A DNA stretch of 64,000 nucleotides, taken from assembly GCA_013204605.1 (NCBI GenBank), contig JABMNI010000060.1:1-64000 (forward strand). Direction: 5' to 3'. This DNA is from Ignavibacteria bacterium (lineage in GTDB: Bacteria; Bacteroidota; Ignavibacteria; Kapaibacteriales; Kapaibacteriaceae). Both the position numbers and the translations under genes were made by a program. The notes under the pieces are model-generated. The model was not told where the DNA came from. It saw only the letters and a list, made by a program, of their open reading frames with translations, and did not search any database. Shown here piece after piece: positions 1 through 64,000 of the stretch; the stretch's first letter is position 1, and each line of letters begins with the position of its first letter.

Positions 1-82
1 ACTATTCGTCCCTCGTCGCGCTCGGGACTCGGAATTCGTAATTGGTAGTTGATAGTGACTCGATGCAGTGCCTTGCGTGCTT

Positions 83-124
83 ATTCGCTATTCGTAATTC
101 GCAATTCGTAATTCGCAATTGATT
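83..124. repeat. Heptamer tandem repeat at the prfC 3' end
   Basis: Five consecutive 7-bp units of the form ATTCGYA/ATTCGCT run from 83 to 117 and include two perfect 14-bp copies (90-103 and 104-117). A sixth, decayed unit ends on the first base of the prfC stop codon (124-126). More diverged heptads (ATTCGTA, ATTGGTA, GTTGATA) are visible at 34-54. I see no gene in bases 1-123. The period of seven resembles the short tandem heptamer repeats described in cyanobacteria, but the function here is unknown. Confidence 0.75.
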
Positions 125-1680
125 CAGGGTTTTTCGGATAGGAGCAGCCCCTCCGACCTATCAAGCGTGTACTGAATTTCCCAGTCGCTTTTGAAGAGGG
201 CTACCAGACGTCCGGCATCGTCGGTTACGATGGGTACGGCGTTCGACGGACGCACGGGTCCGTGAATCCACCGGGTGCGTGTGTAGGGTTGCATGTCTAG
301 TTTTAGTTTTTCATTGTATTCGTTTTCCATTCGCCACGCAAATAATTCCAGTTGGAGCTCACCCACAACGCCCACCAGTGGCACTGGCGAACCGTCTTGC
401 TCGGTGAAAATTTGCACCACGCCTTCTTCTTTCAACTGATCGATTCCCTTGCGGAACGACTTACTAAACGAACCCATGGCGGGCCATACCTTGGCAAAAA
501 TTTCGGGGGCAAATCTTGGGAAATCTTCAATTACGGCATTGGTTTTTACGGTGAGTGTATCGCCTACTCTGAATAGTCCAGGATTCGTAAGTCCAATCAC
601 GTCGCCGGGAAAAGCTTCGTCGATAATATTTCTATCACGTCCAAAAATCTCAAACGGATAATTTAATTTCACCTCTTTCCCCGAGCGGGGGTGAAGTGCC
701 GTCATGCCCCTTTCAAAAACTCCCGAAACAATTCGAAAAAACGAAATCCGATCGCGATGCGATTTGTTCATATTGGCCTGCACCTTGTACACGAAGCCGG
801 TGAACTCCGCTTCCTGTGGCTCGATTACGCCCGAACTCATCATGAAGGGTTGGGGGCAGGGGGCTAGGTGGAGGATTTGCTGTATGAAGTGTTCGATGCC
901 GAAGTTGGTTATGGCGGAGCCCCAAAAAACTGGGGTGCATTTTTCGTGCTTGTAATCGTCGATGTTGAACGCCGGAATTACCGTTGATACGAATTCAATG
1001 TCTTCGAGAAGTTTTGCGTGCGATGCTTCGCCCAGTTGACTTCTCAACTGCGCGCTGTTAATGTCGCCAATTTTTACCGGCGCTTTGTACCTATTTCCAA
1101 TTGTTCGCTCAAACTCAAAAAACTGTTTTGTTACGCGATCATAGATTCCTTTGAAATCGGAACCGTCGCCAATAGGCCATGTGAGTGGGATGGCGGTGAT
1201 GCCCAAAACTTTTTCTACTTCGTCGAGTAACTCAAGTGGATCGCGCGCTGGCCGGTCCATTTTATTCATGAAGGTGATGATAGGAATTCCACGGTCGCGG
1301 CAGACCTTGAAGAGTTTGATGGTTTGCTCCTGGACACCTCTACCTGCGTCGAGAAGCATCACCGCAGAATCGACCGCCATGAGGGTGCGGTAGGTGTCTT
1401 CGGAGAAATCCTGGTGACCCGGTGTATCGAGGATATTCAGCAACAACCCATCGTACTCAACGCGCATGGCGCTGGATGAAACGCTGATTCCACGTTGCTG
1501 TTCAATTTCCATCCAATCGGAAGTTGTGGTTGTGTGCTTGCCACCAGTAACCGCTCCAGCCTTATGGATAGCGCCGGAGTATAGCAGCAGCTTTTCGGTC
1601 ATTGTGGTTTTTCCCGCATCGGGATGCGAGATGATAGCCACAGTTCTGCGACGTTTGATTTCGTTTGGAAGGTTGGCCAT
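124..1680 (-). CDS. prfC: Peptide chain release factor 3
   Basis: This translational GTPase recycles RF1/RF2 from the ribosome after termination. The product has 518 residues, normal for RF3. Visible motifs are the P-loop SHPDAGKTT (18-26), the RF3-typical DWMEIEQQRGISV in switch I, DTPGH (85-89) and NKMD (139-142). RF3 domains II and III follow, including FRKGIDQLKEEGVVQIF. The ATG at 1680 (MANLPNEIKRR) is preferred. An in-frame TTG three codons upstream would add only three residues. The gene is followed downstream by heptamer repeats and preceded by a hairpin that probably ends the upstream gene, so it appears to be transcribed alone. One copy of the iterated octamer (858-865) lies inside it. 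Confidence 0.97.
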   Translation of the reverse strand: MANLPNEIKRRRTVAIISHPDAGKTTMTEKLLLYSGAIHKAGAVTGGKHTTTTSDWMEIEQQRGISVSSSAMRVEYDGLLLNILDTPGHQDFSEDTYRTLMAVDSAVMLLDAGRGVQEQTIKLFKVCRDRGIPIITFMNKMDRPARDPLELLDEVEKVLGITAIPLTWPIGDGSDFKGIYDRVTKQFFEFERTIGNRYKAPVKIGDINSAQLRSQLGEASHAKLLEDIEFVSTVIPAFNIDDYKHEKCTPVFWGSAITNFGIEHFIQQILHLAPCPQPFMMSSGVIEPQEAEFTGFVYKVQANMNKSHRDRISFFRIVSGVFERGMTALHPRSGKEVKLNYPFEIFGRDRNIIDEAFPGDVIGLTNPGLFRVGDTLTVKTNAVIEDFPRFAPEIFAKVWPAMGSFSKSFRKGIDQLKEEGVVQIFTEQDGSPVPLVGVVGELQLELFAWRMENEYNEKLKLDMQPYTRTRWIHGPVRPSNAVPIVTDDAGRLVALFKSDWEIQYTLDRSEGLLLSEKP

Positions 1681-1693
1681 AGCCCACAAAACT

Positions 1694-1713
1694 ACGGCAT
1701 CCGAAGATGCCGT
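1694..1713 (-). terminator. Hairpin terminator between the OMP gene and prfC
   Basis: A perfect 8-bp stem, ACGGCATC/GATGCCGT, closes a 4-nt loop. It is followed by GTTTT on the plus strand and by AGTTTT on the minus strand, so it could work in either direction. On the minus strand it lies just after the barrel gene (stop at 1745) and just before prfC, which suits termination of the cargo/barrel transcript. Confidence 0.6.
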
Positions 1714-1744
1714 GTTTTAATAAGTCACTATGGAATGATTGAGC

Positions 1745-2584
1745 TTATGGTTTAAGCGGGTTTGAAACCTTAGCAGATTTTACAATGTTGTAGACTATTC
1801 CAATTCCAAAACGAACCGACATTACGGACCAAGTAGCATCCGACATTACGGATGTGAACAGTGGAGCGATCTGAATTTCTGGAACCAACTCGAGCGTTTT
1901 TTTCGAATTCATTGGCAGGTGATAATTTACTCCTGCAAAAAATCCGAATTGAAATGCCGACGTTCCGGTTATGTCGCCCTTAGTATCGTTGCGCACACCC
2001 GAACCATCGCTATAATCGTATGGAATTGAAGGGTCGAGAGTTTCCTTCTGCGTGTACGTGCTTGAAGCTAGGGCGCCAATACGTAAACCGCCAACGGCCC
2101 GGAAGCCTTCCGTGATTGCATATTCAACGCCGGGTTCGAGCATAAAGAAGGTCAGTGACGACGTTAAGTTGTGCGTGAAAAATGTTGGAACAGCCTGGTT
2201 GTTAATTCGCACAGTAACCGGTTCATTAAAGGTCATCTCGCCACTGGAAGACTGATACATTAGTCTGGAAATAAATTCGAGCCCCGATCCAATTGGAAGT
2301 GAAAGTTCAAGACCGCCTGCAAAGCCCCCTCCCGAAGCTCCTTCGTAGCCTGGACAGCAACTGGGAATGCCAGGAAGTTTTAGCGCGGTGGCACTATGGA
2401 CGGATATGTTGTACATGCCTAGAACGCCTACCGACATTACGCGTTTGTCCTCCATTTTTTCTGAGGCTGGCGCCGGAGAAAAAGTTTTACCAACTGTCTG
2501 TGCTTCCTGTGCGCATACTTTGGAAAAACATGAGCACAATATTCCAACAAAAAATACAGCGGCTACGCGCCTGAAAAATTTCAT
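1745..2584 (-). CDS. Outer-membrane beta-barrel protein paired with a T9SS cargo gene
   Basis: The 279-residue protein starts with a signal peptide (MKFFRRVAAVFFVGILCSC, cleavage probably after VCA near residue 25). The rest is rich in alternating amphipathic strands with glycine turns and ends in a strand (FGIGIVYNI), typical of small outer-membrane barrels. A CC pair near residue 75 (IPSCCPGY) recurs at a similar place in the barrel protein at 55.2 kb (FQCCTF), so the two look homologous. It begins 11 bp after the stop of the giant T9SS cargo gene on the same strand, which implies co-transcription. By analogy with PorP/SprF-type proteins encoded beside T9SS substrates it may anchor or help export that cargo; this is inference. 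No specific family was recognised with certainty. Confidence 0.8.
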   Translation of the reverse strand: MKFFRRVAAVFFVGILCSCFSKVCAQEAQTVGKTFSPAPASEKMEDKRVMSVGVLGMYNISVHSATALKLPGIPSCCPGYEGASGGGFAGGLELSLPIGSGLEFISRLMYQSSSGEMTFNEPVTVRINNQAVPTFFTHNLTSSLTFFMLEPGVEYAITEGFRAVGGLRIGALASSTYTQKETLDPSIPYDYSDGSGVRNDTKGDITGTSAFQFGFFAGVNYHLPMNSKKTLELVPEIQIAPLFTSVMSDATWSVMSVRFGIGIVYNIVKSAKVSNPLKP

Positions 2585-2595
2585 ATGAATGGTCC

Positions 2596-5500
2596 TTACT
2601 TAGTAATAAGCACGGGCATTCTGAACACATTGCCTCGAGCATCTATGGTGAGTAAATATGTTCCGGAGCCTAGTCCGTTTACTGGGATTTTTTCAAGTGC
2701 ATCGCCACTTGCATCGGGCGTGACGGGTCCGCTGGTGATTAAGGAACCTACATAGTTATAAAGCGAATACGTTCCTGCTACTTGACCGAGGCCAAGGACT
2801 TCTACTGTTAACTCTGTAGAGGCTGGTTGAGGGTACACCTTGATACTGAATCCGCTTGCCTTTGGATTTAGTAATCGCGTTCCGCCTTCGCCGCATATGT
2901 CGGTAATTGTTACTTCACCGTCGGTAGTAGTTACGAGGGCTGTTGAATCTTCGATCCACTTGAACTCGGCAATGCTAAGATTAGTTTTTTCACTTGTGCC
3001 GAGAACAATGGTAAAATCAAGATTAAACAACGTCCCAACCGTGTCTGTACGAGTGCCACTAATTTCAATCTCGCACGGTACGTATTGTCCGCTTACAAAA
3101 CAGTCCGGCGTTGTTCCCATTCCCACAACTACCATAGGGTTGTAGAAAATTTTCGCCGTCCACTTCCGCGTATTTTTTTCATTAAGTCCTACGGAACTTG
3201 TTAGTCGCACTGGAACTTGAATTCGATCTCCGATCTTGCCACTTACCTTGTCTATGACAATAACGGTGGAAACACTGTTGCCCTGCTGGCAGGTGCCGGT
3301 GAATCTCGATGTTGCCGCTACCGGACATGGGGTTTGCGAAAAAGCTCGAAGCGAATCTGAAATGACTGTTCTTCCAGCGCAAGCAACGGTGTAATCGACC
3401 TCCACAACCTGACTTGGAAGCAGTTGAGAACCAGTAGCCGGGCGTACCGCTGTAATTGTAATATCAGGCGAAAGCGCGTTTGCATTTACAACCAGCGTAT
3501 CAGTACCACTATTTGTAAACCTGACCGTGCCCGACGAATTGCCAACAACTACTCCTAATCCTACGTCCGCATTCACAGCCGTCAGTGCAGGTGAGGTTCG
3601 AGTTCCTGTAACCCTAATTGTTCGAGTTATACCGCACGGATCAAACACAAATTGAATACTATCAATCAGCACCCCATCGGCAGTCGGAGTCCATGTCATG
3701 TTGAATGTTACCGGCGAATTCTCAGGTAAGAACGTTCCCGCAGTTGCACTAGTGGTAACTACTACTCCCGGTGTTACGGTTTTAATATTGCCCGAAGTTG
3801 TACCCGACATCGACATTGTAAAGCTCCGTGTTGCCGTAGTTCCACCGGCGCACGTACTAATCTCGCCAAAGTCTATAACCGAAGGCGAAATCACACTAAT
3901 TCCGTTTTTGATTGCACGGAGTGTAAGTGCAATTGTGGTGTTGCACGGTTGGACAGCAAGATCTACGTTCTGATTAAACGCGCCTGATGTTTGCGGCAGT
4001 ATTGTGACTGTAACCTTGATAGTGGTGTTAGCGGGAATTGTAATCGGACCGGCGGGTTGGAACTTCACGTCGGTTCTAACGGGTAGCGTAATTGTTACCG
4101 GCACATCTCCATCATTACTGATAGAAATTGATGAATCGCGCGAGTCCTCGCAACCTTCCAATGTTCCGTAATCGATAGTTGTTGGCGCAGCGGCAATGGA
4201 AACAGCCGATACAGCCGCGCTAAGATTTACACGCAAGGTGTCCTTACACGAACCCGCCGTATACGGCATGTTGGCAGTTGCGCTAAATGTACCACTGGCT
4301 CCAGGTGTAAACCTGAAAACAATTCGGGCTGTGTCGTTTGGTGGAATAGTAATCTGACCCAACGGGCTAACCAAACTGAATGGCGCAACTACTACTGCAG
4401 GATCTAATATCATGGGATCGGTGCCTCCGTTCCGCACTAACACTGATGTGTCGCGAGCTACCTTATCGCAATCGACCGTTGTACCATAATTCAGAGAACT
4501 CGGAATAACTGTTGCAACAAGTTTTGACTTCGTAACCGAATATGGAAGAACGATTTTCCAATTACACGGCGAGCCGGAAATTGTAACTGTACCGGACTGC
4601 GTTCCGGACGAAGTTGGCGTAATTCGAACTGTGATTTGAACCGTATCACCCGGCTGTAGTGTTACAGGGGGCTGAAGGGGAGTTAACAAGCTTAGGTTAG
4701 GTTTATCGGCAACAAAATCCGATACCGTAACGGCAAACACTTCGTTATTGGTAATCTTGATCTTAGCATCAACACTAGCCACACAAGGGTCGATATTTCC
4801 AAAAACAATCGAGGTCACATTTGCAACCGGTTTCGGATCGATGATCGTCACCCAAACAGTGTCCTTTGCTGTACATCCAGCAGAATCTGTTAGCGTCACC
4901 TCGTATCGCGAAGACGTATTCGGATTTACACCGGGTGTGCGAAGCGTGTCATTGTCGATATTCGATGGACCCGTTTCTACCCGACGCCATTTATATTTGA
5001 AGGGGGCTGTCCCACCAATTGGATTGGCTCCAATCAACACCACGGTGTTCTTGCAGGCAGAAGTATCGCGACCCGCATACACGGATGGTTGCGGGAAACG
5101 CTGGACCTTTAACGAGTCTCGATAACGGCATCCATCAAGCGTTGTACATACAACGCTATACGTTCCTGAATCGGTGATGGTAATAGCACGCGTGGTGTCG
5201 CCCCTTGACCAAAAATACTTTGCAAATCCCGCTGGGGCTGAAAGGATGCGAGTGTCGGTTGCACACAAAACCGGGGGACCGTTTGGTACTATCTTGATGA
5301 CTGAATCTTTACAGTTGGAAAAGAAACTTAAGAAGGCATTTGTTTTCAGCGTGTCTTTTTTAAGTTTTGAAGAGTCTTGATACGCCCCAGGAGTGGTGGA
5401 CATTCTAAACGTTGTAGCGTTACTTACCAGTATCACATACGCGTTTCCATCACAAATTATGTTTGTGATTTCATCGTTGCCAAAATCAGTATCGGGTGGC

Positions 5501-7560
5501 AACGGCGGCCCCATCATTCCTGGAGGTGGAGGCAATGGATTTTGCGGCGGAGCACCGTAGTAGGTGCCGTACAAAAGTGTTTGTCCGTTAGGAGTCAGCT
5601 GCGCAAAAATTCCATCGTTGTTTCCGTAGTCCGGAGCTATGTACGGAGTTTTTTGGTACGCATCGTTGGTGATAAGGATGTTCGCGGACTGGTGCGTATA
5701 CCCTCCAACCCAAATTCTGTTTGAACGGTCGAACGTTACGGTAAACAATTCATCGTAATTATCGCCTCCGTAATACGATGAATATGTAACAGCTCCCGTG
5801 TTAGTGTTGAACAGCTGAATGAATCCATCAACCTGGCCACCTAAGGCGGGTTTAATTGCGTTCACTAAAGGGAAATTATTGCCACGTGAACTACCAACGG
5901 TACACGGTACTCCATTCGCATCAACAGCAATATCGTACGCATCGTCAGTACCAGAACTGCCGGTTTGTACCGCCCACGCTCTCACCGGATTGTGCAGCGT
6001 TGGAGTGGTGAGTTTGATTGTCATGATGTCGGTACTACCTCTGTAAGTAGAACCGTCCGTTACTGGTATGTCGGTGCTTTGATGCGTGGAAACGGCGTAC
6101 ACGTTGCCCTGGACGTCCATGGCAACCCTCGGACCATATCCGCGACCATCTTCTCCGGAGCCACCATAGAATGTTAGCCAATCATCTTGCCACCTGTTAG
6201 GAACAGTTGGATGCTTTGTAAAACGTGCGATAAAAATGTCGTAATTCTTAGTGTCGTTAGTCGGATTTTTCGTGAACGGATTGCCCACACGTTCACCAAC
6301 TCTAGGACTTCTGGAATATCCTGTAACGGCCAGGTAGTTGCCTGAAACATAGATCCCCGTTGCACCATCATCATCTCTACCAGGCATGTACCAACCATCA
6401 GAGAATAATCCGGTGCCAGTTAGTTTTAACACAAAGGCTTCGTTTCCACGAAGAGTATCTTCAGATGCAAACGCATAGGGGTCACTGCCGTCAAGCCATT
6501 GCGGGATGTGCTCGCCAACACCACCTGTTGTGCCGCATGCAAACACGTTCCCTAATTCATCTGCTGCAATGTCTGAAATTTTATCGGCGAAGTTTGTGCC
6601 GTAATACGTATGCCAAATGAACTTACCTGCATCTGTAAATTTCGCGATGAATCCATCGAGTCTTGCCTTGAACTTACGTTGAACCACACCAACAATGGCG
6701 GGCAGATCTGAGGCGAGTGTACTGCCACCCATGAATATGTTTCCATTTGGGTCGACCGCTCCTGCCAACTTGCTGTCGAAGTCTGCATTGCCACCATAGT
6801 ACGTGGCCCAGATTCTTTGTGGGTCGATGACCAGCGTTTCGTTTTTGTTGTATTCGCCAATTTCAAAACGAACTGAATTACCGTTAAGAATGTAGCTGGT
6901 AGAAACCGGATCCTTGATTCTCGAACCGGCACTTTCTGTCCAACTTATTGGAGCGCTCTCTGCAATCGAACCAAGTTCAGTGGTTGCAAGTAGACTTCCG
7001 TTTTTTTGCATTTGAAGTTGTGAAGCACCGTTGTAGTTCAATGCGATTTGCTTAGGATTGCCACCTGGGTGGACAATAAAATCGATTTTAACGCCAAGTT
7101 GATTGGCCGTTAAACGCATGTCGATATAAGGATATACTTCTCGGTAAACAACTTTTTCGAAGCGCCGAACTACATTGTCGTCCTTCGAAAAGTTGGTAGT
7201 TAGGTAGCGAACAATTCCTTCAGACTGTTCACCCCACTCACGACGTGCATTCGTATTTGAACCGATTAAATCAATGTCCATCCGATACAAATCATACGAG
7301 TATTCCGGATTGTGGACTTCATCAGTTTTGTGTAGGATTTGCTGTACCACATGCATACCACCATTGTGTATGTATACTGCAGAGCCCCCTACCATGATGT
7401 GCCCATCTACCTTATCGGCGATCTGCCCGGTGGTGTACCTGAACTGACCGCGCTGTTCTTCGAACGCGGGGGGTACGTTGCGCATGGTAGACCGTGGCGT
7501 GCTGGACCATGCAACGGTTTGTAGGATGAAGAGAAATGCAACTACGTATCTGAAGTGCAT
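2596..7560 (-). CDS. Giant T9SS-secreted SBBP/choice-of-anchor protein
   Basis: The 1654-residue surface or secreted protein has a signal peptide (MHFRYVVAFLFILQTVAWSS). It continues with a DUF7948-like N-terminal domain (about 30-250, ending NETLVIDPQRIWATYYGG) and SBBP repeats with the pattern TYYGG...D (about 255-760). Next come Ig/PKD-like segments, several choice-of-anchor D (ASPM-like) repeats with the pattern IDYGT/IDFGE, and a cohesin-like domain (GKIGDRIQVPVRL). A T9SS type A sorting domain closes it (FSIKVYPQPASTELTVEV ... GTYLLTIDARG). The ATG at 7560 is preferred over the one at 7584 because it puts the signal peptide at the N-terminus and leaves room for a divergent promoter. It is followed closely by its barrel gene. 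The ligand or enzymatic role is unknown. Confidence 0.9.
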   Translation of the reverse strand: MHFRYVVAFLFILQTVAWSSTPRSTMRNVPPAFEEQRGQFRYTTGQIADKVDGHIMVGGSAVYIHNGGMHVVQQILHKTDEVHNPEYSYDLYRMDIDLIGSNTNARREWGEQSEGIVRYLTTNFSKDDNVVRRFEKVVYREVYPYIDMRLTANQLGVKIDFIVHPGGNPKQIALNYNGASQLQMQKNGSLLATTELGSIAESAPISWTESAGSRIKDPVSTSYILNGNSVRFEIGEYNKNETLVIDPQRIWATYYGGNADFDSKLAGAVDPNGNIFMGGSTLASDLPAIVGVVQRKFKARLDGFIAKFTDAGKFIWHTYYGTNFADKISDIAADELGNVFACGTTGGVGEHIPQWLDGSDPYAFASEDTLRGNEAFVLKLTGTGLFSDGWYMPGRDDDGATGIYVSGNYLAVTGYSRSPRVGERVGNPFTKNPTNDTKNYDIFIARFTKHPTVPNRWQDDWLTFYGGSGEDGRGYGPRVAMDVQGNVYAVSTHQSTDIPVTDGSTYRGSTDIMTIKLTTPTLHNPVRAWAVQTGSSGTDDAYDIAVDANGVPCTVGSSRGNNFPLVNAIKPALGGQVDGFIQLFNTNTGAVTYSSYYGGDNYDELFTVTFDRSNRIWVGGYTHQSANILITNDAYQKTPYIAPDYGNNDGIFAQLTPNGQTLLYGTYYGAPPQNPLPPPPGMMGPPLPPDTDFGNDEITNIICDGNAYVILVSNATTFRMSTTPGAYQDSSKLKKDTLKTNAFLSFFSNCKDSVIKIVPNGPPVLCATDTRILSAPAGFAKYFWSRGDTTRAITITDSGTYSVVCTTLDGCRYRDSLKVQRFPQPSVYAGRDTSACKNTVVLIGANPIGGTAPFKYKWRRVETGPSNIDNDTLRTPGVNPNTSSRYEVTLTDSAGCTAKDTVWVTIIDPKPVANVTSIVFGNIDPCVASVDAKIKITNNEVFAVTVSDFVADKPNLSLLTPLQPPVTLQPGDTVQITVRITPTSSGTQSGTVTISGSPCNWKIVLPYSVTKSKLVATVIPSSLNYGTTVDCDKVARDTSVLVRNGGTDPMILDPAVVVAPFSLVSPLGQITIPPNDTARIVFRFTPGASGTFSATANMPYTAGSCKDTLRVNLSAAVSAVSIAAAPTTIDYGTLEGCEDSRDSSISISNDGDVPVTITLPVRTDVKFQPAGPITIPANTTIKVTVTILPQTSGAFNQNVDLAVQPCNTTIALTLRAIKNGISVISPSVIDFGEISTCAGGTTATRSFTMSMSGTTSGNIKTVTPGVVVTTSATAGTFLPENSPVTFNMTWTPTADGVLIDSIQFVFDPCGITRTIRVTGTRTSPALTAVNADVGLGVVVGNSSGTVRFTNSGTDTLVVNANALSPDITITAVRPATGSQLLPSQVVEVDYTVACAGRTVISDSLRAFSQTPCPVAATSRFTGTCQQGNSVSTVIVIDKVSGKIGDRIQVPVRLTSSVGLNEKNTRKWTAKIFYNPMVVVGMGTTPDCFVSGQYVPCEIEISGTRTDTVGTLFNLDFTIVLGTSEKTNLSIAEFKWIEDSTALVTTTDGEVTITDICGEGGTRLLNPKASGFSIKVYPQPASTELTVEVLGLGQVAGTYSLYNYVGSLITSGPVTPDASGDALEKIPVNGLGSGTYLLTIDARGNVFRMPVLITK

Positions 7561-7703
7561 AGAGTACTCCGGTGTCTTGAACATTGTTTAGAACAACTCA
7601 CAAACACTTAAATGGCGAAAAAGTAACGTTGGGTTTAGGGTCGGTATTCACCGCCGAAAAGTCCGTATCATTGAACAATACGGAAACTAAGGTGAAAAAG
7701 CGT

Positions 7704-8519
7704 ATGACGCAATTGGAAACCCTGTCTAGTTTACAAGGCAGGACCTTGTTAAGGGACATATATAGCGAGCTGAGAAACGAACGTCAACTGACTGGGATGT
7801 CGGCACTTACCCTGTGTTGGAGGATGTGTACTACGGAACGCGAGCTTTTTAAACTCTCTCGACGTGAAGTAGTGATTCTGCACCCTCTTGGAATTTGGGC
7901 GGGCACATCGCTGTGGATGCAGGAAATTGTCAACCGCTATTATTACACCACAATTAATGCATTTGTATACGCAGGAGCTGCCTTGTTGCTGCTGGCGGTG
8001 GGCCTAAACCGTACCCAGGTAGTTACTTCGCCCGGAATTGTAATTGGCGGAGTGATTCTGGAAGCTGTGTTATTGATGGTGCTTTTTGTGGTTATGTACT
8101 TCACTCCAACAGATGAGTTGGAGCTGGCTGGAGGTGCATCGCAGCAAAATTCTGCTACCGATGATTTGTTGCGAGAACTAGGGGAAATTGGTAGAGACTA
8201 TGCAGCCATGGCGGTGCAGTTAGAAAGTATTTCCTCGTCGCTTACAGATTTGGTTGAAAAACAGGATCAAATTGTAAGTTCAATGAAAAGCTCTGTTCAG
8301 GCTGCCATTGATGCGGTGGCGCCAAATCCGGCACTAATGGCATCTATGGCTTCTACCACCGATTCATTGTTGCGGTTCTCACAAGGGATCGACGCGCTTG
8401 AAGTTCGTCTTCGCGTAAACGAAAAAGAAGAAGTCGAACGCATTGTTCGCACAGAGTTGGAAAGAATTTTATCGGCAAATCTCTTACGGAACAATGATCC
8501 AAACTCGCAAACCCCGTAG
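7704..8519 (+). CDS. gldL: GldL-like T9SS/gliding motor membrane protein
   Basis: The 271-residue inner-membrane protein has two transmembrane helices (about 83-101 and 110-133), then a long cytoplasmic coiled-coil-like region (about 155-200, EIGRDYAAMAVQLESISSSL). GldL/PorL has this plan, and its second helix carries a conserved glutamate needed for proton-driven rotation. Here E120 sits in GGVILEAVLLMVLF at the equivalent position. An 80-residue N-terminal extension is unusual. The start at 7704 is chosen because AAGGTG lies 9 nt upstream; the ORF extends to 7584 but that part reads poorly. It overlaps the next gene by 26 bp, so the two are probably translationally coupled. The symbol rests on topology and neighbourhood, not on a strong sequence match. 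Confidence 0.55.
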   Translation: MTQLETLSSLQGRTLLRDIYSELRNERQLTGMSALTLCWRMCTTERELFKLSRREVVILHPLGIWAGTSLWMQEIVNRYYYTTINAFVYAGAALLLLAVGLNRTQVVTSPGIVIGGVILEAVLLMVLFVVMYFTPTDELELAGGASQQNSATDDLLRELGEIGRDYAAMAVQLESISSSLTDLVEKQDQIVSSMKSSVQAAIDAVAPNPALMASMASTTDSLLRFSQGIDALEVRLRVNEKEEVERIVRTELERILSANLLRNNDPNSQTP

Positions 8520-9972
8520 AAGGATTGAAATATATTTCATCCTTTATCTGGTTGCCTTGGTTTTGTTGTTGCCAGATGCAGTGCCAGTAGGCGGAGATAG
8601 CAATGGAATCTCGCTCACCGAACTCCGACTCGACATGCAGCCCGAGAGGGTTCGTTTGCAAACGAAATTAGTCACGGATTCTTTAGGGGGCTCTAGGTTA
8701 GTTAAAATGGATTCGATGAATATCATCCGGTATTATGGGAACGTGAATGATTTGAAGTTTAGTGCGCGAATAGAAGAGGTGGAGACAGGTCAGATTTTAA
8801 CAATCGAACCCGGTGAGTCTTCAACGCAAATGTTCCAGATAGTTCCTGAGCCCGATAGACAAGCTGTGGTGTTTAAATGGCATCCAAACGTTCAAGATCT
8901 CGTGCCACGAACGTTTCGTGTAACCATAACAGGATCGGCCGTCCCCGTTGATGCGAATGGCGATAAAAAAGGTGCGAACCCGATGTCGGGATTGAGAATT
9001 AGCGGTTCGGCGCAGTTTGTGTTGGCAACAGTTGTTGAACGTGAGGGTCGGCAAACGTACGTGAATAATATTACCATCATCGACACTGGCAGACGCAGCA
9101 CCGATGCATTTGGAAATGGGCAACAGAATTTCGGACAGTTTTGGATTGATGTAGCGCGCGATAGAATTGTAACGCTGGCAACCAAGGAGTGGGTTAACCG
9201 GATTAGCGTTGGAGGAGCTGACCCCGCGAGAGATTTAGCCGGCATGCCCGTAGTAAAAGTGACCGGTGATGTTGTGGGTGAAATAGAACGATACGTGGAT
9301 GAAAAACAACGCGCCATAATTGTAAAGGGTAAGGCACCTAGGTCGGGACAATTAACTGTTGAGGTCACGGCGAAACGGAGAGATGGTCAGACGAGTACAA
9401 CGAGTTTCGTAGTTGCATCGGAACCTTTGAATACGATTCAAATGCCGGATGCCATGTTTCCTGGAATCGAATATGCTATTGATGTGAAGTTGCCATCGCT
9501 TGAAAATGTGTACGCCGTTTTAAAAGATGGTGACCGTGAGATTACATCGGCACGATCGGGAGTAGTGAAATACAAACCATTGCTTAGAGATACGGGCCGA
9601 ACACTTACACTTGAGCGATACGTTGATGACCAGCGAGTTGGAATGGTTTTTACCGTTGTTGTTAAGAGTTTTCCTTCGCCTGAAATAAGGGATGTGCGAG
9701 TTGTTGGCGGAGGAGATAAAAAGAAAGTATTGGTGAAATTTTTTGGTGACAAAAATCTTGATCGACCGTCGCTATTTGTGTTGGATGGAAATGCCAAGAC
9801 TCCTAAAAAACTATTTGGGAACCGGCGTGAAGCCGATCCGAATGAACGTCCAACTGTTTCGTGGTTGGAGGAATTTGAAGTAGATAGAAAAGATGCATCG
9901 CGTCCGTTCACGTTCAGAATTCAGGCCAAGGACACTCGCGGTTTTTCATCGAAGGTGTGGACTGAAGAGTAA
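8494..9972 (+). CDS. gldM: GldM-like T9SS/gliding motor periplasmic protein
   Basis: The 492-residue protein has a basic N-terminus (RKPRRR), one transmembrane helix (about 11-28) and a long periplasmic part that looks like successive beta-sandwich domains. One starts at MFPGIEYAIDVKLP, resembling the start of the third GldM domain. GldM/PorM is the periplasmic shaft of the T9SS motor and works with GldL. Adjacency to a two-helix protein carrying an intramembrane Glu supports the assignment. The usual partners gldK and gldN are not next to it: mltG follows convergently after 2 bp. An alternative is an uncharacterised membrane-anchored Ig-like protein. The ATG at 8494 overlaps the upstream gene; ACGGA lies just before it. 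Confidence 0.5.
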   Translation: MIQTRKPRRRIEIYFILYLVALVLLLPDAVPVGGDSNGISLTELRLDMQPERVRLQTKLVTDSLGGSRLVKMDSMNIIRYYGNVNDLKFSARIEEVETGQILTIEPGESSTQMFQIVPEPDRQAVVFKWHPNVQDLVPRTFRVTITGSAVPVDANGDKKGANPMSGLRISGSAQFVLATVVEREGRQTYVNNITIIDTGRRSTDAFGNGQQNFGQFWIDVARDRIVTLATKEWVNRISVGGADPARDLAGMPVVKVTGDVVGEIERYVDEKQRAIIVKGKAPRSGQLTVEVTAKRRDGQTSTTSFVVASEPLNTIQMPDAMFPGIEYAIDVKLPSLENVYAVLKDGDREITSARSGVVKYKPLLRDTGRTLTLERYVDDQRVGMVFTVVVKSFPSPEIRDVRVVGGGDKKKVLVKFFGDKNLDRPSLFVLDGNAKTPKKLFGNRREADPNERPTVSWLEEFEVDRKDASRPFTFRIQAKDTRGFSSKVWTEE

Positions 9973-9974
9973 GG

Positions 9975-10982
9975 CTAATTGATAGATTTTCGGTACTTCC
10001 TTACGTTCTGCATGTGCTCTGCCCCAGTAACACTAAACCGATGTTGTCCACTTCCGTCACCCTTGGCCACAAAAAATATATAGTTGTGTTTTTGCGGTGA
10101 AATGGCAGCTGCAATTGCTTTTTTCCCGGGGTTGTTGATGGGTCCGGGCGGCAGTCCAAAAATCACATACGTATTGTACGCATGTTCAGTACCTACGTGC
10201 TTGTTCAAAACCCGCCGCTTCCAACCAAAGCCATACTGAACTGTTGGATCGGCTTCTAACTTCATGCTACGTTTAAGCCTGTTTGAATACACGCCCGCTA
10301 TCGTAGGCATCTCATGTACATCTGCCGCCTCGGCTTGCACAATGCTTGCCAACGTGAGTACTGAGTCGAGTTCGAACTTGTTCATCAAGTCTGCGTTCAA
10401 TTCATCCAACAACTCATCAAAAGCGCGGTGCAACACATCGCCAATGTGTTGTGCAGATTCCCGGAAAAAAAAGTTGTACGTATCGGGCTTGAGGTATCCC
10501 TCCATGGTGGGGGATTGTATTGAATAGTAAGCTCTCACCGAATCGCTTTCGCACCAGTTCACAAATTCCGAAGAATCTGATTTGAGTTCACGTGAGATAA
10601 TTGAAGCCATCTCACGATAGGTGAGTCCTTCGGGAAACGTGACCTTTATACTGGGCTTTCTGTGAGAACTAAAAAGCCCCTTCACAATATCCATCTGTGT
10701 GTCAGTTGGCCGAATTCTAATCCAACCACTCTGCAACGTCCGGCTAGAAAACTTAAGTACAATGCGCGAACAGATTTCTATGAACCACGGATTGGGGACG
10801 CTGATGTGCTGCTGCAAACTGTCGACAATGCTTTTCACCGATGCACCGCGCGGGATGTACACGCTAACTGTAGCTCCAACGTTTACGGGTCTGCTTAACG
10901 CGTGCCACGCGTAACCGGCCACAAATATCAATCCTATTAGTGCGAACAATACTATTCTGGAAGTGGATTTTTTTCTGAGCAT
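9975..10982 (-). CDS. mltG: Endolytic murein transglycosylase MltG
   Basis: MltG (YceG) cleaves nascent peptidoglycan strands in the inner-membrane periplasmic face and helps set glycan chain length. The 335-residue protein has one N-terminal transmembrane helix (9-26), a LysM-like segment (TVSVYIPRGASVKSIVDSL) and the family core: FPEGLTYREMA, EGYLKPDTYNF, LASIVQAEA, EADPTVQYGFG and the signature GLPPGPINNPG. In the LASIV motif Q replaces the first of the two acidic residues often seen (IVEKE), while the second Glu is kept. It is convergent with the GldM-like gene (2-bp gap) and divergent from the small barrel gene, with only 19 bp between the starts. Confidence 0.95.
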   Translation of the reverse strand: MLRKKSTSRIVLFALIGLIFVAGYAWHALSRPVNVGATVSVYIPRGASVKSIVDSLQQHISVPNPWFIEICSRIVLKFSSRTLQSGWIRIRPTDTQMDIVKGLFSSHRKPSIKVTFPEGLTYREMASIISRELKSDSSEFVNWCESDSVRAYYSIQSPTMEGYLKPDTYNFFFRESAQHIGDVLHRAFDELLDELNADLMNKFELDSVLTLASIVQAEAADVHEMPTIAGVYSNRLKRSMKLEADPTVQYGFGWKRRVLNKHVGTEHAYNTYVIFGLPPGPINNPGKKAIAAAISPQKHNYIFFVAKGDGSGQHRFSVTGAEHMQNVRKYRKSIN

Positions 10983-11001
10983 GAGGCAAATTGTACCTGA
11001 A

Positions 11002-11652
11002 ATGAATTACAAAGTTATTGTGTTACCGGTTGTAGGCTGGTTTTGCCTTATGTTGGCAGGGCTGTTTGTAGCAGGACTAATTGTTGCATCCACGGTTCCA
11101 GCACATGCTCAGAGTTCATCCGCTGTACCATCGCATACAAGAAACGCAAAAAAACCAGAGTCGGCTACGGAAGGTGAAGTGAAGTTTGGGGCAACACTTT
11201 TTGCAGTAACAACAAACCGTGAAACAAAATCTTATCCCGGATTTGGATTTGGGGCCGGGGCAAATTTCCCGTTAACGGCATCGGATATTGGAATGCTGTA
11301 TGCAAGTTTTTCTTGCAATATTGGTTTGGGGGCTAAACCAGCCGCAACATCGTTTGACCTACAAAGCATGCAAATCCCGCTTGGGGTAATGTTTAAAATT
11401 GGAGAAAATATTGCGGACGGCAGGCGCTTTATTGGGGGAGCGATAGGCGCGGGAGCGTGCCTTAGCTTTGGACCGTTTGACGATAACGGGGTTGACTTTC
11501 GACCATACATTTCAGCCGACATTATACTTGCCTTATTCGAACGCGGCGCGCTGAAAATTCGGTACTTCACGTTGCTTGGTAACTACGTGGGAAAAAATCA
11601 AGGCATCGTTACGCAGCATGCGTTGTACCTAATAGCTTCCACCGAGTGGTGA
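11002..11652 (+). CDS. Small outer-membrane beta-barrel protein
   Basis: The 216-residue protein begins with a long hydrophobic signal sequence (about 1-36, ending VPAHAQ). Glycine-rich amphipathic strands follow (FGFGAGANFPL, GGAIGAGACLSFG) and the last strand ends HALYLIASTEW, with a C-terminal aromatic typical of outer-membrane barrels. The family was not recognised. The ATG at 11002 gives the best signal peptide; ATGs at 10963 and 10981 would overlap the start of mltG. It has no obvious cargo partner, unlike the other barrels in the window. Confidence 0.75.
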   Translation: MNYKVIVLPVVGWFCLMLAGLFVAGLIVASTVPAHAQSSSAVPSHTRNAKKPESATEGEVKFGATLFAVTTNRETKSYPGFGFGAGANFPLTASDIGMLYASFSCNIGLGAKPAATSFDLQSMQIPLGVMFKIGENIADGRRFIGGAIGAGACLSFGPFDDNGVDFRPYISADIILALFERGALKIRYFTLLGNYVGKNQGIVTQHALYLIASTEW

Positions 11653-11656
11653 AGAA

Positions 11657-12565
11657 TTAATTTTCTTGCACAGTTTGCCGAGTTACCGTTCTTACAAAAA
11701 TATCGTGCAGTGAAGGTTGCGAAACCTCAAACTTAATCACCGCAAAATGTGAGATAGCCCAACTGATTACATCGTTCGTGGCAATTGTTACATCGGTGAG
11801 TTTCAACTCAATGCGTCCCTCAGATTCGCGTAGCAACTGCACGCCCATCGGCAAGGTTGGGCTTGACGATTCGCCGTCATATTCTATTATGATACTGTCT
11901 GCACGTTGCGCTGTTTTGATGCTTCGAACCGAACCATTTAGTACAACTTGCCCTTTATTAATTAACGCAATATCATCGCATAGTTTTTCAACCTGATCCA
12001 TTTGATGTGTCGACAAAATAATAGTCGCACCTCGTTGCTGCATTTCCTTAACCACCTGAATCAATAGATCCGCATTTACCGGGTCGAGTCCACTAAACGG
12101 CTCATCTAAAATCATCAGTTTAGGTTCATGAAGTATGGTAGAAATAAACTGCACTTTTTGCTGCATGCCCTTGCTGAGCTCCTGAACTTTTTTTGTTTGC
12201 CACGATGAAGCGTCAAGCCGGTCAAGCCACCACAAGCTACGCGTCCGTGCGTCTCGTGAAGTAAGACCCTTCAATCGGCCGAAGTACACCAGCTGATCAA
12301 TTACTGACAATTTCTTATACAAGCCGCGTTCCTCCGGCAGATATCCCATCGACTCTTGAGCTGTGGCCGAAACTTCGCTCCCATCCAGTGTAATAGTGCC
12401 TGAATCTGGCTGAATGATGTTTGTGATCATTCGAATGAGGGTGGTTTTTCCCGCACCGTTTGGACCCAAGAGTCCGAAGATCTTTCCGGCACCCACGTTA
12501 ATTGAAACATCGTTATTGGCAGCAAATGCCCCATACTTTTTAGTTACGTGCGAAATTTCTAGCAT
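11657..12565 (-). CDS. ABC-2 type transporter ATP-binding protein
   Basis: The 302-residue ATPase has Walker A GPNGAGKTT (about 36-44), signature LSKGMQQK, Walker B LMILDEP, an H-loop in LSTHQMDQVEKL and a DUF4162-like C-terminal extension. The family (NatA/YhaQ-like) powers export through an ABC-2 permease. No permease gene is next to it: the gene ends 4 bp from a convergent barrel gene, and sdhC is divergent upstream. Its partner must therefore be elsewhere. The start at 12565 (MLEISHV) is preferred over 12604 because AGGACAG lies upstream and the sequence begins at the usual ABC position. Confidence 0.9.
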   Translation of the reverse strand: MLEISHVTKKYGAFAANNDVSINVGAGKIFGLLGPNGAGKTTLIRMITNIIQPDSGTITLDGSEVSATAQESMGYLPEERGLYKKLSVIDQLVYFGRLKGLTSRDARTRSLWWLDRLDASSWQTKKVQELSKGMQQKVQFISTILHEPKLMILDEPFSGLDPVNADLLIQVVKEMQQRGATIILSTHQMDQVEKLCDDIALINKGQVVLNGSVRSIKTAQRADSIIIEYDGESSSPTLPMGVQLLRESEGRIELKLTDVTIATNDVISWAISHFAVIKFEVSQPSLHDIFVRTVTRQTVQEN

Positions 12566-12666
12566 TGATTTATCTGTCCTGAAAAGTAGAGTTCTGATTG
12601 ACAATCTTGTTCAAAGCTACAAAGCCCCCTATAATCGCCATTCTTAATCCATGTCGAAGGCATTCG

Positions 12667-12674
12667 TAACTTTG
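12667..12674 (+). promoter_or_regulatory. Putative TAnnTTTG promoter box for sdhCAB
   Basis: TAACTTTG matches the Bacteroidota -7 element exactly and lies 61 nt before the sdhC start in the only sizeable gap upstream of the operon. No clear -33 TTTG was seen at the usual distance. An iterated octamer (12623-12630) lies just upstream. Confidence 0.45.
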
Positions 12675-12735
12675 TACCTTGAGTGCATCCTGACGAACGG
12701 GTTGGGAGACGATATTTTCACGTGGAGAAGATTAC

Positions 12736-13419
12736 ATGCAACCGCTTTTAGCAATATGGAATTCCACCATATTCCAAAAATGGGTGATGGCCGTGACCGG
12801 TATTGTACTGGTTGGGTTTTTAGCCGGTCACCTTTCCGGAAACCTGTTGATATTTTTAGGTCCCGACCACATGAATGCCTATGGGGTGGAACTTCGGGAG
12901 CTACTTCATGGATCGGTGATATGGGTTACGCGGATTGGGTTACTGCTAGCGTTTGTATTGCATGTCCGCGCAGGCATTGTACTTGCGGCTCGGAACCGGA
13001 AGTCGACAGGCGTCAGTAACTCTAAAGTCACCAATAAAACATCTACCATTGCATCTCGCACCATGGTGTACTCCGGACTGCTCATCCTGTTTTATGTGAT
13101 TTACCACTTAGCACATTTCACATGGGGGCTGGCTCATACTGAATATTACTCATACGTTGACAGCTTAGGAAGGCACGACGTTTACCGAATGGTTGTAGAG
13201 AGTTTTAGAAATCCAGTAATTGTGGCCACGTATTCATTGGCAATGATTGTTACGGGTCTGCATTTAAACCATGCAATTAGTAGTGCGTTTCAGACATTGG
13301 GAATAAACAATCGGCGGATTAACGGTCTTATCCGTTCTGCAGGACCAATTGTAGGAATTGCGTTGGTGCTTGGATTTTTATCGGTGCCCTTATCAGTTGT
13401 GTTTGGACTTGTTAAATAA
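12736..13419 (+). CDS. sdhC: Succinate dehydrogenase cytochrome b558 subunit
   Basis: This membrane anchor of complex II passes electrons between the Fe-S subunit and menaquinone through haem b. The 227-residue protein has about five transmembrane helices with histidines placed as in the diheme b558 family (AGHLSGNL, LHVRAG, YHLAHFTWG, LHLNHAIS). It is the first gene of sdhCAB, 21 bp before sdhA. There is no separate sdhD, as expected for this family. The ORF in another frame at 12651-13019 is a shadow. Confidence 0.93.
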   Translation: MQPLLAIWNSTIFQKWVMAVTGIVLVGFLAGHLSGNLLIFLGPDHMNAYGVELRELLHGSVIWVTRIGLLLAFVLHVRAGIVLAARNRKSTGVSNSKVTNKTSTIASRTMVYSGLLILFYVIYHLAHFTWGLAHTEYYSYVDSLGRHDVYRMVVESFRNPVIVATYSLAMIVTGLHLNHAISSAFQTLGINNRRINGLIRSAGPIVGIALVLGFLSVPLSVVFGLVK

Positions 13420-13440
13420 TCGAATCGGAAAGAAATTACT

Positions 13441-15354
13441 ATGTCATTTGAGAGCTATATCCCTTCCGGTCCGATTGAACAAAAATGGGACAACTACAAA
13501 GCGGAACAAAAACTAGTAAACCCCGCCAATAAGCGTAAATACAAGGTAATTGTAGTGGGAACGGGCTTGGCAGGCTCGGCAGCAGCTGCAAGCTTGGCAG
13601 AGCTTGGATACAACGTGAGCGCGTTTACCTATCATGATTCGCCAAGGCGTGCACACTCGATAGCTGCGCAGGGCGGAATTAATGCGGCGAAGAATTATCA
13701 GAACGATGGCGACTCGGTGTGGCGTCTGTTTTATGACACCGTTAAAGGGGGCGACTTCCGCGCGCGCGAAGCCAACGTGTACAGATTGGCACAGGTTAGC
13801 GAGAGCATCATTGATCAATGTGTTGCCCAAGGCGTTCCTTTTGCTCGTGAGTATGGCGGATACCTTAGCAATCGTTCGTTTGGCGGTGCGCAAGTTTCAA
13901 GAACGTTTTATGCGCGAGGTCAAACGGGTCAGCAATTATTGATTGGTGCGTATCAGGCGTTGTCGAGGCAAATTGGCCTTGGCAAGGTAACTATGCACAA
14001 CAAGAATGAAATGATGGATTTGATTGTTGTGAATGGCAAGGCCCGCGGAATTGTGACTCGAGATTTAGTGACGGGCAAAATTGAATCACATATTGCCGAC
14101 GCAGTTTTACTTTGCACCGGTGGTTATGGAAATGTTTTTTACTTGTCAACGAACGCCATGAATTGCAACGTAACAGCGGCATATCGGGCTTACAAAAAAG
14201 GTGCGTTTTTTGGCAATCCATGTTACACACAAATTCATCCAACCTGCATTCCTGTAAGTGGTGACTACCAATCTAAGCTTACGTTAATGAGTGAGAGCTT
14301 GCGTAACGATGGCAGAATTTGGGTCCCAAAAACTCAAGGCGAAGCACGTGGTGCTGCAGAAATTCCTGAAACAGAACGTGATTACTATTTGGAGCGCAAG
14401 TATCCATCTTTTGGCAACCTTTCCCCGCGCGACATTGCATCCAGAGCCGCCAAGGAAGCCTGCGATGACGGCCGTGGAGTAGGACCGGGTGGAAAAGGTG
14501 TGTACCTAGATTTTGCCGACGCGATAAACAGGCTGGGTCAGAGCACGATCGAAGAGCGTTACGGAAACCTCTTTGAAATGTACGAACGCATTACCGGCGA
14601 AAACCCGTACAAGGTGCCAATGCGGATTTATCCTGCTGTGCATTACACAATGGGTGGACTCTGGGTTGACTATGAATTGATGTCGACAATTCCCGGACTC
14701 TTTGTTTTGGGCGAAGCTAATTTCTCCGATCACGGTGCCAACCGTCTCGGCGCTTCTGCACTAATGCAGGGTCTCGCCGATGGCTACTTCGTTATTCCAT
14801 ACACACTTGCAAACTACTTTGCCAAGGGCGGCATCGAAAAAATCGACACTTCCATAAAAGAAGTCCGCGATGCCCAGCAGCAATCAACAGAAAAAATTCA
14901 ATCGCTGCTTTCCATTAACGGAAAGCGCACTCCAACATCGTTCCACCGCGAGCTTGGAAAAATTATGTGGGATAAATGCGGGATGGCGAGAAATGAAAAG
15001 GGGCTTTCTGAAGCGCTCATCGAAATACCAGCCCTGCGAGAAGAGTTTTGGCAAAACCTTACGGTACCTGGTTCGGGCGAACAGCTAAATCAAAGCTTGG
15101 AAGTTGCTAATCGCGTTGCTGACTTTTTGGAATTCAGTGAGCTGATGGTTCGTGACGCAGTTGAAAGAAGAGAATCTGCCGGCGGACATTTCAGAGAAGA
15201 ATATCAAACACCAGATGGCGAAGCCAAACGCAACGACGAAGAATTTAGTTACGTTGCCGCATGGGAGTACAAGGGCGAGGGTTCTAAACCTGAATTGCAC
15301 AAAGAGCAGTTGGAATTTGAAAATGTTAAACTTGCAACGCGGAGTTACAAATAA
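13441..15354 (+). CDS. sdhA: Succinate dehydrogenase/fumarate reductase flavoprotein subunit
   Basis: The catalytic FAD subunit oxidises succinate to fumarate, or the reverse. The 637-residue protein shows the dinucleotide-binding [15 protein letters not shown] (about 38-52) and [14 protein letters not shown], which carries the His that usually bonds covalently to FAD. Active-site segments are [41 protein letters not shown] and [20 protein letters not shown]. The long form with a C-terminal extension is typical of the b558-type enzyme. Its stop codon shares one base with the sdhB start. An iterated octamer at 14998-15005 encodes KGL. Confidence 0.97.
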
Positions 15355-16091
15355 TGAATTTACGATTGCATATTTGGCGTCAAACTGGTCCGTCGGATCA
15401 CGGAATGCTTCGCGCATATAATGTGAACAATGTTAGCGAACACATGAGCTTTCTGGAAATGCTCGATGTGTTGAATGAAGAATTGATTGAAAAAGGGGAA
15501 GAGCCCGTTGCCTTCGATCATGATTGCCGCGAGGGAATTTGTGGCACGTGTGGAATGGTTATTAATGGTCGACCTCACGGTCCACTTAGTAGAACAACCG
15601 CATGTCAACTGCACATGCGATCGTTTAAAGATGGCGATGAAATTTACATCGAACCATGGCGGGCAACAGCCTTCCCGATAGTTCGAGATTTGGTTGTAGA
15701 TAGATCTGCGTTCGACCGTGTAATTCAACGCGGTGGATTTGTTAGCGTCAATACCGGAAATGCTCAAGATGGGAATGCTATTCCAATTTCGAAAATTGAT
15801 GCAGATGTTTCCATGGACGCAGCAGCCTGTATTGGATGCGGTGCCTGCGTAGCGGCGTGTCCGAACTCTTCTGCTTCGTTATTTGTTGCGGCAAAAATTG
15901 GACATTTGGTTGCGCTCCCACAAGGAAAGGCTGAAGCGGCTACCAGAGCAATGAGCATGGTGTTGAGCATGGATGCCGAAGGTTTTGGCAGTTGTACCAA
16001 CCACTATGAATGCGAAGCAGCCTGCCCTAAGGGTATCAGTGCAGACTTTATAGCGCAAATGAACCGAGAATTCATGAAAAGCGTGTTTTAG
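15354..16091 (+). CDS. sdhB: Succinate dehydrogenase/fumarate reductase iron-sulfur subunit
   Basis: The 245-residue protein carries the electron-transfer clusters of complex II. The plant-type 2Fe-2S ligands are C58, C63, C66 and C84 ([10 protein letters not shown] ... TTAC). The ferredoxin-like half has C159-x2-C162-x2-C165-x3-C169 ([12 protein letters not shown]) and C214, C220, C224 ([12 protein letters not shown]) for the 4Fe-4S and 3Fe-4S clusters. The ATG overlaps the sdhA TAA by one base. The 3' end overlaps the convergent pdxJ gene by 4 bp. Confidence 0.97.
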
Positions 16092-16804
16092 TCTCGTAGC
16101 AGCTGAATGTATTCTCGGACTGCCATATCCAAGCCAACGAACATGGCGCGGCACATTAGTGCATGTCCAATACTAACCTCTTCGATTTGTGGAATCGACA
16201 ACACGGGTCTGAGATTTCGTAGGTCAAGGCCGTGTCCAGCGGTTACAACAAGGCCTGCTTCAGCCGCCAACTCTGCGGCTGTTTGAAGTCTCGAGAGTTC
16301 GGCCTCTGCTTCGGCCCGTGTTCGGGCGTTGGCATACGTGCCAGTGTGAAGTTCAACAATGTCGGCGCCGCACCTTATAACTGCCTCGATTTGTTGTGCA
16401 TCGGGTTCAACGAACAAACTCACCGCGATGCCCTTGGCATGGAACGCGCTTGCTACGTCAGTCAACCGATTCTCGTTACCGTGCACAGCTAAGCCCCCTT
16501 CAGTAGTTAACTCAGCCCTATTTTCAGGCACAATAGTTACCAAATCCGGAACAACGTCTAGAGCAATGGCTATAATTGAATCAATTGCGGCCATCTCCAA
16601 ATCTAGCTTAGTTGATACCACATCACGGAGCAAACGCACGTCGCGGTCGTTAACATGCCGGCGGTCTTCCCTCAAATGACAAACGATCCCAGAGGCTCCT
16701 GCAAGTTCTGCCAAAACGGCAGCATGCACGGGGTCAGGATCCATGCCCCCACGAGCTTCTCGAAGCGTTGCTACATGGTCGATATTAACGCAAAGTCGTA
16801 TCAT
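16088..16804 (-). CDS. pdxJ: Pyridoxine 5'-phosphate synthase
   Basis: PdxJ condenses 1-deoxyxylulose 5-phosphate with 3-amino-2-oxopropyl phosphate in the DXP-dependent vitamin B6 pathway. The 238-residue TIM barrel shows the family motifs [15 protein letters not shown] (7-21), [38 protein letters not shown] and EVSIGHAL. The length is normal. It is convergent with sdhB (4-bp overlap) and divergent from a T9SS gene. No pdxA is nearby. Confidence 0.96.
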
Positions 16805-16914
16805 CGTGTAAATAAATAATTGTAACTAAGTGATTTTTGGCCAGTTGTGTGCCTATCCGGGCATATTCTAGCGTCAGTACCCGATCATGCCACGTTTTGG
16901 ATATCACAAAAGTA

Positions 16915-16922
16915 TACTTTTG
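16915..16922 (+). promoter_or_regulatory. Putative TAnnTTTG promoter box
   Basis: TACTTTTG fits the Bacteroidota -7 consensus 40 nt before the ATG of the T9SS protein gene at 16963, in the 158-bp divergent gap with pdxJ. No convincing -33 partner was seen. Confidence 0.35.
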
Positions 16923-16962
16923 GTCGGTGGATTCTACTCGAAAAGCGCAAAAAATCAAAAAA

Positions 16963-19900
16963 ATGGAGGAAGATGTGAATTATTGGAACCAACTATTTTC
17001 AAAGACAAACCAAGTCTTTTTTTACCTGTACGTGTTGTTGTTAGCTGGCGTTCCTGCGTTTGCAAACAACCATGACCTTACCGGTTTCATTGCCAATCAA
17101 GGACAGTGGCCAGCTGAGGTTTTGTTTGTTAACAAACAGCCCAACATGAATGTCTGGATTACGAAAACTGGTGTAGTATTTGACCAGTATGGCGTGAACA
17201 AAACAAGTAGTCTAGTTGATGGAAATGTTGTAAGAATGACATGGGAAGGGGCTTCAACAAACCCTGTATCTGAAGTGAATTCTGCTCAACACGCAACTGT
17301 GAACTTCATGAAAGGCAATGATCCTTCTGCATGGAAGATTGGCGTTCCTGTGTACAATCGTGTGCGAGTTGCCGGAATTTATCCAGGCGTGGATGCCGTG
17401 TATTACATGGATAACGGCGCAGTGCGTTACGACCTGGATGTTAAGAAAGGTGTCGCTCTGAACACGATTGAGTTAAAATTTGCGGGTGACGACGGCATTG
17501 AAGTTTCCGGTTCCGAGATTAAACTCAGAACACCGGTTGGCTCGATTGTAATGACAGATCTGTTCGCATATTTCTTCGGACAGCGGAGTTTGCAAACAGC
17601 AGCTCACTTTTCTACGACCGCCAATGGCGTTAAAATTTCAGTACCGGAGCATAATGGATCGAAACCATTAACAATTGACCCACTTGTATACGGTACATAT
17701 TTTGGTGGTGCGGCCAGCGATGATGTGTGTGGTGTTGAATTGACCACTGCTGGAGTAATAATTGCAGGTACAACGTCAGGAATTGATTTTCCTGTTGGAA
17801 CGGGTAAATATCAATCTGCCGTTGCCGGCGAAACGGATGCTTTTGTTGCGGTGATGGACAAAAAGTTGAAGCAGGTGGTAAACTACACCTACATTGGTGG
17901 GGGCTCGCCGGAGCGAGCGCGAGCGTTAACAGTTGATAAAGATGGCAACATATACCTAACCGGCGAAACATCGTCGATTGATTTCCCTGTGACCGTTGGA
18001 GCGGCGGGTCAGTTGTATAAATTAAAGATTGACGTGTTTGTTATTAAGCTTAATCCAGGCATCGATAAGTTACTTGTTGCAACCTATATTGGGGGTAACA
18101 AGGACGATATTCCACGTACAATTGCAGTGGATGTAAATAGTAACATTTTTGTAGGCGGGTCTACCACCTCTAATGCAAATTTTCCAACAACGTTAGCACA
18201 TCAGTCCGTGCACGGTGGAACTACAGATTGCTTCTTAGCAAAACTTACCCCCAATGGATCGTCGTTTTTGTTCTGCACGTACTTCGGTAAAGCAGGTAAC
18301 GAGAGTATTATTGGGATGACGTTAGACGCAGACGGTGCACCGTTTGTGACCGGCTCAACTAGTTCCTCAGATTTTGAAACAGCCCCGGCACCAGCAAGGT
18401 GGTCTTCTGGGCGTGTGCCGTACGACCGTACTTACAATGGCGGTAATACCGACGGATTCTTGATTAAGTTCTTCCCCGATGGCACACTTTCAAAGAGAGA
18501 CGATGGAACATTCTCTACTTACTTCGGTGGCAAGGGCGAAGATGAAGGTCGTGGGGTATGGGTAGATGCATTAGGGCGAGCAGTTTTGGTTGGAAACACA
18601 ACTTCGACGGATCTACCAACGGTAGGTACAATTTTCCCTGCGAAAATCGGGGCACAAGACATATTTATGGCTGTGTTTACTGACGACGGTAGGGCTCTGA
18701 CTAGCTGCACATACTATGGCGGGCTTGGGACTGACGACGTGCGAGGTGTTCGAAAAGATCCAACTGGAAACATTGGTATAATGTTTGGCTCTACTAGTTC
18801 GACAGATTTCCCAACGGTTGGCGCCGGAGCTACAATTGATCGTAGAGGAGCTTCTGATGGGTTTATAGCAGCAATAAATACATCCACAAATAAATTTTGC
18901 ACATTAGTAGCAGGCTCTGATGCCGACACAGTTACTGCAATCGCTGTTGATGCTGTGGGTGACGTATATCTATCGCTGTCGAGTCAGTCGACAGATTTAT
19001 ACGTGGGAGATACAGCTTGGCACAACGCCCCTCAAGGTGATAACGATGGATACGTTGCAAAATTTGCATTTGGCACAATAGGTATTCAATCTCCTTTTGG
19101 TGGAGAACAGCTGTGCATTGGAACAAATCAGTCCATCACCTGGGCAACGACGGATATGTATGAGACAGACAGATATACAGTTGAGCTCTCAACTGATGGA
19201 GGTTTAACTTGGTCTGAGCTAGCTAGAGATATAACGGTTAAGGCATTCCAGTGGAAACCCGCTGCCAATCTAATTGAAGCCTCGAAGTATCGAATTAGAG
19301 TTTCCAGTCCACGGGGTCATGTCACATCGAGTCAGAATTTCTCGTTGGTAAAATCCCCATCAATTTCGGTACAACCAAAACCGGTATCTGCATGTACAGG
19401 AAAGCCCGTTACCATGAGTGTGGTGGCTGAGGGTGTTGGATTAAAGTATCAGTGGCGTAAAAACGGAACATTGGTGGCTGGTGCAACCAAGGCGCAGTAT
19501 GACATTCCTGCCGTTGATGCATCGAGTGCCGGCAAATACGATGTAGTAGTGTCGGGGCAGTGTAGTCCCACCGTTACGAGTGCCCAAATTGATGTGCTTG
19601 TTGCGGTTCAGACGAAAATTACTACGCAGCCGGCAGCCAACACCACTGTGGTAGAAAACAAGCCCCTCACACTTTCGGTGGCGGCCGTTGGGGGAACGCT
19701 TACATACCAATGGCAGAAAAATGACGCCGATATTCCAAATGCGAAAGCTGCGAACTTTGAAATCATGTCGGTATCGATGGCCGATGCCGGAGTGTACACG
19801 TGTAAAATTTCGGGTGGCTGCGGTGACGTTACGTCCGATCCTGCAACAGTAATTGTCGATAAAGGCAGCTCTGTAGCCGAAGACGTTTACAACAACGTTA

Positions 19901-20157
19901 GAGAAGTGTTGGTTGTAGGTCCAATTCCAGCAACCGACGCCTTGCGTGTGGATGCAACGTTCAGCAAGACCGGTACGGTAACGGCCCGATTTGTAAACAG
20001 TCACGGAGCCGTAACTTTTGAGCAAAACCTAGGAATGATCGACGCCGGTAGAAACCAACTCAGCTTGTCAGTTGCTACTCTATCATCGGGCATCTATGGT
20101 TTGGAGATTATGATGAACGGTACATTACTACGAGTAATGGTTGCAGTGAGTAGGTAA
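16963..20157 (+). CDS. T9SS-secreted SBBP and Ig-domain protein
   Basis: The 1064-residue protein has a signal peptide (hydrophobic FFYLYVLLLAGVPAFA, cut near residue 34). It is followed by a DUF7948-like N-terminal domain (about 35-230, ending LTIDPLVYGTYFGG) and SBBP propeller repeats with the pattern TYFGG..D...G (about 235-690). Then come a Kre9/KNH-like sandwich (FGGEQLCIGTNQSITW), two Ig-like domains (KYQWRKNG, TYQWQKN) and a T9SS type A sorting domain (GPIPATDALRVDATF ... SSGIYGLEIMMNG). The ATG at 16963 is used; a GTG at 16975 with GGAGG 5 nt upstream is a strong alternative. The far-upstream ORF start at 16837 would bury the signal peptide. It is paralogous to the gene at 20965. Confidence 0.9.
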   Translation: MEEDVNYWNQLFSKTNQVFFYLYVLLLAGVPAFANNHDLTGFIANQGQWPAEVLFVNKQPNMNVWITKTGVVFDQYGVNKTSSLVDGNVVRMTWEGASTNPVSEVNSAQHATVNFMKGNDPSAWKIGVPVYNRVRVAGIYPGVDAVYYMDNGAVRYDLDVKKGVALNTIELKFAGDDGIEVSGSEIKLRTPVGSIVMTDLFAYFFGQRSLQTAAHFSTTANGVKISVPEHNGSKPLTIDPLVYGTYFGGAASDDVCGVELTTAGVIIAGTTSGIDFPVGTGKYQSAVAGETDAFVAVMDKKLKQVVNYTYIGGGSPERARALTVDKDGNIYLTGETSSIDFPVTVGAAGQLYKLKIDVFVIKLNPGIDKLLVATYIGGNKDDIPRTIAVDVNSNIFVGGSTTSNANFPTTLAHQSVHGGTTDCFLAKLTPNGSSFLFCTYFGKAGNESIIGMTLDADGAPFVTGSTSSSDFETAPAPARWSSGRVPYDRTYNGGNTDGFLIKFFPDGTLSKRDDGTFSTYFGGKGEDEGRGVWVDALGRAVLVGNTTSTDLPTVGTIFPAKIGAQDIFMAVFTDDGRALTSCTYYGGLGTDDVRGVRKDPTGNIGIMFGSTSSTDFPTVGAGATIDRRGASDGFIAAINTSTNKFCTLVAGSDADTVTAIAVDAVGDVYLSLSSQSTDLYVGDTAWHNAPQGDNDGYVAKFAFGTIGIQSPFGGEQLCIGTNQSITWATTDMYETDRYTVELSTDGGLTWSELARDITVKAFQWKPAANLIEASKYRIRVSSPRGHVTSSQNFSLVKSPSISVQPKPVSACTGKPVTMSVVAEGVGLKYQWRKNGTLVAGATKAQYDIPAVDASSAGKYDVVVSGQCSPTVTSAQIDVLVAVQTKITTQPAANTTVVENKPLTLSVAAVGGTLTYQWQKNDADIPNAKAANFEIMSVSMADAGVYTCKISGGCGDVTSDPATVIVDKGSSVAEDVYNNVREVLVVGPIPATDALRVDATFSKTGTVTARFVNSHGAVTFEQNLGMIDAGRNQLSLSVATLSSGIYGLEIMMNGTLLRVMVAVSR

Positions 20158-20223
20158 CGTTTTTTCTACGTTTTTTTAATAAAAATCACACTTTTATTGT
20201 TTGGTCGTTTTCTAACGACTTCG

Positions 20224-20231
20224 TATCTTTG
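20224..20231 (+). promoter_or_regulatory. Putative TAnnTTTG promoter box for the fasciclin gene
   Basis: TATCTTTG matches the Bacteroidota -7 element and lies 45 nt before the fasciclin ATG, downstream of an AT-rich stretch (TTTTATTGTTTGG). Confidence 0.5.
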
Positions 20232-20276
20232 TGATAAGAGAGTCTCCAATCACTTATATCATTTGAAAGACACACT

Positions 20277-20687
20277 ATGAAATCGATTATCACAATCTTT
20301 ACCATTGCGGCGCTGACGTTTGTCGTCGCTTCATGCACTTCAGAGCAAGGTAACGTCGAAAAATCAGATTCGCCTGCTGCAAAACCTGGCCAAGGTCAAT
20401 CGGGTGTTCAAGATGATGAGTCCCAGAAAGACATATTGCACATCGCCATGGGCTCGAAAGATCACACCACCTTGGTTGCAGCGGTCCAGGCAGCTGAACT
20501 AGAGAATGCATTATCAAATGCAGGACCCTTTACCGTGTTTGCGCCTACTGATGCAGCTTTCGCTAAGCTTCCTGCGGGAACAGTGGAGGATTTGGTGAAA
20601 CCTGAGAATAAAGACAAACTGTCCGATATCCTATATCACCACTTAGCGATTTCTGTTTTTGAAGAGTCGTCGCTAACCGATGGGTAA
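20277..20687 (+). CDS. Fasciclin-domain lipoprotein, truncated by an in-frame TAA
   Basis: The 136-residue product has a lipoprotein signal (MKSIITIFTIAALTFVVASC, lipobox VASC, Cys20). A FAS1/fasciclin domain follows, with HTTLVAAVQAAELENAL, the classic GPFTVFAPTDAAFAKLP and LSDILYHHL. FAS1 domains mediate adhesion at cell surfaces. Here the domain stops early at TAA (20685-20687), but the same frame continues open to 20831 and encodes the missing C-terminal third of FAS1. Homologous loops often read LTDGxxLxM, so the stop replaces one residue, plausibly Gln (CAA to TAA). It has its own promoter-like box and a downstream terminator, so it is a single-gene unit. Confidence 0.85.
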   Translation: MKSIITIFTIAALTFVVASCTSEQGNVEKSDSPAAKPGQGQSGVQDDESQKDILHIAMGSKDHTTLVAAVQAAELENALSNAGPFTVFAPTDAAFAKLPAGTVEDLVKPENKDKLSDILYHHLAISVFEESSLTDG

Positions 20688-20831
20688 GATTTAGGAATGT
20701 TCGACGGAGTGAGCGCTAAAATCACCAAAAAAGATGGCTCATGGTTCATTAATGGTGCAAAAATTTTAGGCACAGTACGAGCTTCAAACGGCATTGTTCA
20801 CGTTACGGATGGAGTGGTGTTAGATAAGTAA
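20688..20831 (+). pseudogene. Separated C-terminal part of the fasciclin domain
   Basis: After the TAA at 20685 the frame stays open for 47 codons to TAA at 20829-20831. It encodes the end of a FAS1 domain: DLGMFDGVSAKITKK, SWFINGAKILGTV and SNGIVHVTDGVVL, the last being the conserved H-box-like region. Codon quality and domain fit are intact, so the damage, if real, is a single substitution. It could be a recent nonsense mutation, a sequencing or assembly error, or a readthrough site. Confidence 0.8.
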
Positions 20832-20856
20832 TAGAACTCTATAAGTATTCCATCGA

Positions 20857-20890
20857 AGGGGGCTAGGTAACACTTAGCCCCTTTTTTGTC
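20857..20890 (+). terminator. Rho-independent terminator built from an inverted pair of the iterated octamer
   Basis: AAGGGGGCTA and TAGCCCCTT form a stem with one bulged G around a short loop (GGTAACACT), followed by six or more T residues. Both arms are copies of the genome-wide octamer in opposite orientation (20857-20864 and 20876-20883). It lies 25 bp after the restored fasciclin stop. Confidence 0.85.
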
Positions 20891-20951
20891 ACATAATTGC
20901 TGCAATAGTACACTAGTAGGAAAATGCTACCTCAAGGTTTGTGAAATTCTC

Positions 20952-20959
20952 TATTTTTG
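20952..20959 (+). promoter_or_regulatory. TAnnTTTG box adjacent to a start codon
   Basis: TATTTTTG ends 5 nt before the ATG at 20965. If it is used as the -7 element, transcription would begin at about the start codon, giving a leaderless mRNA. The T-run makes a chance match possible. Confidence 0.3.
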
Positions 20960-20964
20960 TTCCT

Positions 20965-23496
20965 ATGCGTCTATACAACTTCTTAAAAATCGGATTAGCG
21001 TCGGTAATTGCTTTTTATGCAATTCAATTGCAAGCTGGCGACGGTGGCGGACCATTTATCAACGGCAAGATGCTCGGATCCGACATGCACGAAGAAATAA
21101 CGTGCATGGTAAAATTGGCCAATGGTAAGGTGGCTGTGGGTGGGTGGACAGATGCTTTTGAGCCGTGGGCAACTGGGGGGTATCAGGAGGTCCATGCCGG
21201 TACATTCGATGGCTTCATCGCCATTCTGAGTTCGGATTTACAGACCGTAGAGAACTTCACTTTTTTTGGTGGAACCGCCTCAGATTACATTACCGGGATT
21301 GCTGAAGATCCGTTGGGGAACATAATAGTAATTGGCAACACGGAAACCAACAAACTCCCAACTACTATTGGAGCACTTTTCCCTTTATACAAAGCCGGCG
21401 TTGAGGGCTTCCTTTTTGCGTTTTCGCCGCAATTGGAATCTATCAAATACGGGACATATATTACCGGCCCGAAAGACGAATTTCCCAAGGTAGTTAAACT
21501 CGACATCACGGGAAATATTTACGTATGCGGGTCCACAAATTCAACCTATGATTTTCCTACTACCAATGGTTACGATAAAACGCACAACGGGAATATGGAT
21601 GCGTTTTTAATGAAATTCGCGCCCGGTGCAGCCATTCTGCATTTCTCTACGTACTTCGGTAGCGATGGTACCGATGAATTTTTGGGAATGACGGTAACTA
21701 AATCAGGAACCATACTTTGTACTGGTTACACAACCAGCGGTGGGTATCAAACGTATCCGGCGGTGATTCCTTCGCAATGGTGGCAAACTAAGGACCGACC
21801 TTATGACTGGACCTATAACGGAGGAACTTCCGACGCTGTTTTAACGGTGTTTTCGGAAGACGGAGCTCAACTAATAGTTTCAACATATTACGGTGGAGCG
21901 AATGCAGACTTTGGTAGAGCCGTGGTAGTTGACGATCGCGGACGAATAAACCTAATCGGAGATTCCTACTCAACGGACCTGCCCGTCAACTCGGGATTTC
22001 AAGGCTCAAATAAAGGGGGCTCAGATGCCTTTTTAGTCCAATTTAATGAGACAGGTAGAACCTTGCTGGCATCGACGTACTTTGGTGGCGACGGCGACGA
22101 TATAGTGAGTGGTGCTGAATACTACAATCAAGATTTGTTTGCCATTTATGGCGTTTCAAAGTCGAGAAATTTCCCGATGTTTGGGGGCGGCTCTACCAAC
22201 GAGTTAACGGGCGGACAAGATGCCTTTCTTGCTCTTGCAGCAAATTCTCTGATTGAAGTCTCGACCTTTATTGGTGGTAACGCAAAAGAAGAGTTCAAGG
22301 CATGTAGTATAGGTGCGAATGGTATAATCACGTTGGCAGGTTATAGCACATCCGAGAGCATTCAACTTGGAAGAGGCGTGGCTACTAATAACGGAGCTAG
22401 AAATACCTCCGACGGGTTCGTGACGAATTTTGCCCGAGGCTCTGAAAACTTGGTAACCCCAATTGGCCAAGAGAAGTTTTGCATTGGACAGCAAAACACA
22501 ATTTCGTGGTCAGTAGTTGATATGCCCCCGGATGAAAGTTACTCGATTGACGTCCGTTCTAGTCCCGATGCCGAATGGATTACTATAGCCAAAGACGTTG
22601 TTTCAAAATCGTATCAATGGCGTCCAGAAACTACGTTGACTCCTTCTTCGCAGTATCAAATGCGACTCAGAAGTTCCCGCGGTCACGATTCTCGAACTCC
22701 ATATCAATTCACAATCTATCCCGCTGTCAACATCGTTCAAAATCCCATAAGCGCTGTAGTTTGCCAAGGAGATACCGCTGTTGTTTCCGTTGAAGTTGTT
22801 GGTGCTGAGTTACGATATACGTGGAAGAAAGATGGGAATGTGATGAGTGGGTTTACGTCTGCGTCTATAACAATTCCTAATTTTTCAACTGAGAATGCGG
22901 GCAAGTATGAGTGTTTTGTTCAAAGCGTTTGCGGACAATCTGCCAGTTCAACTGCTGGAATTGTTTCTATAGGTTCTAAAACGTCGATAACAACACAGCC
23001 AGCAGATGTAAATGTTTCTATCGGCAGCCAACTGTCGATTAGTGTTACGGCAGTTGGATCAACGTTAACGTACCAATGGTATAAGGACGGCAGTCTGTTA
23101 CCAGGAAAAGTAGCGGCAACCCTCACCGTCAGCGTCTCGACTGTTGCTGATGCTGGCACCTATTCTTGCAACGTAATCGGTGCGTGCGGTAGTCAACGAT
23201 CGAAGGATGCCACAGTAAATGTTGTTACCACGTCAGTAAACGACCAAGTTGAAAATGGTCACATTGAAATGTGGCCGCAACCCGCCGACAACCTGCTCAC
23301 CCTGAAGCTGAGTTATCCTGTTAAGACCTTTACGGTGTATTCTGTCCAGGGTGCCATGGTGATGGAGATGAATTCTTCGCCTACTGATGGACAAATTCAA
23401 ATTGATTGTGAGAATTTCAATTCGGGATTGTACACGGTTGCACTTACTTCCACTAGTGGAGTTGTTTCAGCGCATCAGTTCGTAGTACGGCACTAA
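20965..23496 (+). CDS. T9SS-secreted SBBP and Ig-domain protein
   Basis: The 843-residue paralogue of the protein at 16963 lacks the DUF7948-like domain. After a signal peptide (MRLYNFLKIGLASVIAFYAI, cleavage after LQA) it goes straight into SBBP repeats (TFFGG, STYFGSDGTDE, TYYGGANAD, to about 490). A Kre9-like sandwich (GQEKFCIGQQNTISW), two Ig-like domains (RYTWKKDG, TYQWYKDG) and a T9SS sorting domain (IEMWPQPADNLLTLKL ... NSGLYTVAL) follow. The ATG at 20965 is preferred; an in-frame GTG at 20941 would lengthen the signal peptide by eight residues. It stands alone between the terminator and the SUF operator. Confidence 0.88.
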   Translation: MRLYNFLKIGLASVIAFYAIQLQAGDGGGPFINGKMLGSDMHEEITCMVKLANGKVAVGGWTDAFEPWATGGYQEVHAGTFDGFIAILSSDLQTVENFTFFGGTASDYITGIAEDPLGNIIVIGNTETNKLPTTIGALFPLYKAGVEGFLFAFSPQLESIKYGTYITGPKDEFPKVVKLDITGNIYVCGSTNSTYDFPTTNGYDKTHNGNMDAFLMKFAPGAAILHFSTYFGSDGTDEFLGMTVTKSGTILCTGYTTSGGYQTYPAVIPSQWWQTKDRPYDWTYNGGTSDAVLTVFSEDGAQLIVSTYYGGANADFGRAVVVDDRGRINLIGDSYSTDLPVNSGFQGSNKGGSDAFLVQFNETGRTLLASTYFGGDGDDIVSGAEYYNQDLFAIYGVSKSRNFPMFGGGSTNELTGGQDAFLALAANSLIEVSTFIGGNAKEEFKACSIGANGIITLAGYSTSESIQLGRGVATNNGARNTSDGFVTNFARGSENLVTPIGQEKFCIGQQNTISWSVVDMPPDESYSIDVRSSPDAEWITIAKDVVSKSYQWRPETTLTPSSQYQMRLRSSRGHDSRTPYQFTIYPAVNIVQNPISAVVCQGDTAVVSVEVVGAELRYTWKKDGNVMSGFTSASITIPNFSTENAGKYECFVQSVCGQSASSTAGIVSIGSKTSITTQPADVNVSIGSQLSISVTAVGSTLTYQWYKDGSLLPGKVAATLTVSVSTVADAGTYSCNVIGACGSQRSKDATVNVVTTSVNDQVENGHIEMWPQPADNLLTLKLSYPVKTFTVYSVQGAMVMEMNSSPTDGQIQIDCENFNSGLYTVALTSTSGVVSAHQFVVRH

Positions 23497-23547
23497 TATT
23501 AGCATCGCTTAGCCTCCTTATTTAGCGTTTAACGTTGCCCCCTTCCA

Positions 23548-23572
23548 ATATGCGACTAATAAAGTCGTATAT
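23548..23572 (+). promoter_or_regulatory. IscR/Rrf2-type operator upstream of sufB
   Basis: A 25-bp palindrome reads ATA-TGC-GACT-AATAA-AGTC-GTA-TAT. It matches the core and spacing of the IscR type 1 site (ATA, GACT, five A/T-rich bases, AGTC, TAT) and lies 41 nt before the sufB ATG. It overlaps a TATATTGC promoter-like box at 23568-23575. An Rrf2 gene with IscR-like cysteines is the eighth gene of the operon, so autoregulation by Fe-S status is likely. Confidence 0.8.
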
Positions 23573-23613
23573 TGCGTGTCTAAACGCATACCATCATCAA
23601 AGAATGAGAGATA

Positions 23614-25059
23614 ATGGCTACAGATACGGAAGTGCTTAATGAAGTTGTCGAATCCGATTATAAGTATGGATTTGTCAGCTCCATCGAGCAGGATATAATT
23701 GCTAAGGGGCTAAGTGAGGACGTTGTTCGGTTTATTTCTGCGAAAAAGGATGAACCCGAGTGGCTGCTAGAATGGCGTCTTGCTGCATTTCGGCGTTGGG
23801 TTGAGATGCCCGAACCAACATGGTCAAATGTGCATTATCCGAAAATCGACTTTCAAGAAATTATTTATTGGGCAGCTCCTAAACAGAAGGAATTGTTGGG
23901 CTCGTTAGATGAGGTAGATCCTGAGTTGTTGGAGACTTTTGCCAAACTTGGGATTCCATTAGAAGAACAAAAAGTGTTAGCTGGTGTAGCCGTGGATGCG
24001 GTGTTTGACAGCGTATCCGTGAAGACTACATTTCAAGCGGCGCTAAAAGAAAAAGGCGTCATCTTCTGTCCGCTATCAGAAGCCGTTAAAACCCACCCTG
24101 AGTTAGTCAAAAAATACCTCGGCTCAGTTGTTGCAGCCACAGACAATTATTACTCGGCTTTAAACAGCGCCGTGTTTAGCGATGGTTCATTCGTGTACAT
24201 ACCTAACGGCGTGCGATGTCCGATGGAGCTTAGCACATACTTCCGCATTAATGCGCGTAACACCGGTCAGTTTGAGCGAACATTAATAATTGCTGATGAA
24301 GGCAGTTACGTGAGCTACCTTGAAGGTTGCACAGCTCCAATGCGAGACGAAAATCAATTGCATGCGGCCGTGGTTGAGCTCATTGCACATAAAGATGCAG
24401 AGATAAAATATTCCACCGTCCAGAACTGGTATCCCGGCGATAAAAATGGCAAGGGTGGCATCTACAATTTTGTGACAAAGCGTGGAATCTGCGAAGGAAG
24501 CGGGAGTAAAATTTCGTGGACGCAGGTTGAAACCGGCAGTGCTATTACATGGAAATATCCGAGTGTGATTTTAAAGGGCGACAACTCAATTGGAGAATTC
24601 TACAGCGTTGCCGTCACCAATAACCATCAGCAAGCAGATACCGGTACCAAGATGACGCACATAGGTAACAATACCCGAAGCCGAATTGTATCAAAAGGTA
24701 TTTCAGCGGGTGTTAGTCAGAATTCATACCGTGGTCTTGTTAAAGTGCTAAAGAAGGCTCAAAATGCACGCAACTATTCACAGTGCGACTCATTGCTGTT
24801 AGGCGATAAGTGCGGAGCCCACACGTTCCCGTACATTGAAGTTGCAAATAGCAACGCCATAGTTGAACATGAAGCTACCACGTCAAAAATTGGCGAAGAC
24901 ATTTTATTCTATTGCAATCAGCGCGGAATTTCAACCGAAGATGCCGTTGCTCTAATTGTAAATGGATATTGTAAGGATGTATTAAATCAACTGCCAATGG
25001 AGTTCGCCGTTGAAGCGCAAAAACTCCTGGCAATTTCACTCGAAGGAAGCGTTGGATGA
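23614..25059 (+). CDS. sufB: Fe-S cluster assembly scaffold SufB
   Basis: SufB is the scaffold subunit of SufBC2D on which clusters are built in the cytoplasm. The 481-residue protein is near-standard length and shows [86 protein letters not shown] and [21 protein letters not shown]. The stop codon overlaps the sufC start in an ATGA. It is the first gene of the SUF operon and directly follows the IscR-type operator. Confidence 0.98.
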
Positions 25060-25823
25060 GTTCTCTTATTGAAATAAAAAATTTACGCGCCGGTATTGAA
25101 GGAAGAGAAATTCTGAAAGGTATTTCGCTTTCGGTACAACCAGGTGAGGTGCATGCGATTATGGGACCCAACGGTTCCGGTAAATCCACATTAGCATCGG
25201 TGTTAGCAGGTAAATCAGAATATGAGGTGCTAGGGGGCTCTGTGGAATTCCTCGGACAAGACCTCTTGGAGATGAATGCGGAAGATCGTGCACGAGCAGG
25301 ATTGTTCTTGGCGTTTCAATATCCCGTGGAGATTCCAGGAGTTTCGACAGCAAATTTTCTGAAGACGGCAGTAACGCAAATTCGAAAATTTCGCAACCAG
25401 CCTGCGCTGGGTCCGGCGGAGTTTCTCGCTCTTATGCGCGAAAAAATGAAACTCGTAGAAATGGATCAGTCGTTTCTTAGCAGGTCACTCAACGAAGGTT
25501 TCTCCGGCGGCGAAAAAAAGCGCAATGAAATATTTCAAATGGCAATGCTCGAACCAAAACTCAGTGTAATGGATGAAACAGATTCCGGGTTGGATATCGA
25601 TGCGCTAAAAATTGTCGCAGATGGAGTAAACACATTACGCAATAGCGACAATGCATTTGTTGTTATCACACACTATCAACGTCTACTCAATCATATCGTG
25701 CCCGACGTAGTGCACGTGCTTTGGGACGGACGCATTGTTAAATCCGGCGGTAAAGAACTTGCATTGGAACTCGAAGAAAAAGGTTACGATTGGATAAAAG
25801 CAGAATCAGCGGTAGAGGCGTAA
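25056..25823 (+). CDS. sufC: Fe-S cluster assembly ATPase SufC
   Basis: SufC is the ABC-type ATPase of SufBC2D. The 255-residue protein has Walker [10 protein letters not shown] (37-45), Q-loop [11 protein letters not shown], signature [18 protein letters not shown] and the SufC-specific Walker B region [14 protein letters not shown], with the H-loop in [10 protein letters not shown]. It overlaps sufB by 4 bp; sufD starts 2 bp after its stop. Confidence 0.98.
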
Positions 25824-25825
25824 CG

Positions 25826-27178
25826 ATGAACAAGGTTGATTTGCAAAATGAAATTGCCTCGCTCTACGAGCAGAGAAACATGCTAGTAAGAGCTAGGTCC
25901 GAAGCCGAGGCCAAGAATAGTGGTGCGAACGGAAATAACGCGAACGAGGTACGCAAGAATGGCGTGTCAAATTCAACAGTCTCCTTAAGTGAACGAGCAT
26001 TTGCAGAGTTTTCAAAAATTGGAGTCCCAGACCAACGGTTTGAAGAATGGAAATATGCTGCTCCGAAGTTGTTCAAAGCTGCAAGTGCACAGGGTGCATT
26101 GTCAGCTGAACTGGTGATAAAGAACGCTATGGTTCTTACAGTTGAAGATGGCGAGTTTATTATCGAGGAGAGCTCAAATCCGAATATGTTGTCTGGCGTG
26201 ACCGTGCATCTGATTAGCGATGATAACTTTGAGACCGATCCATCTGTGGCGATAGCTTTTGAAAGTATCCTCGAGAAAAAAAACCTGCCTTTCGCATCGT
26301 TGCAAACCGCTATCGAAGAGTACACAATTGCTATTCACGTGACCGGCGAAATTGAAGTTCCTATTCACATTAGGTACATCACGAACTCGCTAGGTGCCTT
26401 GCTAATTTCAACTCCTACGGTGTTGCTTTTTGCTGCACCAAATAGTAAGGTTACCTTGGTTGAAGAGCATGTTTCACATCAGCCCGGCAATACCATTGTT
26501 ACCAGCCTTACCTCAGTTGTTGCTCAGTCAGGCTCGCAAGTAAATTACATCAAGGTCGATCACGGAACCGGTCAGAAATCAATTGCGCATACAACGGCCG
26601 ACGTGTTTAGCAACGCTACCTTTAATGCATACACAGCATGTCTGCAGGGCGGCTTCGTTCGAAACGACCTTCATGTGCGGCTGCTGGAACCCTCAGCCGA
26701 TGTTCACATGTACGGAGTATCGGTTCTTGATGCTGAAGATTTAGCCGACAACCACACCGTGGTAGATCATGTAGCACCGCATTGCACCTCGCGAGAATTG
26801 TATAAGGGGCTTTATGGTGGCAAGTCCGTTGGAGTTTTTAACGGAAAAATTTACGTCCGACCCGATGCCCAAAAAACGTTAGCGTATCAAGCTAATCATA
26901 CGTTGTTGCTTTCAGATTCTGCGCAGATAAATACAAAGCCCCAACTCGAAATATGGGCCGATGATGTGAAGTGTTCGCATGGCGCAACAACGGGTCAACT
27001 TGATGAAGATGCGTTGTTCTATTTACGGTCGCGTGGGATTGGGATGCAAGCGGCAAAGCAACTTCTTACAAATGCATTTGTAGGTGAAGTTGTAGATCGT
27101 CTTCCGGTTACCGAAGTAAGAGAATTTGTGCAACAACACATTAACAACACATTGCACGTAACAGAAATTGAAGCTTGA
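25826..27178 (+). CDS. sufD: Fe-S cluster assembly protein SufD
   Basis: SufD is a SufB paralogue and partner in the SufBC2D scaffold. The 450-residue protein has an N-terminal helical part with a variable, asparagine-rich insert (about 30-55). Its beta-helix core contains DNHTVVDHVAPHCTSRELYKG, SVGVFNGKIYVRPDAQKT, QLEIWADDVKCSHGATTGQ and DEDALFYLRSRGI. The ATG at 25826, just after the sufC stop, is preferred over an ORF start at 25790 inside sufC. The stop overlaps the TTG start of sufS. Confidence 0.95.
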   Translation: MNKVDLQNEIASLYEQRNMLVRARSEAEAKNSGANGNNANEVRKNGVSNSTVSLSERAFAEFSKIGVPDQRFEEWKYAAPKLFKAASAQGALSAELVIKNAMVLTVEDGEFIIEESSNPNMLSGVTVHLISDDNFETDPSVAIAFESILEKKNLPFASLQTAIEEYTIAIHVTGEIEVPIHIRYITNSLGALLISTPTVLLFAAPNSKVTLVEEHVSHQPGNTIVTSLTSVVAQSGSQVNYIKVDHGTGQKSIAHTTADVFSNATFNAYTACLQGGFVRNDLHVRLLEPSADVHMYGVSVLDAEDLADNHTVVDHVAPHCTSRELYKGLYGGKSVGVFNGKIYVRPDAQKTLAYQANHTLLLSDSAQINTKPQLEIWADDVKCSHGATTGQLDEDALFYLRSRGIGMQAAKQLLTNAFVGEVVDRLPVTEVREFVQQHINNTLHVTEIEA

Positions 27179-28422
27179 GTGATACGCAAACCATAGCGCC
27201 CCCTTTCGATATCGAAGTTTTACGAAATGAATTTCCAAACATTTCCGACACTGCGGCTTCGGGACGTCCAATTGTGTATTTAGACACCGCGGCAACGGCC
27301 CACAAACCCTTGCAAGTGATTAACCGGATATCTGAATTCTATTCGAAACAGAACAGTAATGTACATCGAGGCGTGCACACACTTAGTGCGCAAGCAACGG
27401 CCTATTACGAGGAATCTCGAAAAGAAGTTCAAAGCTTTCTACATGCTGAATCGGCAGACGAGATAGTGTTCACCAAAGGCACTACCGAATCTGTGAATTT
27501 AGTAGCATACACATGGGGTGAACGTAACGTTGGTGCCGGCGATGAGATTTTATTGACGGAGATGGAGCATCATGCGAACATTGTTCCATGGCAAATGTTG
27601 TGCGAACGAAAATCCGCAACAATTAAGATTATACCGGTGTTGGATAATGGTGAACTTGATATGGATGCCATTGATTCGTTGATATCGGAAAAGACTAAAA
27701 TCGTAGCCGTTACACATGTAAGCAATACGCTTGGTACCATTAACGATATAGCTACCATTTGCGATAAAGCGCGGCGTCATGGTATAGTGTCGTTTGTAGA
27801 CGGAGCTCAGGCTGTAATGCACCTCGAGGTTGACGTGCAAAAAATCGGTTGCGATTTTTATGCTTTCTCTGCGCACAAGCTGTATGGTCCAACGGGAGTT
27901 GGAATATTGTACGGACGCAAAGCTCTCCTCGAATCCATGCCCCCATTCATGGGTGGCGGTGCTATGATTGATACGGTTACGTTTCAAAAAACCACCTACG
28001 CTAACGCACCTGGCAGATTCGAAGCAGGCACACCAAACATTGCCGGCATTATTGGAATGGCCGAGGCTATCCGATGGTTTAGAAAAATTGATGTCAACCA
28101 ATTAGCTGCATATGAAGCCAATTGCACATCCATTCTTCTTGACACATTGAGAAGCATTGATAACATTACTGTTTTAGGTGCTGCCGAACATAGGATTGGC
28201 ATTGCGACGTTTGTGGCTGACGGTGCGCATGCGCACGACATTGGAATCTTGCTTGACGAACAAGGTATCGCCGTTCGAACGGGACACCATTGTACAATGC
28301 CACTTTTACAACGCTTTGGCGTGCAGCAAACTGTTCGAGCATCATTAGGTGCGTATTCAAATCAAGCCGACGTTGAAGCATTTGGAAATGCATTACAAAA
28401 ATCTCTACGGATGTTGCAATGA
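27175..28422 (+). CDS. sufS: Cysteine desulfurase SufS
   Basis: This PLP enzyme takes sulfur from cysteine as an enzyme-bound persulfide and passes it to SufE. The 415-residue protein has the group II features EHHANIVPWQ, SNTLGTI, DGAQAV, the PLP lysine K235 in SAHKLYGPTG, and the active-site C373 in RTGHHCTMP. The start is TTG at 27175, overlapping the sufD stop as TTGA; no in-frame ATG lies nearby. The stop falls within the first unit of a 22-bp tandem repeat that separates it from sufE. Confidence 0.96.
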   Translation: MSDTQTIAPPFDIEVLRNEFPNISDTAASGRPIVYLDTAATAHKPLQVINRISEFYSKQNSNVHRGVHTLSAQATAYYEESRKEVQSFLHAESADEIVFTKGTTESVNLVAYTWGERNVGAGDEILLTEMEHHANIVPWQMLCERKSATIKIIPVLDNGELDMDAIDSLISEKTKIVAVTHVSNTLGTINDIATICDKARRHGIVSFVDGAQAVMHLEVDVQKIGCDFYAFSAHKLYGPTGVGILYGRKALLESMPPFMGGGAMIDTVTFQKTTYANAPGRFEAGTPNIAGIIGMAEAIRWFRKIDVNQLAAYEANCTSILLDTLRSIDNITVLGAAEHRIGIATFVADGAHAHDIGILLDEQGIAVRTGHHCTMPLLQRFGVQQTVRASLGAYSNQADVEAFGNALQKSLRMLQ

Positions 28423-28467
28423 GAATTCACGGATGTTACAATGAGAATTCACGGATGTTGCAATGAG
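28408..28467 (+). repeat. 22-bp tandem repeat across the sufS-sufE junction
   Basis: Units at 28408-28429 and 28430-28451, plus a partial third at 28452-28467, each begin CGGATGTTRCAATGAG. The first encodes the last sufS codons and stop (R-M-L-Q-stop); the third supplies the sufE ATG. Without the two extra units the junction would be an ATGA overlap like most others in this operon, so this looks like a recent local duplication. Units 1 and 2 differ at one base. Confidence 0.9.
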
Positions 28468-28885
28468 TAATCAACGTGTAATTGATCAGCTGCAGCTGGA
28501 TCTAGAATCTCTTCCGGATTGGGAGGATAGGTACGCGTACATCATTTCGCTTGCGGACCGGTTAGCCCCCTTCCCAGAAAAATATAGAACGGACACGTTC
28601 TTGGTAAAGGGCTGTCAGTCGCGCGTTTGGTTGCACGCAGAAATTAACAGCGGATTAGTTACGATGGATGCCGATAGTGAAGCCCTAATTGTTAAGGGGC
28701 TAGTTGGTATGCTCATGATGATTTTCAATAACCGTACTCCGGAAGAAATTTTACAGACTACCGATGGCTTCATTGAAGTTTTAGGACTAAGCAAACACCT
28801 TTCTCAAAACCGAAGTAGCGGACTGGCCAGCATGATTAAGCAGATAAAACTTTTTGCAATTGCATTTATGGCACAACACGCATAA
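28463..28885 (+). CDS. sufE: Sulfur acceptor protein SufE
   Basis: SufE receives persulfide sulfur from SufS and stimulates it. The 140-residue protein has the conserved active-site Cys at position 51 in VKGCQSRVWLHAE, matching E. coli C51, and a typical C-terminal helical half (NNRTPEEIL, FIEVLGLSKHLSQNRSSGL). Two iterated octamers (28564 and 28694) lie in the gene in opposite orientations. The stop shares a base with the next start. Confidence 0.96.
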   Translation: MSNQRVIDQLQLDLESLPDWEDRYAYIISLADRLAPFPEKYRTDTFLVKGCQSRVWLHAEINSGLVTMDADSEALIVKGLVGMLMMIFNNRTPEEILQTTDGFIEVLGLSKHLSQNRSSGLASMIKQIKLFAIAFMAQHA

Positions 28886-29199
28886 TGACAGCTACTGAAA
28901 ATATTAGGGACCGAGTAATAGATGCAATCCGGACTGTGTACGATCCGGAGATTCCGGTGGATGTTTATGATCTGGGATTGATTTACGAAGTGAGAATGGT
29001 TGATGAAACCAAGGCGCATGTATTAATGACGCTAACCACTCCCAATTGTCCTTCTGCACAGGCGTTGCCTGCCGAGGTTGAACGAGTTGTGGGTGAAGTG
29101 GATGGAGTGACAAGTGTTGAATTGGAGTTGACTTTTGATCCGCCCTGGGATAAGACAATGATGTCAGAGGCGGCGTTGTTTCAGATTGGATTGTTCTGA
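28885..29199 (+). CDS. sufT: SufT-type DUF59/MIP18 Fe-S assembly protein
   Basis: The 104-residue MIP18-family protein has VYDPEIPVDVYDLGLIYEV (18-36) and LTTPNCPSAQALP around the conserved Cys, then VELTFDPPW-like LELTFDPPWD. SufT proteins assist Fe-S maturation in SUF operons; the same fold serves as PaaD in phenylacetyl-CoA oxygenase clusters. The SUF context supports SufT, although the next gene is PaaE-like. It overlaps both neighbours by one base. Confidence 0.9.
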   Translation: MTATENIRDRVIDAIRTVYDPEIPVDVYDLGLIYEVRMVDETKAHVLMTLTTPNCPSAQALPAEVERVVGEVDGVTSVELELTFDPPWDKTMMSEAALFQIGLF

Positions 29200-30302
29200 T
29201 GTCTGTACAGTTTCATACATTAACAATTTCTGACGTTCTAAGAGTAACTGCCGATGCCGTTGCTATAACTTTTGATGTGCCCGAGGAATTGCGTCCGGTG
29301 TTTTTATACAAACATGGGCAATACATAACCATCAAGGTTGAAGTTGACGGCGTAAGCCATAGGCGCAACTATTCGTTGTGCTCAAGCCCCGTGATGGATG
29401 AACCATTAACTATTGCGGTGAAGCGAGTTAATGATGGCGTGGTGAGTTCTTGGATTGACAATCATGCCGTGGCCGGACTGAAAGTGGAAGTGTATCCGCC
29501 GATGGGAAATTTCACGAAGGATTTGGATCCAACACATGTCCGACATTACACAATGTTCGCGGGCGGCAGCGGGATTACTCCAATCCTCTCGATTTTGAAA
29601 TCGATTCTCAGAGTTGAAAAGGAAAGTGTTGTCACGCTGTTTTATGCAAATAGAAACAAAGCGTCGGTAATTTTTTCTGATACGTTGGACCAGCTAGTTG
29701 CTTCAAGTAACGGCAAATTCCGACTTGTGCAGATTTTGGAAGACAACTTAGATGCATCTGATGCGTCTTTACCTGGCTCCCTTTACACCGGAATTATGGA
29801 CGCTCTAATGTTGGAGCGGTTAATTGCAGACTATGTTCCTTCATTTGGCAGTGTTGAGGCCTTTGTTTGTGGTCCGGGCCCAATGATGGACAACGTGATT
29901 AGAGTTCTGCATTCCCATAATTTAGACGACAAGAAGATTCACCGAGAATATTTTACATTGAATAAAGACAACATGGAAAGTGAGATTGAAAATTCCGCAA
30001 CTGCGGGCGAGGCCGACGAGGTTGTAACGAGAAGTGTGACCATTCGCATTTATGGCACATCGTTCACTTTCGACGTCGAGCCGGACGAAACCATACTTAC
30101 TGCTGCGCAACGCGCTAATGTTGATCCGCCGTATGCATGCCAGATTGGTGCATGTTGCACGTGTAGGGCCAAGTTGCTTACAGGCAAGGTGCACATGGAC
30201 GAGCGCGAAGCATTGAGCGACGATGAAATAGAAGACGGATACATTTTGACTTGTCAGTCGCATCCGCTAACCGCGGATGTGGTGGCGGATTACGATCAGT
30301 AA
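29199..30302 (+). CDS. PaaE-like ferredoxin-NAD(P)H reductase with 2Fe-2S domain
   Basis: The 367-residue protein has an FNR-type half with the FAD motif RRNYSLCSSP (about 51-60), nucleotide-binding GGSGITPILSILKS and FVCGPGPMMDNV. It ends in a plant-type 2Fe-2S ferredoxin domain (PYACQIGACCTCRAKLLTG ... LTCQSHP). The architecture is that of PaaE/HmpX reductases, which move electrons from NAD(P)H to a partner oxygenase or cluster. No other phenylacetate genes are present. Lying between sufT and the Rrf2 gene with single-base overlap, it may serve as reductant for Fe-S assembly; that is inference. Confidence 0.88.
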   Translation: MSVQFHTLTISDVLRVTADAVAITFDVPEELRPVFLYKHGQYITIKVEVDGVSHRRNYSLCSSPVMDEPLTIAVKRVNDGVVSSWIDNHAVAGLKVEVYPPMGNFTKDLDPTHVRHYTMFAGGSGITPILSILKSILRVEKESVVTLFYANRNKASVIFSDTLDQLVASSNGKFRLVQILEDNLDASDASLPGSLYTGIMDALMLERLIADYVPSFGSVEAFVCGPGPMMDNVIRVLHSHNLDDKKIHREYFTLNKDNMESEIENSATAGEADEVVTRSVTIRIYGTSFTFDVEPDETILTAAQRANVDPPYACQIGACCTCRAKLLTGKVHMDEREALSDDEIEDGYILTCQSHPLTADVVADYDQ

Positions 30303-30307
30303 AAATT

Positions 30308-30742
30308 ATGTTACGATTATCAAAACGAGTAGAATACGGTTTATTGGCAGTGCAGGCTATGTCTTGCGCTCCAGATTGTATTGTATCTGCTAAAGACATC
30401 GCACGCCGTTTTGACATTTCGTTAGCACTCGTTGCAAAAGTTTTGCAGCAGTTAGTGCGTGCGGAGTTGGTGGTTTCGTATCACGGTACAAACGGTGGAT
30501 ATACACTAGCGAGAAACGCAAGTTTGGTCTCAGTTGCCGATGTGGTAAATGCAATAGAGGGTGCAGAGGCATCTATTGTGAATTGCCAAGAACACTCGGC
30601 TGATGAATGTTCTGCACTCGATGCTTGCACGATACGCGAGCCCCTTTCAATATTACAATTACGAATACAAAAAACAATGGCGTCAATGAGCGTTGCGGAA
30701 TTGACCCCTACAAATCAATTAGTTCAATTGGAGGTTCTATGA
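30308..30742 (+). CDS. Rrf2-family Fe-S-responsive transcriptional regulator
   Basis: The 144-residue protein has an N-terminal winged helix (LSKRVEYGLLAVQAM, ISLALVAKVLQQLVRAELV, GTNGGYTLAR) and three cysteines at 93, 101 and 107. This is close to the IscR 2Fe-2S ligands (92, 98, 104), although the first spacing is x7 rather than x5. It probably binds the IscR-type palindrome at 23548 and represses the operon when clusters are plentiful. The ATG at 30308 is chosen, 5 bp after the reductase stop; the ORF start at 30251 reads into the reductase gene. The stop overlaps sufA as ATGA. Confidence 0.9.
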   Translation: MLRLSKRVEYGLLAVQAMSCAPDCIVSAKDIARRFDISLALVAKVLQQLVRAELVVSYHGTNGGYTLARNASLVSVADVVNAIEGAEASIVNCQEHSADECSALDACTIREPLSILQLRIQKTMASMSVAELTPTNQLVQLEVL

Positions 30743-31137
30743 GCGTCACAATTTTAGGTGAAGACTCGATTACAATTGCTACGGGCATCGAAGGTGCTGA
30801 TGAGCAAGATGGTATTACCGTTACAAGGAAAGCCATCGACGAAGTGAAAAAGATCAAAATCCAAAACAGTATACCAGAAGATTATGGTCTACGGTTAGGT
30901 GTTAAAGGTGGCGGCTGCAGTGGCATGTCGTACACACTTGGTTTTGATGCTGCCGCGCGTGACAACGATCTCGTGCTCGACGCTGAAGGTGTTAAGGTAT
31001 TCATCGATACGAAATCTATGTTTTATCTCATGGAGATAACTCTGGATTTTAGCGATGGATTAATGGGAAGGGGCTTTACGTTTAACAATCCGAACGCCAC
31101 AAAAACATGTGGTTGCGGATCGAGTTTTGGCGTGTAA
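30739..31137 (+). CDS. sufA: A-type Fe-S carrier SufA/IscA (HesB family)
   Basis: The 132-residue protein has the three ligand cysteines of A-type carriers: C60 in KGGGCSGMSY, and C124 and C126 in TCGCGSSF. It has about 20 extra N-terminal residues compared with E. coli SufA. It delivers clusters to target apoproteins. It is the last gene of the SUF operon, and its ATG overlaps the Rrf2 stop by 4 bp. The longer ORF from 30607 lies mostly inside the Rrf2 gene and was rejected. Confidence 0.94.
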   Translation: MSVTILGEDSITIATGIEGADEQDGITVTRKAIDEVKKIKIQNSIPEDYGLRLGVKGGGCSGMSYTLGFDAAARDNDLVLDAEGVKVFIDTKSMFYLMEITLDFSDGLMGRGFTFNNPNATKTCGCGSSFGV

Positions 31138-31231
31138 ACAATTGCCTTTTTCATGGCGTGCGTACTTGGTTGTTGAGCGCGTAAATGTTTTACGTGCGAG
31201 CATTTTTTCAGAAAATTATTTGGAGTGATAC

Positions 31232-31858
31232 ATGGCTTACGAATGGAAGTTTAATCCGCGTCCGTATTCCGACGACGAAGCAAAAGAGTTGTTAAAAGAT
31301 GTGGTCTCTCCCGAGACATCAGATTGGCACTACAACACCCACCACAAAGGGTATGTAACGTTCTTGAATAAAATCGAAGAAGCGTTGCCAAAGTCCGACA
31401 TCGCTGCGGCGAATGGTAATTGGAGTGAGTTTGGCGAACTGAAACGTCGGCAAACCTGGAACCACGCCGGAACCGTGCTGCACGATGTGTATTGGGAAGT
31501 GTTAGGGGGCAATGGGGATCACTCCGCTGGACCCGACATTGTAGCTGCTATCGAAAAGGAATTTGGATCGTTCGATGCATGGCGTGCAGACTTCAAAGCG
31601 ACTGCCACGGCTGCAAAACTTTCAGGTTGGGGTGTGCTTTGCATAGACACGTTGTATTCAGGCAGGTTGTTAAATGTACTAGTGGACGAACATCATTACG
31701 GTGCAATCTGGGGTGGAATTCCGTTGATTTCCTGCGACGTGTTCGAACACGCGTATTACCACAAAGATGGTCCAGCGAGAGCAAAATACATCGAAAGATT
31801 TTTGAACAATTTGCACTGGGGAAGAATCAACGAGCGGTATAAGAGATTCTCTAGATAA
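31232..31858 (+). CDS. sodB: Iron/manganese superoxide dismutase
   Basis: This enzyme converts superoxide to hydrogen peroxide and oxygen in the cytoplasm. The 208-residue protein has the N-terminal ligand region WHYNTHHKGYVTFLNK, the second ligand region WNHAGTVLHDVYWEVL and the C-terminal ligands in SCDVFEHAYYHKD. The NHAGTVLHDVYW form resembles archaeal/actinobacterial-type SODs rather than the E. coli NHSFFW form, so the metal is uncertain. GGAG lies 7 nt before the ATG. A CGTAAA-TGT-TTTACG dyad (31180-31194) lies upstream. The stop shares a base with the next gene. Confidence 0.93.
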   Translation: MAYEWKFNPRPYSDDEAKELLKDVVSPETSDWHYNTHHKGYVTFLNKIEEALPKSDIAAANGNWSEFGELKRRQTWNHAGTVLHDVYWEVLGGNGDHSAGPDIVAAIEKEFGSFDAWRADFKATATAAKLSGWGVLCIDTLYSGRLLNVLVDEHHYGAIWGGIPLISCDVFEHAYYHKDGPARAKYIERFLNNLHWGRINERYKRFSR

Positions 31859-32493
31859 TGGCCTCATTTTCACTCGGGCTGTTTCCGTTAAACCTGGTTC
31901 TGTTTCCGGATACAACTATACCCATACACATATTCGAACCTCGATACATCGCACTCATTAACGAGTGCATGGAGTTTGGGTTGGAATTCGGAATCAATCT
32001 TGTTGAGAAGGGTAGGTTGTTCCCAGTTGGGTGTTCCGCAAAGGTTGTGAACGTAACAGACGAATTTGATGACGGACGGCTAGATATAATTGTTCAAGGC
32101 ATGCGAAGATTTAATTTGGTAAACTTAAATGAGACCAGCCAGACTTATGCCACTGGGACTGCCGAAGAATTAGAAGATGATGTGGAGCTGTTGGACGGTG
32201 ATTTACTAGAACGATGTTCGTTGATTTACAACAATGTGGTTGACCTCGTTTATGGCTCCGTAGGATTCAGATTCGATGCGGATACTATGCACGATAACGC
32301 GGCTTCTTTTTTTATGGCGCCAAAGTCGGGCCTGTCATTAGACCAAAAGCAAGCGCTGATTGAAATGACAAGTGAGAATCAGCGACTTGAAGTGCTGCTC
32401 AACCACTTAACAGAAATTATTCCCACGGTGCGACAGGCGGAAACATTGAATCGCATTATCCGGAGCGACGGATATTTACCGGCAGTTACATAG
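31858..32493 (+). CDS. LON peptidase N-terminal-domain protein
   Basis: The 211-residue stand-alone LON substrate-binding domain begins LGLFPLNLVLFPDTTIPIHIFEPRY, the hallmark of the family, and has VVNVTDEFDDGRLDIIVQGMRRF in the middle. It has no AAA+ or protease domain. Such proteins are common, with unclear roles in protein quality control. It overlaps the sodB stop by one base and precedes a phosphatase gene by 9 bp. Confidence 0.9.
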   Translation: MASFSLGLFPLNLVLFPDTTIPIHIFEPRYIALINECMEFGLEFGINLVEKGRLFPVGCSAKVVNVTDEFDDGRLDIIVQGMRRFNLVNLNETSQTYATGTAEELEDDVELLDGDLLERCSLIYNNVVDLVYGSVGFRFDADTMHDNAASFFMAPKSGLSLDQKQALIEMTSENQRLEVLLNHLTEIIPTVRQAETLNRIIRSDGYLPAVT

Positions 32494-32502
32494 AAAAAAA
32501 GT

Positions 32503-33738
32503 ATGCAAAGTCAGGGGTTATCTCAACGGTCGATATATAAGATTATCGACGGATTGTTGCAGAGCAATGCAACGAGTGCCGTAGAGATATTGTCGGCGCT
32601 GGTTACAGACATTGTTAACAGCGATCAGCTAGTAATGACGGGCGGTCGGCTCTGGGAATTAGTACCGGCCAAGCAACAGTACAGATTGAAGTTCCAGGAT
32701 GGAGAAATGGAGGAACTGGAGTTAGGTCTCATGCGTAGCATCCAGGAAATGCCACCTATTTCAACAATGACATCACAGTCGACCTTGACATCTGGTGCGG
32801 TTTCGTTGGAAGGTCGGGGAGACCGGGTGTTTTCAGTAACCGGCGTAGGCGATCGGGTTGAAAGTATTGAAGGGAGCCCCTTCCCATTCGTTTTAGCGTT
32901 TACAGCAAAAGCCCATTCGGAAGAATTTATCGATTCCATGACCGTGGTGGGCAGCGCAGCCAGCACGGCATTGCGAAATATGCACGCGAAGGTGGGGGAC
33001 AAAAGACTCCAGAAGGATTTAGACCAGGCTTGGCAAATTCAGCGAGATTTGGTGCCAACGCATAAGAGAACCTATAATGACTACCAACTATATGGCATTT
33101 CTATTCCGGATAGAATTGTTGGCGGCGACTATTTCGATTACATTACCGGTAGTGCCGAGACGGACCGTTTGGGCGTAGTTATTAGTGATGCGGCCAGTAA
33201 GGGTCTACCCGCGGCAGTGCAAGCGCTATTTGTGAGCGGAGCCATACGCATGGGTTCATCGTACGACACTAAGATGTCGGCCCTCGTTTCTCGCTTAAAC
33301 ACGCTCATCTACGACACCTTTCCGCACGAGCGGTTTGTGAGCTTGTGTTATTGCGAGCTCCTGAACTCAGATACTGGCCTAATGCTATACGTGAACGCTG
33401 GGCACTGTCCACCAATTCATTACATAGCCGCCACGGGCCAAATTGAGTTCCTACAACCTACTGGAGGCATACTAGGTATAATTTCGGAGCAGAAGTTCAA
33501 GGTCGAGAACATAAACATGGCCGTGGGCGATGTGCTGGTTTTGTACACCGATGGCATTACCGAGGCACTTGATAGCGAAGGCAAAGTATTCGGAGAATCG
33601 CGTCTTTCGGAGGTTATAGCTGCACATGCCACCCTGGCCCCCGAGCTAATAGCGCAGCACATTCTGGAGCGGGTAACCCAGTACAGCGTAGGTGCTAACT
33701 ACAGTGACGACAAGACCTTAGTAGTTATCCGTAGGTAG
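32503..33738 (+). CDS. SpoIIE/RsbU-type serine phosphatase
   Basis: The 411-residue cytoplasmic protein has an N-terminal GAF-like region (about 1-155, degenerate). A PP2C-type SpoIIE phosphatase domain follows, with metal-binding IVGGDYFDYI, VISDAASKGLPAAVQA, NAGHCPPIH, LYTDGITEAL and SDDKTLVVIRR. Such enzymes usually act in partner-switching cascades on anti-sigma antagonists. No anti-sigma gene is adjacent. It lies 9 bp after the LON-N gene. Confidence 0.9.
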   Translation: MQSQGLSQRSIYKIIDGLLQSNATSAVEILSALVTDIVNSDQLVMTGGRLWELVPAKQQYRLKFQDGEMEELELGLMRSIQEMPPISTMTSQSTLTSGAVSLEGRGDRVFSVTGVGDRVESIEGSPFPFVLAFTAKAHSEEFIDSMTVVGSAASTALRNMHAKVGDKRLQKDLDQAWQIQRDLVPTHKRTYNDYQLYGISIPDRIVGGDYFDYITGSAETDRLGVVISDAASKGLPAAVQALFVSGAIRMGSSYDTKMSALVSRLNTLIYDTFPHERFVSLCYCELLNSDTGLMLYVNAGHCPPIHYIAATGQIEFLQPTGGILGIISEQKFKVENINMAVGDVLVLYTDGITEALDSEGKVFGESRLSEVIAAHATLAPELIAQHILERVTQYSVGANYSDDKTLVVIRR

Positions 33739-34165
33739 GGGGCTTCCCCAATAAATAGGAAATTACTATCCGTAGAAAACTCAAATCGGCTTTTGGGTTT
33801 CCAACTTATCAATCAGTTCAAGCCAAAATAAATGATTTTTTCTTAGAGAATGTGTGGAAAACTTACATAAAATCCGTAAATTTACGTACTTTATTTACTT
33901 AAGAAAAATTCTAGTACTTAAAATGATTATGGTTGAAGGCCCGACGACGATAATCGAGCAATCACTCGGTAGGTCTCAAATAGTCGAAAAATATTAATGG
34001 TCAAGGCGCTTGTGTCGCGTAAGTGTCATATTTATCAACCAATTTGGATGTAAATACGTATTTCTTTTCACTAAACCCAATAACCAGCTAAATTGCAGTT
34101 TAAATCAATTACGTGATAAGCCTAGAGGCGGTTTAGAAATTGGGAATAGTAAAATTCAACATGAT
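33739..34165. other. 427-bp AT-rich intergenic region
   Basis: No gene was seen. The left edge carries an iterated octamer (33737-33744) whose GGGG and following CCCC (33746-33749) could form a small hairpin. A 12-bp palindrome, CGTAAATTTACG, lies at 33875-33886 in a very A/T-rich stretch. It shares the CGTAAA/TTTACG arms of the dyad upstream of sodB. The promoter of the 34-47 kb surface cluster probably lies here, but no clear TAnnTTTG box was found. Confidence 0.5.
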
Positions 34166-36043
34166 TTGATTTTTTTCAACAAAATAGTCCGAACTCTGGC
34201 AGGTTCGATGATAATGCTATCAAGCATAGTTGCTTTTGCCATACCGTCAAGTGCGCAGTACACAGACAATGTGGGAATTGGAACGGCGACCCCCGACCCA
34301 TCCGCATTGTTAGAGTTGAATAGTACCACAAAGGGATTCCTAACCACTCGGCTCACACAACTTCAGCGTGACGCCCTAACTCTTCCTGCCACAGGGTTGA
34401 TAATATTTAATACAACAGCAAAGACATTCCAGTATAACATTGGTACAAATTTCGCGCCAATTTGGGTGTCGATGTTGTACATAAATATCGACGGCGGATC
34501 TAGCTCCAAAGCCTTTTGGAGTTTGCGTGGAAACAACTCTGTGGATGCGGCCGTCGACTTTCTAGGCACTCGGAACGACCAGTCCCTAATTATAAAAACC
34601 AACGACTCAACTCGAATAATTCTAACGCCAACCGGCCAGATGCTCATTAATTCCAACGTGGAAATAACGGGAAGTCTGTTGCTTGTTGGAAATACATCGC
34701 CCTTGATATTGGATGGAGATCCGGGAGTAGCCGGTCAAGTGTTAGTTAGTAGGGGGCTAGGACTAACGCCCGAATACACAGACAGTTTGGGACTAAGCCG
34801 CCTGAGTGTTTCCGGTGGTTCTTCGTTTGGAGATACTGCCGTATTTCTAAACCTCCCACGCCTCCCTTTAAACCGTGGCTACATGTTGGTTGGCGATTCA
34901 TCCAATATTGCCCAGCCATTTGCCCCGGGTACCGATAGTACCTTCCTTGCCACCTTTAATGGCACTCCCGTTTGGTTTGATTTGGCAAAACTCTTGCGTA
35001 ACACCGCTTGGATAGTTGGCGGAAATACATCTCTATCAAGTCCGATTATTGGAAATATGGACACCACCGGTGTTCGCGACTTGGATGTGCGAGCAGGTGG
35101 AAGCAGTCTGATCTATTTAAACGGTACAGCAAAAACTATCGAGCTTAAAGCTCCAACGAATATTACGGGAGCAACTAGTTCACTTGGCATGAATGGCAAC
35201 GAGGGGATAAGCGGAAGTCCGTTGGTTTCTCAGGGTCCAGCACTCACTCCAAGGTGGATTTCCAGTATTAACATCTCCGATACGGCCTTTAAAATATCGG
35301 CCCCAAATTTTGAAACATCTTTATCAACTAATTCAAGTTTTTATGGTCCCACTTTATTTACAAATTCGGTTGCCATCACTGGACAAGCAACCTTCACACT
35401 GCTGCCCTCGATACCGCTAGACTACGGACACATCCTAGTAGGCGACACTTCGAACGTTGCAGTTCCTATTGCACCTGGAACAATTGGCTCGATCTTCCAA
35501 ATAGTGGGAGGCAAGCCAACGTGGGTTCAGCCATCTCAGTCAGCATATTGGTCGCGTGTTGGTAACGCGGGAATATCGCCTACTGAGTTTGTTGGAACTA
35601 CAGACGCTAATGATTTACGACTGGCAACGGACGGCCAAACAAGGCTTACGCTGTCAGCTGGTTCAGGGATAGTCACTCTTTCGTCACTCGGCGGTACACC
35701 GAGCTCAGTACCGTTAGGTCCGACAGATGGAGTGGTAGTAGCGGATGCCAATGGACAGTTAGGAAAGGTTGACAAATCAACCCTACTTAACCTCCTAGGT
35801 ATCCACAGTGGTCGTTTTGAGAACAGTACAACTGCAACAATGTTCACCGTTGTTATTACAATGCCGGTGGGTATAACTTTTGCAGGGAATGCCTCTATAA
35901 ACCTCACTCCCGAAGCCTCTACGAGTGTGTCAATCACCCCTTTTGTTGTCAACGGGTCACGGACCTCAACCCAATTCACAGTAAACTTCCCAGGCGGCCT
36001 CAACCCAGGGGAAGCTCTTAACTGGACTGTCCACAGTCCTTGA
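34166..36043 (+). CDS. Surface fibre-like protein with W-GN-FLGT repeats
   Basis: The 625-residue protein has a signal peptide (hydrophobic IMLSSIVAFAIPSSA) then DNVGIGTATPDPSALLELNST, a segment common in fibre-like proteins of Bacteroidota. It contains two or more copies of a repeat of about 110 residues with the pattern W..xGN....(F/V)(L/V)GT.D.(Q)xL.(I/L).T......R.....G, for example near residues 110 and 470. The start is uncertain. TTG at 34166 gives a charged n-region (FFNKIVRTLAGS); the first ATG is at 34208, and the ORF extends to 34010. A 7-bp inverted repeat (36024-36039) lies at the end. It opens the surface cluster. No enzymatic domain or T9SS domain is evident. Confidence 0.72.
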   Translation: MIFFNKIVRTLAGSMIMLSSIVAFAIPSSAQYTDNVGIGTATPDPSALLELNSTTKGFLTTRLTQLQRDALTLPATGLIIFNTTAKTFQYNIGTNFAPIWVSMLYINIDGGSSSKAFWSLRGNNSVDAAVDFLGTRNDQSLIIKTNDSTRIILTPTGQMLINSNVEITGSLLLVGNTSPLILDGDPGVAGQVLVSRGLGLTPEYTDSLGLSRLSVSGGSSFGDTAVFLNLPRLPLNRGYMLVGDSSNIAQPFAPGTDSTFLATFNGTPVWFDLAKLLRNTAWIVGGNTSLSSPIIGNMDTTGVRDLDVRAGGSSLIYLNGTAKTIELKAPTNITGATSSLGMNGNEGISGSPLVSQGPALTPRWISSINISDTAFKISAPNFETSLSTNSSFYGPTLFTNSVAITGQATFTLLPSIPLDYGHILVGDTSNVAVPIAPGTIGSIFQIVGGKPTWVQPSQSAYWSRVGNAGISPTEFVGTTDANDLRLATDGQTRLTLSAGSGIVTLSSLGGTPSSVPLGPTDGVVVADANGQLGKVDKSTLLNLLGIHSGRFENSTTATMFTVVITMPVGITFAGNASINLTPEASTSVSITPFVVNGSRTSTQFTVNFPGGLNPGEALNWTVHSP

Positions 36044-36137
36044 TTACACGCTAAAAAAACAAAAATTGTTAACAGGAAAAAAAATAAATACATCTAATAA
36101 TTCTCACTTATTTAATCACACTTCATGGAGTAAAACC

Positions 36138-37010
36138 ATGCGATTTTCAACTTTTCTGAAGGGCGGCTTATTACTAGCTGCTTTCTTCATCATTTCATCT
36201 GAAGCGTTTGCACAGTTACCTGTACGAACACGTACGCTTCAATTATTGGGTTCCACAAGTGGTGCCGTTACTCAAGACGCACCAGCAGTGGTGACACCGT
36301 ATACTGTCTCTTGGCCAGCCAGTGCTACAGGTTTCCTTGCAGATGCAGATAAAGGCTACTTGCTAGGAACTAGAACGGCCGCTAACGACATCGACATGAC
36401 CTGGGTACAACTGTCAGGCGACCTTGTTGACGGTGCGGGTGCTGCAGGACAGGTTGCTTACTGGACTGACGCTAACACGTTAGCAGGTGACGCTGGTTTC
36501 ACTTACACAGCGGGTGGAACCGTAACGGTAGGTGAAGCAGGTAACAATGGTGTTGTAGTATTCCATGACGCTGGACTTGCTGCTGACGACTTTACAACAA
36601 CCCTTGGTAATGGAACGCAAACCACAAACAACACGTTCAATTTTGATGCGCCAACAGTTGGTGGCACATATACAGTGCCTGTTTCGACAAACGGTGCAGG
36701 TGCAGGTACTACGAATTTCATTTTCGTAAGTAATGGAAATGGAACTGGAACTTGGGTTACCAATCCAACAGCAGGATTGAAATCAGGTATCGTTACTCCT
36801 GCCAATGGTGCATTCTCAGCAGCAATCGTGTTCGGAACTGCATTCGCGTTAACTCCATCTGTAACCGTAACGGCTAGTGGACCGGTGGCTAACGGATACA
36901 TTCTGCAGGTTACTGCTATTACATTTAACGGTTGCACAGTTCTTTCTTCGGCTCCATTTGATGGTACTGACGTAATCAACTGGGTAGCTAACGCTCAATA
37001 CAACCCGTAA
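36138..37010 (+). CDS. Secreted surface protein, QLPVR family
   Basis: The 290-residue protein has a clear signal peptide (MRFSTFLKGGLLLAAFFIIS, cleavage after FA). The mature start, QLPVRTRTLQLLGSTSG, is also seen in the next protein (QLPVRAREVQLISNN). The rest is Gly/Thr/Ala-rich beta sequence with many polar turns, and no known domain was recognised. The ATG at 36138 is preceded by GGAGT at about 10 nt. The larger ORF from 36066 adds residues before the signal peptide and was not used. Confidence 0.8.
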   Translation: MRFSTFLKGGLLLAAFFIISSEAFAQLPVRTRTLQLLGSTSGAVTQDAPAVVTPYTVSWPASATGFLADADKGYLLGTRTAANDIDMTWVQLSGDLVDGAGAAGQVAYWTDANTLAGDAGFTYTAGGTVTVGEAGNNGVVVFHDAGLAADDFTTTLGNGTQTTNNTFNFDAPTVGGTYTVPVSTNGAGAGTTNFIFVSNGNGTGTWVTNPTAGLKSGIVTPANGAFSAAIVFGTAFALTPSVTVTASGPVANGYILQVTAITFNGCTVLSSAPFDGTDVINWVANAQYNP

Positions 37011-37023
37011 TTCTTCAAACGCA

Positions 37024-37075
37024 GGGGACCTTGTCCCCAGCGTTCAGGGCGCAGCCGCGCGTTGCTCCCTGAACG
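37024..37075 (+). promoter_or_regulatory. Two tandem hairpins between surface genes
   Basis: GGGGAC-CTT-GTCCCC (37024-37038) is followed by CGTTCAGGG (37041-37049) pairing perfectly with CCCTGAACG (37067-37075). The second stem ends 10 nt before the next ATG. There is no T-tract, so a processing, stability or translation-control structure is as likely as a terminator. Confidence 0.7.
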
Positions 37076-37085
37076 TTTACGCATC

Positions 37086-39470
37086 ATGAGATTGCCTAAC
37101 AACCATATCGTCCGCCTAATGGCGGTAATAATCACAGTGCTACTCAGCACAGCGATAAACACGTACGCGCAACTGCCCGTGCGTGCACGCGAAGTGCAGC
37201 TAATTTCGAACAACAGCACGAATTATACTCGCTTGCAAGCCGTGAATGGTCAGGTGACTAATTGGACGTTGACGTATCCTGCAACAGTGGGTACAACAGG
37301 ATCCTTACTATCGAGCACGGTAACTGGTGCTACGGCTGCTACTAGTTGGCTTGCACCAGGTAGCAATGGAGATCTACTTTCAATTTCAGCGGGTATTCCC
37401 GCTTGGAGCAATCCGTCCACAATTATGTGGCTACTTGCAGGTAACCCTACCACCACAGCATGGAATGGTGCTGCAGGATCTTTCATAGGTACCACCACCA
37501 CACAGCCCCTTTCGATAGCAACAACTAACGCAACGGCGCAAGACATCAACTTTTACACCGGTGCAGCTGGTGCGAATTTGCGAATGACAATTGGCAGTGC
37601 AGGAGCAATTACGTTGTATGGAACGGCCGGAACTCCGAATGTCACACTTACATCGGCGGGCGGAGCGGCAAATGTTGCTATTCCAGGTGGTTATGATAGG
37701 GTATTGGTTTCGAATGCAACGGGAGATGTTTCGCAGACAACCTACAGTGCTATTGCAGCGCAAAGTTCTTGGACGCTGCTAGGTAACGCGGGAACAGCTC
37801 CAGGAACAAACTTCTTAGGAACTACGGATGCGCAAGCGTTGGTACTCCGTACAAATAATGTTGAGCGGCTTCGCGTAAACTCGACAGGTGAACTTGGCAT
37901 TGGTACAACTGCTGCGGCTGGATATTCGTTGCATGTAGGTGGAACCGCCGGGACTCCGAACGTGCGGTTAGACGCAACGGGTGGAGTTGCGAATGTTGGT
38001 ATTCCAATTGGTTATGATAGAGTATTAGTTTCGAACGCGACAGGCGATGTGTCACAAACATCCTATAACTCCGTGGTTTCGACATTTGCCTGGTTACTTG
38101 CAGGTAATGCATCCGCTTCGGCCTGGAATGGTGCCGCAGGATCGTTCCTTGGTACAACAACCACGCAGCCCCTTTCAATAGCAACAACGAATGCAACAGC
38201 GCAAGACATCAACTTTTACACCGGTGCAGCTGGTGCAAACTTGCGGATGACAATTGGCAGTGCAGGAGCAATTACGTTGAATGGAACGGCCGGAACTCCG
38301 AATGTTACGTTAACATCGGTGAGTGGTGTTGCTAATGTTGCCATTCCTGTTGGATATGACCGCGTGTTGGTTTCCAATGCTACAGGAGATGTTTTTCAAA
38401 CGACTTACAACGCCATAGCATCGCAAAGTTCTTGGACGCTGCTAGGTAACGCAGGAACAGCTCCAGGAACAAACTTCTTAGGAACTACGGATGCACAAGC
38501 ATTGGTGCTCCGTACAAATAATGTGGAACGGCTTCGCGTAAACTCGACAGGTGAACTTGGCATTGGGACGACGGCAGCAGCGGGCTACTCGTTGCATGTT
38601 GGAGGCACCGTGGGAACACCGAATGTTCGACTTGATGCAACCGGGGGAGTTGCCAACGTTGCGATACCGGTTGGATTTGACAGGGTGTTATTATCGAATG
38701 CACTTGGCCAAGTATCGCAGACGAGTTACTCAGCGTTGGCGGCCGCGACTGCATGGACACTGTTGGGAAATGCAGCTACAAATCCTTTGATTAACTTTTT
38801 GGGCACAACAGATGCACAACCACTTATAATAAGTACGAATAGTTTAGAACGAATCAGAGTAATGTCGAGCGGTGAAGTGGGAATTGGCACAACGGCTCCT
38901 GCCACGGCTTTCGAAGTAAACAATGGTAACATTCAAATTGGTACCAGTGTATTAGGTTTGGCTGGAAGTTTACGTTTTGAAGAAGATGCCATTAACGGTA
39001 ATAATTTCGCTAGTTTTAAAGCGGCTTCATCTATGGTGGATGATATGACGTACACCCTGCCGGCTACCATTGGTACCACAGCCCAGGTGCTTAGAATTGC
39101 ATCACTACCATTGCCAACAGCTACTACAGCTACATTAGAGTGGGCTCCGGTTTTCGTGACCCCAGGTGTGGTAACAGTGGACATCATTATAGATGATCAA
39201 AATGTAGTAGTCGCCGCAAGTACGACGTTTTTGAGACTCGTTGGAGATGCTCTTCCTGCTGCACGGACCGTACTTTTGGCAAATGGTGTTACTAACGGTC
39301 AGCACTTGGTGATACGTTGCGTGGCGGCTGGTGCCAATGGAGTTCAATTCTTGGATGCTGGTAATTTGGCACTTTCTGGTAATTTTAACTTGAATAACAG
39401 TGATACTATCACATTGATTTGGGATGCTGCCACGAACGAATGGTTGGAAGTAGCACGACGGAACAATTAG
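37086..39470 (+). CDS. Surface fibre-like protein with long tandem repeats
   Basis: The 794-residue protein has a signal peptide (LMAVIITVLLSTAINTYA) and the mature start QLPVRAREVQLISNN. It is dominated by a 221-residue tandem repeat (unit 1 about residues 115-335, unit 2 336-556, then a partial third). Each unit holds two related half-units of the form W.LLGN....NFLGTTDAQ.L.(L/I).TN..(E)R(L)RV.S.G..GIGTT. The C-terminal part (from about 690) ends SDTITLIWDAATNEWLEVA, similar to the end of the next protein. The ATG at 37086 is used. The function is unknown; a repeat-built surface fibre or adhesin is plausible. Its stop codon lies in a heptamer repeat. Confidence 0.85.
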   Translation: MRLPNNHIVRLMAVIITVLLSTAINTYAQLPVRAREVQLISNNSTNYTRLQAVNGQVTNWTLTYPATVGTTGSLLSSTVTGATAATSWLAPGSNGDLLSISAGIPAWSNPSTIMWLLAGNPTTTAWNGAAGSFIGTTTTQPLSIATTNATAQDINFYTGAAGANLRMTIGSAGAITLYGTAGTPNVTLTSAGGAANVAIPGGYDRVLVSNATGDVSQTTYSAIAAQSSWTLLGNAGTAPGTNFLGTTDAQALVLRTNNVERLRVNSTGELGIGTTAAAGYSLHVGGTAGTPNVRLDATGGVANVGIPIGYDRVLVSNATGDVSQTSYNSVVSTFAWLLAGNASASAWNGAAGSFLGTTTTQPLSIATTNATAQDINFYTGAAGANLRMTIGSAGAITLNGTAGTPNVTLTSVSGVANVAIPVGYDRVLVSNATGDVFQTTYNAIASQSSWTLLGNAGTAPGTNFLGTTDAQALVLRTNNVERLRVNSTGELGIGTTAAAGYSLHVGGTVGTPNVRLDATGGVANVAIPVGFDRVLLSNALGQVSQTSYSALAAATAWTLLGNAATNPLINFLGTTDAQPLIISTNSLERIRVMSSGEVGIGTTAPATAFEVNNGNIQIGTSVLGLAGSLRFEEDAINGNNFASFKAASSMVDDMTYTLPATIGTTAQVLRIASLPLPTATTATLEWAPVFVTPGVVTVDIIIDDQNVVVAASTTFLRLVGDALPAARTVLLANGVTNGQHLVIRCVAAGANGVQFLDAGNLALSGNFNLNNSDTITLIWDAATNEWLEVARRNN
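37428..38900 (+). repeat. 663-bp near-identical tandem repeat inside a surface gene
   Basis: Unit 1 spans 37428-38090, unit 2 spans 38091-38753, and a third begins at 38754 in the same register but diverges and ends by about 38900. Long stretches of units 1 and 2 differ by only a few synonymous changes. Within unit 1 a second half-repeat begins at 37770. The unit is a whole number of codons, so copy-number change would keep the frame. Confidence 0.9.
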
Positions 39471-39498
39471 TAATCAGCAATTAACAATTAGCAATTAG
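39464..39498 (+). repeat. Heptamer tandem repeat across a stop codon
   Basis: Five 7-bp units of the CAATTAR type run from 39464 to 39498 (one, TAATCAG, is diverged). The first contains the stop codon (TAG, 39468-39470) of the fibre-like gene. A T-run follows. Period and location resemble the array at the prfC 3' end, but the sequence differs. Confidence 0.75.
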
Positions 39499-39528
39499 CA
39501 TTTTTTTCATTAATATTTCGGAGGCCTC

Positions 39529-40821
39529 ATGCGCGCCCTTTTGACCTCAGTCTTGGTGCTCCTCCTAGGTTCTATGATCTCCTTGGCCCAGGATACATCG
39601 TACGAAACCTTTAACGCTATCAGGTTGGAAAACTCTTCCAATCCTGGTGCCTTTGTAACTCTAACAGCGCCTACGGCAACCACGAGTTACACTCTAATCA
39701 TGCCAGCATCCGGACCCACGGCTTCAGGTAGCTGGTCGTTTTCGGCAAATAGTTCGGGTGATGCCATGAGCTGGTTTGAAACACCTACGGGTGCAGCCAA
39801 CCAGGTTGGATTCTTTACGGGAACCAATGCGGTGGTGAGTACCAGTAACCTTACATGGACCCAAGCATCGCAACAACTTGGGGTGAATAGTACGTTACCC
39901 GGGGCGATGTTAACGTTGTCGAAAACTGGCGTGACCCCGTCGGCATCTAAATCTATGACATTGTCGAATACCATGACTTCGGCCGTCAGCACAACAAAAA
40001 CATTATTGTCATTAGATGCATCGGGAAGCATGGCCTCTGGGTCCACTGTCACCGGATTAAATGTCACCGTTGCGGGCGGTACGAATAACTACGCAGCCCT
40101 GTTCAACGGCGGAAGAATCGGAATTGGGACTACCACTCCTAATACTCGGTTGGATATAGCCGGATCGTACTCCGTGAGGGAGTATAATTATACCGGAGCA
40201 TTGTCGAATACGAACAACGACTTTTCGTTCGTCGCCGGCAACGACCAGAGTTTCATTCGTGTGGGAACAGCTAGAACCGTCGAAACCATTTTCAATGGTT
40301 TTGCCGGTGGTGTAAATGGAAAGTTTCTTACCATTTATAACGCAACGGGTAGCATGATTAGGTTAGCTCACGAGAGTACTGTATCGACTTCTACAAATCG
40401 TATTTCTGCCCCGGGAGGAATTGATGTTTTGGTTCCGAGCACCGCAGCCTACCAGCTAGTGTATTCAGAAACGGATCAGCGCTGGATAATTCCATACGTA
40501 GGTGGTGGAAATGGTAACTGGCAAGGTTACAAGGATGTTGAGGCGACCTTAACAAACGGTACAACTGGAATGCCTACGGCGAATGCATCCTACATTCGAG
40601 TGACCACGGGAGATAATCAACCAAAGTATGAGGTATCGTTGGAAGACGGCACGGCTATTGGTCAGTTTTTGGTCGTTGAAAATTTTGGTCCGAAAAACAT
40701 AGAGTTCACCGGCACTAACTTCCAAATTCATGCCGCTGATCAAGTTTTATCTTTGGGAAATTCAATCCTATTCATCTGGAACGGAGCGAAGTGGATTCAA
40801 GTTGCAGAGGCACAGAACTAA
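39529..40821 (+). CDS. Secreted surface protein
   Basis: The 430-residue protein has a signal peptide (MRALLTSVLVLLLGSMISLA) and the mature start QDTSYETFNAIRLENSSN. A fibre-like segment with GGRIGIGTTTPNTRLDIAGSY lies near residue 195. The C-terminal domain ends QVLSLGNSILFIWNGAKWIQVA, matching the end of the upstream fibre-like protein (ITLIWDAATNEWLEVA). A strong GGAGG lies 4 nt before the ATG. No catalytic motif or T9SS domain was seen. It is part of the 34-47 kb surface cluster. Confidence 0.82.
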   Translation: MRALLTSVLVLLLGSMISLAQDTSYETFNAIRLENSSNPGAFVTLTAPTATTSYTLIMPASGPTASGSWSFSANSSGDAMSWFETPTGAANQVGFFTGTNAVVSTSNLTWTQASQQLGVNSTLPGAMLTLSKTGVTPSASKSMTLSNTMTSAVSTTKTLLSLDASGSMASGSTVTGLNVTVAGGTNNYAALFNGGRIGIGTTTPNTRLDIAGSYSVREYNYTGALSNTNNDFSFVAGNDQSFIRVGTARTVETIFNGFAGGVNGKFLTIYNATGSMIRLAHESTVSTSTNRISAPGGIDVLVPSTAAYQLVYSETDQRWIIPYVGGGNGNWQGYKDVEATLTNGTTGMPTANASYIRVTTGDNQPKYEVSLEDGTAIGQFLVVENFGPKNIEFTGTNFQIHAADQVLSLGNSILFIWNGAKWIQVAEAQN

Positions 40822-40824
40822 TTC

Positions 40825-41229
40825 ATGCCGATTGCTCGGTACCATATTGTCAGTCTTCTGTTTATCACGTTGGTCGGATTTTGTGTTTTTTTTCCAACAA
40901 TGACAAAGTCCCAAACATTGGTAAACATGGGCGCTACCATTACGTTAACTGGTGGCGCACGAATGTTTGTGAGTGGCAACACGGTAAACGAAAAGGGAAA
41001 GATTGATGTTCTCGATCTTGCTCGAATTACGTTCGATGGCGATGTGACTATCAAGCGCGATGGCATCTATTTTTACAAGGATGCTTTCGGTACAATTACG
41101 AAGGACCTTGACATCAAACTTGATGGAGTGTGCTGGCGGTACAAACCGGGCACTCTAAATGTTTTTGGAACAATTCGTAACGATGGCGAATTGAATAACG
41201 ATGGTGAGATAAATATCGGCAAGCCATGA
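40825..41229 (+). CDS. Small secreted protein of the surface cluster
   Basis: The 134-residue protein has a signal peptide (about 1-29) and a short beta-rich body with TLTGGARMFVSGN, VNEKGKIDV and IRNDGELNNDGEINI. Alternating 'N-x-G-x-I' turns recur in the two larger proteins downstream, so they may share a fold. The family was not recognised. It starts 3 bp after the previous stop and overlaps the next gene as ATGA. Confidence 0.75.
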   Translation: MPIARYHIVSLLFITLVGFCVFFPTMTKSQTLVNMGATITLTGGARMFVSGNTVNEKGKIDVLDLARITFDGDVTIKRDGIYFYKDAFGTITKDLDIKLDGVCWRYKPGTLNVFGTIRNDGELNNDGEINIGKP

Positions 41230-43334
41230 CAAGTAATGTAAAATACATTTCAGATTCAACGGCGGCGTATATCGTCGCCGTTGTTTTCTGTGTGTGCTTT
41301 TTACTAACAGGAATGGTTCAGCCCCTTGCCGCCCAACACCTTGAAAATACCGTGACGGGGAGGGTGAAAAATAATGGGACGATACGTTTTAAAAGTGACT
41401 CTGGACGTTACAAAAACGATGCGCCGCTAACATCGATTACCAACAACGTAATTGAATTTGCCGGACAGAATAACCTGTTTACAGATCTGGCCGGATCTCA
41501 GTTTAATACAAACGCACTTGGGCAAAATGCTCTGTGGCGTGTGCCTGGAATGGTGCGATATGCGCTAAAGGATGGCCGCGCACAACTTGTGCAACAGCGC
41601 TATTACACCAACTTGGAAATGTCCGACAGTTCAGACAAACAAATTCCCGACAGTGTTTTTGTGAGCGAATGGTATACGATTTTCTTGTCGGGTCCGCGAA
41701 CATATTCGGGAACGTTTTTCTACGATGGGAATCTCCGTCAGATAATTATGCAGGAAAAGGGGCTAAGTGGTACGGTGAATAGGTACAACAACCTCACGTT
41801 TCAGAATGGACCCAAAACAGTTGCTTCGGGTTCGGAAGTTTGGATGGACGGAATATTTTTCACCGATTCGTTATCGCCCTCTACTATTGAAGGTGACTTT
41901 CACTGGGGATCAAAATCCTATTTGCATTCGCGTGCAGAGTTAATTATTGGTGGAACGCTTACTGCCGGTAACGACATAAGTGACTTGCATGCAAACGTGG
42001 ATGTGCGCCGCGGAACGTTCATCATAAAAGACGATGCTGGATTAGTTACGATTTTTCCGATCGCTACACTTACAACGGAAGACAACGTAGCGGCAGAACT
42101 TGTGATGGGTAAGAATACCAAAATGGACGTGCGTGGTTCGTTTGTAAATCTCCATGGTCCATTGGTGAACACCACTTTCGATATTACATCGTTGGTGAAT
42201 TACATCGGCTTACAAGATCCACAAATCATGCAGGCAACGGCACTCACTAATCCGTATGGAAATTTGCGAACTGCAACAACGGTGAAAAATGCGTCGGGCG
42301 ATATTCATGTTGCGGGCACGTTGTCTGTGAACGACACAAACGTTGTGATGGTGCCCTACACTATGAACCTTACCCTCGGTGATGCCTCGTACACAAACAA
42401 TGCAGAAGTTGTTGGAAACTTCCGTCGGCGTCTAACTGGTGCTGTGTTGAATACGACCTACATGTACAATAACAGTGAGACATTTTTCCAGTACACAACA
42501 ATTCCACAAGAGCTGGCACTGGATGTTAGACCTACAACAAGACCGAACGACTATGACATGACTACCGACGTCTTCCGTAAGGTGACAGTAAGCCACACTG
42601 GTGACTGGAAAGCCAAGGTAAGAGTAGGCTATAAAGCAGAAGATATTCCCGCAACGTGGGGTCCGCTCACCGCCGAGCGACTACTAAAAATATACAACGC
42701 CTATCCCGCACCCAACGAGCGCTCAACAAAACTTACTCCTACATTGCCCCCTACCTATGACCGGCGCCCATTATTGCTAAGCACTGGAATTGCCTATGTA
42801 GAACTGACTGGCATTCAAAACAACGGCCCCGACAATCTGCGTCTGGATAATGGTAACGATTTGTTGCTCCGTGGTAGCCGCGATACATTGCGTGCCGCAG
42901 CAAGTGGCCGTTGGAGCAATCCGTTTACCTGGGATGAAGCGCGCGAGCCCGAGCCTCTTGACCGAGTTATTATTGATGGCTTTACCGTCCACACAGGATA
43001 CGTGAGAGCCAATGATAATTACGCGATTGAAGAGCGTTGGCCCGACAGTATGGCTGTGAGCGTTACTATTAGTAACACACCGGCTTCAACATTGACCTTT
43101 GGTAGTGTGGGATCATTCAACACGTTCTCACTTGTTCCAAACGCTGTTGTTACGTTAACAAATCAGCGCGTTGCGCCAACGTTGGTGCCAACACTTACGC
43201 AAGACATAACAGCGGCCGATATAGATGGTGGCTTGATTGTGTATCCGGCTTCAAACTTCACCGCACCCAATCTAATTCTCACCCTTGGTGCCACAGCGTT
43301 CAACGCCGGCACGTTACAAATTGGTGTTAAATAG
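41226..43334 (+). CDS. Large secreted surface protein with G8-like segment
   Basis: The 702-residue protein has a signal peptide (VAVVFCVCFLLTGMVQPLAA). Beta-rich sequence follows with TVTGRVKNNGTIRFKSDSG, then repeated 'G-xx-xL-x-V-x-G-T-L' elements. Near residue 555 SGRWSNPFTWDEAREPEPLD followed by RVIIDGFTVHT resembles the start of a G8-like carbohydrate-related domain. No T9SS type A domain is clear at the C-terminus. It is translationally coupled to the small gene upstream (ATGA). Confidence 0.75.
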   Translation: MTSNVKYISDSTAAYIVAVVFCVCFLLTGMVQPLAAQHLENTVTGRVKNNGTIRFKSDSGRYKNDAPLTSITNNVIEFAGQNNLFTDLAGSQFNTNALGQNALWRVPGMVRYALKDGRAQLVQQRYYTNLEMSDSSDKQIPDSVFVSEWYTIFLSGPRTYSGTFFYDGNLRQIIMQEKGLSGTVNRYNNLTFQNGPKTVASGSEVWMDGIFFTDSLSPSTIEGDFHWGSKSYLHSRAELIIGGTLTAGNDISDLHANVDVRRGTFIIKDDAGLVTIFPIATLTTEDNVAAELVMGKNTKMDVRGSFVNLHGPLVNTTFDITSLVNYIGLQDPQIMQATALTNPYGNLRTATTVKNASGDIHVAGTLSVNDTNVVMVPYTMNLTLGDASYTNNAEVVGNFRRRLTGAVLNTTYMYNNSETFFQYTTIPQELALDVRPTTRPNDYDMTTDVFRKVTVSHTGDWKAKVRVGYKAEDIPATWGPLTAERLLKIYNAYPAPNERSTKLTPTLPPTYDRRPLLLSTGIAYVELTGIQNNGPDNLRLDNGNDLLLRGSRDTLRAAASGRWSNPFTWDEAREPEPLDRVIIDGFTVHTGYVRANDNYAIEERWPDSMAVSVTISNTPASTLTFGSVGSFNTFSLVPNAVVTLTNQRVAPTLVPTLTQDITAADIDGGLIVYPASNFTAPNLILTLGATAFNAGTLQIGVK

Positions 43335-43368
43335 TTCACGAACCATATTGCCCCTTTTAAAAGCAATC

Positions 43369-45462
43369 ATGCACGCAAGTGTGTTAGCGCTTCTGATGTG
43401 TGTACTTTCATCCGTCGAAGCCGTCAGCCAACTGCCTAGTATTTTAAATTCCGATGGCGTGATTTACAACACCGGCACAGTAAAAATTGTTGGCGACGCG
43501 CAGCTCGCACAGGATTCAATTGGCGGTGTAGTGCGGTACGAAAGAGACAATGTGCTGGACACACAAAAGGTTGCACATTTGGTATACAACGATGTGCACT
43601 TTGAAGGCGCTTCGAGAAAAATGCTGACCGATGCCAGCAAACCATTGATTGCCGACCATCTTTTTTGGAGTATCGATTCGAGTGTAGTTTTCACACTCAT
43701 CCCCAACACGTATATCCAGGCAAACCAAACTGTCGTGCACGAGGGCGTAATTAATCCAGCATTCAGATACGGGCGATTTGTTCTGCGTGGCACTGCAAAC
43801 CAAGATGTTTCCGGTAAGGGGCTTATCCCCATTCTTGAACTAGATAACTCGCAGGGGGCAACGGTTACAAGGTCGGGCGGACTACGAGTTTTTGAGCGAC
43901 TTGATCTTCAGCGCGGATTACTAAGTAACTCTACTTCTGATAACGTTAACATGGAACGCAACGCGTGGATTTGGCGCGATGATAGTGGTTCGATTGCTGA
44001 GCAACCCGTTACCGATCGCGATTTGAGTCTTAGGTATTATGGTGGTGCACCAATGGTTGGCGGACCGGAAATGCTCAGGTCGAAAACGTTGATACGTAAT
44101 CTTTTTCAGCATGATACGGCCGGGCTAACTCTCCCGTGGGATGTATACGTGAAGGACTCACTTGTGCTTCGTGGACACATTCTTACGGAACCAACAACAG
44201 CTGACCGATACACGTTTTATTACACAAGCAAGAACGATCCGTTGTTCGAGAGTGTATGGCCCGAGATAAATGGTACGATGGTTCGGACTAGTTTAGAAAT
44301 CGACAGTCCGATGATGATGAATAATCAGTACACAAATATATACTTTGCAAATGCGGCAGAAATGGGAACGGTGTCGAGTTACTCTGTACGTAGTAAACCG
44401 CTCACTATTCCTCTTCCACTGACCGACATTGTATTTAAGGCAGAACGATTCCTGCAACTCAAGGCGTTTGACGCTGCCGGTGATCCTGTGCCTGATAGTA
44501 CGTACACGCTAACGTTTGGATATGCATGGAGAAACCGTGAAGCTGCAAGTTTCGAAACTCCTAGTGTAGTTGAAACCATCCCACAGCTTCGTGGAAAGGA
44601 AGATTTACTTGGCCTTATGCGTCACGATGGTTTTAGTTATAACCCATACGGTTTTTCAACATTGCCAACAAAGTTTACAACAAGCCCACTAGAAGTTTGG
44701 AGATATTCAAAGGCCAACTTTGTTAGAGCAAGTGGAGATTTTGCCATAGGCTTGTCGACCGGTCCGTTGTGGGTATTGAATACGAGAATATTTCTTGAAG
44801 GACCCATGCGTGAGTATGGCGATGGTATACAACCTATCATGTCAACCGACCTTGCGCTCCGAGGCTTGATACCCAATGTGGCTCCAGACATTTACCCCTA
44901 TTCACTGGACCCAGACAGGCTAGTTGATACGGCGCTGTTTGTACCCGACTCCATAGTGGACTGGGTAACTGTCGAATTCCGAACTACTGCAACGGCAAGT
45001 GGTCCGCCAGCACTAATTGAATCTTTGCTTCTCACGCGCGATGGAATGGTGCTCGATCCGCAGACACTTAAGCCGCGAGTAATTGCGGGCATTTCGCCTG
45101 GACAGTACAACCTTGCGTTTCGCCACAGGAATCACTTGGCAGCAGTTTTAGAAGACAAAGTTTTAGTTGACCGTTCGAACATTGGTTTTGTCGTTGATCT
45201 TACCAAGGGCGTCGGCCTTCTGGGCGGAGCGTCATCGCAAAAACTTTTGGGCACGGTTGGTGGCACAAGATTCTTTGGTCTGATTGCGGGTGTTGTTACA
45301 TCGGCCGATGAAATCCTGCGTACTGATTACAACCTCGTATGGGACAGTAGAGATTTGGAAGCCTACTCGCTATTCGACACTAACCTCAACGGAATAGTAA
45401 ATACTCGCGATTTAAATATTACGTGGAATAACAGGAACAGGTTGAGTGTTGCGCCGCGTTAA
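43369..45462 (+). CDS. Large secreted surface protein with dockerin-like C-terminus
   Basis: The 697-residue protein has a signal peptide (MHASVLALLMCVLSSVEAVS) and early repeats similar to its neighbours (ILNSDGVIYNTGTVKIVGDA). A segment near residue 580 (TVEFRTTATASGPPALIESL ... SPGQYNLAFRHRNHLAAVL) is common in surface proteins of this group. The last 45 residues (TDYNLVWDSRDLEAYSLFDT, then NLNGIVNTRDLNITWNNRN) look like a dockerin-type calcium-binding module. The ATG at 43369 is used; the longer ORF from 43285 overlaps the previous gene. The function is unknown. Confidence 0.78.
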   Translation: MHASVLALLMCVLSSVEAVSQLPSILNSDGVIYNTGTVKIVGDAQLAQDSIGGVVRYERDNVLDTQKVAHLVYNDVHFEGASRKMLTDASKPLIADHLFWSIDSSVVFTLIPNTYIQANQTVVHEGVINPAFRYGRFVLRGTANQDVSGKGLIPILELDNSQGATVTRSGGLRVFERLDLQRGLLSNSTSDNVNMERNAWIWRDDSGSIAEQPVTDRDLSLRYYGGAPMVGGPEMLRSKTLIRNLFQHDTAGLTLPWDVYVKDSLVLRGHILTEPTTADRYTFYYTSKNDPLFESVWPEINGTMVRTSLEIDSPMMMNNQYTNIYFANAAEMGTVSSYSVRSKPLTIPLPLTDIVFKAERFLQLKAFDAAGDPVPDSTYTLTFGYAWRNREAASFETPSVVETIPQLRGKEDLLGLMRHDGFSYNPYGFSTLPTKFTTSPLEVWRYSKANFVRASGDFAIGLSTGPLWVLNTRIFLEGPMREYGDGIQPIMSTDLALRGLIPNVAPDIYPYSLDPDRLVDTALFVPDSIVDWVTVEFRTTATASGPPALIESLLLTRDGMVLDPQTLKPRVIAGISPGQYNLAFRHRNHLAAVLEDKVLVDRSNIGFVVDLTKGVGLLGGASSQKLLGTVGGTRFFGLIAGVVTSADEILRTDYNLVWDSRDLEAYSLFDTNLNGIVNTRDLNITWNNRNRLSVAPR

Positions 45463-46750
45463 CATATTTGTATTTCTCGTGTTGTGCTGGTTAGCCCCTT
45501 TCAATGAAATGGCGGCTCAGCCAACTGATGCAATAGTTCGAATTTCGCCGTTGCTAGATCCGGTGTTTGAGCGGATGACGTTTGACGTTACGCTGCATAG
45601 GGTAAGCGATAAGTGGCATTACTGGGCAAATATTTCGCTGAGAATTGAGAGTGTGGATTTACAACTGACTGGTGGTTTTAATCCTGCTGTACACGTACTT
45701 ACTATGGTGCCGGGCTCGTCGGATTTACTGCAAGTGCCATACACGCCGGGCGCTATGGCTGGGTATTTTATCGACGCAAAGTTTGTAAACGGTCAGATTG
45801 CTTTGCACGTTATTGGTCCCGACAGCGTACAATTTGCGAAGTCGATTGCAAATCCTGATTCGATTAAAATTGGGCAGTTCATAGTAACTGCCACCGACAA
45901 TTCATTTGTGCCGGAAGTTCTTGCGGCTTCAACTCCGCTTGACTACTTCAACGCCAACGCATTTAAAATCGATCACGATTCGGCTACAGGAGCAGGCGCG
46001 GGGTCGAACACGTGGTATGTAAAACACGATAACCCGCCGCTTGTTACCGAGTATTTAGCTTCGCCACCACCGCCCGACATTTGCGATGCAAAGTTTGTGT
46101 TTACCGGACAATACGAGGGCGATTTAAAAGTAGGCCTGCAGTTTAAAGTATCAGACGAACACTGCTACGAAGGTTTTTGGATTGAGCGATCGATAGTAAA
46201 CTTGAGAGACCTAACAGATTTAACATTCGAGACCCTACCACAATTGTTGTATCAAAATGAACCGCGGTTGTTGTCGTGCCAATGTTTACTGCCTCAGGTT
46301 CACGACAGTTTGTTTGATGACGTAGAGTACCGCCGCGAGATATACGCATATCGACTGATAGGTCAGCGCTTGCCAAACTATGGTGACACCGCCCAAATCA
46401 TCGACACAATTTTTGTTAGAATTCCCAACGCGATTATTTCAAATGCCAAACTGCTCGACAACCCGTTTAGAGATGAAACTACAGTGCAGTTTAATGTTGA
46501 TGATCGGTTGTTCCTCACAGCGCGCGTTTTTGATTTAGGTGGTAGGCTAATAGGAACCTTGGTCGACGACAAAGGCCAGGAAATTGTAAACAAAGAATAT
46601 GCCGCCGGAGTTGGGTACCGTGCCCTCTGGGAAGCCCCAGACATCGCCTCGCAGGGTCTATTCAACATCGTACTCATTGGCATCCCATACCGCGACAATT
46701 CCATTGAAGAACTATCCCGAGTAATCTTAAAAGCTCAGCTTGTAAGATGA
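45446..46750 (+). CDS. Secreted protein with T9SS-like C-terminal domain
   Basis: The 434-residue protein starts at a GTG overlapping the previous gene by 17 bp. It has a signal peptide (MLRRVNIFVFLVLCWLAPFN, cleavage after AA). The middle is beta-rich with four or more cysteines (ICDAKF, DEHCYEGFW, LSCQCLL), which may form disulfides. The C-terminus (NAKLLDNPFRDETTVQF ... ARVFDLGGRLIGTL) resembles a FlgD-like/T9SS type A sorting domain. It overlaps the barrel gene as ATGA, repeating the cargo plus barrel pattern seen elsewhere. Confidence 0.78.
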   Translation: MLRRVNIFVFLVLCWLAPFNEMAAQPTDAIVRISPLLDPVFERMTFDVTLHRVSDKWHYWANISLRIESVDLQLTGGFNPAVHVLTMVPGSSDLLQVPYTPGAMAGYFIDAKFVNGQIALHVIGPDSVQFAKSIANPDSIKIGQFIVTATDNSFVPEVLAASTPLDYFNANAFKIDHDSATGAGAGSNTWYVKHDNPPLVTEYLASPPPPDICDAKFVFTGQYEGDLKVGLQFKVSDEHCYEGFWIERSIVNLRDLTDLTFETLPQLLYQNEPRLLSCQCLLPQVHDSLFDDVEYRREIYAYRLIGQRLPNYGDTAQIIDTIFVRIPNAIISNAKLLDNPFRDETTVQFNVDDRLFLTARVFDLGGRLIGTLVDDKGQEIVNKEYAAGVGYRALWEAPDIASQGLFNIVLIGIPYRDNSIEELSRVILKAQLVR

Positions 46751-47556
46751 AAAAGTTGCTACTCAATATCGCTGTTATTTCTGTGCTAGGGGGCTCTCCC
46801 ATGCTTGCTCAGATATTTCAGACGGGAACGTCCGACGAGATAGATCAAGCAAAGGACTCACTGATTTTACATCATGAGTGGTGGTTGGGATTAAATACTT
46901 CGGCTTTTTACGCACTGAATTTTGGCACACTCACAGTGGAATATGTTGGAGGCACATCTCCAGGTTCCGAACCGATTTATGCTAAAACACAGGGTGGTTT
47001 TGCCTATGGTATTGGTACAGGCATCGCTCTTGAGTACAGGCCGTTTCAATCGCCGTTGGGTTTCATACTAACCTTGGCGCCGGAGTGGCGATGGATGAAA
47101 AGCGAATCAACGGTTCCGATAAAAAATGATATTTATGCGTACAACGCTACATTTGAAACGCAGTCCAGAATTATATACGCGGTAGCATCATTAGCAACAA
47201 AAGTTCAAATTGGAAGAAGCGGAACCTTCCTATTATTCGGACTTAACTTTGACTTACCGTTGTACACTATTGATACGTTTCTATGGCAGCATGAAATTCC
47301 CGACGGAAATCCAACCAACGATGAACCGGGAGCGCCACAAACCAGTATCAAGTTTGCTACGCATGTAAATTTCAAACCAAGGGTTGGATTGCAAATTGGC
47401 GTTGGACACGATATATTAGCCGGGCTTTTCGGATACCGCGGTCAGCTAATCACGCCATACATTTGTTTACAAGGAGCAACGCCAACAGTTTCAGACCCAT
47501 CATCGTGGAATGGCGCTAATGTGCGCTTGGGAGCGATTTGGAGGTTTGGTTTATAA
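46747..47556 (+). CDS. Outer-membrane beta-barrel protein of the surface cluster
   Basis: The 269-residue protein has a signal peptide (MKKLLLNIAVISVLGGSPML, cleavage after LA). Amphipathic strands include FAYGIGTGIALEYRPF, FLLFGLNFDLPLY and the terminal NVRLGAIWRFGL. It is an outer-membrane barrel of unrecognised family. It is the last gene of the 34-47.6 kb cluster and overlaps a T9SS-like cargo gene by 4 bp, so it is likely linked to export or anchoring of the cluster's products. Confidence 0.78.
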   Translation: MKKLLLNIAVISVLGGSPMLAQIFQTGTSDEIDQAKDSLILHHEWWLGLNTSAFYALNFGTLTVEYVGGTSPGSEPIYAKTQGGFAYGIGTGIALEYRPFQSPLGFILTLAPEWRWMKSESTVPIKNDIYAYNATFETQSRIIYAVASLATKVQIGRSGTFLLFGLNFDLPLYTIDTFLWQHEIPDGNPTNDEPGAPQTSIKFATHVNFKPRVGLQIGVGHDILAGLFGYRGQLITPYICLQGATPTVSDPSSWNGANVRLGAIWRFGL

Positions 47557-47682
47557 GAAGATCGCATTTGTTCTGCTAGTACGAAACGAGGTCAACCGAA
47601 ATGAACCGGGTCGAAAGATCAAGTACAAATCGGGTTAAGGGGAGTCTTAATGGTGGTTCGTGCGAATTGAGATCACAGTGCG

Positions 47683-47702
47683 CCCCGGTTTACCCGGGGT
47701 TT
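47683..47702 (+). terminator. Terminator hairpin at the end of the surface cluster
   Basis: CCCCGG-TTTAC-CCGGGG forms a 6-bp G/C stem followed by TTT. It lies 126 bp after the barrel stop and overlaps the last codons of the convergent histidine kinase gene. The T-tract is short, so efficiency is uncertain. Confidence 0.5.
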
Positions 47703-49600
47703 GCTGTTTCTAACACGTTGGTTGGCTTTACTTTTACCCGAAGCGTAAAGCATGCTCCACAATCAGGATGTTCTTCAAGATAGATAGTACCATCTGTTCT
47801 TTCCGCCATACGTTTCGCTAGGTACAAACCTAATCCAAGAGAATCCTCGCCAGCTGTCGGCTTATTGCTCAGTTTAGCGTACTTGGTAAACAACTTGTTG
47901 CGTTCTTCAATTTTGATTCCAGGGCCCTGATCAATCACCCGGGAAAAAGCATAATTCTCATCGGCGGAAACATCTAAAACAACTTCTGAATTCTTCGGAG
48001 AGTACTTAATAGCGTTCGAGATGAGATTGTCCATTACAGCATCAACTATCGACGCGTCGGCCATACCCCAAACTTGTTGTTGAGAAGCTATCGACAATGC
48101 AATTTTCTTTTGGTCTGCTCTCGACTCAAATCTTTCCATGGCTCTATGTGCCATGTGAACCATGTCCAGAGTCCCAGACATCGTTTCTGAAGCTCTCCTG
48201 TCTGTTCTACTTACTTCCAGGAACGAGTGCACGGTTGCACTCATTCTTGTTGTTGTGGTAAGTAGATCTTTGCAAATAGCGAAGCAATCTTCCATTCCCA
48301 AATCGCCGTAATGATTTAGTATGGTTAAAAGCATACCGCGCATATCGGCTAACGGGTTACGCAAATCATGCGCCGCTATGGCCATGAATTCATCTTTCTC
48401 AGCAGCAAGTTCTTTCAATTCCGCATTGGCGGTTTCAATGGCCAGCATGGCTGTCGATAACTCGACATTTCGTAGCCGGTAGATTTCTTCTTCGCGATCC
48501 TTGCGTTCTTTTTCAAGAATACGTTGGACGTTTCGAAGCCTATTACTCATGGCTTCGTCATGCTCAAGAACATATTCATCCGCCCATGTTGCTAACATTC
48601 TCACCGACTCTTCACCCCGGCCTACGTCTGCAAGTGTCAACGCAAGCTCCTTCAGTGCCTGCATTGTTGCAATGTGTGCTCGAACTTCCCGTAAATAGCT
48701 GATCGATTTTTGCAAGAGGCTAATAGCGAGTTCATGGTTGCCGAGTTCGCGTTCCAACTTGCCCAAGCCCATTAACCAGTAGCCCATCCGATACTTGTTG
48801 TCTTCAAGTTTGCTGAGTTGATATGCTTGTTCTAAAAGTGGCCTTGCTTCGTCGCGCTTTCGTTGTTCTAAATAAAGAAAACCAAGGTTGCCAAGTACAG
48901 GACCAAGTATAGCGTCGAATTTGTGAATCTTCAAAAAATCACGCGCTTCCAATAACGCTTGCTCATGCTTGGCTTCATCGCCTAGGTATTCATGTACACT
49001 TGCTTTATTAGCCAGTACATAAGCCATAACAATTGGAACAGCTGCAGATCGGGCAGCCGTCATAGCTTCTTCAATGAATTCTTGTGCTGTTTCGCGTTTT
49101 TTACGCTTCGCGTGCAGGATTCCAATTTGACATGCAGATTGCGCTACGTCACTAAATCCACCAGACTCTTTCTCGATATTATAAGCACGAGTGAAAAACT
49201 CAAGTGCTTGAGCATCATCATCTCTACGGGCACAAAGTTCGGCGTAGTTATAGTAAACTACAGCCAACCCAGATTTTCCCCCAAGTTTTTCTCTTAGGTC
49301 TAGCGCAACTTTATACGCTACATCTGCCTTATCGGAAAATCCTAGAGAGTCATACACCCCGGCCATCATCGTCCACACCTTAGCCTGAATTCCAGGCTCG
49401 GCAACATTAGCGTTCCCGTGAATCAACGACTCCAGAATTTCCATCGCATCTTTGTTTCGCTGATGCTGGTGGTACACCATAGCCAAAGTGTATTCACTGT
49501 AAACCTGAACAGCCGGATCTTTCGACGATCTTACCTGTGATTCTTTGGCTGCCTTTAGGGCTTCTTCATATTGCCCAAATCGACTAAAGTGTTGGCTCAA
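47690..49600 (-). CDS. TPR-containing histidine kinase (main part, interrupted gene)
   Basis: The 636-residue cytoplasmic protein has an N-terminal superhelix of TPR repeats (about 1-345, for example FGQYEEALKAAKES and FTRAYNIEKESG), then a coiled coil (about 350-400). A HisKA domain with the phospho-His in AAHDLRNPLADM and an HATPase with DNLISNAIKYSP, VIDQGPGIK and GLGLYLAKRMAE follow. No transmembrane segment or receiver domain is present, and no response regulator is adjacent. The frame starts at a TTG directly after an in-frame TAA (49607-49609). The same frame continues upstream into 65 further codons, so this is probably one 704-codon gene with a nonsense codon. Confidence 0.88.
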   Translation of the reverse strand: MSQHFSRFGQYEEALKAAKESQVRSSKDPAVQVYSEYTLAMVYHQHQRNKDAMEILESLIHGNANVAEPGIQAKVWTMMAGVYDSLGFSDKADVAYKVALDLREKLGGKSGLAVVYYNYAELCARRDDDAQALEFFTRAYNIEKESGGFSDVAQSACQIGILHAKRKKRETAQEFIEEAMTAARSAAVPIVMAYVLANKASVHEYLGDEAKHEQALLEARDFLKIHKFDAILGPVLGNLGFLYLEQRKRDEARPLLEQAYQLSKLEDNKYRMGYWLMGLGKLERELGNHELAISLLQKSISYLREVRAHIATMQALKELALTLADVGRGEESVRMLATWADEYVLEHDEAMSNRLRNVQRILEKERKDREEEIYRLRNVELSTAMLAIETANAELKELAAEKDEFMAIAAHDLRNPLADMRGMLLTILNHYGDLGMEDCFAICKDLLTTTTRMSATVHSFLEVSRTDRRASETMSGTLDMVHMAHRAMERFESRADQKKIALSIASQQQVWGMADASIVDAVMDNLISNAIKYSPKNSEVVLDVSADENYAFSRVIDQGPGIKIEERNKLFTKYAKLSNKPTAGEDSLGLGLYLAKRMAERTDGTIYLEEHPDCGACFTLRVKVKPTNVLETANPG

Positions 49601-49606
49601 TAAGTG

Positions 49607-49804
49607 TTATACTTCAACCGCATCCTTTGCAGATACCGAAGTGTTGCGTGCAAAAGCATACGCCTCAGTACGAATGGTATGCAAATCTTGGGCAATCGGA
49701 GCTAGTATTAGCTCCTGTTTAAACTTTACTTTAAGCGCAGCGCAAGCCTCTGCAGACAAGGCTCGGTTAGTAGACCCATTTAGATATGATTCATAGTTTG
49801 TCAC
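49607..49804 (-). CDS. N-terminal fragment of the TPR histidine kinase
   Basis: The 65-codon ORF starts with GTG at 49804 and ends at TAA (49607-49609), in the same frame as the kinase that resumes two codons later. Its sequence (LAPIAQDLHTIRTEAYAFAR ... AKDAVEV) has the A-x3-A spacing of TPR helices and runs smoothly into HLLSQHFSRFGQYEEAL. The stop thus replaces one residue inside a TPR helix, plausibly Gln. It may be a nonsense mutation, an assembly error or a readthrough site. Confidence 0.75.
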   Translation of the reverse strand: MTNYESYLNGSTNRALSAEACAALKVKFKQELILAPIAQDLHTIRTEAYAFARNTSVSAKDAVEV

Positions 49805-49867
49805 GGGGTGTAAAAATACGAAATTCTACTACATTTTGATAGTAACAATCGAAGTTTCTTTGTTTGC

Positions 49868-49875
49868 TATATTGC
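49868..49875 (+). promoter_or_regulatory. Putative promoter box for nuoMN
   Basis: TATATTGC, 44 nt before the nuoM ATG, equals the variant box found before sufB. It differs from TAnnTTTG at two positions. It lies in the 115-bp divergent gap with the kinase gene. Confidence 0.3.
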
Positions 49876-49919
49876 GCTTCTAATTGACTACAAAACCTAA
49901 TAAATCGGATTAATCGCGT

Positions 49920-51452
49920 ATGGGCGTAACGGCATTGCTGTGTACTCTTTTCGCACCACTCGTTGGTGCTGCAGTTTTGGCTTTAATAGACCGTGACCAG
50001 CACAAGGCTATTAAGATTACAGCGTTGCTGTTTACGGTTGCCACCTTGGTCACTGCCATTCTGCTGATTCCTGCTTTTGACTCAGATAACGGGCAAATGC
50101 AGTTCGCAGTCAATCAAACCTGGATTTCATCCTTAGATGCCGGTTTTAGGATTGGAATCGATGGTATATCGCTATTGATGGTGCTTTTAACAGCGCTCAT
50201 CATGCCCATTTCGCTCCTTGCTTCATGGAATACCATCGGAAAACACCTGAAGGAATATTATGCGCTGCTGTTAATTCTTCAATTTGGAATGACCGGTGTT
50301 TTTATAGCTACCGACACGTTTTTGTTCTACGTTTTCTGGGAGTTAATCCTCATCCCAATGTATTTTATTATTGGAATTTGGGGAGGTAAAGACCGAATAT
50401 ATGCGGCCGTAAAGTTCTTTCTTTATACACTGTTAGGTTCATTGTTGATGTTGATCGCCATTCTTTGGCTTGGATTTGCAGCCGAGGCTGCCGGCGTTGG
50501 GTTTACGGCTGACTTGATAAAACTAAAGGCAATTGCACCCCATATTCCCATCGAAGTTCAATTTTGGCTTTTTCTAGCTTTTGCGTTGTCATTTTTCATA
50601 AAAGTGCCACTCTTCCCGTTCCACACCTGGCTGCCAGACGCACACGTTCAGGCTCCTACAGCCGGATCCGTAATTCTAGCCGGGGTATTGTTGAAAATGG
50701 GAACCTATGGTCTAATTAGGTTCAACTTGGAGCTTTTCCCCCAAACATCTGCGGATTTGTCAGGGATTATAGCTTGGTTGGCGGTTATTGGAATAATCTA
50801 CGGGGCTCTAGTAGCCATGGTGCAAACCGACATTAAAAAGCTGGTAGCGTATTCGTCAGTAAGCCACTTAGGGTTTGTGGTGTTAGGGATTTTCTCGTTA
50901 ACCGTAGAAGGTGTTCAAGGAGCCGTAATACAAATGGTTAATCACGGTCTGTCAACGGGCATGCTTTTCCTCTGCGTTGGAGTGTTATATGACCGCCGGC
51001 ATACCAGAGAAATTTCTGATTATGGTGGAATCACGAACGTAATGCCCCGATTTGCTGTATTCTTTGCGATAGCAATGTTTGCCTCAGTAGGGCTGCCCGG
51101 ACTAAACGGATTTGTGGGAGAATATTTGACGTTGCTCGGCGCTTTTAGAAGCCCCTTCTTAGGCTCATGGAGCTTTGCAATTATAGGCGCTACAGGAGTA
51201 GTTTTTGCAGCGGTCTACCTGCTTTGGATGTTCCAGCGAGTAATGTTTGGCAAGAATGACAACCCTGAAAATCAACATCTACGCGATATGAGCCGAATTG
51301 AATATTGGCAGATGGTTCCGCTAGTGTTGTTCATAATCTGGATTGGTGTTTCACCTCGAACTTTTATGGACCTGTCAGAAAAAAGTGTAAAAGCTGTTGT
51401 TGAAAAAGTTGAGCACTTCAAATTCGGTAAAACAACGGCTGGTCTGCCATAA
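49920..51452 (+). CDS. nuoM: NADH-quinone oxidoreductase subunit M
   Basis: NuoM is a proton-pumping antiporter-like membrane subunit of complex I. The 510-residue protein has about 14 transmembrane helices, with FYVFWELILIPMYFIIGIWG (carrying the conserved Glu), LPDAHVQAPTAGSVILAGVL and LKMGTYGLIRFNLELFP, and SSVSHLGFVVLGIF. It is divergent from the kinase gene, so nuoL and the other complex I genes are not directly upstream. nuoN follows after 53 bp. Confidence 0.97.
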   Translation: MGVTALLCTLFAPLVGAAVLALIDRDQHKAIKITALLFTVATLVTAILLIPAFDSDNGQMQFAVNQTWISSLDAGFRIGIDGISLLMVLLTALIMPISLLASWNTIGKHLKEYYALLLILQFGMTGVFIATDTFLFYVFWELILIPMYFIIGIWGGKDRIYAAVKFFLYTLLGSLLMLIAILWLGFAAEAAGVGFTADLIKLKAIAPHIPIEVQFWLFLAFALSFFIKVPLFPFHTWLPDAHVQAPTAGSVILAGVLLKMGTYGLIRFNLELFPQTSADLSGIIAWLAVIGIIYGALVAMVQTDIKKLVAYSSVSHLGFVVLGIFSLTVEGVQGAVIQMVNHGLSTGMLFLCVGVLYDRRHTREISDYGGITNVMPRFAVFFAIAMFASVGLPGLNGFVGEYLTLLGAFRSPFLGSWSFAIIGATGVVFAAVYLLWMFQRVMFGKNDNPENQHLRDMSRIEYWQMVPLVLFIIWIGVSPRTFMDLSEKSVKAVVEKVEHFKFGKTTAGLP

Positions 51453-51505
51453 CTCCTCTCGGATTTACGTAACGAACAAATGTTCCTGAACCTGTAATAA
51501 TAGTT

Positions 51506-52939
51506 ATGAATATCGATTTTTTCGGATCCCTCCCCTTAGTTGCTATTTGGCTTGCCCTTGGAGCTATTGGTATTGTAATTCAGGCTTTCGTTCGTAATAA
51601 CACAAAACTGGTTTTTGGATACTACGTTGGTACGTTAGCACTGACGGCGTTCTTAGCAATCTTGAGCTCTGGTGCAAAGGGTTCATCCTTTGGTGGTATG
51701 ATAGTCTTGGGTGGCTACGCCGCCTATTTTGATGTGTTGTTCTGTGGTGCTGGGATTTTGGCTATGCTTGCCGCCCGACCCTACCTGGATCGTTTGAATG
51801 CCGAGTTGGATGAATTCTACACGCTAATGGTATCAGCCGTAGCAGGTATGATGCTTATGGCCCACGCGTCAAACCTCGTTGTGTTATTTGTAGGTGTAGA
51901 GTTAATGTCGATCTCATTCTATGTGATGGCTGGTTTCCTCCGCACCGATATTAAAAGTGTCGAATCTGCTTTGAAATATTTTCTGTTAGGAGCTTTTGCA
52001 ACGGGCTTTCTGGTGTACGGAATGGCAATGCTCTACGGCGGAACGGGCTCTCTTGATTACGTAGAGATAGGCAAAGCGGTTTCCAACGGCACTGCCACCT
52101 ATCCTATGTTCCTTGCAATTGGCACGGTGTTAATGGCGGCGGGTCTCTCTTTCAAGGTTGCTGCCTTCCCATTCCATCAATGGGCGCCGGATGTATACGA
52201 TGGTGCTCCAACTGTTGTAACGGCATTCATGAGTACGGCCGGTAAAGCGGCTGCCTTCAGTGCCTTCAATCCAGTATTTGCCGCAATCATGCCTGATGGT
52301 GTAGGTGGTATCACAGATACAATGCGACTCGCACTAGCTGTTATGGCAGCAGTTACTATGTTGGTCGGAAATATTACAGCAATAGCACAGACAAGTGTTA
52401 AACGAATGCTGGCTTTTTCTTCAGTAGCGCATGCTGGCTATTTGATGATGGGTATAGTGGCCGGCACGGCCTACGGACATTCCGCTATAGTTTTCTACCT
52501 TACGGCTTACATGTTCATGCAAATGGGATCCTTCGTCATTGTTGGATATCTAGAGCGCGAACAAGGCGATGGGTCTGATATCGAAAATTATTCCGGACTG
52601 TCAAAACAACATCCTATGTTAGCCGCAATGATGGCCATGTTTATGTTTTCACTTGCGGGCATTCCTCCCTTTGCAGGCTTCTTTGGTAAGTACATGCTTT
52701 TCTATGCAGCAATTCAGAGTGGGTATACTTGGTTGACTATAGTAGCAGTTGCGTCGAGTGTGATTTCGGTTTACTTCTACCTAGGTCTCATTGTAAAAAT
52801 GTATTTCACAGATGCGCCAGGTAAGAAAACTACTTTTGCAACGGGTACTGCTGGATTTACAATTGCTATCTGCTCGGTTGCTATTTTATTACTGGGCATT
52901 TTTCCGTGGTTGCTGACTAATATTATCAGCACATGGTAG
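51506..52939 (+). CDS. nuoN: NADH-quinone oxidoreductase subunit N
   Basis: NuoN is a second antiporter-like complex I subunit. The 477-residue protein has about 13-14 helices, with LVVLFVGVELMSISFYVMAG (conserved Glu), AAFPFHQWAPDVYDGAPTVV, TSVKRMLAFSSVAHAGYLMM and AGIPPFAGFFGKYMLFYAAI. It is usually the last gene of a nuo operon. Here it follows nuoM alone and is 9 bp before a T9SS cargo gene. Confidence 0.96.
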   Translation: MNIDFFGSLPLVAIWLALGAIGIVIQAFVRNNTKLVFGYYVGTLALTAFLAILSSGAKGSSFGGMIVLGGYAAYFDVLFCGAGILAMLAARPYLDRLNAELDEFYTLMVSAVAGMMLMAHASNLVVLFVGVELMSISFYVMAGFLRTDIKSVESALKYFLLGAFATGFLVYGMAMLYGGTGSLDYVEIGKAVSNGTATYPMFLAIGTVLMAAGLSFKVAAFPFHQWAPDVYDGAPTVVTAFMSTAGKAAAFSAFNPVFAAIMPDGVGGITDTMRLALAVMAAVTMLVGNITAIAQTSVKRMLAFSSVAHAGYLMMGIVAGTAYGHSAIVFYLTAYMFMQMGSFVIVGYLEREQGDGSDIENYSGLSKQHPMLAAMMAMFMFSLAGIPPFAGFFGKYMLFYAAIQSGYTWLTIVAVASSVISVYFYLGLIVKMYFTDAPGKKTTFATGTAGFTIAICSVAILLLGIFPWLLTNIISTW

Positions 52940-52948
52940 AGAGGTTAC

Positions 52949-55243
52949 GTGTCTGCCATACGCCTCATCTTCTGTTGTCTGTTACTTGCATTGTGCGCCG
53001 TAACAGAGAACTATTCGCAACCCAATGTTGAGCTGTTTTGGAATGCCGCCGACCGCCAAGATACCGTAATGGATTTTGGAGTAACACTCCAAGGATTCCC
53101 AATAACGCTTAGCTTTTTTGTTGAGAACAATTCCTCACAGACTGTTGCCATCTATGACTCTCGGCCTAATGCAGCCCCATACTATCAAATAGTAAACGTC
53201 CCAGAAGTAGAACCGCAACACCCCAGAAAAGAGGAATTTGCCTCTGTTGACTTTCAGCCGTTCTTCATACCTGCCGGGCAAACGAGATCCTTCGGAGTAA
53301 TATTTAAGGCCGTTATTGGCAATGTTGAATTGCCGCCCGATTCAGTGAACGAATCATTGCTAATTCTACGAGTAGTAGATAGTCTTGATCCTCTCGGAAA
53401 ATCTCGCGATAAAGTTTTTAGATTGAGGGCTCTTAAAACCACAAAAATTTTAGCGTCAACAACGCCGCTAGTAAAATTCGACTCTGTGTACGTCGACCCT
53501 AAGCCCCTTACTCCAGAAAAAAAATACACAGTAGAAAATGTTACCACACAAAGTATTGTGGTTGATGATCAAAGACTGACGATGAAAACGGCGGTGATTG
53601 GAACTCCGGAAATCACGTTTGAAAAATATCCTACAGCACAGTTTGGACCGAAGGGTTCTATTCCGTGGACGTTTAAATATTCACCGCGAGACAAGGGCAA
53701 GGATAGCGCTACGTTTACTCTGGTGTATAGGCCGAATGTCAGCTCGGCGCCTGATAGTCTGCTTGCCGAAGTTTGGGGCATTGGTGTTCAACAACAACTT
53801 GAGTTGATTGGTGGTACTGGTACACCTGCACCAGTGAGTATTCGGGCCGACACTGTAGATTTTGGGGACGTGTTTGCGGGACAGAAATATGTGGCAACAG
53901 TGGTTCTTAAAAATCATGGAAATTTAGTAATTGGATATACCGGCGAGCAGAAATTTGGTGCGGCGAAAGACACCGCCGCATTCCAGTTTACGCAGCCTAT
54001 TATGCAAGGGGGCTCGGCGCTTCGGACAAATGATTTCGACACAATTAAAATTGAGTTCTCACCAATTGACGGTGGTGCTCATGTTGTTGAATACCGGATT
54101 GAAACTGATTTGTTGAGTAGGAAAATTCAAGGTATTCCCGATGGTGCTCAAACTACAAAGCTTACGGTGATTGGATTTAGTAAGCGTCCACAAATTCAAC
54201 TCACGCCATCGGTGTTAGATTTTGGAACCCTAGTATTGTATCCTAGCTGCGTTTCCGTTTCGGAAAGAATTATTACCGTGAGGAATCTTGGAAATGCCGA
54301 TCTGATAGTCGACTCAATTATTGTCTCACCTGAGTCGAACTCGATACTCATAGACGCAACATCATTTACAGTCCCAATTGCTTCTTCAAAAGATGTAAGG
54401 GTTAAATATTCGGCCATGCAACTTGGCGACATAACCAATCAGCTGTTGTTGGCTACGAATAGCGTGAACGTTCCGCTACCAATTCAGAGCATTGGAAAAG
54501 TGGTTGCGCCCGACACCATTTCAGTGCGTATCCCGGAACAGTTCAAGGCCAAACCCGGCAGGGAACTGGTGATTCCTATTGTGGTGGAAGGCAAGGCTGT
54601 TTCGTTAACAAGTACGTCTACAATTGTTGTGTCGTTCGATCCGAACCTAATGCGTTATAGGTCTGCAATTACTGCGGGCACCGCGGCGGAGGGAGCCAAT
54701 ATCACATCGGACATAGAATCTCCAAGAGGAGTGCTAACTCTATCTGTAACGGCCAACGGAAATTTTCGTCAACGGGATACGTTCGCTCTACTTTCATTCG
54801 ATACGTTCATTGGGGGCAGAGCGGAAACCCCGATTTCACTTTCCAATCTCACAACGATATTTGGCAACGCAGGCTGCCCGAATGTGTTAGATGTTCGCAC
54901 GTACAACGGTCAGTTCAGACTCGACTCATTGTGTGGACTTTCCATAAAAACCGGGTCTAATTTACACCCCGTTTTTCAAGCGGGCGTTTACCCAAATCCA
55001 ACCAACGGTACCGTAAATGTGGTTATCGTAAAAGGAAATCCCATTAAAGGCGGCGCAGACAAATTCGATATTCGAATTGTTGATTCTTTTGGCAGAGTAC
55101 TTGTAAAAAAATCAGATCTCGAATTCGCCGACGAAACTTCCATAGTGAATTTCAACATAGAACAGTTCGAACCCGGAATGTACTTTGTTGAGGTAAGCAA
55201 GGGAGTCGTTTCTTTTGTTATTCTTCTAGCGGTGCAGCAATGA
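52949..55243 (+). CDS. T9SS-secreted choice-of-anchor D protein
   Basis: The 764-residue protein starts at GTG (GAGAGG 4 nt upstream) with a signal peptide (IRLIFCCLLLALCAVTENYS). It holds choice-of-anchor D/ASPM-like repeats (RADTVDFGDVFAGQKYVATV, PSVLDFGTLVLYPSC) and a cohesin-like domain (FKAKPGRELVIPIVVEGKAV ... SFDPNLMRYRS). A T9SS type A sorting domain (AGVYPNPTNGTVNVVIVKG ... EPGMYFVEVS) ends it. The layout matches the last two-thirds of the giant protein at 2.6 kb, and like it this gene is followed by a CC-motif barrel gene (ATGA overlap). Confidence 0.88.
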   Translation: MSAIRLIFCCLLLALCAVTENYSQPNVELFWNAADRQDTVMDFGVTLQGFPITLSFFVENNSSQTVAIYDSRPNAAPYYQIVNVPEVEPQHPRKEEFASVDFQPFFIPAGQTRSFGVIFKAVIGNVELPPDSVNESLLILRVVDSLDPLGKSRDKVFRLRALKTTKILASTTPLVKFDSVYVDPKPLTPEKKYTVENVTTQSIVVDDQRLTMKTAVIGTPEITFEKYPTAQFGPKGSIPWTFKYSPRDKGKDSATFTLVYRPNVSSAPDSLLAEVWGIGVQQQLELIGGTGTPAPVSIRADTVDFGDVFAGQKYVATVVLKNHGNLVIGYTGEQKFGAAKDTAAFQFTQPIMQGGSALRTNDFDTIKIEFSPIDGGAHVVEYRIETDLLSRKIQGIPDGAQTTKLTVIGFSKRPQIQLTPSVLDFGTLVLYPSCVSVSERIITVRNLGNADLIVDSIIVSPESNSILIDATSFTVPIASSKDVRVKYSAMQLGDITNQLLLATNSVNVPLPIQSIGKVVAPDTISVRIPEQFKAKPGRELVIPIVVEGKAVSLTSTSTIVVSFDPNLMRYRSAITAGTAAEGANITSDIESPRGVLTLSVTANGNFRQRDTFALLSFDTFIGGRAETPISLSNLTTIFGNAGCPNVLDVRTYNGQFRLDSLCGLSIKTGSNLHPVFQAGVYPNPTNGTVNVVIVKGNPIKGGADKFDIRIVDSFGRVLVKKSDLEFADETSIVNFNIEQFEPGMYFVEVSKGVVSFVILLAVQQ

Positions 55244-56025
55244 GAATTGCCACATGGATGTGCACCCTGATAGCTCTATTGGCAGGGGGCGATGTGTTTG
55301 CGCAGGGATTCGATTGGGAGTGGACACCAAGATCGCCCAAGCAAATGCCTAATACGTTTGTTGGAATTGAAGTTATATCTGGTGCTGGTTTTCATATGGG
55401 CGAACTTCAATATTTGGAAGATCTTACAGGATTCCAATGTTGCACTTTTACGAATGGAACGGGAACGCCTTTGAGAATTTCATTGAGCGCTGAAAAATGG
55501 GTGGCTCCAAGCATCGCCGTTATTTTGAATGCCGGCGTAACGTCTATGACTGCCAACTTTGCTCAACTTTCCAACCCTGTTCCGATTTCCGATGGTAGAG
55601 AACTGCAAACCGAGTACCATTTTGATAATTCGTTGATGTATGTTACAATGAGTATCGGTACTCGTGTGAAATTGTTTGCCACGCACCTTTCAGTTGGTGG
55701 AACAATAAGAGCCCATTTCAACCTGGCTAAATCTGCAAAACTTACCGAGAGTGTGGTTAGTCCGAGCGACTTTTTTTTCGACACCAATCCACCTACGAAG
55801 GATTATGAGTGGGTTCCAATTGCTCGCCTTGCGGACATTGCGAAGGTGATTGTAGAGCCCGCTGTATTTATAGCCTACGATATTCCAGTTGCCGCGGGGA
55901 TGTTTCTTCAACCGATGATTCTTCTAAGTACGCAGCTTAATAGCGTCTCTACAGTGTATCCATGGCGTTTTGTGGACATTGGGGTTGGATTACGTTTAAT
56001 GAAGGGTTTCGACCTTGGGATATAG
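55240..56025 (+). CDS. Outer-membrane beta-barrel protein paired with a T9SS cargo gene
   Basis: The 261-residue protein has a signal peptide (MRIATWMCTLIALLAGGDVF, cleavage after FA). Amphipathic strands follow, ending RFVDIGVGLRLMKGF. The CC pair in LTGFQCCTFTNG near residue 67 matches the position of the CC pair in the 1.7-kb barrel protein, so they are probably homologous partners of homologous cargo. It is translationally coupled to the cargo gene. Its stop codon lies within an imperfect 23-bp direct repeat. Confidence 0.8.
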   Translation: MRIATWMCTLIALLAGGDVFAQGFDWEWTPRSPKQMPNTFVGIEVISGAGFHMGELQYLEDLTGFQCCTFTNGTGTPLRISLSAEKWVAPSIAVILNAGVTSMTANFAQLSNPVPISDGRELQTEYHFDNSLMYVTMSIGTRVKLFATHLSVGGTIRAHFNLAKSAKLTESVVSPSDFFFDTNPPTKDYEWVPIARLADIAKVIVEPAVFIAYDIPVAAGMFLQPMILLSTQLNSVSTVYPWRFVDIGVGLRLMKGFDLGI

Positions 56026-56062
56026 TGTGGGAAGGCTGTGAGATATAGTCTGGATGGGCTGT
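56019..56062 (+). repeat. Imperfect 23-bp direct repeat across the barrel stop codon
   Basis: Two copies (56019-56039 and 56042-56062), each starting GATATAGT and ending GGCTGT, match at 17 of 21 positions. The first contains the TAG stop at 56023-56025. Arrangement and size resemble the sufS-sufE repeat. Confidence 0.6.
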
Positions 56063-56064
56063 AC

Positions 56065-56072
56065 TATATTTG
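56065..56072 (+). promoter_or_regulatory. Putative TAnnTTTG promoter box for the DUF1573 gene
   Basis: TATATTTG matches the Bacteroidota -7 element and lies 52 nt before the ATG at 56125. It is followed by a small hairpin, CGTCC-GTA-GGACG (56082-56094), in the presumed leader. Confidence 0.5.
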
Positions 56073-56124
56073 TAGCCTAATCGTCCGTAGGACGGTTTCA
56101 CAAAAGTCAATTGCGGAGTAAAAC

Positions 56125-56922
56125 ATGTTCTCAAAGATTCTTTCAATAGCAGGTGTCTTTTTAGCCTGCCTTTCAATAACAATTGCCCAACCCAAGCTTG
56201 AAATTGTGGGCGGTGAAACGTTTGATTGGGGTAAGGTAAAGCCCCCTACATCTGGACATCTTGAAGCAACGATTAAGATGAAGAATGTCGGAACGGGTAA
56301 GTTGAAGCTTGTTGAAGTCCGTCCGGGCTGTGGATGCACGAAGACAGATCCCGATAAAATGGAGATGGGTCCTGACGAGGTTAGCAGTATGAGTGTCAAA
56401 CTGAACATCGGACCAGCGCAAGGCGGACCTATTACTAAGAGCGTTACAATTACGTGGGGCGATGATGCTGGGTTAGCCGCTCGTGACGAATTTCACAAGA
56501 GTGGAAAGGCAATTCCAGCCGATGCCGATACTACGCAGCATATGGCGTTCTTGTATTTGAAAGCCGATATACAGCGCCCGATTATGGTGCAACCATCAAT
56601 CTTTTTTGCCTTCTCAGATTTGAAAATAGGAGTAGCTTCTACTGCTAAGGTTGAAATTTTAAACAACGATGACATTCCGATTACGTTTTCAGACTGGGTA
56701 ACAGAAAATGGTTTGATTATTAATCAATCTGGAAAAGTCACAGTTAAGCCGGGCGAAAAAATGGAGCTTATAGCAACGTTGGTGCCGGGTCAAAAAGGTT
56801 CTTACGCCGGTGCCGTAAAGTGCAAAACTTCTCACCCCGACAATCCCGATTTGGATATCCGAGCGTACGGAAATGTTCTTGAAAGTCAGTCGCCGGTGTT
56901 CCAAACAAACACCCCAAAATAG
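56125..56922 (+). CDS. DUF1573 secreted protein
   Basis: The 265-residue protein has a signal peptide (MFSKILSIAGVFLACLSITI, cleavage after AQ near residue 22). A DUF1573 domain follows, with FDWGKVKPPTSGHLEATIKM and the typical cysteine cluster VRPGCGCTKTDP near residue 70. A second Ig-like half has SDLKIGVASTAKVEI and KVTVKPGEKMELIATLVPG. DUF1573 proteins are common periplasmic or surface proteins of Bacteroidota of unknown role. No T9SS domain is seen. It is a single-gene unit with its own promoter box, convergent with the MltD-like gene. Confidence 0.88.
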   Translation: MFSKILSIAGVFLACLSITIAQPKLEIVGGETFDWGKVKPPTSGHLEATIKMKNVGTGKLKLVEVRPGCGCTKTDPDKMEMGPDEVSSMSVKLNIGPAQGGPITKSVTITWGDDAGLAARDEFHKSGKAIPADADTTQHMAFLYLKADIQRPIMVQPSIFFAFSDLKIGVASTAKVEILNNDDIPITFSDWVTENGLIINQSGKVTVKPGEKMELIATLVPGQKGSYAGAVKCKTSHPDNPDLDIRAYGNVLESQSPVFQTNTPK

Positions 56923-56931
56923 GGTTTGTTT

Positions 56932-57843
56932 CTATTTCGGTAAACAGATTTCCCAGGAGCCGCCCTTGGAAGGGGTGGGTAGTGTCCGACCAAGAATCCA
57001 AGGGTTTAGTAACTTCACATCCTTGTAATTGGATCCATGATCCTGTGCCCACTGTGACATACTTGGAATTGATTCTCGTTCTGTAATTATCCTGCAACTC
57101 TGCTCTACGTACTTGCCATTCTGAGGGAGGATAACTCCGTGCTCGGCAGCATGCTCAAGAATGTGTTTGATTACGGCAATTCGCAGAACGTATCGTGAGG
57201 TTTCTTCATTCAGGTACAGACTGTAAAAATCACTCGCCTGTTGATACCGAGTATTTTCGCTAAAATTTTCGTGCCCCATGTTGTACCCCGCCGCTGCATT
57301 TGTCCATGAACCGTTCGATTGATACCCAGCCTTTAGGTACTTCGCCGCAGCATATGTACTCTTTTCCGGATGCCTCCGCTCATCAACTTGATCCGTAACC
57401 ACTAGGCCCATAGCCCGTGCTGTTGCCGGCATAAACTGCCAAAGACCAACTGCATCTTTAGAAGATCTGGCCATAAACAACGCGCTCTCTGCTACAGATA
57501 CATACTTTAGATCATCGGGAAGTTGGAGTTCTTTCAGAACTCTTTCGTACATAGGAAAAAATCTACCAGATCTTTTCATATACAAAACAATTTGCCCCTT
57601 CGATTGAAGATTTAACAAAAATTCGCGCTCGGCTCTTTCTTTCACTTCTGGAATATCAAGCGGAACTTCCTCTCCACAAAATGTCAATTTTTCGGGTAGT
57701 TCCCACGCGAAAGAATCGTTGCCTACGTTAGGACTAGGCTGGGAAGAATTGTGACCCTTAGCCGTATTGGTGTATGAGTAGAATATTGCAGCAACGCAAA
57801 GAATTGCGACTAATATTACTAAAGCTGGAAGTAGGCGTCGCAT
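56932..57843 (-). CDS. MltD-like membrane-bound lytic transglycosylase
   Basis: The 303-residue protein has an N-terminal membrane anchor or signal (LLPALVILVAILCVAAIFY). The GH23 lytic transglycosylase core has catalytic Glu in YVSVAESALFMARSSKDAVG, then LWQFMPATARAMGL and TNAAAGYNMG. A short C-terminal remnant resembling a LysM (ESIPSMSQWAQDHGSNYKDV) follows, but the multiple LysM repeats usual in MltD are missing. It cleaves peptidoglycan glycan strands in the periplasm. It overlaps the upstream CcmA-like gene by 25 bp. Confidence 0.9.
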   Translation of the reverse strand: MRRLLPALVILVAILCVAAIFYSYTNTAKGHNSSQPSPNVGNDSFAWELPEKLTFCGEEVPLDIPEVKERAEREFLLNLQSKGQIVLYMKRSGRFFPMYERVLKELQLPDDLKYVSVAESALFMARSSKDAVGLWQFMPATARAMGLVVTDQVDERRHPEKSTYAAAKYLKAGYQSNGSWTNAAAGYNMGHENFSENTRYQQASDFYSLYLNEETSRYVLRIAVIKHILEHAAEHGVILPQNGKYVEQSCRIITERESIPSMSQWAQDHGSNYKDVKLLNPWILGRTLPTPSKGGSWEICLPK

Positions 57844-58433
57844 AAAGTTTTCTCCTGTTCATCATTTGTGGCCAATAAAACTATGCCACCTTTAGACTTG
57901 TGCAAGTGGATTTCTTGCACCACTAATTTTCTGCCTTCCGGATCCATTGTAACCGAAGGTTCGTCAAGCAACAATAACGGCTGTTGTAAATGAACAGCCA
58001 ACGCCAGCAGCATCCGCTGCAATAAACCGCTTGAAAATTCTCGAATGGTATCGTTCTTTCTTCCGTCAAGACCAACGCGCTCTAGTACTTCGTTACTAGT
58101 TGCAGCGTCGTGATTTTTGCCGTGCAATTTGGAGTGCAAATTAAGCAGCTCCAATGGTGAGAATTCATCGTAGATCCTCAAATAGGGTGCAACCATACCG
58201 CAATGGTAGGGGATTTCGCTTGAAATGACGGACGTGCCGTCGATAGAAAGGCTAACGGTGCCGGTGTTTGGACGTTGAATGCCGCCAAGTATCTGCAGTA
58301 ATGTAGATTTCCCGGAACCGTTGGATCCCAGAATACCGAAGCACACTCCCTGTGTTACTCGAAATGAAACATCCTTTAGAACCGGTCTATTCCCGTACCA
58401 TTTGCTTGCCTTGCTGATTTCAATTTCAATCAT
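57819..58433 (-). CDS. CcmA-like ABC transporter ATP-binding protein
   Basis: The 204-residue short ATPase has Walker A GSNGSGKST (about 35-43), signature EFSSGLLQRMLLALA, Walker B LLLLDEPSVTMD and a poor H-loop (LLATNDEQE, no His). This form resembles Bacteroidota CcmA-type ATPases (haem exporter for cytochrome c maturation). No ccmB or other ccm gene is present, so the role is uncertain. It is coupled to the protease gene by an ATGA overlap and to the transglycosylase gene by 25 bp. Confidence 0.8.
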   Translation of the reverse strand: MIEIEISKASKWYGNRPVLKDVSFRVTQGVCFGILGSNGSGKSTLLQILGGIQRPNTGTVSLSIDGTSVISSEIPYHCGMVAPYLRIYDEFSPLELLNLHSKLHGKNHDAATSNEVLERVGLDGRKNDTIREFSSGLLQRMLLALAVHLQQPLLLLDEPSVTMDPEGRKLVVQEIHLHKSKGGIVLLATNDEQEKTLCDAYFQL

Positions 58434-60073
58434 CGCTTAACAAATATTTTGTACAATGAATTCGACGTAGCAGATTTGATACGCACTACATAGGTTCCAG
58501 GCTCGAGAAAGTCCGGCACATTATATTGAGCAACTATCCGATCGTCGTTTAAAAGTACCGGTAGCTGTCCCGAATCTATGCCTACTAACTGGGTGTTCAG
58601 CAGCTCAAACGCCACAACGTTACCCGGCAACTCTCCAACCACCGGAAAATTTGTCGTTTGATGTTGCGACAGTACAACCGGGTGTGGGAATGGAAATTCA
58701 GGTTGAGTTGTTTGCGAACCTGTTACACCATAACAAACCTCCGTTGGACTTATCCCTACGCCCCAAGCAGTTCCCGCAATCGGGAGGTCACTCCCTAAAG
58801 GGTTTGCCGTTGTAACAACCGTAAACGTCAGTCTAGAAAGACTTTCAGAGTTGATGAATGCATTTATGTCTGGCCAAGTAATTGTTGTTACAACGCTCTT
58901 AGGCAACGCGGAACTGTGCGATGGAATTGAGTACCGAAAGGCTCTCACCTCGAACGGAAGAATGTCACCCACGGCAAGCATTGAAGGGGGCTTAGCCTGT
59001 TCGTCCACAGCAAGACGTAACTCTGGGAGTAGCTCTGCATTTCGAAGATAATTGTTGTTCATCCCACGCGAACCGGTATAATATAGGGTGGACATTGACT
59101 TGCAAAACACATCGGCTAAATCTCTACCTAAAACAGAATTGCACGCTTGAACAAGTGCCTCAAATGGTCGAGTATTTTTTTTAATATTGTCCCACACTTC
59201 AGTCAAGACGCGTTGATTATCTCCCGAACACAAAACATTGCCAAACCAACTCCAAACGTACCCTGTGCTGGATTGCGAGCCACTCATAGGCCATAGGGAG
59301 GGTCTGACAAGCAGTTCTCTTACATAAATGTGCCAATCGTTCACGTTTGGCCAAAGTCTCTGCTCGTAATACGTGGATGTAAACTCGTACATCATTAGTT
59401 GCGTGAGCGCAATGCCGTAGCTACCTATTTGGACAACGTGATGATACTCGTGACTGCATGTAATTCTTAGCGCGTCGATCCCATTAGTTTCAAAAACCTT
59501 GGTACCAGAACTATTAACATCGTTCACTGAAAAATCATTATCAATTTGTATCCAGGTTGTGTAGCGTTCCGGTGGGCCAGCAGAAATTAAATTCTCTGGT
59601 ACGGTTTCGCCATAAAGTCCAAAACCGTTTTGTCCGGCCTTACTGAGATCTAGTAAATACACGTCAACGGCTGGAGAGCCCCCTTCCATACCATCGGTTG
59701 GCGGAACTGCGTAGTTAAACGAGTCCAAATACATGGTGCGCGAGTATATAAGGGCAGCCATGCATTCTTCAACGTAATCGGGAATGCCGGAAGCACTTAC
59801 GTCATCAAGAGGTATAGCGTTTTCGCCCGACGTAGCGTAGTGTACTCTGAATAGACTGTTGGGGTCATCGTACTGCAATGGCAGGTTAGGGCGCGTTCGG
59901 TCACCTAAAATTCCGTTACGAATACTAGCAATTTGATCTGAGAATTGAGTGCTGCCGAGATTGCATTTGTTCTTAAAATGCGGTGCGTCGGAAGCTGTCG
60001 TAGTGTCGACTAAAAGAAAGGTGTAGCCAAAAAAAACGAAAAGTAGTGTCCAGTAAATGCGATGGAACCGCAC
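58430..60073 (-). CDS. Secreted HExxH zinc protease-like protein
   Basis: The 547-residue protein has a signal peptide (MRFHRIYWTLLFVFFGYTFL). It carries a zinc-protease-like motif in TCSHEYHHVVQIGSYG near residue 210 and a possible downstream Glu in MMYEFTSTYYEQ. The region VHYATSGENAIPLDDVSASG plus IPDYVEECMAAL near the start is typical of the MXAN_6640-type putative metalloprotease group. The C-terminus (YVVRIKSATSNSLYKIFVKR) looks like the end of a T9SS sorting domain, though the rest of that domain is unclear. It is second in a four-gene minus-strand operon. Confidence 0.8.
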   Translation of the reverse strand: MRFHRIYWTLLFVFFGYTFLLVDTTTASDAPHFKNKCNLGSTQFSDQIASIRNGILGDRTRPNLPLQYDDPNSLFRVHYATSGENAIPLDDVSASGIPDYVEECMAALIYSRTMYLDSFNYAVPPTDGMEGGSPAVDVYLLDLSKAGQNGFGLYGETVPENLISAGPPERYTTWIQIDNDFSVNDVNSSGTKVFETNGIDALRITCSHEYHHVVQIGSYGIALTQLMMYEFTSTYYEQRLWPNVNDWHIYVRELLVRPSLWPMSGSQSSTGYVWSWFGNVLCSGDNQRVLTEVWDNIKKNTRPFEALVQACNSVLGRDLADVFCKSMSTLYYTGSRGMNNNYLRNAELLPELRLAVDEQAKPPSMLAVGDILPFEVRAFRYSIPSHSSALPKSVVTTITWPDINAFINSESLSRLTFTVVTTANPLGSDLPIAGTAWGVGISPTEVCYGVTGSQTTQPEFPFPHPVVLSQHQTTNFPVVGELPGNVVAFELLNTQLVGIDSGQLPVLLNDDRIVAQYNVPDFLEPGTYVVRIKSATSNSLYKIFVKR

Positions 60074-60077
60074 AACG

Positions 60078-60500
60078 TTATCTGAACATCTCTTTTATCA
60101 TTCCCCAAGTGCGTCTAATACTACTAACGCTGTGCGTAACTCCGGAGGTGCTGGAGTATGCAATTGATTTATCGGTGTGAACTAATTTCAGACGGTAGGT
60201 GAAATAATTTTTGGTTATCTGACCGTCTGTGCCATCTCGTTTGCCAAACGCTTCATCATCATTGTACGTGTAGGTTTGGTTGCTCCCCTTCGCTTGAACG
60301 GTCGAGACAAAACGAAACACTTGGTCTTCGCCGGCACGTTCAACTTCGTAAAAATCCAAATCTCCTTCGGCCGAAGACTTCCATTCAAGAGTTACTGAAG
60401 TGCCCGTAGATTTCGCATTGAAAAATTGCAGCGAGGCATCCACTGCAAAAAGCGTGGAAACTGAAATCAACAATACAGATATAATGGCGAGGAATTTCAC
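60078..60500 (-). CDS. Small secreted fibronectin type III-like protein
   Basis: The 140-residue protein has a signal peptide (MKFLAIISVLLISVSTLFAV). One FN3-like domain follows (SVTLEWKSSAEGDLDFYEVE, NYFTYRLKLVHTDKSIAYSS), a module often found near T9SS proteins. The GTG at 60500 is chosen because it opens directly into the signal peptide; a TTG at 60533 gives an unlikely N-terminus. A TATATTTG box ends 4 nt before the GTG. It heads the minus-strand operon with the protease, ATPase and transglycosylase genes. Confidence 0.75.
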   Translation of the reverse strand: MKFLAIISVLLISVSTLFAVDASLQFFNAKSTGTSVTLEWKSSAEGDLDFYEVERAGEDQVFRFVSTVQAKGSNQTYTYNDDEAFGKRDGTDGQITKNYFTYRLKLVHTDKSIAYSSTSGVTHSVSSIRRTWGMIKEMFR

Positions 60501-60504
60501 AGGG

Positions 60505-60512
60505 CAAATATA
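60505..60512 (-). promoter_or_regulatory. TAnnTTTG box adjacent to a GTG start
   Basis: On the minus strand TATATTTG is followed by CCCT and then the GTG at 60500. If it is used, the transcript would start at or inside the start codon and be leaderless. Confidence 0.4.
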
Positions 60513-60556
60513 CGCATGATTTATTAGTTCCAAATTCCGAAATCTTCCACACGAAC

Positions 60557-61027
60557 CTATTTGTCCGTTGTTTTATCCAAATTGGATTTCACGTGCGATC
60601 CGTCGCAAAATGGCTTCTTGGTGGACTGACCGCAGCGGCATAACGCCGTAACGCTGTTTCGCTCTGTAATTGTGCCATCGTGGTGTTTAATTGTCACAAC
60701 TCCGGTAATCATGTAGGGTCCGCCATGGGTGACCTTTACCGTAACGTTTTTGGCCGGTATCAGCTCTGATACCGAATTTTTCTCAGCATTTTCAGCAAGG
60801 GGCTCAGAGGTCTCGTCATTAGAATCCCCTAAAATAGTAAGTGCCCCTGATGGGCATGCTCTAACTACCTCAATCAACTCGCTGGAACTTGCATTTTCAG
60901 GCTTAATCCACGGGTTTATTCTTGGGTTAAAAACGTCCGGAAGATTACCGAAACAATTCCCGGAATGCTCACATAGGTCCGGCTTCCAAACTATTGTTAC
61001 CGTGCCATTGGTGTATTGCTTTTCCAT
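60557..61027 (-). CDS. Fer4_19 and CDGSH iron-sulfur protein
   Basis: The 156-residue cytoplasmic protein has an N-terminal divergent 4Fe-4S mono-cluster domain (LCEHSGNCFGNLPDVFNP ... VVRACPSGALTI). A CDGSH (mitoNEET-type) 2Fe-2S domain lies at the C-terminus (LCRCGQSTKKPFCDGSHVK, with the C-x-C-x8-C-x3-H ligands). A variable linker of about 30 residues (SNDETSEPLAENAEK) joins them. The role is probably electron transfer or cluster exchange. It is transcribed alone, with a divergent gene upstream. Confidence 0.9.
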   Translation of the reverse strand: MEKQYTNGTVTIVWKPDLCEHSGNCFGNLPDVFNPRINPWIKPENASSSELIEVVRACPSGALTILGDSNDETSEPLAENAEKNSVSELIPAKNVTVKVTHGGPYMITGVVTIKHHDGTITERNSVTALCRCGQSTKKPFCDGSHVKSNLDKTTDK

Positions 61028-61148
61028 ACTACTCAGTTAAGCCTCAGTTAGAAAATCTAGCTATAAACTTCTCGCATCCGACAGCAAATTATCGAAAATT
61101 ACCTTCATCCATTAGCATGCCAGCAAAATTCACGTATAACCATTTCGT

Positions 61149-61156
61149 TAAATTGC
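61149..61156 (+). promoter_or_regulatory. Promoter-like box adjacent to a TTG start
   Basis: TAAATTGC is close to the TATATTGC variant seen before sufB and nuoM. It ends 4 nt before the TTG start at 61161, the same geometry as at 20952 and 60505. Confidence 0.3.
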
Positions 61157-61160
61157 GACG

Positions 61161-61601
61161 TTGAAAAGAATCACGATCATATTTTATTGTCTATTAGGGC
61201 TTACGTACGCCGTTGCCACAACGGGAATGCCCATTATTTTGGAACTATGCTGCGGCACCGCAGTAGAGCATAGCAATGCAAGCAGGCACGGCGGTAAGGG
61301 GGCTTGTTGTGGGGAGGAGTCGGACCAAGAGGCATCCCCAAACACAGATCCAAGTGCGGCAAACACAGATCCATGTGGGGAATCAACCGATTGTCATCAG
61401 ATTAAAATCGACGTGAAACGTGTCTCAAATTCCGGGCTAATGGCTGCAAAGCCCCTTCTCAATAGATTATCAGTAATAATTGCGTTACTAGCGTCGACAC
61501 CACCTGCTGAGCGACTCTTCTCGTTGTGGGTTGACCGTGAAATTGCGCTTACTTCGTACAGCCCACCAATATATACGAAGAACTGTGTGTATTTGATCTA
61601 G
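61161..61601 (+). CDS. HYC_CC_PP-type small secreted protein
   Basis: The 146-residue protein has an N-terminal signal or anchor (ITIIFYCLLGLTYAVATTGM). CC pairs lie in LELCCGT and GACCGEESD, with further cysteines (TDPCGESTDC). It has a central hydrophobic stretch and a tail with SPPIYTKNCVYLI. This matches the HYC_CC_PP small proteins that often precede TonB-dependent receptors in Bacteroidota. The cysteine richness suggests metal binding; that is inference. The start is TTG, and no better start is present. Confidence 0.7.
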   Translation: MKRITIIFYCLLGLTYAVATTGMPIILELCCGTAVEHSNASRHGGKGACCGEESDQEASPNTDPSAANTDPCGESTDCHQIKIDVKRVSNSGLMAAKPLLNRLSVIIALLASTPPAERLFSLWVDREIALTSYSPPIYTKNCVYLI

Positions 61602-61626
61602 AATTCCATTGTCTGTTTTGTTGACC

Positions 61627-61640
61627 TCCGCTAGGGCGGA
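61627..61640 (+). promoter_or_regulatory. Small hairpin in the leader of the TonB receptor gene
   Basis: TCCGC-TAGG-GCGGA forms a 5-bp stem 32 nt before the ATG, followed by CGATTTCA. The leader of the DUF1573 gene has a similar layout (CGTCC-GTA-GGACG then GTTTCA). Confidence 0.4.
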
Positions 61641-61672
61641 CGATTTCATTTCATAACAAGGAATTTTACCTC

Positions 61673-63907
61673 ATGTCTATTCGAATTCTAAGCGTTTCAG
61701 TACTTACACTATTCTCATTTGCATTTCATTGCTCCCACGTGATGGCTCAAGGTCAAGGCGGGAAGACGGCGAAGGCTGTTACCGGTGTTGTTTTAGGTAG
61801 CAATCCTGATGGCAAGACGGAACCTCTTCCTGGCGCTACTGTTACATGGCGCGGCACACAGGTGGGGGTGTACACCAATAACTTGGGTGGATTTACTATC
61901 AACCGAGTTGAGGGCGCCGATACGTTGGAGATTAGATACGTGGCGTATGAAACGACCGTGATGATAGGTCCTGCGGATTCCATTTCTGTGACACTTGTCC
62001 CGCTCACCACTTCCGAAGTACAAGTCACCGCCGAGCAACCAACAATTACCACGGCCGTTCAAAAAACAGAACGAATTAGTTCTCGTGATTTGTCAAAGTC
62101 GGCCTGCTGCTCGCTTGCAGAGTCGTTTGAAAAGAGTCCAACGGTGGAGGTTTCGTTTTCCGATGCGGTTAGCGGGGCCCGGCAAATTCAGCTGTTGGGT
62201 TTGAGCGGACATTACACGCAGTTCATGATCGATGCCGTGCCACTTGTCAGATCAGTAGAGTTGCCTTTCGGTTTGGATCACATTCCCGGTCCGTTCATGG
62301 AGTCGGTTTCTATCTCAAAAGGGGCGTCATCGGTTACCAACGGCTACGATGGTATGACGGGTCAGATAAACATCCGGTACAAGGATCCGTGGGCGGCTCC
62401 GCGGCTGCATGTGAACGCGTACGGTAACACAATGCAGCGTGCCGAGCTGAATTTGGTTTCGGGTCAAAGGTTGAGTTCGGAGTTAGCCACTGAAACCATG
62501 GTGCACGGAAGAATCTTACAGAACGAAATCGACAACAACGGAGATGGATTTCAGGACATTCCAATGTTTAAGCAGTTGAATCTTGTTCATTCTTGGATGT
62601 ATGCCGATGATAACTACGAGGTTCACGTTTTTGGACGGGGGATACTGGATAATTATTCGTCGGGTCAGTTGACAGGCTCACTTGATTCAAATGGCCAGAG
62701 AGTGGACCCGTATCGGATTTCGACCGATATTGGTAGACTCGATGGGTATGTAAAACTTGGCTTGTTAAATCCGTTTCCAGATATGGAGGGAAGCGGTATC
62801 TCGTTAGTATTTGGCGGAGCCATGCACAATCAGTTCTCTGCTTTTGGTGAACGGCGGGCGGACTCGCGTCAGAGAACACTGCAAGTGCGCGGTGTTGCTG
62901 CACTTCCGTTCAGTGATGATTTTAAATTGGTAACGGGCTTCTCATATCTCTACGACAACGTTGTAGAATCATTGGAATCGAATAATTTCAAACGAACCGA
63001 AAACGTACCGGGCGTGTATGCCGAAGCAACACTAAGCCCCCTAACCGATATCACTGTTGTGGCGGGAATACGCAGTGATTGGCACAACCTATACGGCACG
63101 TTTGTAAGTCCACGCGTACATGCAAAGTGGTCGATAAGCCCCTTCTCAACACTTAGAGCCTCGGTTGGCAAGGGTTACCGAGTGCCTACTGTTATTTCGG
63201 AAAATATCTCCGCTTATATCAATTCAAGGAGCTTGAATTTCGACGCTGCATTCCGGCCAGAAGAATCTTGGAATTATGGTTTCTCTTTGACGACGGCGGC
63301 AGAGATAGCAAGCAGAGTTCTGACATTTGATGTTGAATTGTATCAGACAAATTTTAACAATCAAGTTATCATCGACTTCGATAGGTCTGCTCGTGAGTTA
63401 TGGGTCACAAACTTGAATGGGAAAAGCATTGCTACACATGCCATGGTGCAGGCGCTATTTTCTCCTATTCCCCGGCTGGATTTGGTTGCTGCGTACAGAT
63501 GGGTGGATGTTCAAGCACCATTCAACAATCAAATGATGCAAAAGCCAATGATTAGCAGAACTCGAATGCTATTCACGGCAAGTTATACCACGGTAGAAAA
63601 CGATTGGCAATTTGATGTAACCGTTTCAAGAAACGGGGCGGGCAGGTTGCCTTCGACGGCGGAAAATGCCGAGCCGTATGTGCGGCCATCAGAATTTCCC
63701 GCATTCTGGCGTCTGAACTCACAAGTCACAAAGAAATTCAAAGATCTCGACGTGTACTTCGGAGCCGAGAACTTGACGAATTTTATTCAGAGCAACCCAA
63801 TAGTTGCCGCAGCACAACCTTTCTCGCCATACTTTGATGCATCGATGACGTGGGGATCACTCGACCCACGGATGTTTTATTTAGGCGTACGGTACACGAT
63901 CAACTAA
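61673..63907 (+). CDS. TonB-dependent outer-membrane receptor
   Basis: The 744-residue receptor has a signal peptide (LTLFSFAFHCSHVMA) and a carboxypeptidase-regulatory-like domain (about 35-110, LPGATVTWRGTQVGVYTNNL). The plug has LSKSACCSLAESFEKSPTVE, VSFSDAVSGARQIQLLGLSG and HYTQFMIDAVPL. A 22-strand-type barrel ends in FYLGVRYTIN with a terminal aromatic pattern. The CCSLAESFE plug motif occurs in receptors found beside HYC_CC_PP proteins and often near heavy-metal-handling genes, so a metal or metallophore substrate is plausible but unproven. Two iterated octamers (63035 and 63137) lie in the barrel. After the stop, bases 63908-64000 show no gene. Confidence 0.92.
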   Translation: MSIRILSVSVLTLFSFAFHCSHVMAQGQGGKTAKAVTGVVLGSNPDGKTEPLPGATVTWRGTQVGVYTNNLGGFTINRVEGADTLEIRYVAYETTVMIGPADSISVTLVPLTTSEVQVTAEQPTITTAVQKTERISSRDLSKSACCSLAESFEKSPTVEVSFSDAVSGARQIQLLGLSGHYTQFMIDAVPLVRSVELPFGLDHIPGPFMESVSISKGASSVTNGYDGMTGQINIRYKDPWAAPRLHVNAYGNTMQRAELNLVSGQRLSSELATETMVHGRILQNEIDNNGDGFQDIPMFKQLNLVHSWMYADDNYEVHVFGRGILDNYSSGQLTGSLDSNGQRVDPYRISTDIGRLDGYVKLGLLNPFPDMEGSGISLVFGGAMHNQFSAFGERRADSRQRTLQVRGVAALPFSDDFKLVTGFSYLYDNVVESLESNNFKRTENVPGVYAEATLSPLTDITVVAGIRSDWHNLYGTFVSPRVHAKWSISPFSTLRASVGKGYRVPTVISENISAYINSRSLNFDAAFRPEESWNYGFSLTTAAEIASRVLTFDVELYQTNFNNQVIIDFDRSARELWVTNLNGKSIATHAMVQALFSPIPRLDLVAAYRWVDVQAPFNNQMMQKPMISRTRMLFTASYTTVENDWQFDVTVSRNGAGRLPSTAENAEPYVRPSEFPAFWRLNSQVTKKFKDLDVYFGAENLTNFIQSNPIVAAAQPFSPYFDASMTWGSLDPRMFYLGVRYTIN

Positions 63908-64000
63908 ACAGCCGAACACTTTCAGTGAAATGTTTGCTACAATTCCGAATTGTTGTTTCTATTTATCTGACGTGTGAACTAATGGACTTGTCATGATAGG

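Follow-up and report, generated by a model that had tools for sequence, protein, structure and literature searches.

A predicted transcription terminator formed by an inverted pair of an iterated octamer that is confined to one bacterial family

To our knowledge, DNA uptake sequences are known only in Neisseriaceae, Pasteurellaceae and their near relatives, all of which use type IV pili. Chi sites are G-rich asymmetric octamers. A full-text literature search, with most subscription papers and all preprints outside its scope, returned no report of an uptake sequence in Bacteroidota or of the octamers described here. According to the available part of PMC1852404, the uptake motif lies within about 55% of the strong terminators of Neisseria and within 17-29% of those of Pasteurellaceae.

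The window, which is the whole stretch of 64,000 nucleotides analysed here (C55:1-64000), belongs to a genome of 2.69 Mb in 86 contigs and contains 42 copies of the octamer ARGGGGCT. A first-pass annotation of this window had described two opposite-orientation copies of an iterated octamer followed by a T-run, and had called them a transcription terminator. The features of the locus are as follows.

20277-20687, plus strand: fasciclin-domain open reading frame (PF02469, E 1.7e-17), ending at an in-frame TAA
20688-20831, plus strand: remaining fasciclin frame past the in-frame stop, ending with TAA at 20829-20831; orthologues are open at the stop position
20855-20885, plus strand: predicted terminator hairpin with a 14-bp stem and a 3-nt loop (-20.7 kcal/mol, z -4.88)
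20857-20864, plus strand: octamer AGGGGGCT (ARGGGGCT, R=G), whose flanks rank at the 30th percentile by score among 292 sites
20876-20883, minus strand: octamer AAGGGGCT (ARGGGGCT, R=A), whose flanks rank at the 10th percentile by score among 292 sites
20882-20887, plus strand: T6 tail of the predicted terminator; in the fold, the left arm can pair with the first four of these T
20941-23496, plus strand: next gene, identified by domain match as an SBBP/Ig protein with a Por-secretion C-terminal tail; start at 20941 or soon after

The description of the arms is borne out, with AGGGGGCT and AGCCCCTT inverted in the 14-bp hairpin and followed by T6. The plus strand reads AGCCCCTT at 20876-20883, which is AAGGGGCT on the minus strand, and the two arms, separated by a gap of 11 bp, represent the G form and the A form of the single motif ARGGGGCT. 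When the plus strand of 20845-20895 is folded, the stem halves are 20855-20868 and 20872-20885, and none of 200 shuffles is as stable as this hairpin. The fold of the minus strand of the same segment is weaker (-13.4, z -2.0). As is typical of an intrinsic terminator, the hairpin is stable and GC-rich, is followed directly by the T-tract, and lies on the coding strand just 3' of the gene end, starting 23 nt after the TAA at 20829-20831 and 168 nt after the in-frame TAA. The exact 27-mer of the hairpin region occurs once in the genome. A simple scanner applied to 16000-26000 reports 12 terminator-like matches (10.3 expected by chance), the hairpin site not among them, and a stricter scan of our own picks up the site as terminator-like. 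An Rfam scan of the window at the gathering threshold gives 0 matches. A promoter-like match, TTGTCA-17 nt-TACACT, is seen at 20886-20914, where it starts in the terminator tail upstream of the next gene; 19 such sites are found in the region, against 15 expected by chance.

The fasciclin gene is flanked by two related SBBP/Ig proteins, encoded at 16837-20157 and 20941-23496. The Por-secretion tail of the latter scores above the cut-off and points to the Bacteroidota group. Homologous fasciclin genes are present in 7 of the 23 genomes of the family, including this one. At the position of the in-frame TAA (20685-20687), the relatives have Gln (L191-L194), Lys (L195) or Ser (L196) when aligned by eye. 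This stop may reflect a pseudogene, an assembly error or a real truncation, and the fasciclin unit upstream of the hairpin may be decaying, given this stop.

In L191-L196, the 70 nt downstream of the stop have fold z values of -2.5, -6.9, -6.2, -3.2, -6.6 and -3.1, respectively, and the value at the fasciclin locus of this genome is -3.2; L197, a fragment at a contig end, is left out of this comparison. The z value is therefore -3 or lower at six of the seven loci (this one and L192-L196), with L191 as the exception. A value below -3 is found at 7.2% of 250 gene ends and at 0.4% of 250 random places of this genome. The downstream stems of the six relatives are unrelated in their letters and octamer-free, and T-tails do not follow all of the orthologue hairpins, some of which may protect the RNA end instead of terminating transcription. 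Because the place of the hairpin is kept and its letters are not, we conclude that a hairpin at this gene end predates, or is independent of, the octamer arms. The unrelated, octamer-free stems of the orthologues likewise suggest that the pair was co-opted, which neither proves nor refutes a role of the octamer in uptake.

The earlier terminator call is thus well supported by the fold, the T-tail, the position and the orthologue hairpins. The hairpin at 20855-20885 is probably a Rho-independent terminator of the fasciclin gene, with arms co-opted from a motif whose abundance has another cause. As the polymerase copies the inverted arms, a G-rich 14-bp hairpin would fold in the RNA, and the U-tract would then free the transcript ahead of the next gene. 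The arms themselves would have been recruited from ARGGGGCT or have drifted into it.

That the octamer is iterated, as also claimed in the first-pass annotation, is confirmed by its genome-wide count. ARGGGGCT occurs 1871 times (960 and 911 on the two strands), whereas the reversed-pattern control occurs 82 times (34 and 48). Like the uptake sequences known as DUS and USS, it is therefore a short motif present in hundreds to thousands of copies on both strands. In a first sample of 419,214 bp no other octamer comes near its over-representation, with 292 copies against 13 expected from a tetramer-frequency model, and the summed count of its 44 one-mismatch forms is close to that expected (356 against 333). 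Coding and non-coding DNA have similar densities, which per kb are 0.69 and 0.76 in the first sample, 0.66 and 0.91 in a larger sample of 1,103,205 bp (41% of the genome), and 0.39 and 0.70 in the relative G004, whose genome is complete. These values depend on the gene calls of a home-made caller. The larger sample includes contigs C29, C35, C65, C72, C76, C80 and C85, which were chosen because they hold inverted pairs, and contigs completed from the first sample, among which C6, C7 and C11 are known to hold pairs. Only 12-16% of the octamers lie beyond predicted genes, and the possibility that they are mainly terminator arms is rejected on this ground. Octamer density is 1.88 per kb within 60 bp after gene ends (31 sites), 0.84 before starts and 0.76 elsewhere in intergenic DNA. 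The list of sites in the window had hinted at regular spacing, which is rejected; the spacing is near-exponential (CV 0.98). The k-mers of this genome also include a repeat around AAAGCTGAAGGCGAAAGC, present in about a dozen copies and probably a tandem repeat in coding DNA.

A longer site has the octamer as its core. When the sites are aligned, base composition is biased between about -12 and +18, with T-rich positions -9 to -4, G/T at -3, G at -2, T at +8, C/T at +11, and G at +12 and +13. A matrix built from the flanks only gives held-out sites a score of 2.3 and random places a score of -3.6. An extended degenerate consensus around a core is also a property of DUS and USS. Some near-miss cores, such as AACGGGCT, have the same flanks, and the two octamers of the window pair have poorer flanks than most sites.

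This motif is confined to one family. Among 60 genomes of the order, including this one, it exceeds the control at least 6.9-fold in 19 of the 23 genomes of the family and less than 2-fold in all 37 genomes outside it. The four family genomes below 6.9-fold for ARGGGGCT are G005, G006, G002 and G008, and three of these have spellings of their own by whole-genome counts: ARGGGGCR in G005 (1131 against 154), ARGGGGCC in G006 (679 against 54) and ARGGCGGC in G002 (1052 against 342). ARGGGGCR is also preferred in the whole genome of G003 (1031 against 132), and in the largest genus (g2) the last position of the octamer mixes T and R. A search of the k-mers of a sample of G008, which is of the same genus as G002, yields no ARGG-type motif, and CRISPR-like repeats dominate there; about 70 copies of such a repeat are counted by eye in this sample (L170-L189). 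The relatives were sampled in part for logos and k-mers, and the logos of G006, G003 and G005 rest on 28, 24 and 48 sites, respectively. Common to the dialects is A-R-G-G, in most of them also G at -2 and +10, and the middle varies. Lineage dialects are likewise a property of DUS and USS, and those seen here would fit the drift of a single recognition system. An extended motif with genus dialects, confined to one family, is a larger discovery than the hairpin. A second over-represented motif, ARAGATCT, is seen in the sample of G004 (L146-L165; 174 copies in 400 kb against 13 expected) and is perhaps derived from a repeat array.

ARGGGGCT would be the conserved core of a DNA site of 25-30 bp that some factor of the family recognises and that a process enriching its copies has spread, with a dialect for each genus. 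The function that we prefer for it, tentatively, is an uptake-like recognition of self-DNA without type IV pili, in which a putative outer-membrane receptor favours DNA with the motif, transformation spreads the motif, and the dialects track changes of the receptor. The pattern of the dialects, in which A-R-G-G and mostly G at -2 and +10 are kept while the middle changes, fits this function. So does the lack of copies in two stretches. In the first sample, the longest stretch lacking the motif is C3:2636-15338, which has a GC content of 0.54, as compared with about 0.44 after it, and looks foreign; the second longest, C2:15474-24106, contains a transposase-like gene. Other long gaps between octamers hold ordinary-looking genes, for example that of RecA. 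Any motif that spreads slowly could nevertheless be scarce in both of these motif-free stretches. The region from about 1000 to 15500 of the C3 contig (L085, G000:C3), with GC of about 0.54 in a contig of about 0.44, is nearly octamer-free and holds DnaX-, RecR- and other housekeeping-type genes; it may be a transferred block or, as these genes make possible, a mis-joined contig. Transformation of Riemerella requires ComEC, DprA and a TonB-receptor-like outer-membrane protein, according to the available part of PMC8459023, and uptake without pili is therefore possible in principle. Against this function stand the near-absence of excess among the one-mismatch forms and the hypothetical nature of the receptor. 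When 792 predicted proteins (1.10 Mb) are scanned with regular expressions for motifs of DprA, ComM, UvrD-like proteins and methyltransferases, no clear candidate emerges, but these expressions are crude and do not imply absence.

The pair at 20855-20885 may alternatively be pure coincidence, so that the stem of an ordinary terminator happens to read as the octamer. GGGGCT-N0-30-AGCCCC is found at 10 places in the genome and the divergent arrangement at 18. Full octamers form 8 convergent and 11 divergent close inverted pairs, 19 in all; seven of the divergent places do not have two full octamers, as read off the pair list. These genome-wide lists are free of contig-selection bias. A pair unique in the genome would have spoken against the terminator according to the first-pass annotation, but this pair is not unique, and two of the other pairs, C85:27147 and C80:8432, also have T-tails. 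Random placement gives 10.3 +/- 3.3 convergent and about 10 divergent pairs. Thus, close inverted pairs are not in excess overall (19 against about 20), and only 38 of the 1871 octamers are in pairs. They are nevertheless enriched in intergenic DNA, where 13 of the 19 pairs lie as compared with an expected 20.6% (binomial 9e-6), or 13 as compared with 4.1 (Poisson 3e-4); 11 of these are assigned by the gene calls of the larger sample and two by a cruder assignment, and the expectations are scaled from the 1,103,205-bp sample. In the same sample, no octamer pairs of the same direction are found at gaps of 0-30, against 8.1 expected. Intergenic DNA thus favours short inverted pairs, and inside genes close pairs are rare whatever their orientation. 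Seven of the 11 divergent pairs have 14-16 bp between the octamers (P 5e-5, uncorrected for the choice of this interval), and all seven are intergenic (L204-L210: C6:28559, C80:8432, C35:1561, C72:78, C73:382, C29:15089 and C7:27757). The pairs at C6:28559 and C80:8432 are nearly identical over 30 bp. In 400 kb of G004, with 173 sites, two divergent pairs lie within 60 bp, and convergent pairs at this distance are absent.

In the first 419 kb, the strict terminator scan classes 19 sites as terminator-like, of which only the window site contains octamers. In 1.10 Mb, a sample enriched for pairs, it detects 52 sites, 14 of them in coding DNA. Three of the 52 contain octamers, each of them two: the window site, C85:27147 and C80:8432. 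No terminator with a single octamer is found among the 52. The pair at C85:27147 lies between convergent genes and has T-tails on both sides, and the hairpin at C80:8432 has a T-tail and likewise lies at a gene end. Octamer-pair terminators are therefore an existing but small class in this genome; the scan program differs from that of PMC1852404, and three of 52 is to be compared with the percentages for Neisseria and Pasteurellaceae with this difference in mind. Coincidence agrees with the ten or so convergent pairs expected by chance, with the other stems used by the orthologues and with the weak flanks of the window sites. Against it stand three octamer-pair terminators alongside no single-octamer ones and the roughly threefold over-representation of full inverted pairs in intergenic DNA, and it is rather unlikely.

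The octamer may instead be a true DNA uptake sequence of the Neisseria and Haemophilus type, with paired copies selected as terminators, a usual by-product. Its copy number, its presence on both strands and in coding and non-coding DNA, its extended consensus and its dialects fit, as does the preference of inverted pairs for intergenic DNA and gene ends, although pairs are not in excess overall. A ComEC domain is present in 21 of the 23 genomes of the family, but it is equally common without the motif (36 of 37 genomes of motif-free families); in the ComEC protein of this genome only the Competence domain is seen, and the sole match of a ComF-like frame is a phosphoribosyltransferase domain. 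Two models were used for the type IV pilus machinery, which in DUS and USS systems includes a motif-binding minor pilin. The PilQ secretin model matches none of the 60 genomes, but it is insensitive (7 of 14 controls matched, only 1 over the cut-off). The model of the type II/IV ATPase, PF00437, exceeds the cut-off in none of 40 genomes, 11 of which give short weak matches below it, while 13 of 14 controls exceed it. Because no convincing secretin or ATPase match is found, a classical uptake sequence is unlikely in this family, and we regard this origin of the octamer as very improbable. The proposal that the inverted pair strengthens an uptake reading is weak, because stems can be recruited from any G-rich motif that is abundant and because type IV pilus parts are not found with these models; of the earlier interpretation, the terminator is well supported and this argument is weak. 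The uptake reading rests instead on the dialects, the extended consensus and the presence in both coding and non-coding DNA.

Two further explanations rank behind self-recognition without pili. An iterated motif of the HIP1 type, kept by methylation or a mismatch-repair bias, would agree with the coding and non-coding spread, the near-exponential spacing and, as for the alternate HIPs in the available part of PMC4390886, the substitution of other spellings in some genomes, but HIPs are palindromic while ARGGGGCT is not self-complementary and has an extended asymmetric consensus, which makes this explanation very unlikely. A Chi-like recombination site of a RecBCD/AddAB-type enzyme, to which an asymmetric G-rich octamer with a sharp core and variants between genera would correspond, is hardly probable, because both flanks are conserved over about 30 bp and strand bias is rejected: octamers on the G-rich strand number 149 against 143 on the other (summed by hand in the sample of this genome, the GC skew of short pieces being a rough proxy for replication), 96 against 77 in G004, and 139 against 117 relative to the gene strand, with no clear preference for the leading strand or gene direction.

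If the family marks its own DNA without type IV pili, as we tentatively prefer, the dialects would give a direct handle on the receptor, namely as a protein that changes along with the spelling. The motif might then represent a third, independent origin of dialect-bearing uptake sequences, in a Bacteroidota-like family without such pili and with a putative outer-membrane DNA receptor, where inverted pairs are starting to be co-opted as terminators, as they are on a large scale in Neisseria; this is a speculative possibility. The terminator would be a further case of the evolutionary by-product known from Neisseria, at an early or weak stage.

ARGGGGCT resembles Chi as a G-rich asymmetric octamer, and differs from it by the lack of a clear strand bias and by a much longer flanking consensus. 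It is highly iterated in coding and non-coding DNA and has alternates in some genomes, as do HIP1 and the alternate HIPs of cyanobacteria, but the latter, as described in the available part of PMC4390886, are palindromes tied to methyltransferases, whereas ARGGGGCT is asymmetric and has extended flanks. As compared with the DUS dialects of Neisseriaceae (PMC3630211, available part), the sequence and the bacterial group are different, and a ComP-type pilin system is not detected with the secretin and ATPase models; what is alike is that lineages differ in related spellings of a common core and that each spelling abounds in the genomes of its lineage. The pairs are rarer than those of DUS and USS in Neisseria and Pasteurellaceae (19 full pairs among 1871 sites), form few terminators and occur where type IV pilus parts are not found. 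They nevertheless share with those systems, as the available part of PMC1852404 describes them, the scarcity of close pairs in the same direction, preferred pair spacings, and an abundant short motif whose inverted copies, up to about 30 bp apart, form hairpins with T-tails at gene ends.

Follow-up and report, generated by a model that had tools for sequence, protein, structure and literature searches.

Gene content of the locus

Nine genes, all on the forward strand and all encoding products with signal-peptide-like N-termini, occupy positions 34166-47556 of the window, i.e., the whole stretch of 64,000 nucleotides of Ignavibacteria bacterium DNA that was analysed (Table 1). The earlier note counted eight genes; its description of signal peptides on consecutive genes holds for all nine. 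Stop-to-start gaps are 94, 75, 58, and 3 bp from g1-g2 to g4-g5 and -4, 34, -17, and -4 bp from g5-g6 to g8-g9, so that g4-g9 (39529-47556) are nearly contiguous or overlapping, g8 sharing 17 bp with g7 and 4 bp with g9; the earlier note had likewise described several genes as tightly spaced or overlapping. Promoter and terminator scans of the locus gave counts no higher than those of shuffled sequence. Searches of Pfam, NCBIfam, PDB, and PHROG placed most of the proteins in no catalogued family, in keeping with their previous designation as mostly unrecognised; the core proteins g5-g9 matched none, except for the C-terminal OmpA domain of g9 relatives. The locus was not described in any paper found by a literature search.

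Table 1. Coordinates and characteristics of the features at the locus
Feature	Coordinates	Strand	Description
g1, putative secreted tail-fibre-like protein	34166..36043	+	625 aa; TTG start; VGIGT...P N-terminus
g2, putative secreted tail-fibre-like protein	36138..37010	+	290 aa; mature N-terminus QLPVRTR
g3, putative secreted tail-fibre-like protein	37086..39470	+	794 aa; QLPVRAR N-terminus
g4, putative secreted fibre-like protein	39529..40821	+	430 aa; C-terminal phage-depolymerase beta-sandwich
g5, short beta-solenoid segment	40825..41229	+	134 aa; ends in open rung ...NDGEINIGKP
g6, conserved core protein	41226..43334	+	702 aa; mature protein begins and ends with solenoid rungs
g7, conserved core protein	43369..45462	+	697 aa; N-terminal solenoid, Ig-like middle, C-terminal transthyretin-like and dockerin-like module
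g7 C-terminal module	44839..45462	+	extreme C-terminus common to proteins of many phyla
g8	45446..46750	+	434 aa; beta-sandwich at the N-terminus, then an FN3-like domain and a putative, divergent T9SS type A sorting domain
g9, probable outer-membrane beta-barrel	46747..47556	+	269 aa; relatives are OmpA-family proteins

The sequence features that the earlier note took to be shared along the locus are real, as is the spacing, and each is confined to a subset of the genes. Related mature N-termini (QLPVR.R) are found in g2 and g3, while W-GN-FLGT repeats are present in g1 (two copies by a strict pattern, three by a loose one) and in g3 (five, along with three GIGT repeats) and absent from g2 and g4. 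The N-x-G-x-I turns carry weight in g5-g7.

Products of g1-g4 resemble phage tail fibre and depolymerase proteins in the GIGT and FLGT repeats of g1 and g3, in a PHROG tail fibre match to g3 (1e-7), and in the C-terminus of g4, which matches PF25692 (2.3e-8, 34.8 bits; cut-off 25); g1 itself lacks a Pfam or NCBIfam match. However, the locus differs from such phage modules in encoding signal peptides and in lacking phage genes. A phage origin of g3, which is a single copy in its genome, was rejected, as no match was found among 50,697 phage records. Fibre genes g1-g4 are present in 22 of 41 loci and are thus missing from nearly half; in other genomes, relatives of g2 are located upstream of g5.

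Conserved gene order, solenoid ends and natural fusions

Gene order in relatives, which the earlier note had named as a check on its reading, with scattered genes counting against it, proved to be retained for the core g5-g6-g7-g8-g9 in approximately 40 relatives from ten families, spanning the uncultured order Kapaibacteriales. Neighbouring core genes share a strand and are separated by no more than 300 bp in 37 of 38 loci for g7-g8 (overlapping in 28), 28 of 32 for g6-g7, 20 of 23 for g5-g6, and 29 of 33 for g8-g9. With order and adjacency maintained in ten families, the grouping of these genes reflects more than chance. No full-length g6 or g7 turned up outside Kapaibacteriales, within which the two co-occur: of 60 relatives, 46 have both and 11 have neither, and g8 is missing or nearly so in the genomes without g6 and g7, among those covered. 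One family (f7) keeps g6-g7-g8 without g9, with g8 sitting elsewhere in one of its genomes.

The ends of g5, g6, and g7 have a common character. Both g5 and g6 break off in a beta-solenoid rung of the type N-x-G-x-I-x-I-G, and a similar rung opens mature g6 and g7; in the g7 model, strands begin directly after the signal peptide. In g6, a WSNPFTW...VHTG motif lies near the C-terminus and the terminal residues are NAGTLQIGVK. The pattern N-x-G-x-[IVL]-x-[IV]-G stands at the extreme C-terminus of 33 of 37 g5 proteins and 51 of 58 g6 proteins compared with 4 of the remaining 763 ORFs, a minimum of two of which are giant solenoid proteins of this kind. In other families, the g5 domain also terminates giant proteins of 2,100-3,400 aa.

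These proteins are also joined in natural fusions. In f7, g6 and g7 form one ORF without a linker: the g6 profile runs out at 702-705 of its 705 positions, and at that point the mature g7 profile takes over (from 22-28), with boundary residues of 783/781, 773/771, 763/764, and 816/816. One such junction reads ...NGGRIDVA followed immediately by QNLVSTGIIRNNGRIY... Furthermore, a single 916-aa chain in one f9 genome contains g5, g6, and g7 in gene order. These fusions suggest that g5, g6, and g7 connect end to end in the sequence given by their genes and, therefore, that a single filament probably contains them as successive segments.

Alternatively, g5-g7 might be independent secreted adhesins or matrix proteins that do not stack and are co-expressed for a surface role, in which case the fusions would simply join functionally related proteins. 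Secreted proteins of Bacteroidota commonly have solenoid rungs and WSNP-TW motifs, and the g7-type C-terminus is found on many unrelated proteins, both of which accord with this explanation. Nevertheless, it is rather unlikely, given that g6 and g7 are fused at their exact ends, linker-free and with the same rung pattern, that the three-way fusion keeps the gene order, and that g6 and g7 are present or lost together.

The g7 C-terminal module, g8 and a possible route to the surface

The dockerin-like module of g7 is at or near the C-terminus in 77 of 80 proteins from many phyla. In PDB sequence searches, the g7 C-terminus matches dockerins best (E 0.002-0.1), Pfam Dockerin_1 is recognised in 7 of 27 proteins with the module (best 3.5e-5), and both EF-hand-like calcium loops are readable in many members, the first being degenerate in the window's family. 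Apart from these scattered weak dockerin matches, the module is, to judge from the family searches, uncatalogued. The dockerin-like end has a pLDDT below 50 in the g7 model, with which a structure search returned no PDB match below E 0.049; PDB sequence searches with the g6, g7, and g8 profiles gave nothing informative.

A T9SS sorting domain was found in none of the 80 proteins carrying the module. The gene after a module protein, on the other hand, encodes such a domain in 17 of 49 cases versus 4 of 261 controls (p ~ 6e-12, with several genes of one locus treated as independent). In the window, this next gene is g8. One such neighbour of a module protein exceeds the Pfam cut-off for cohesin, and the cohesin-like domains of such neighbours gave PDB matches from E 0.075, including two chains named only endoglucanase, which are too weak to serve as proof.

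The AlphaFold model of g8 has a pLDDT of 89, with values of mostly 95-97 in the putative sorting domain. Por_Secre_tail (PF18962 type) matches 6 of 25 g8 orthologues (best 7e-4; the one match of the six with a score given falls under the cut-off) and not the window copy, while the last 100 residues of g8 gave profile matches down to 2e-11 with the sorting domains of further T9SS proteins. Identification of the g8 N-terminus as a cohesin was rejected: Pfam (PF00963) and a whole-genome search were negative, profile-profile comparison found no match to the cohesin-like neighbours of module proteins, and a structure search returned generic Ig-like folds, among which cohesins ranked no higher than 47 and 50.

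As the earlier note recognised, clear T9SS domains are missing apart from the last cargo; g1-g7 have none in Pfam or NCBIfam, and the putative one of g8 is divergent. Because seven of the nine proteins thus lack a recognised outer-membrane export signal, the products might be periplasmic or structural envelope proteins. This is improbable in view of the tail-fibre and depolymerase-type domains, giant relatives of >3,000 aa, and the coupling to a T9SS-signal protein.

The earlier note also placed a barrel gene at the end of the locus, in agreement with the barrel-like g9 and its OmpA-family relatives, and supposed that export may depend on it. The latter proposal is unsupported. Outside the window's family, g9 relatives add a peptidoglycan-binding OmpA domain (3e-18), which has been lost within it and which points to an anchor; in addition, searches of the genome gave SprA, the gene of the T9SS translocon (SprA_N over cut-off), and 126 T9SS sorting-domain matches. 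The barrel was rejected as the first-choice exporter on these grounds, and g8 is the better candidate for the export route of proteins without a sorting domain.

A different role for g9 is suggested by the T9SS type B modules SprB-SprF of Flavobacterium johnsoniae and PG1035-PorP-PorE of Porphyromonas gingivalis (PMC9143113, PMC12618676). Like the present locus, these belong to T9SS genomes and place genes for secreted, often giant adhesins beside an outer-membrane barrel and an OmpA domain that binds peptidoglycan. By analogy, g9 could be PorP and PorE in one chain, a shuttle and anchor that collects from the translocon those proteins lacking a type A domain via an uncatalogued C-terminal signal, either the IEIG rung or the dockerin-like end. 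The combination of adhesin, barrel, and OmpA domain found in PG1035-PorP-PorE (PMC9143113), the need of type B substrates for cognate shuttle proteins (PMC12618676), and the existence of common C-terminal end motifs agree with this idea. It is nonetheless unlikely: the type B domain (CHU_C) was not found in g1-g9, even with E values of up to 1 allowed, nor in 21 g6 and 22 g7 orthologues, g6-g7-g8 are kept without g9 in f7, and PF11751 (PorP_SprF) has no match in g9 or the whole genome, although control genomes are equally silent. The locus further differs from type B modules in that a single protein combines barrel and OmpA domain (the latter lost in the window's family), the sorting signal is on the separate protein g8, and several proteins, probably stacked, make up the adhesive part.

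A possible collinear surface fibre

The interpretation that we modestly favour is an operon for a collinear cell-surface fibre. The g5, g6, and g7 proteins would be uncapped beta-solenoid segments stacking in gene order, the C-terminal rung of each on the N-terminal rung of the next. The distal, adhesive part would consist of g1-g4 or, in other families, of the giant beta-solenoid protein fused to a g5 domain. As the basal segment, g7 would dock on g8 through its dockerin-like C-terminus; g8, the sole carrier of a T9SS sorting domain in the locus, would be put on the surface by the T9SS, and the g9 barrel, with its peptidoglycan-binding domain in most families, would tie the fibre base to the envelope. 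Against this model stand the loci without g1-g4, the missing g9 and, in one genome, displaced g8 of f7, the low pLDDT and degenerate first calcium loop of the g7 end, the lack of a PDB match below E 0.049 for the g7 model, and the failure of the g8 N-terminus to match cohesins in sequence. The undescribed fibre or adhesin assembly system proposed in the earlier note fits the conserved order, the mostly uncatalogued proteins, and the g5-g6-g7 fusions; of that interpretation, export through the barrel is the part that is unsupported.

Two known systems offer partial parallels. Curli subunits CsgA and CsgB are open-ended beta-solenoids that join head to tail in a continuous solenoid (PMC10192328), as the end motifs and seamless natural fusions suggest may be the case at this locus. 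In contrast to curli, the sequences differ and the large subunits are each encoded once, in a fixed order, rather than forming a homopolymer; no Pfam or NCBIfam match to the CsgA/CsgB family was found in g1-g9, and Csg export genes were not recognised in the locus. Cohesin-dockerin complexes are those of cellulosomes, and a cohesin scaffold with a T9SS C-terminal domain occurs in Cloacimonadota (PMC8542988). The dockerin-like C-terminus of g7, following a beta-sandwich domain, and the partner gene with a T9SS sorting domain are reminiscent of such complexes, whereas the locus has neither enzymes nor a multi-cohesin scaffold and g8 is unrecognisable as a cohesin.

A broader proposal, which is tentative and on balance doubtful, is that different open-ended beta-solenoid proteins stack in gene order in a surface filament, that g7, lacking a sorting domain, binds g8 via its dockerin-like end, the g8 sorting domain then serving to export and anchor both together (a signal in trans), and that the same arrangement serves many module-ending proteins in Bacteroidota, Calditrichota, Cloacimonadota, and others. 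If true, the locus would encode an undescribed surface appendage of uncultured bacteria that is conserved order-wide, and would be a rare case in which the assembly order of a heteromeric filament can be read from gene order and natural fusions. Likewise, the widespread C-terminal module could explain the surface delivery of large secreted proteins that lack a T9SS sorting domain.

Gene content, order, and distribution

The locus comprises nine co-directional genes (g1-g9), each with a signal-peptide-like start, not the eight of an earlier note, which had given the same span and noted the signal peptides. The successive intergenic gaps are 94, 75, 58, 3, -4, 34, -17, and -4 bp. Sequence features described as shared among the genes are confined to subsets: QLPVR.R to g2 and g3, W-GN-FLGT repeats to g1 and g3, and N-x-G-x-I turns to the beta-solenoid segments g5-g7. 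That the proteins are mostly unrecognised was borne out, as Pfam, NCBIfam, and PHROGs searches gave almost no matches; among the tail-fibre-like g1-g4, g3 matched tail-fibre families at 1e-7 and g4 a phage-depolymerase C-terminal beta-sandwich at 2.3e-8. Slippage in a heptamer repeat at the end of g3 (table) could alter the distance to g4.

Gene order was compared in 40 stretches of at most 20 kb from the g6/g7 regions of relatives in ten families; 39 hold g6 or g7, and the other is an additional contig from a genome that was already represented. The predicted conservation of order held: genes are not scattered, the g5-g6-g7-g8-g9 string recurs, and g7 adjoins g8 (a protein with a putative, divergent T9SS sorting domain) in 37/38 loci, overlapping it in 28. 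Upstream of this core, some loci have one to five fibre-type genes and others a giant solenoid protein (2,000-3,400 aa) with the g5 domain as its C-terminus; neither is present in a few. An extra gene, encoding a WD40 propeller where tested, separates g8 from g9, the probable outer-membrane barrel, in some families. This gene encodes ~620-650 aa in eight stretches (L078-L081, L098, L103, L105, and L108), and the C-terminus of the L080 propeller resembles a sorting domain by eye. Downstream of the locus, other families carry a single-domain response regulator and then a CHASE/PAS sensor kinase (L069, L078, L080, and L067), in the place of which the window has a different kinase (table).

Among 60 relatives searched, g6 was found in 48, nearly always at one site per genome, and g7 in 47; 46 have both and 11 neither. 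The latter (G001, G007, G010, G014, G015, G019, G020, G022, G024, G050, and G055) are among the smaller genomes in the set (2.0-2.9 Mb). Across 395 Bacteroidota genomes, full-length matches to the g6 profile were confined to the window's order, with partial matches elsewhere.

Coordinates of the locus and associated features
Stretch	Positions	Feature
Window	34166-47556	g1-g9, + strand
Window	39464-39500	CAATTAG x5, from the end of g3 into the g3-g4 gap
Window	47690-49600	Convergent TPR histidine kinase
Window	54545-55204	767-aa frame; weak cohesin match (E 0.002, below cut-off) and T9SS sorting domain
L148	11069-14705	Example of a secreted module protein
L117 (Melioribacteraceae contig)	7937-20612	Four module-ended proteins around two with FN3-like and sorting domains

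The probable g5-g6-g7 chain

An N-x-G-x-[IVL]-x-[IV]-G solenoid rung occupies the extreme C-terminus of g5 (33/37) and g6 (51/58) and of only 4/763 other ORFs, at least two of which are giant solenoid proteins with a g5-like end. Mature g6 and g7 carry a similar rung immediately after the signal peptide, and the first strand of the g7 AlphaFold model starts at residue 25. In family f7 (four genomes) g6 and g7 are fused in a single ORF, the end of the g6 profile lying within two residues of the start of the mature g7 profile in all four, as at the junction ...SVANGGRIDVA|QNLVSTGIIRNNGRIY...; in one genome of family f9, a 916-aa protein consists of g5, then most of g6, and then the g7 end. Given these natural fusions and the end rungs, the most parsimonious interpretation is that the separately encoded proteins contact one another at their ends as they do in the fusions, and the order g5-g6-g7 can be regarded as well supported. 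Open-ended solenoids are joined end to end in curli (PMC10192328), and the sequences lead us to propose a like arrangement for g5-g7.

The g7 C-terminal module and g8

g7 ends in a 205-residue module that resembles a transthyretin-like sandwich combined with two dockerin-like loops; the catalogues give it only scattered, weak Dockerin_1 matches. The proteins that carry it come from records assigned to Bacteroidota, Calditrichota, Cloacimonadota, and KSB1, among others; in 69/80 of them it stops no more than 15 residues before the C-terminus, and in 77/80 no more than 40. An exact C-terminal VP, LP, or IP is found in 44/80 module proteins vs 3/370. T9SS sorting domains were found in 0/80 module-bearing proteins but on the gene following the module gene in 17/49 cases (4/261 controls). 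Most of these neighbours have an N-terminal domain in common, which in one is a cohesin above the Pfam cut-off; an FN3-like domain often comes next, and then the sorting domain. Secreted module proteins in L117-L169 often directly precede a gene with cohesin-like and T9SS sorting domains.

The position of g8 and its FN3-like and sorting-domain parts are those of the module-gene neighbours. Because Pfam, a whole-genome search, and profile comparison with the cohesin-like neighbours found no sequence link between the g8 N-terminal domain and cohesins, docking of g7 on g8 is a possible, purely positional lead. A similar arrangement has been published for Cloacimonadota, in which a cohesin scaffold with a T9SS C-terminal domain is predicted (PMC8542988). 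That g8 supplies the T9SS signal in trans is speculative and rather unlikely.

Proposed anchor and export

Outside the window's family, fetched g9 relatives are 442-518 aa long with an OmpA peptidoglycan-binding domain; all 11 copies within the family are 253-283 aa and lack that domain. The closest known logic is that of PG1035-PorP-PorE (PMC9143113), with some differences. The window's genome encodes SprA and has 126 sorting-domain matches. Secretion of the locus products to the surface is likely. Our literature search found no paper describing this fibre locus, which is real and conserved and probably surface-exposed.
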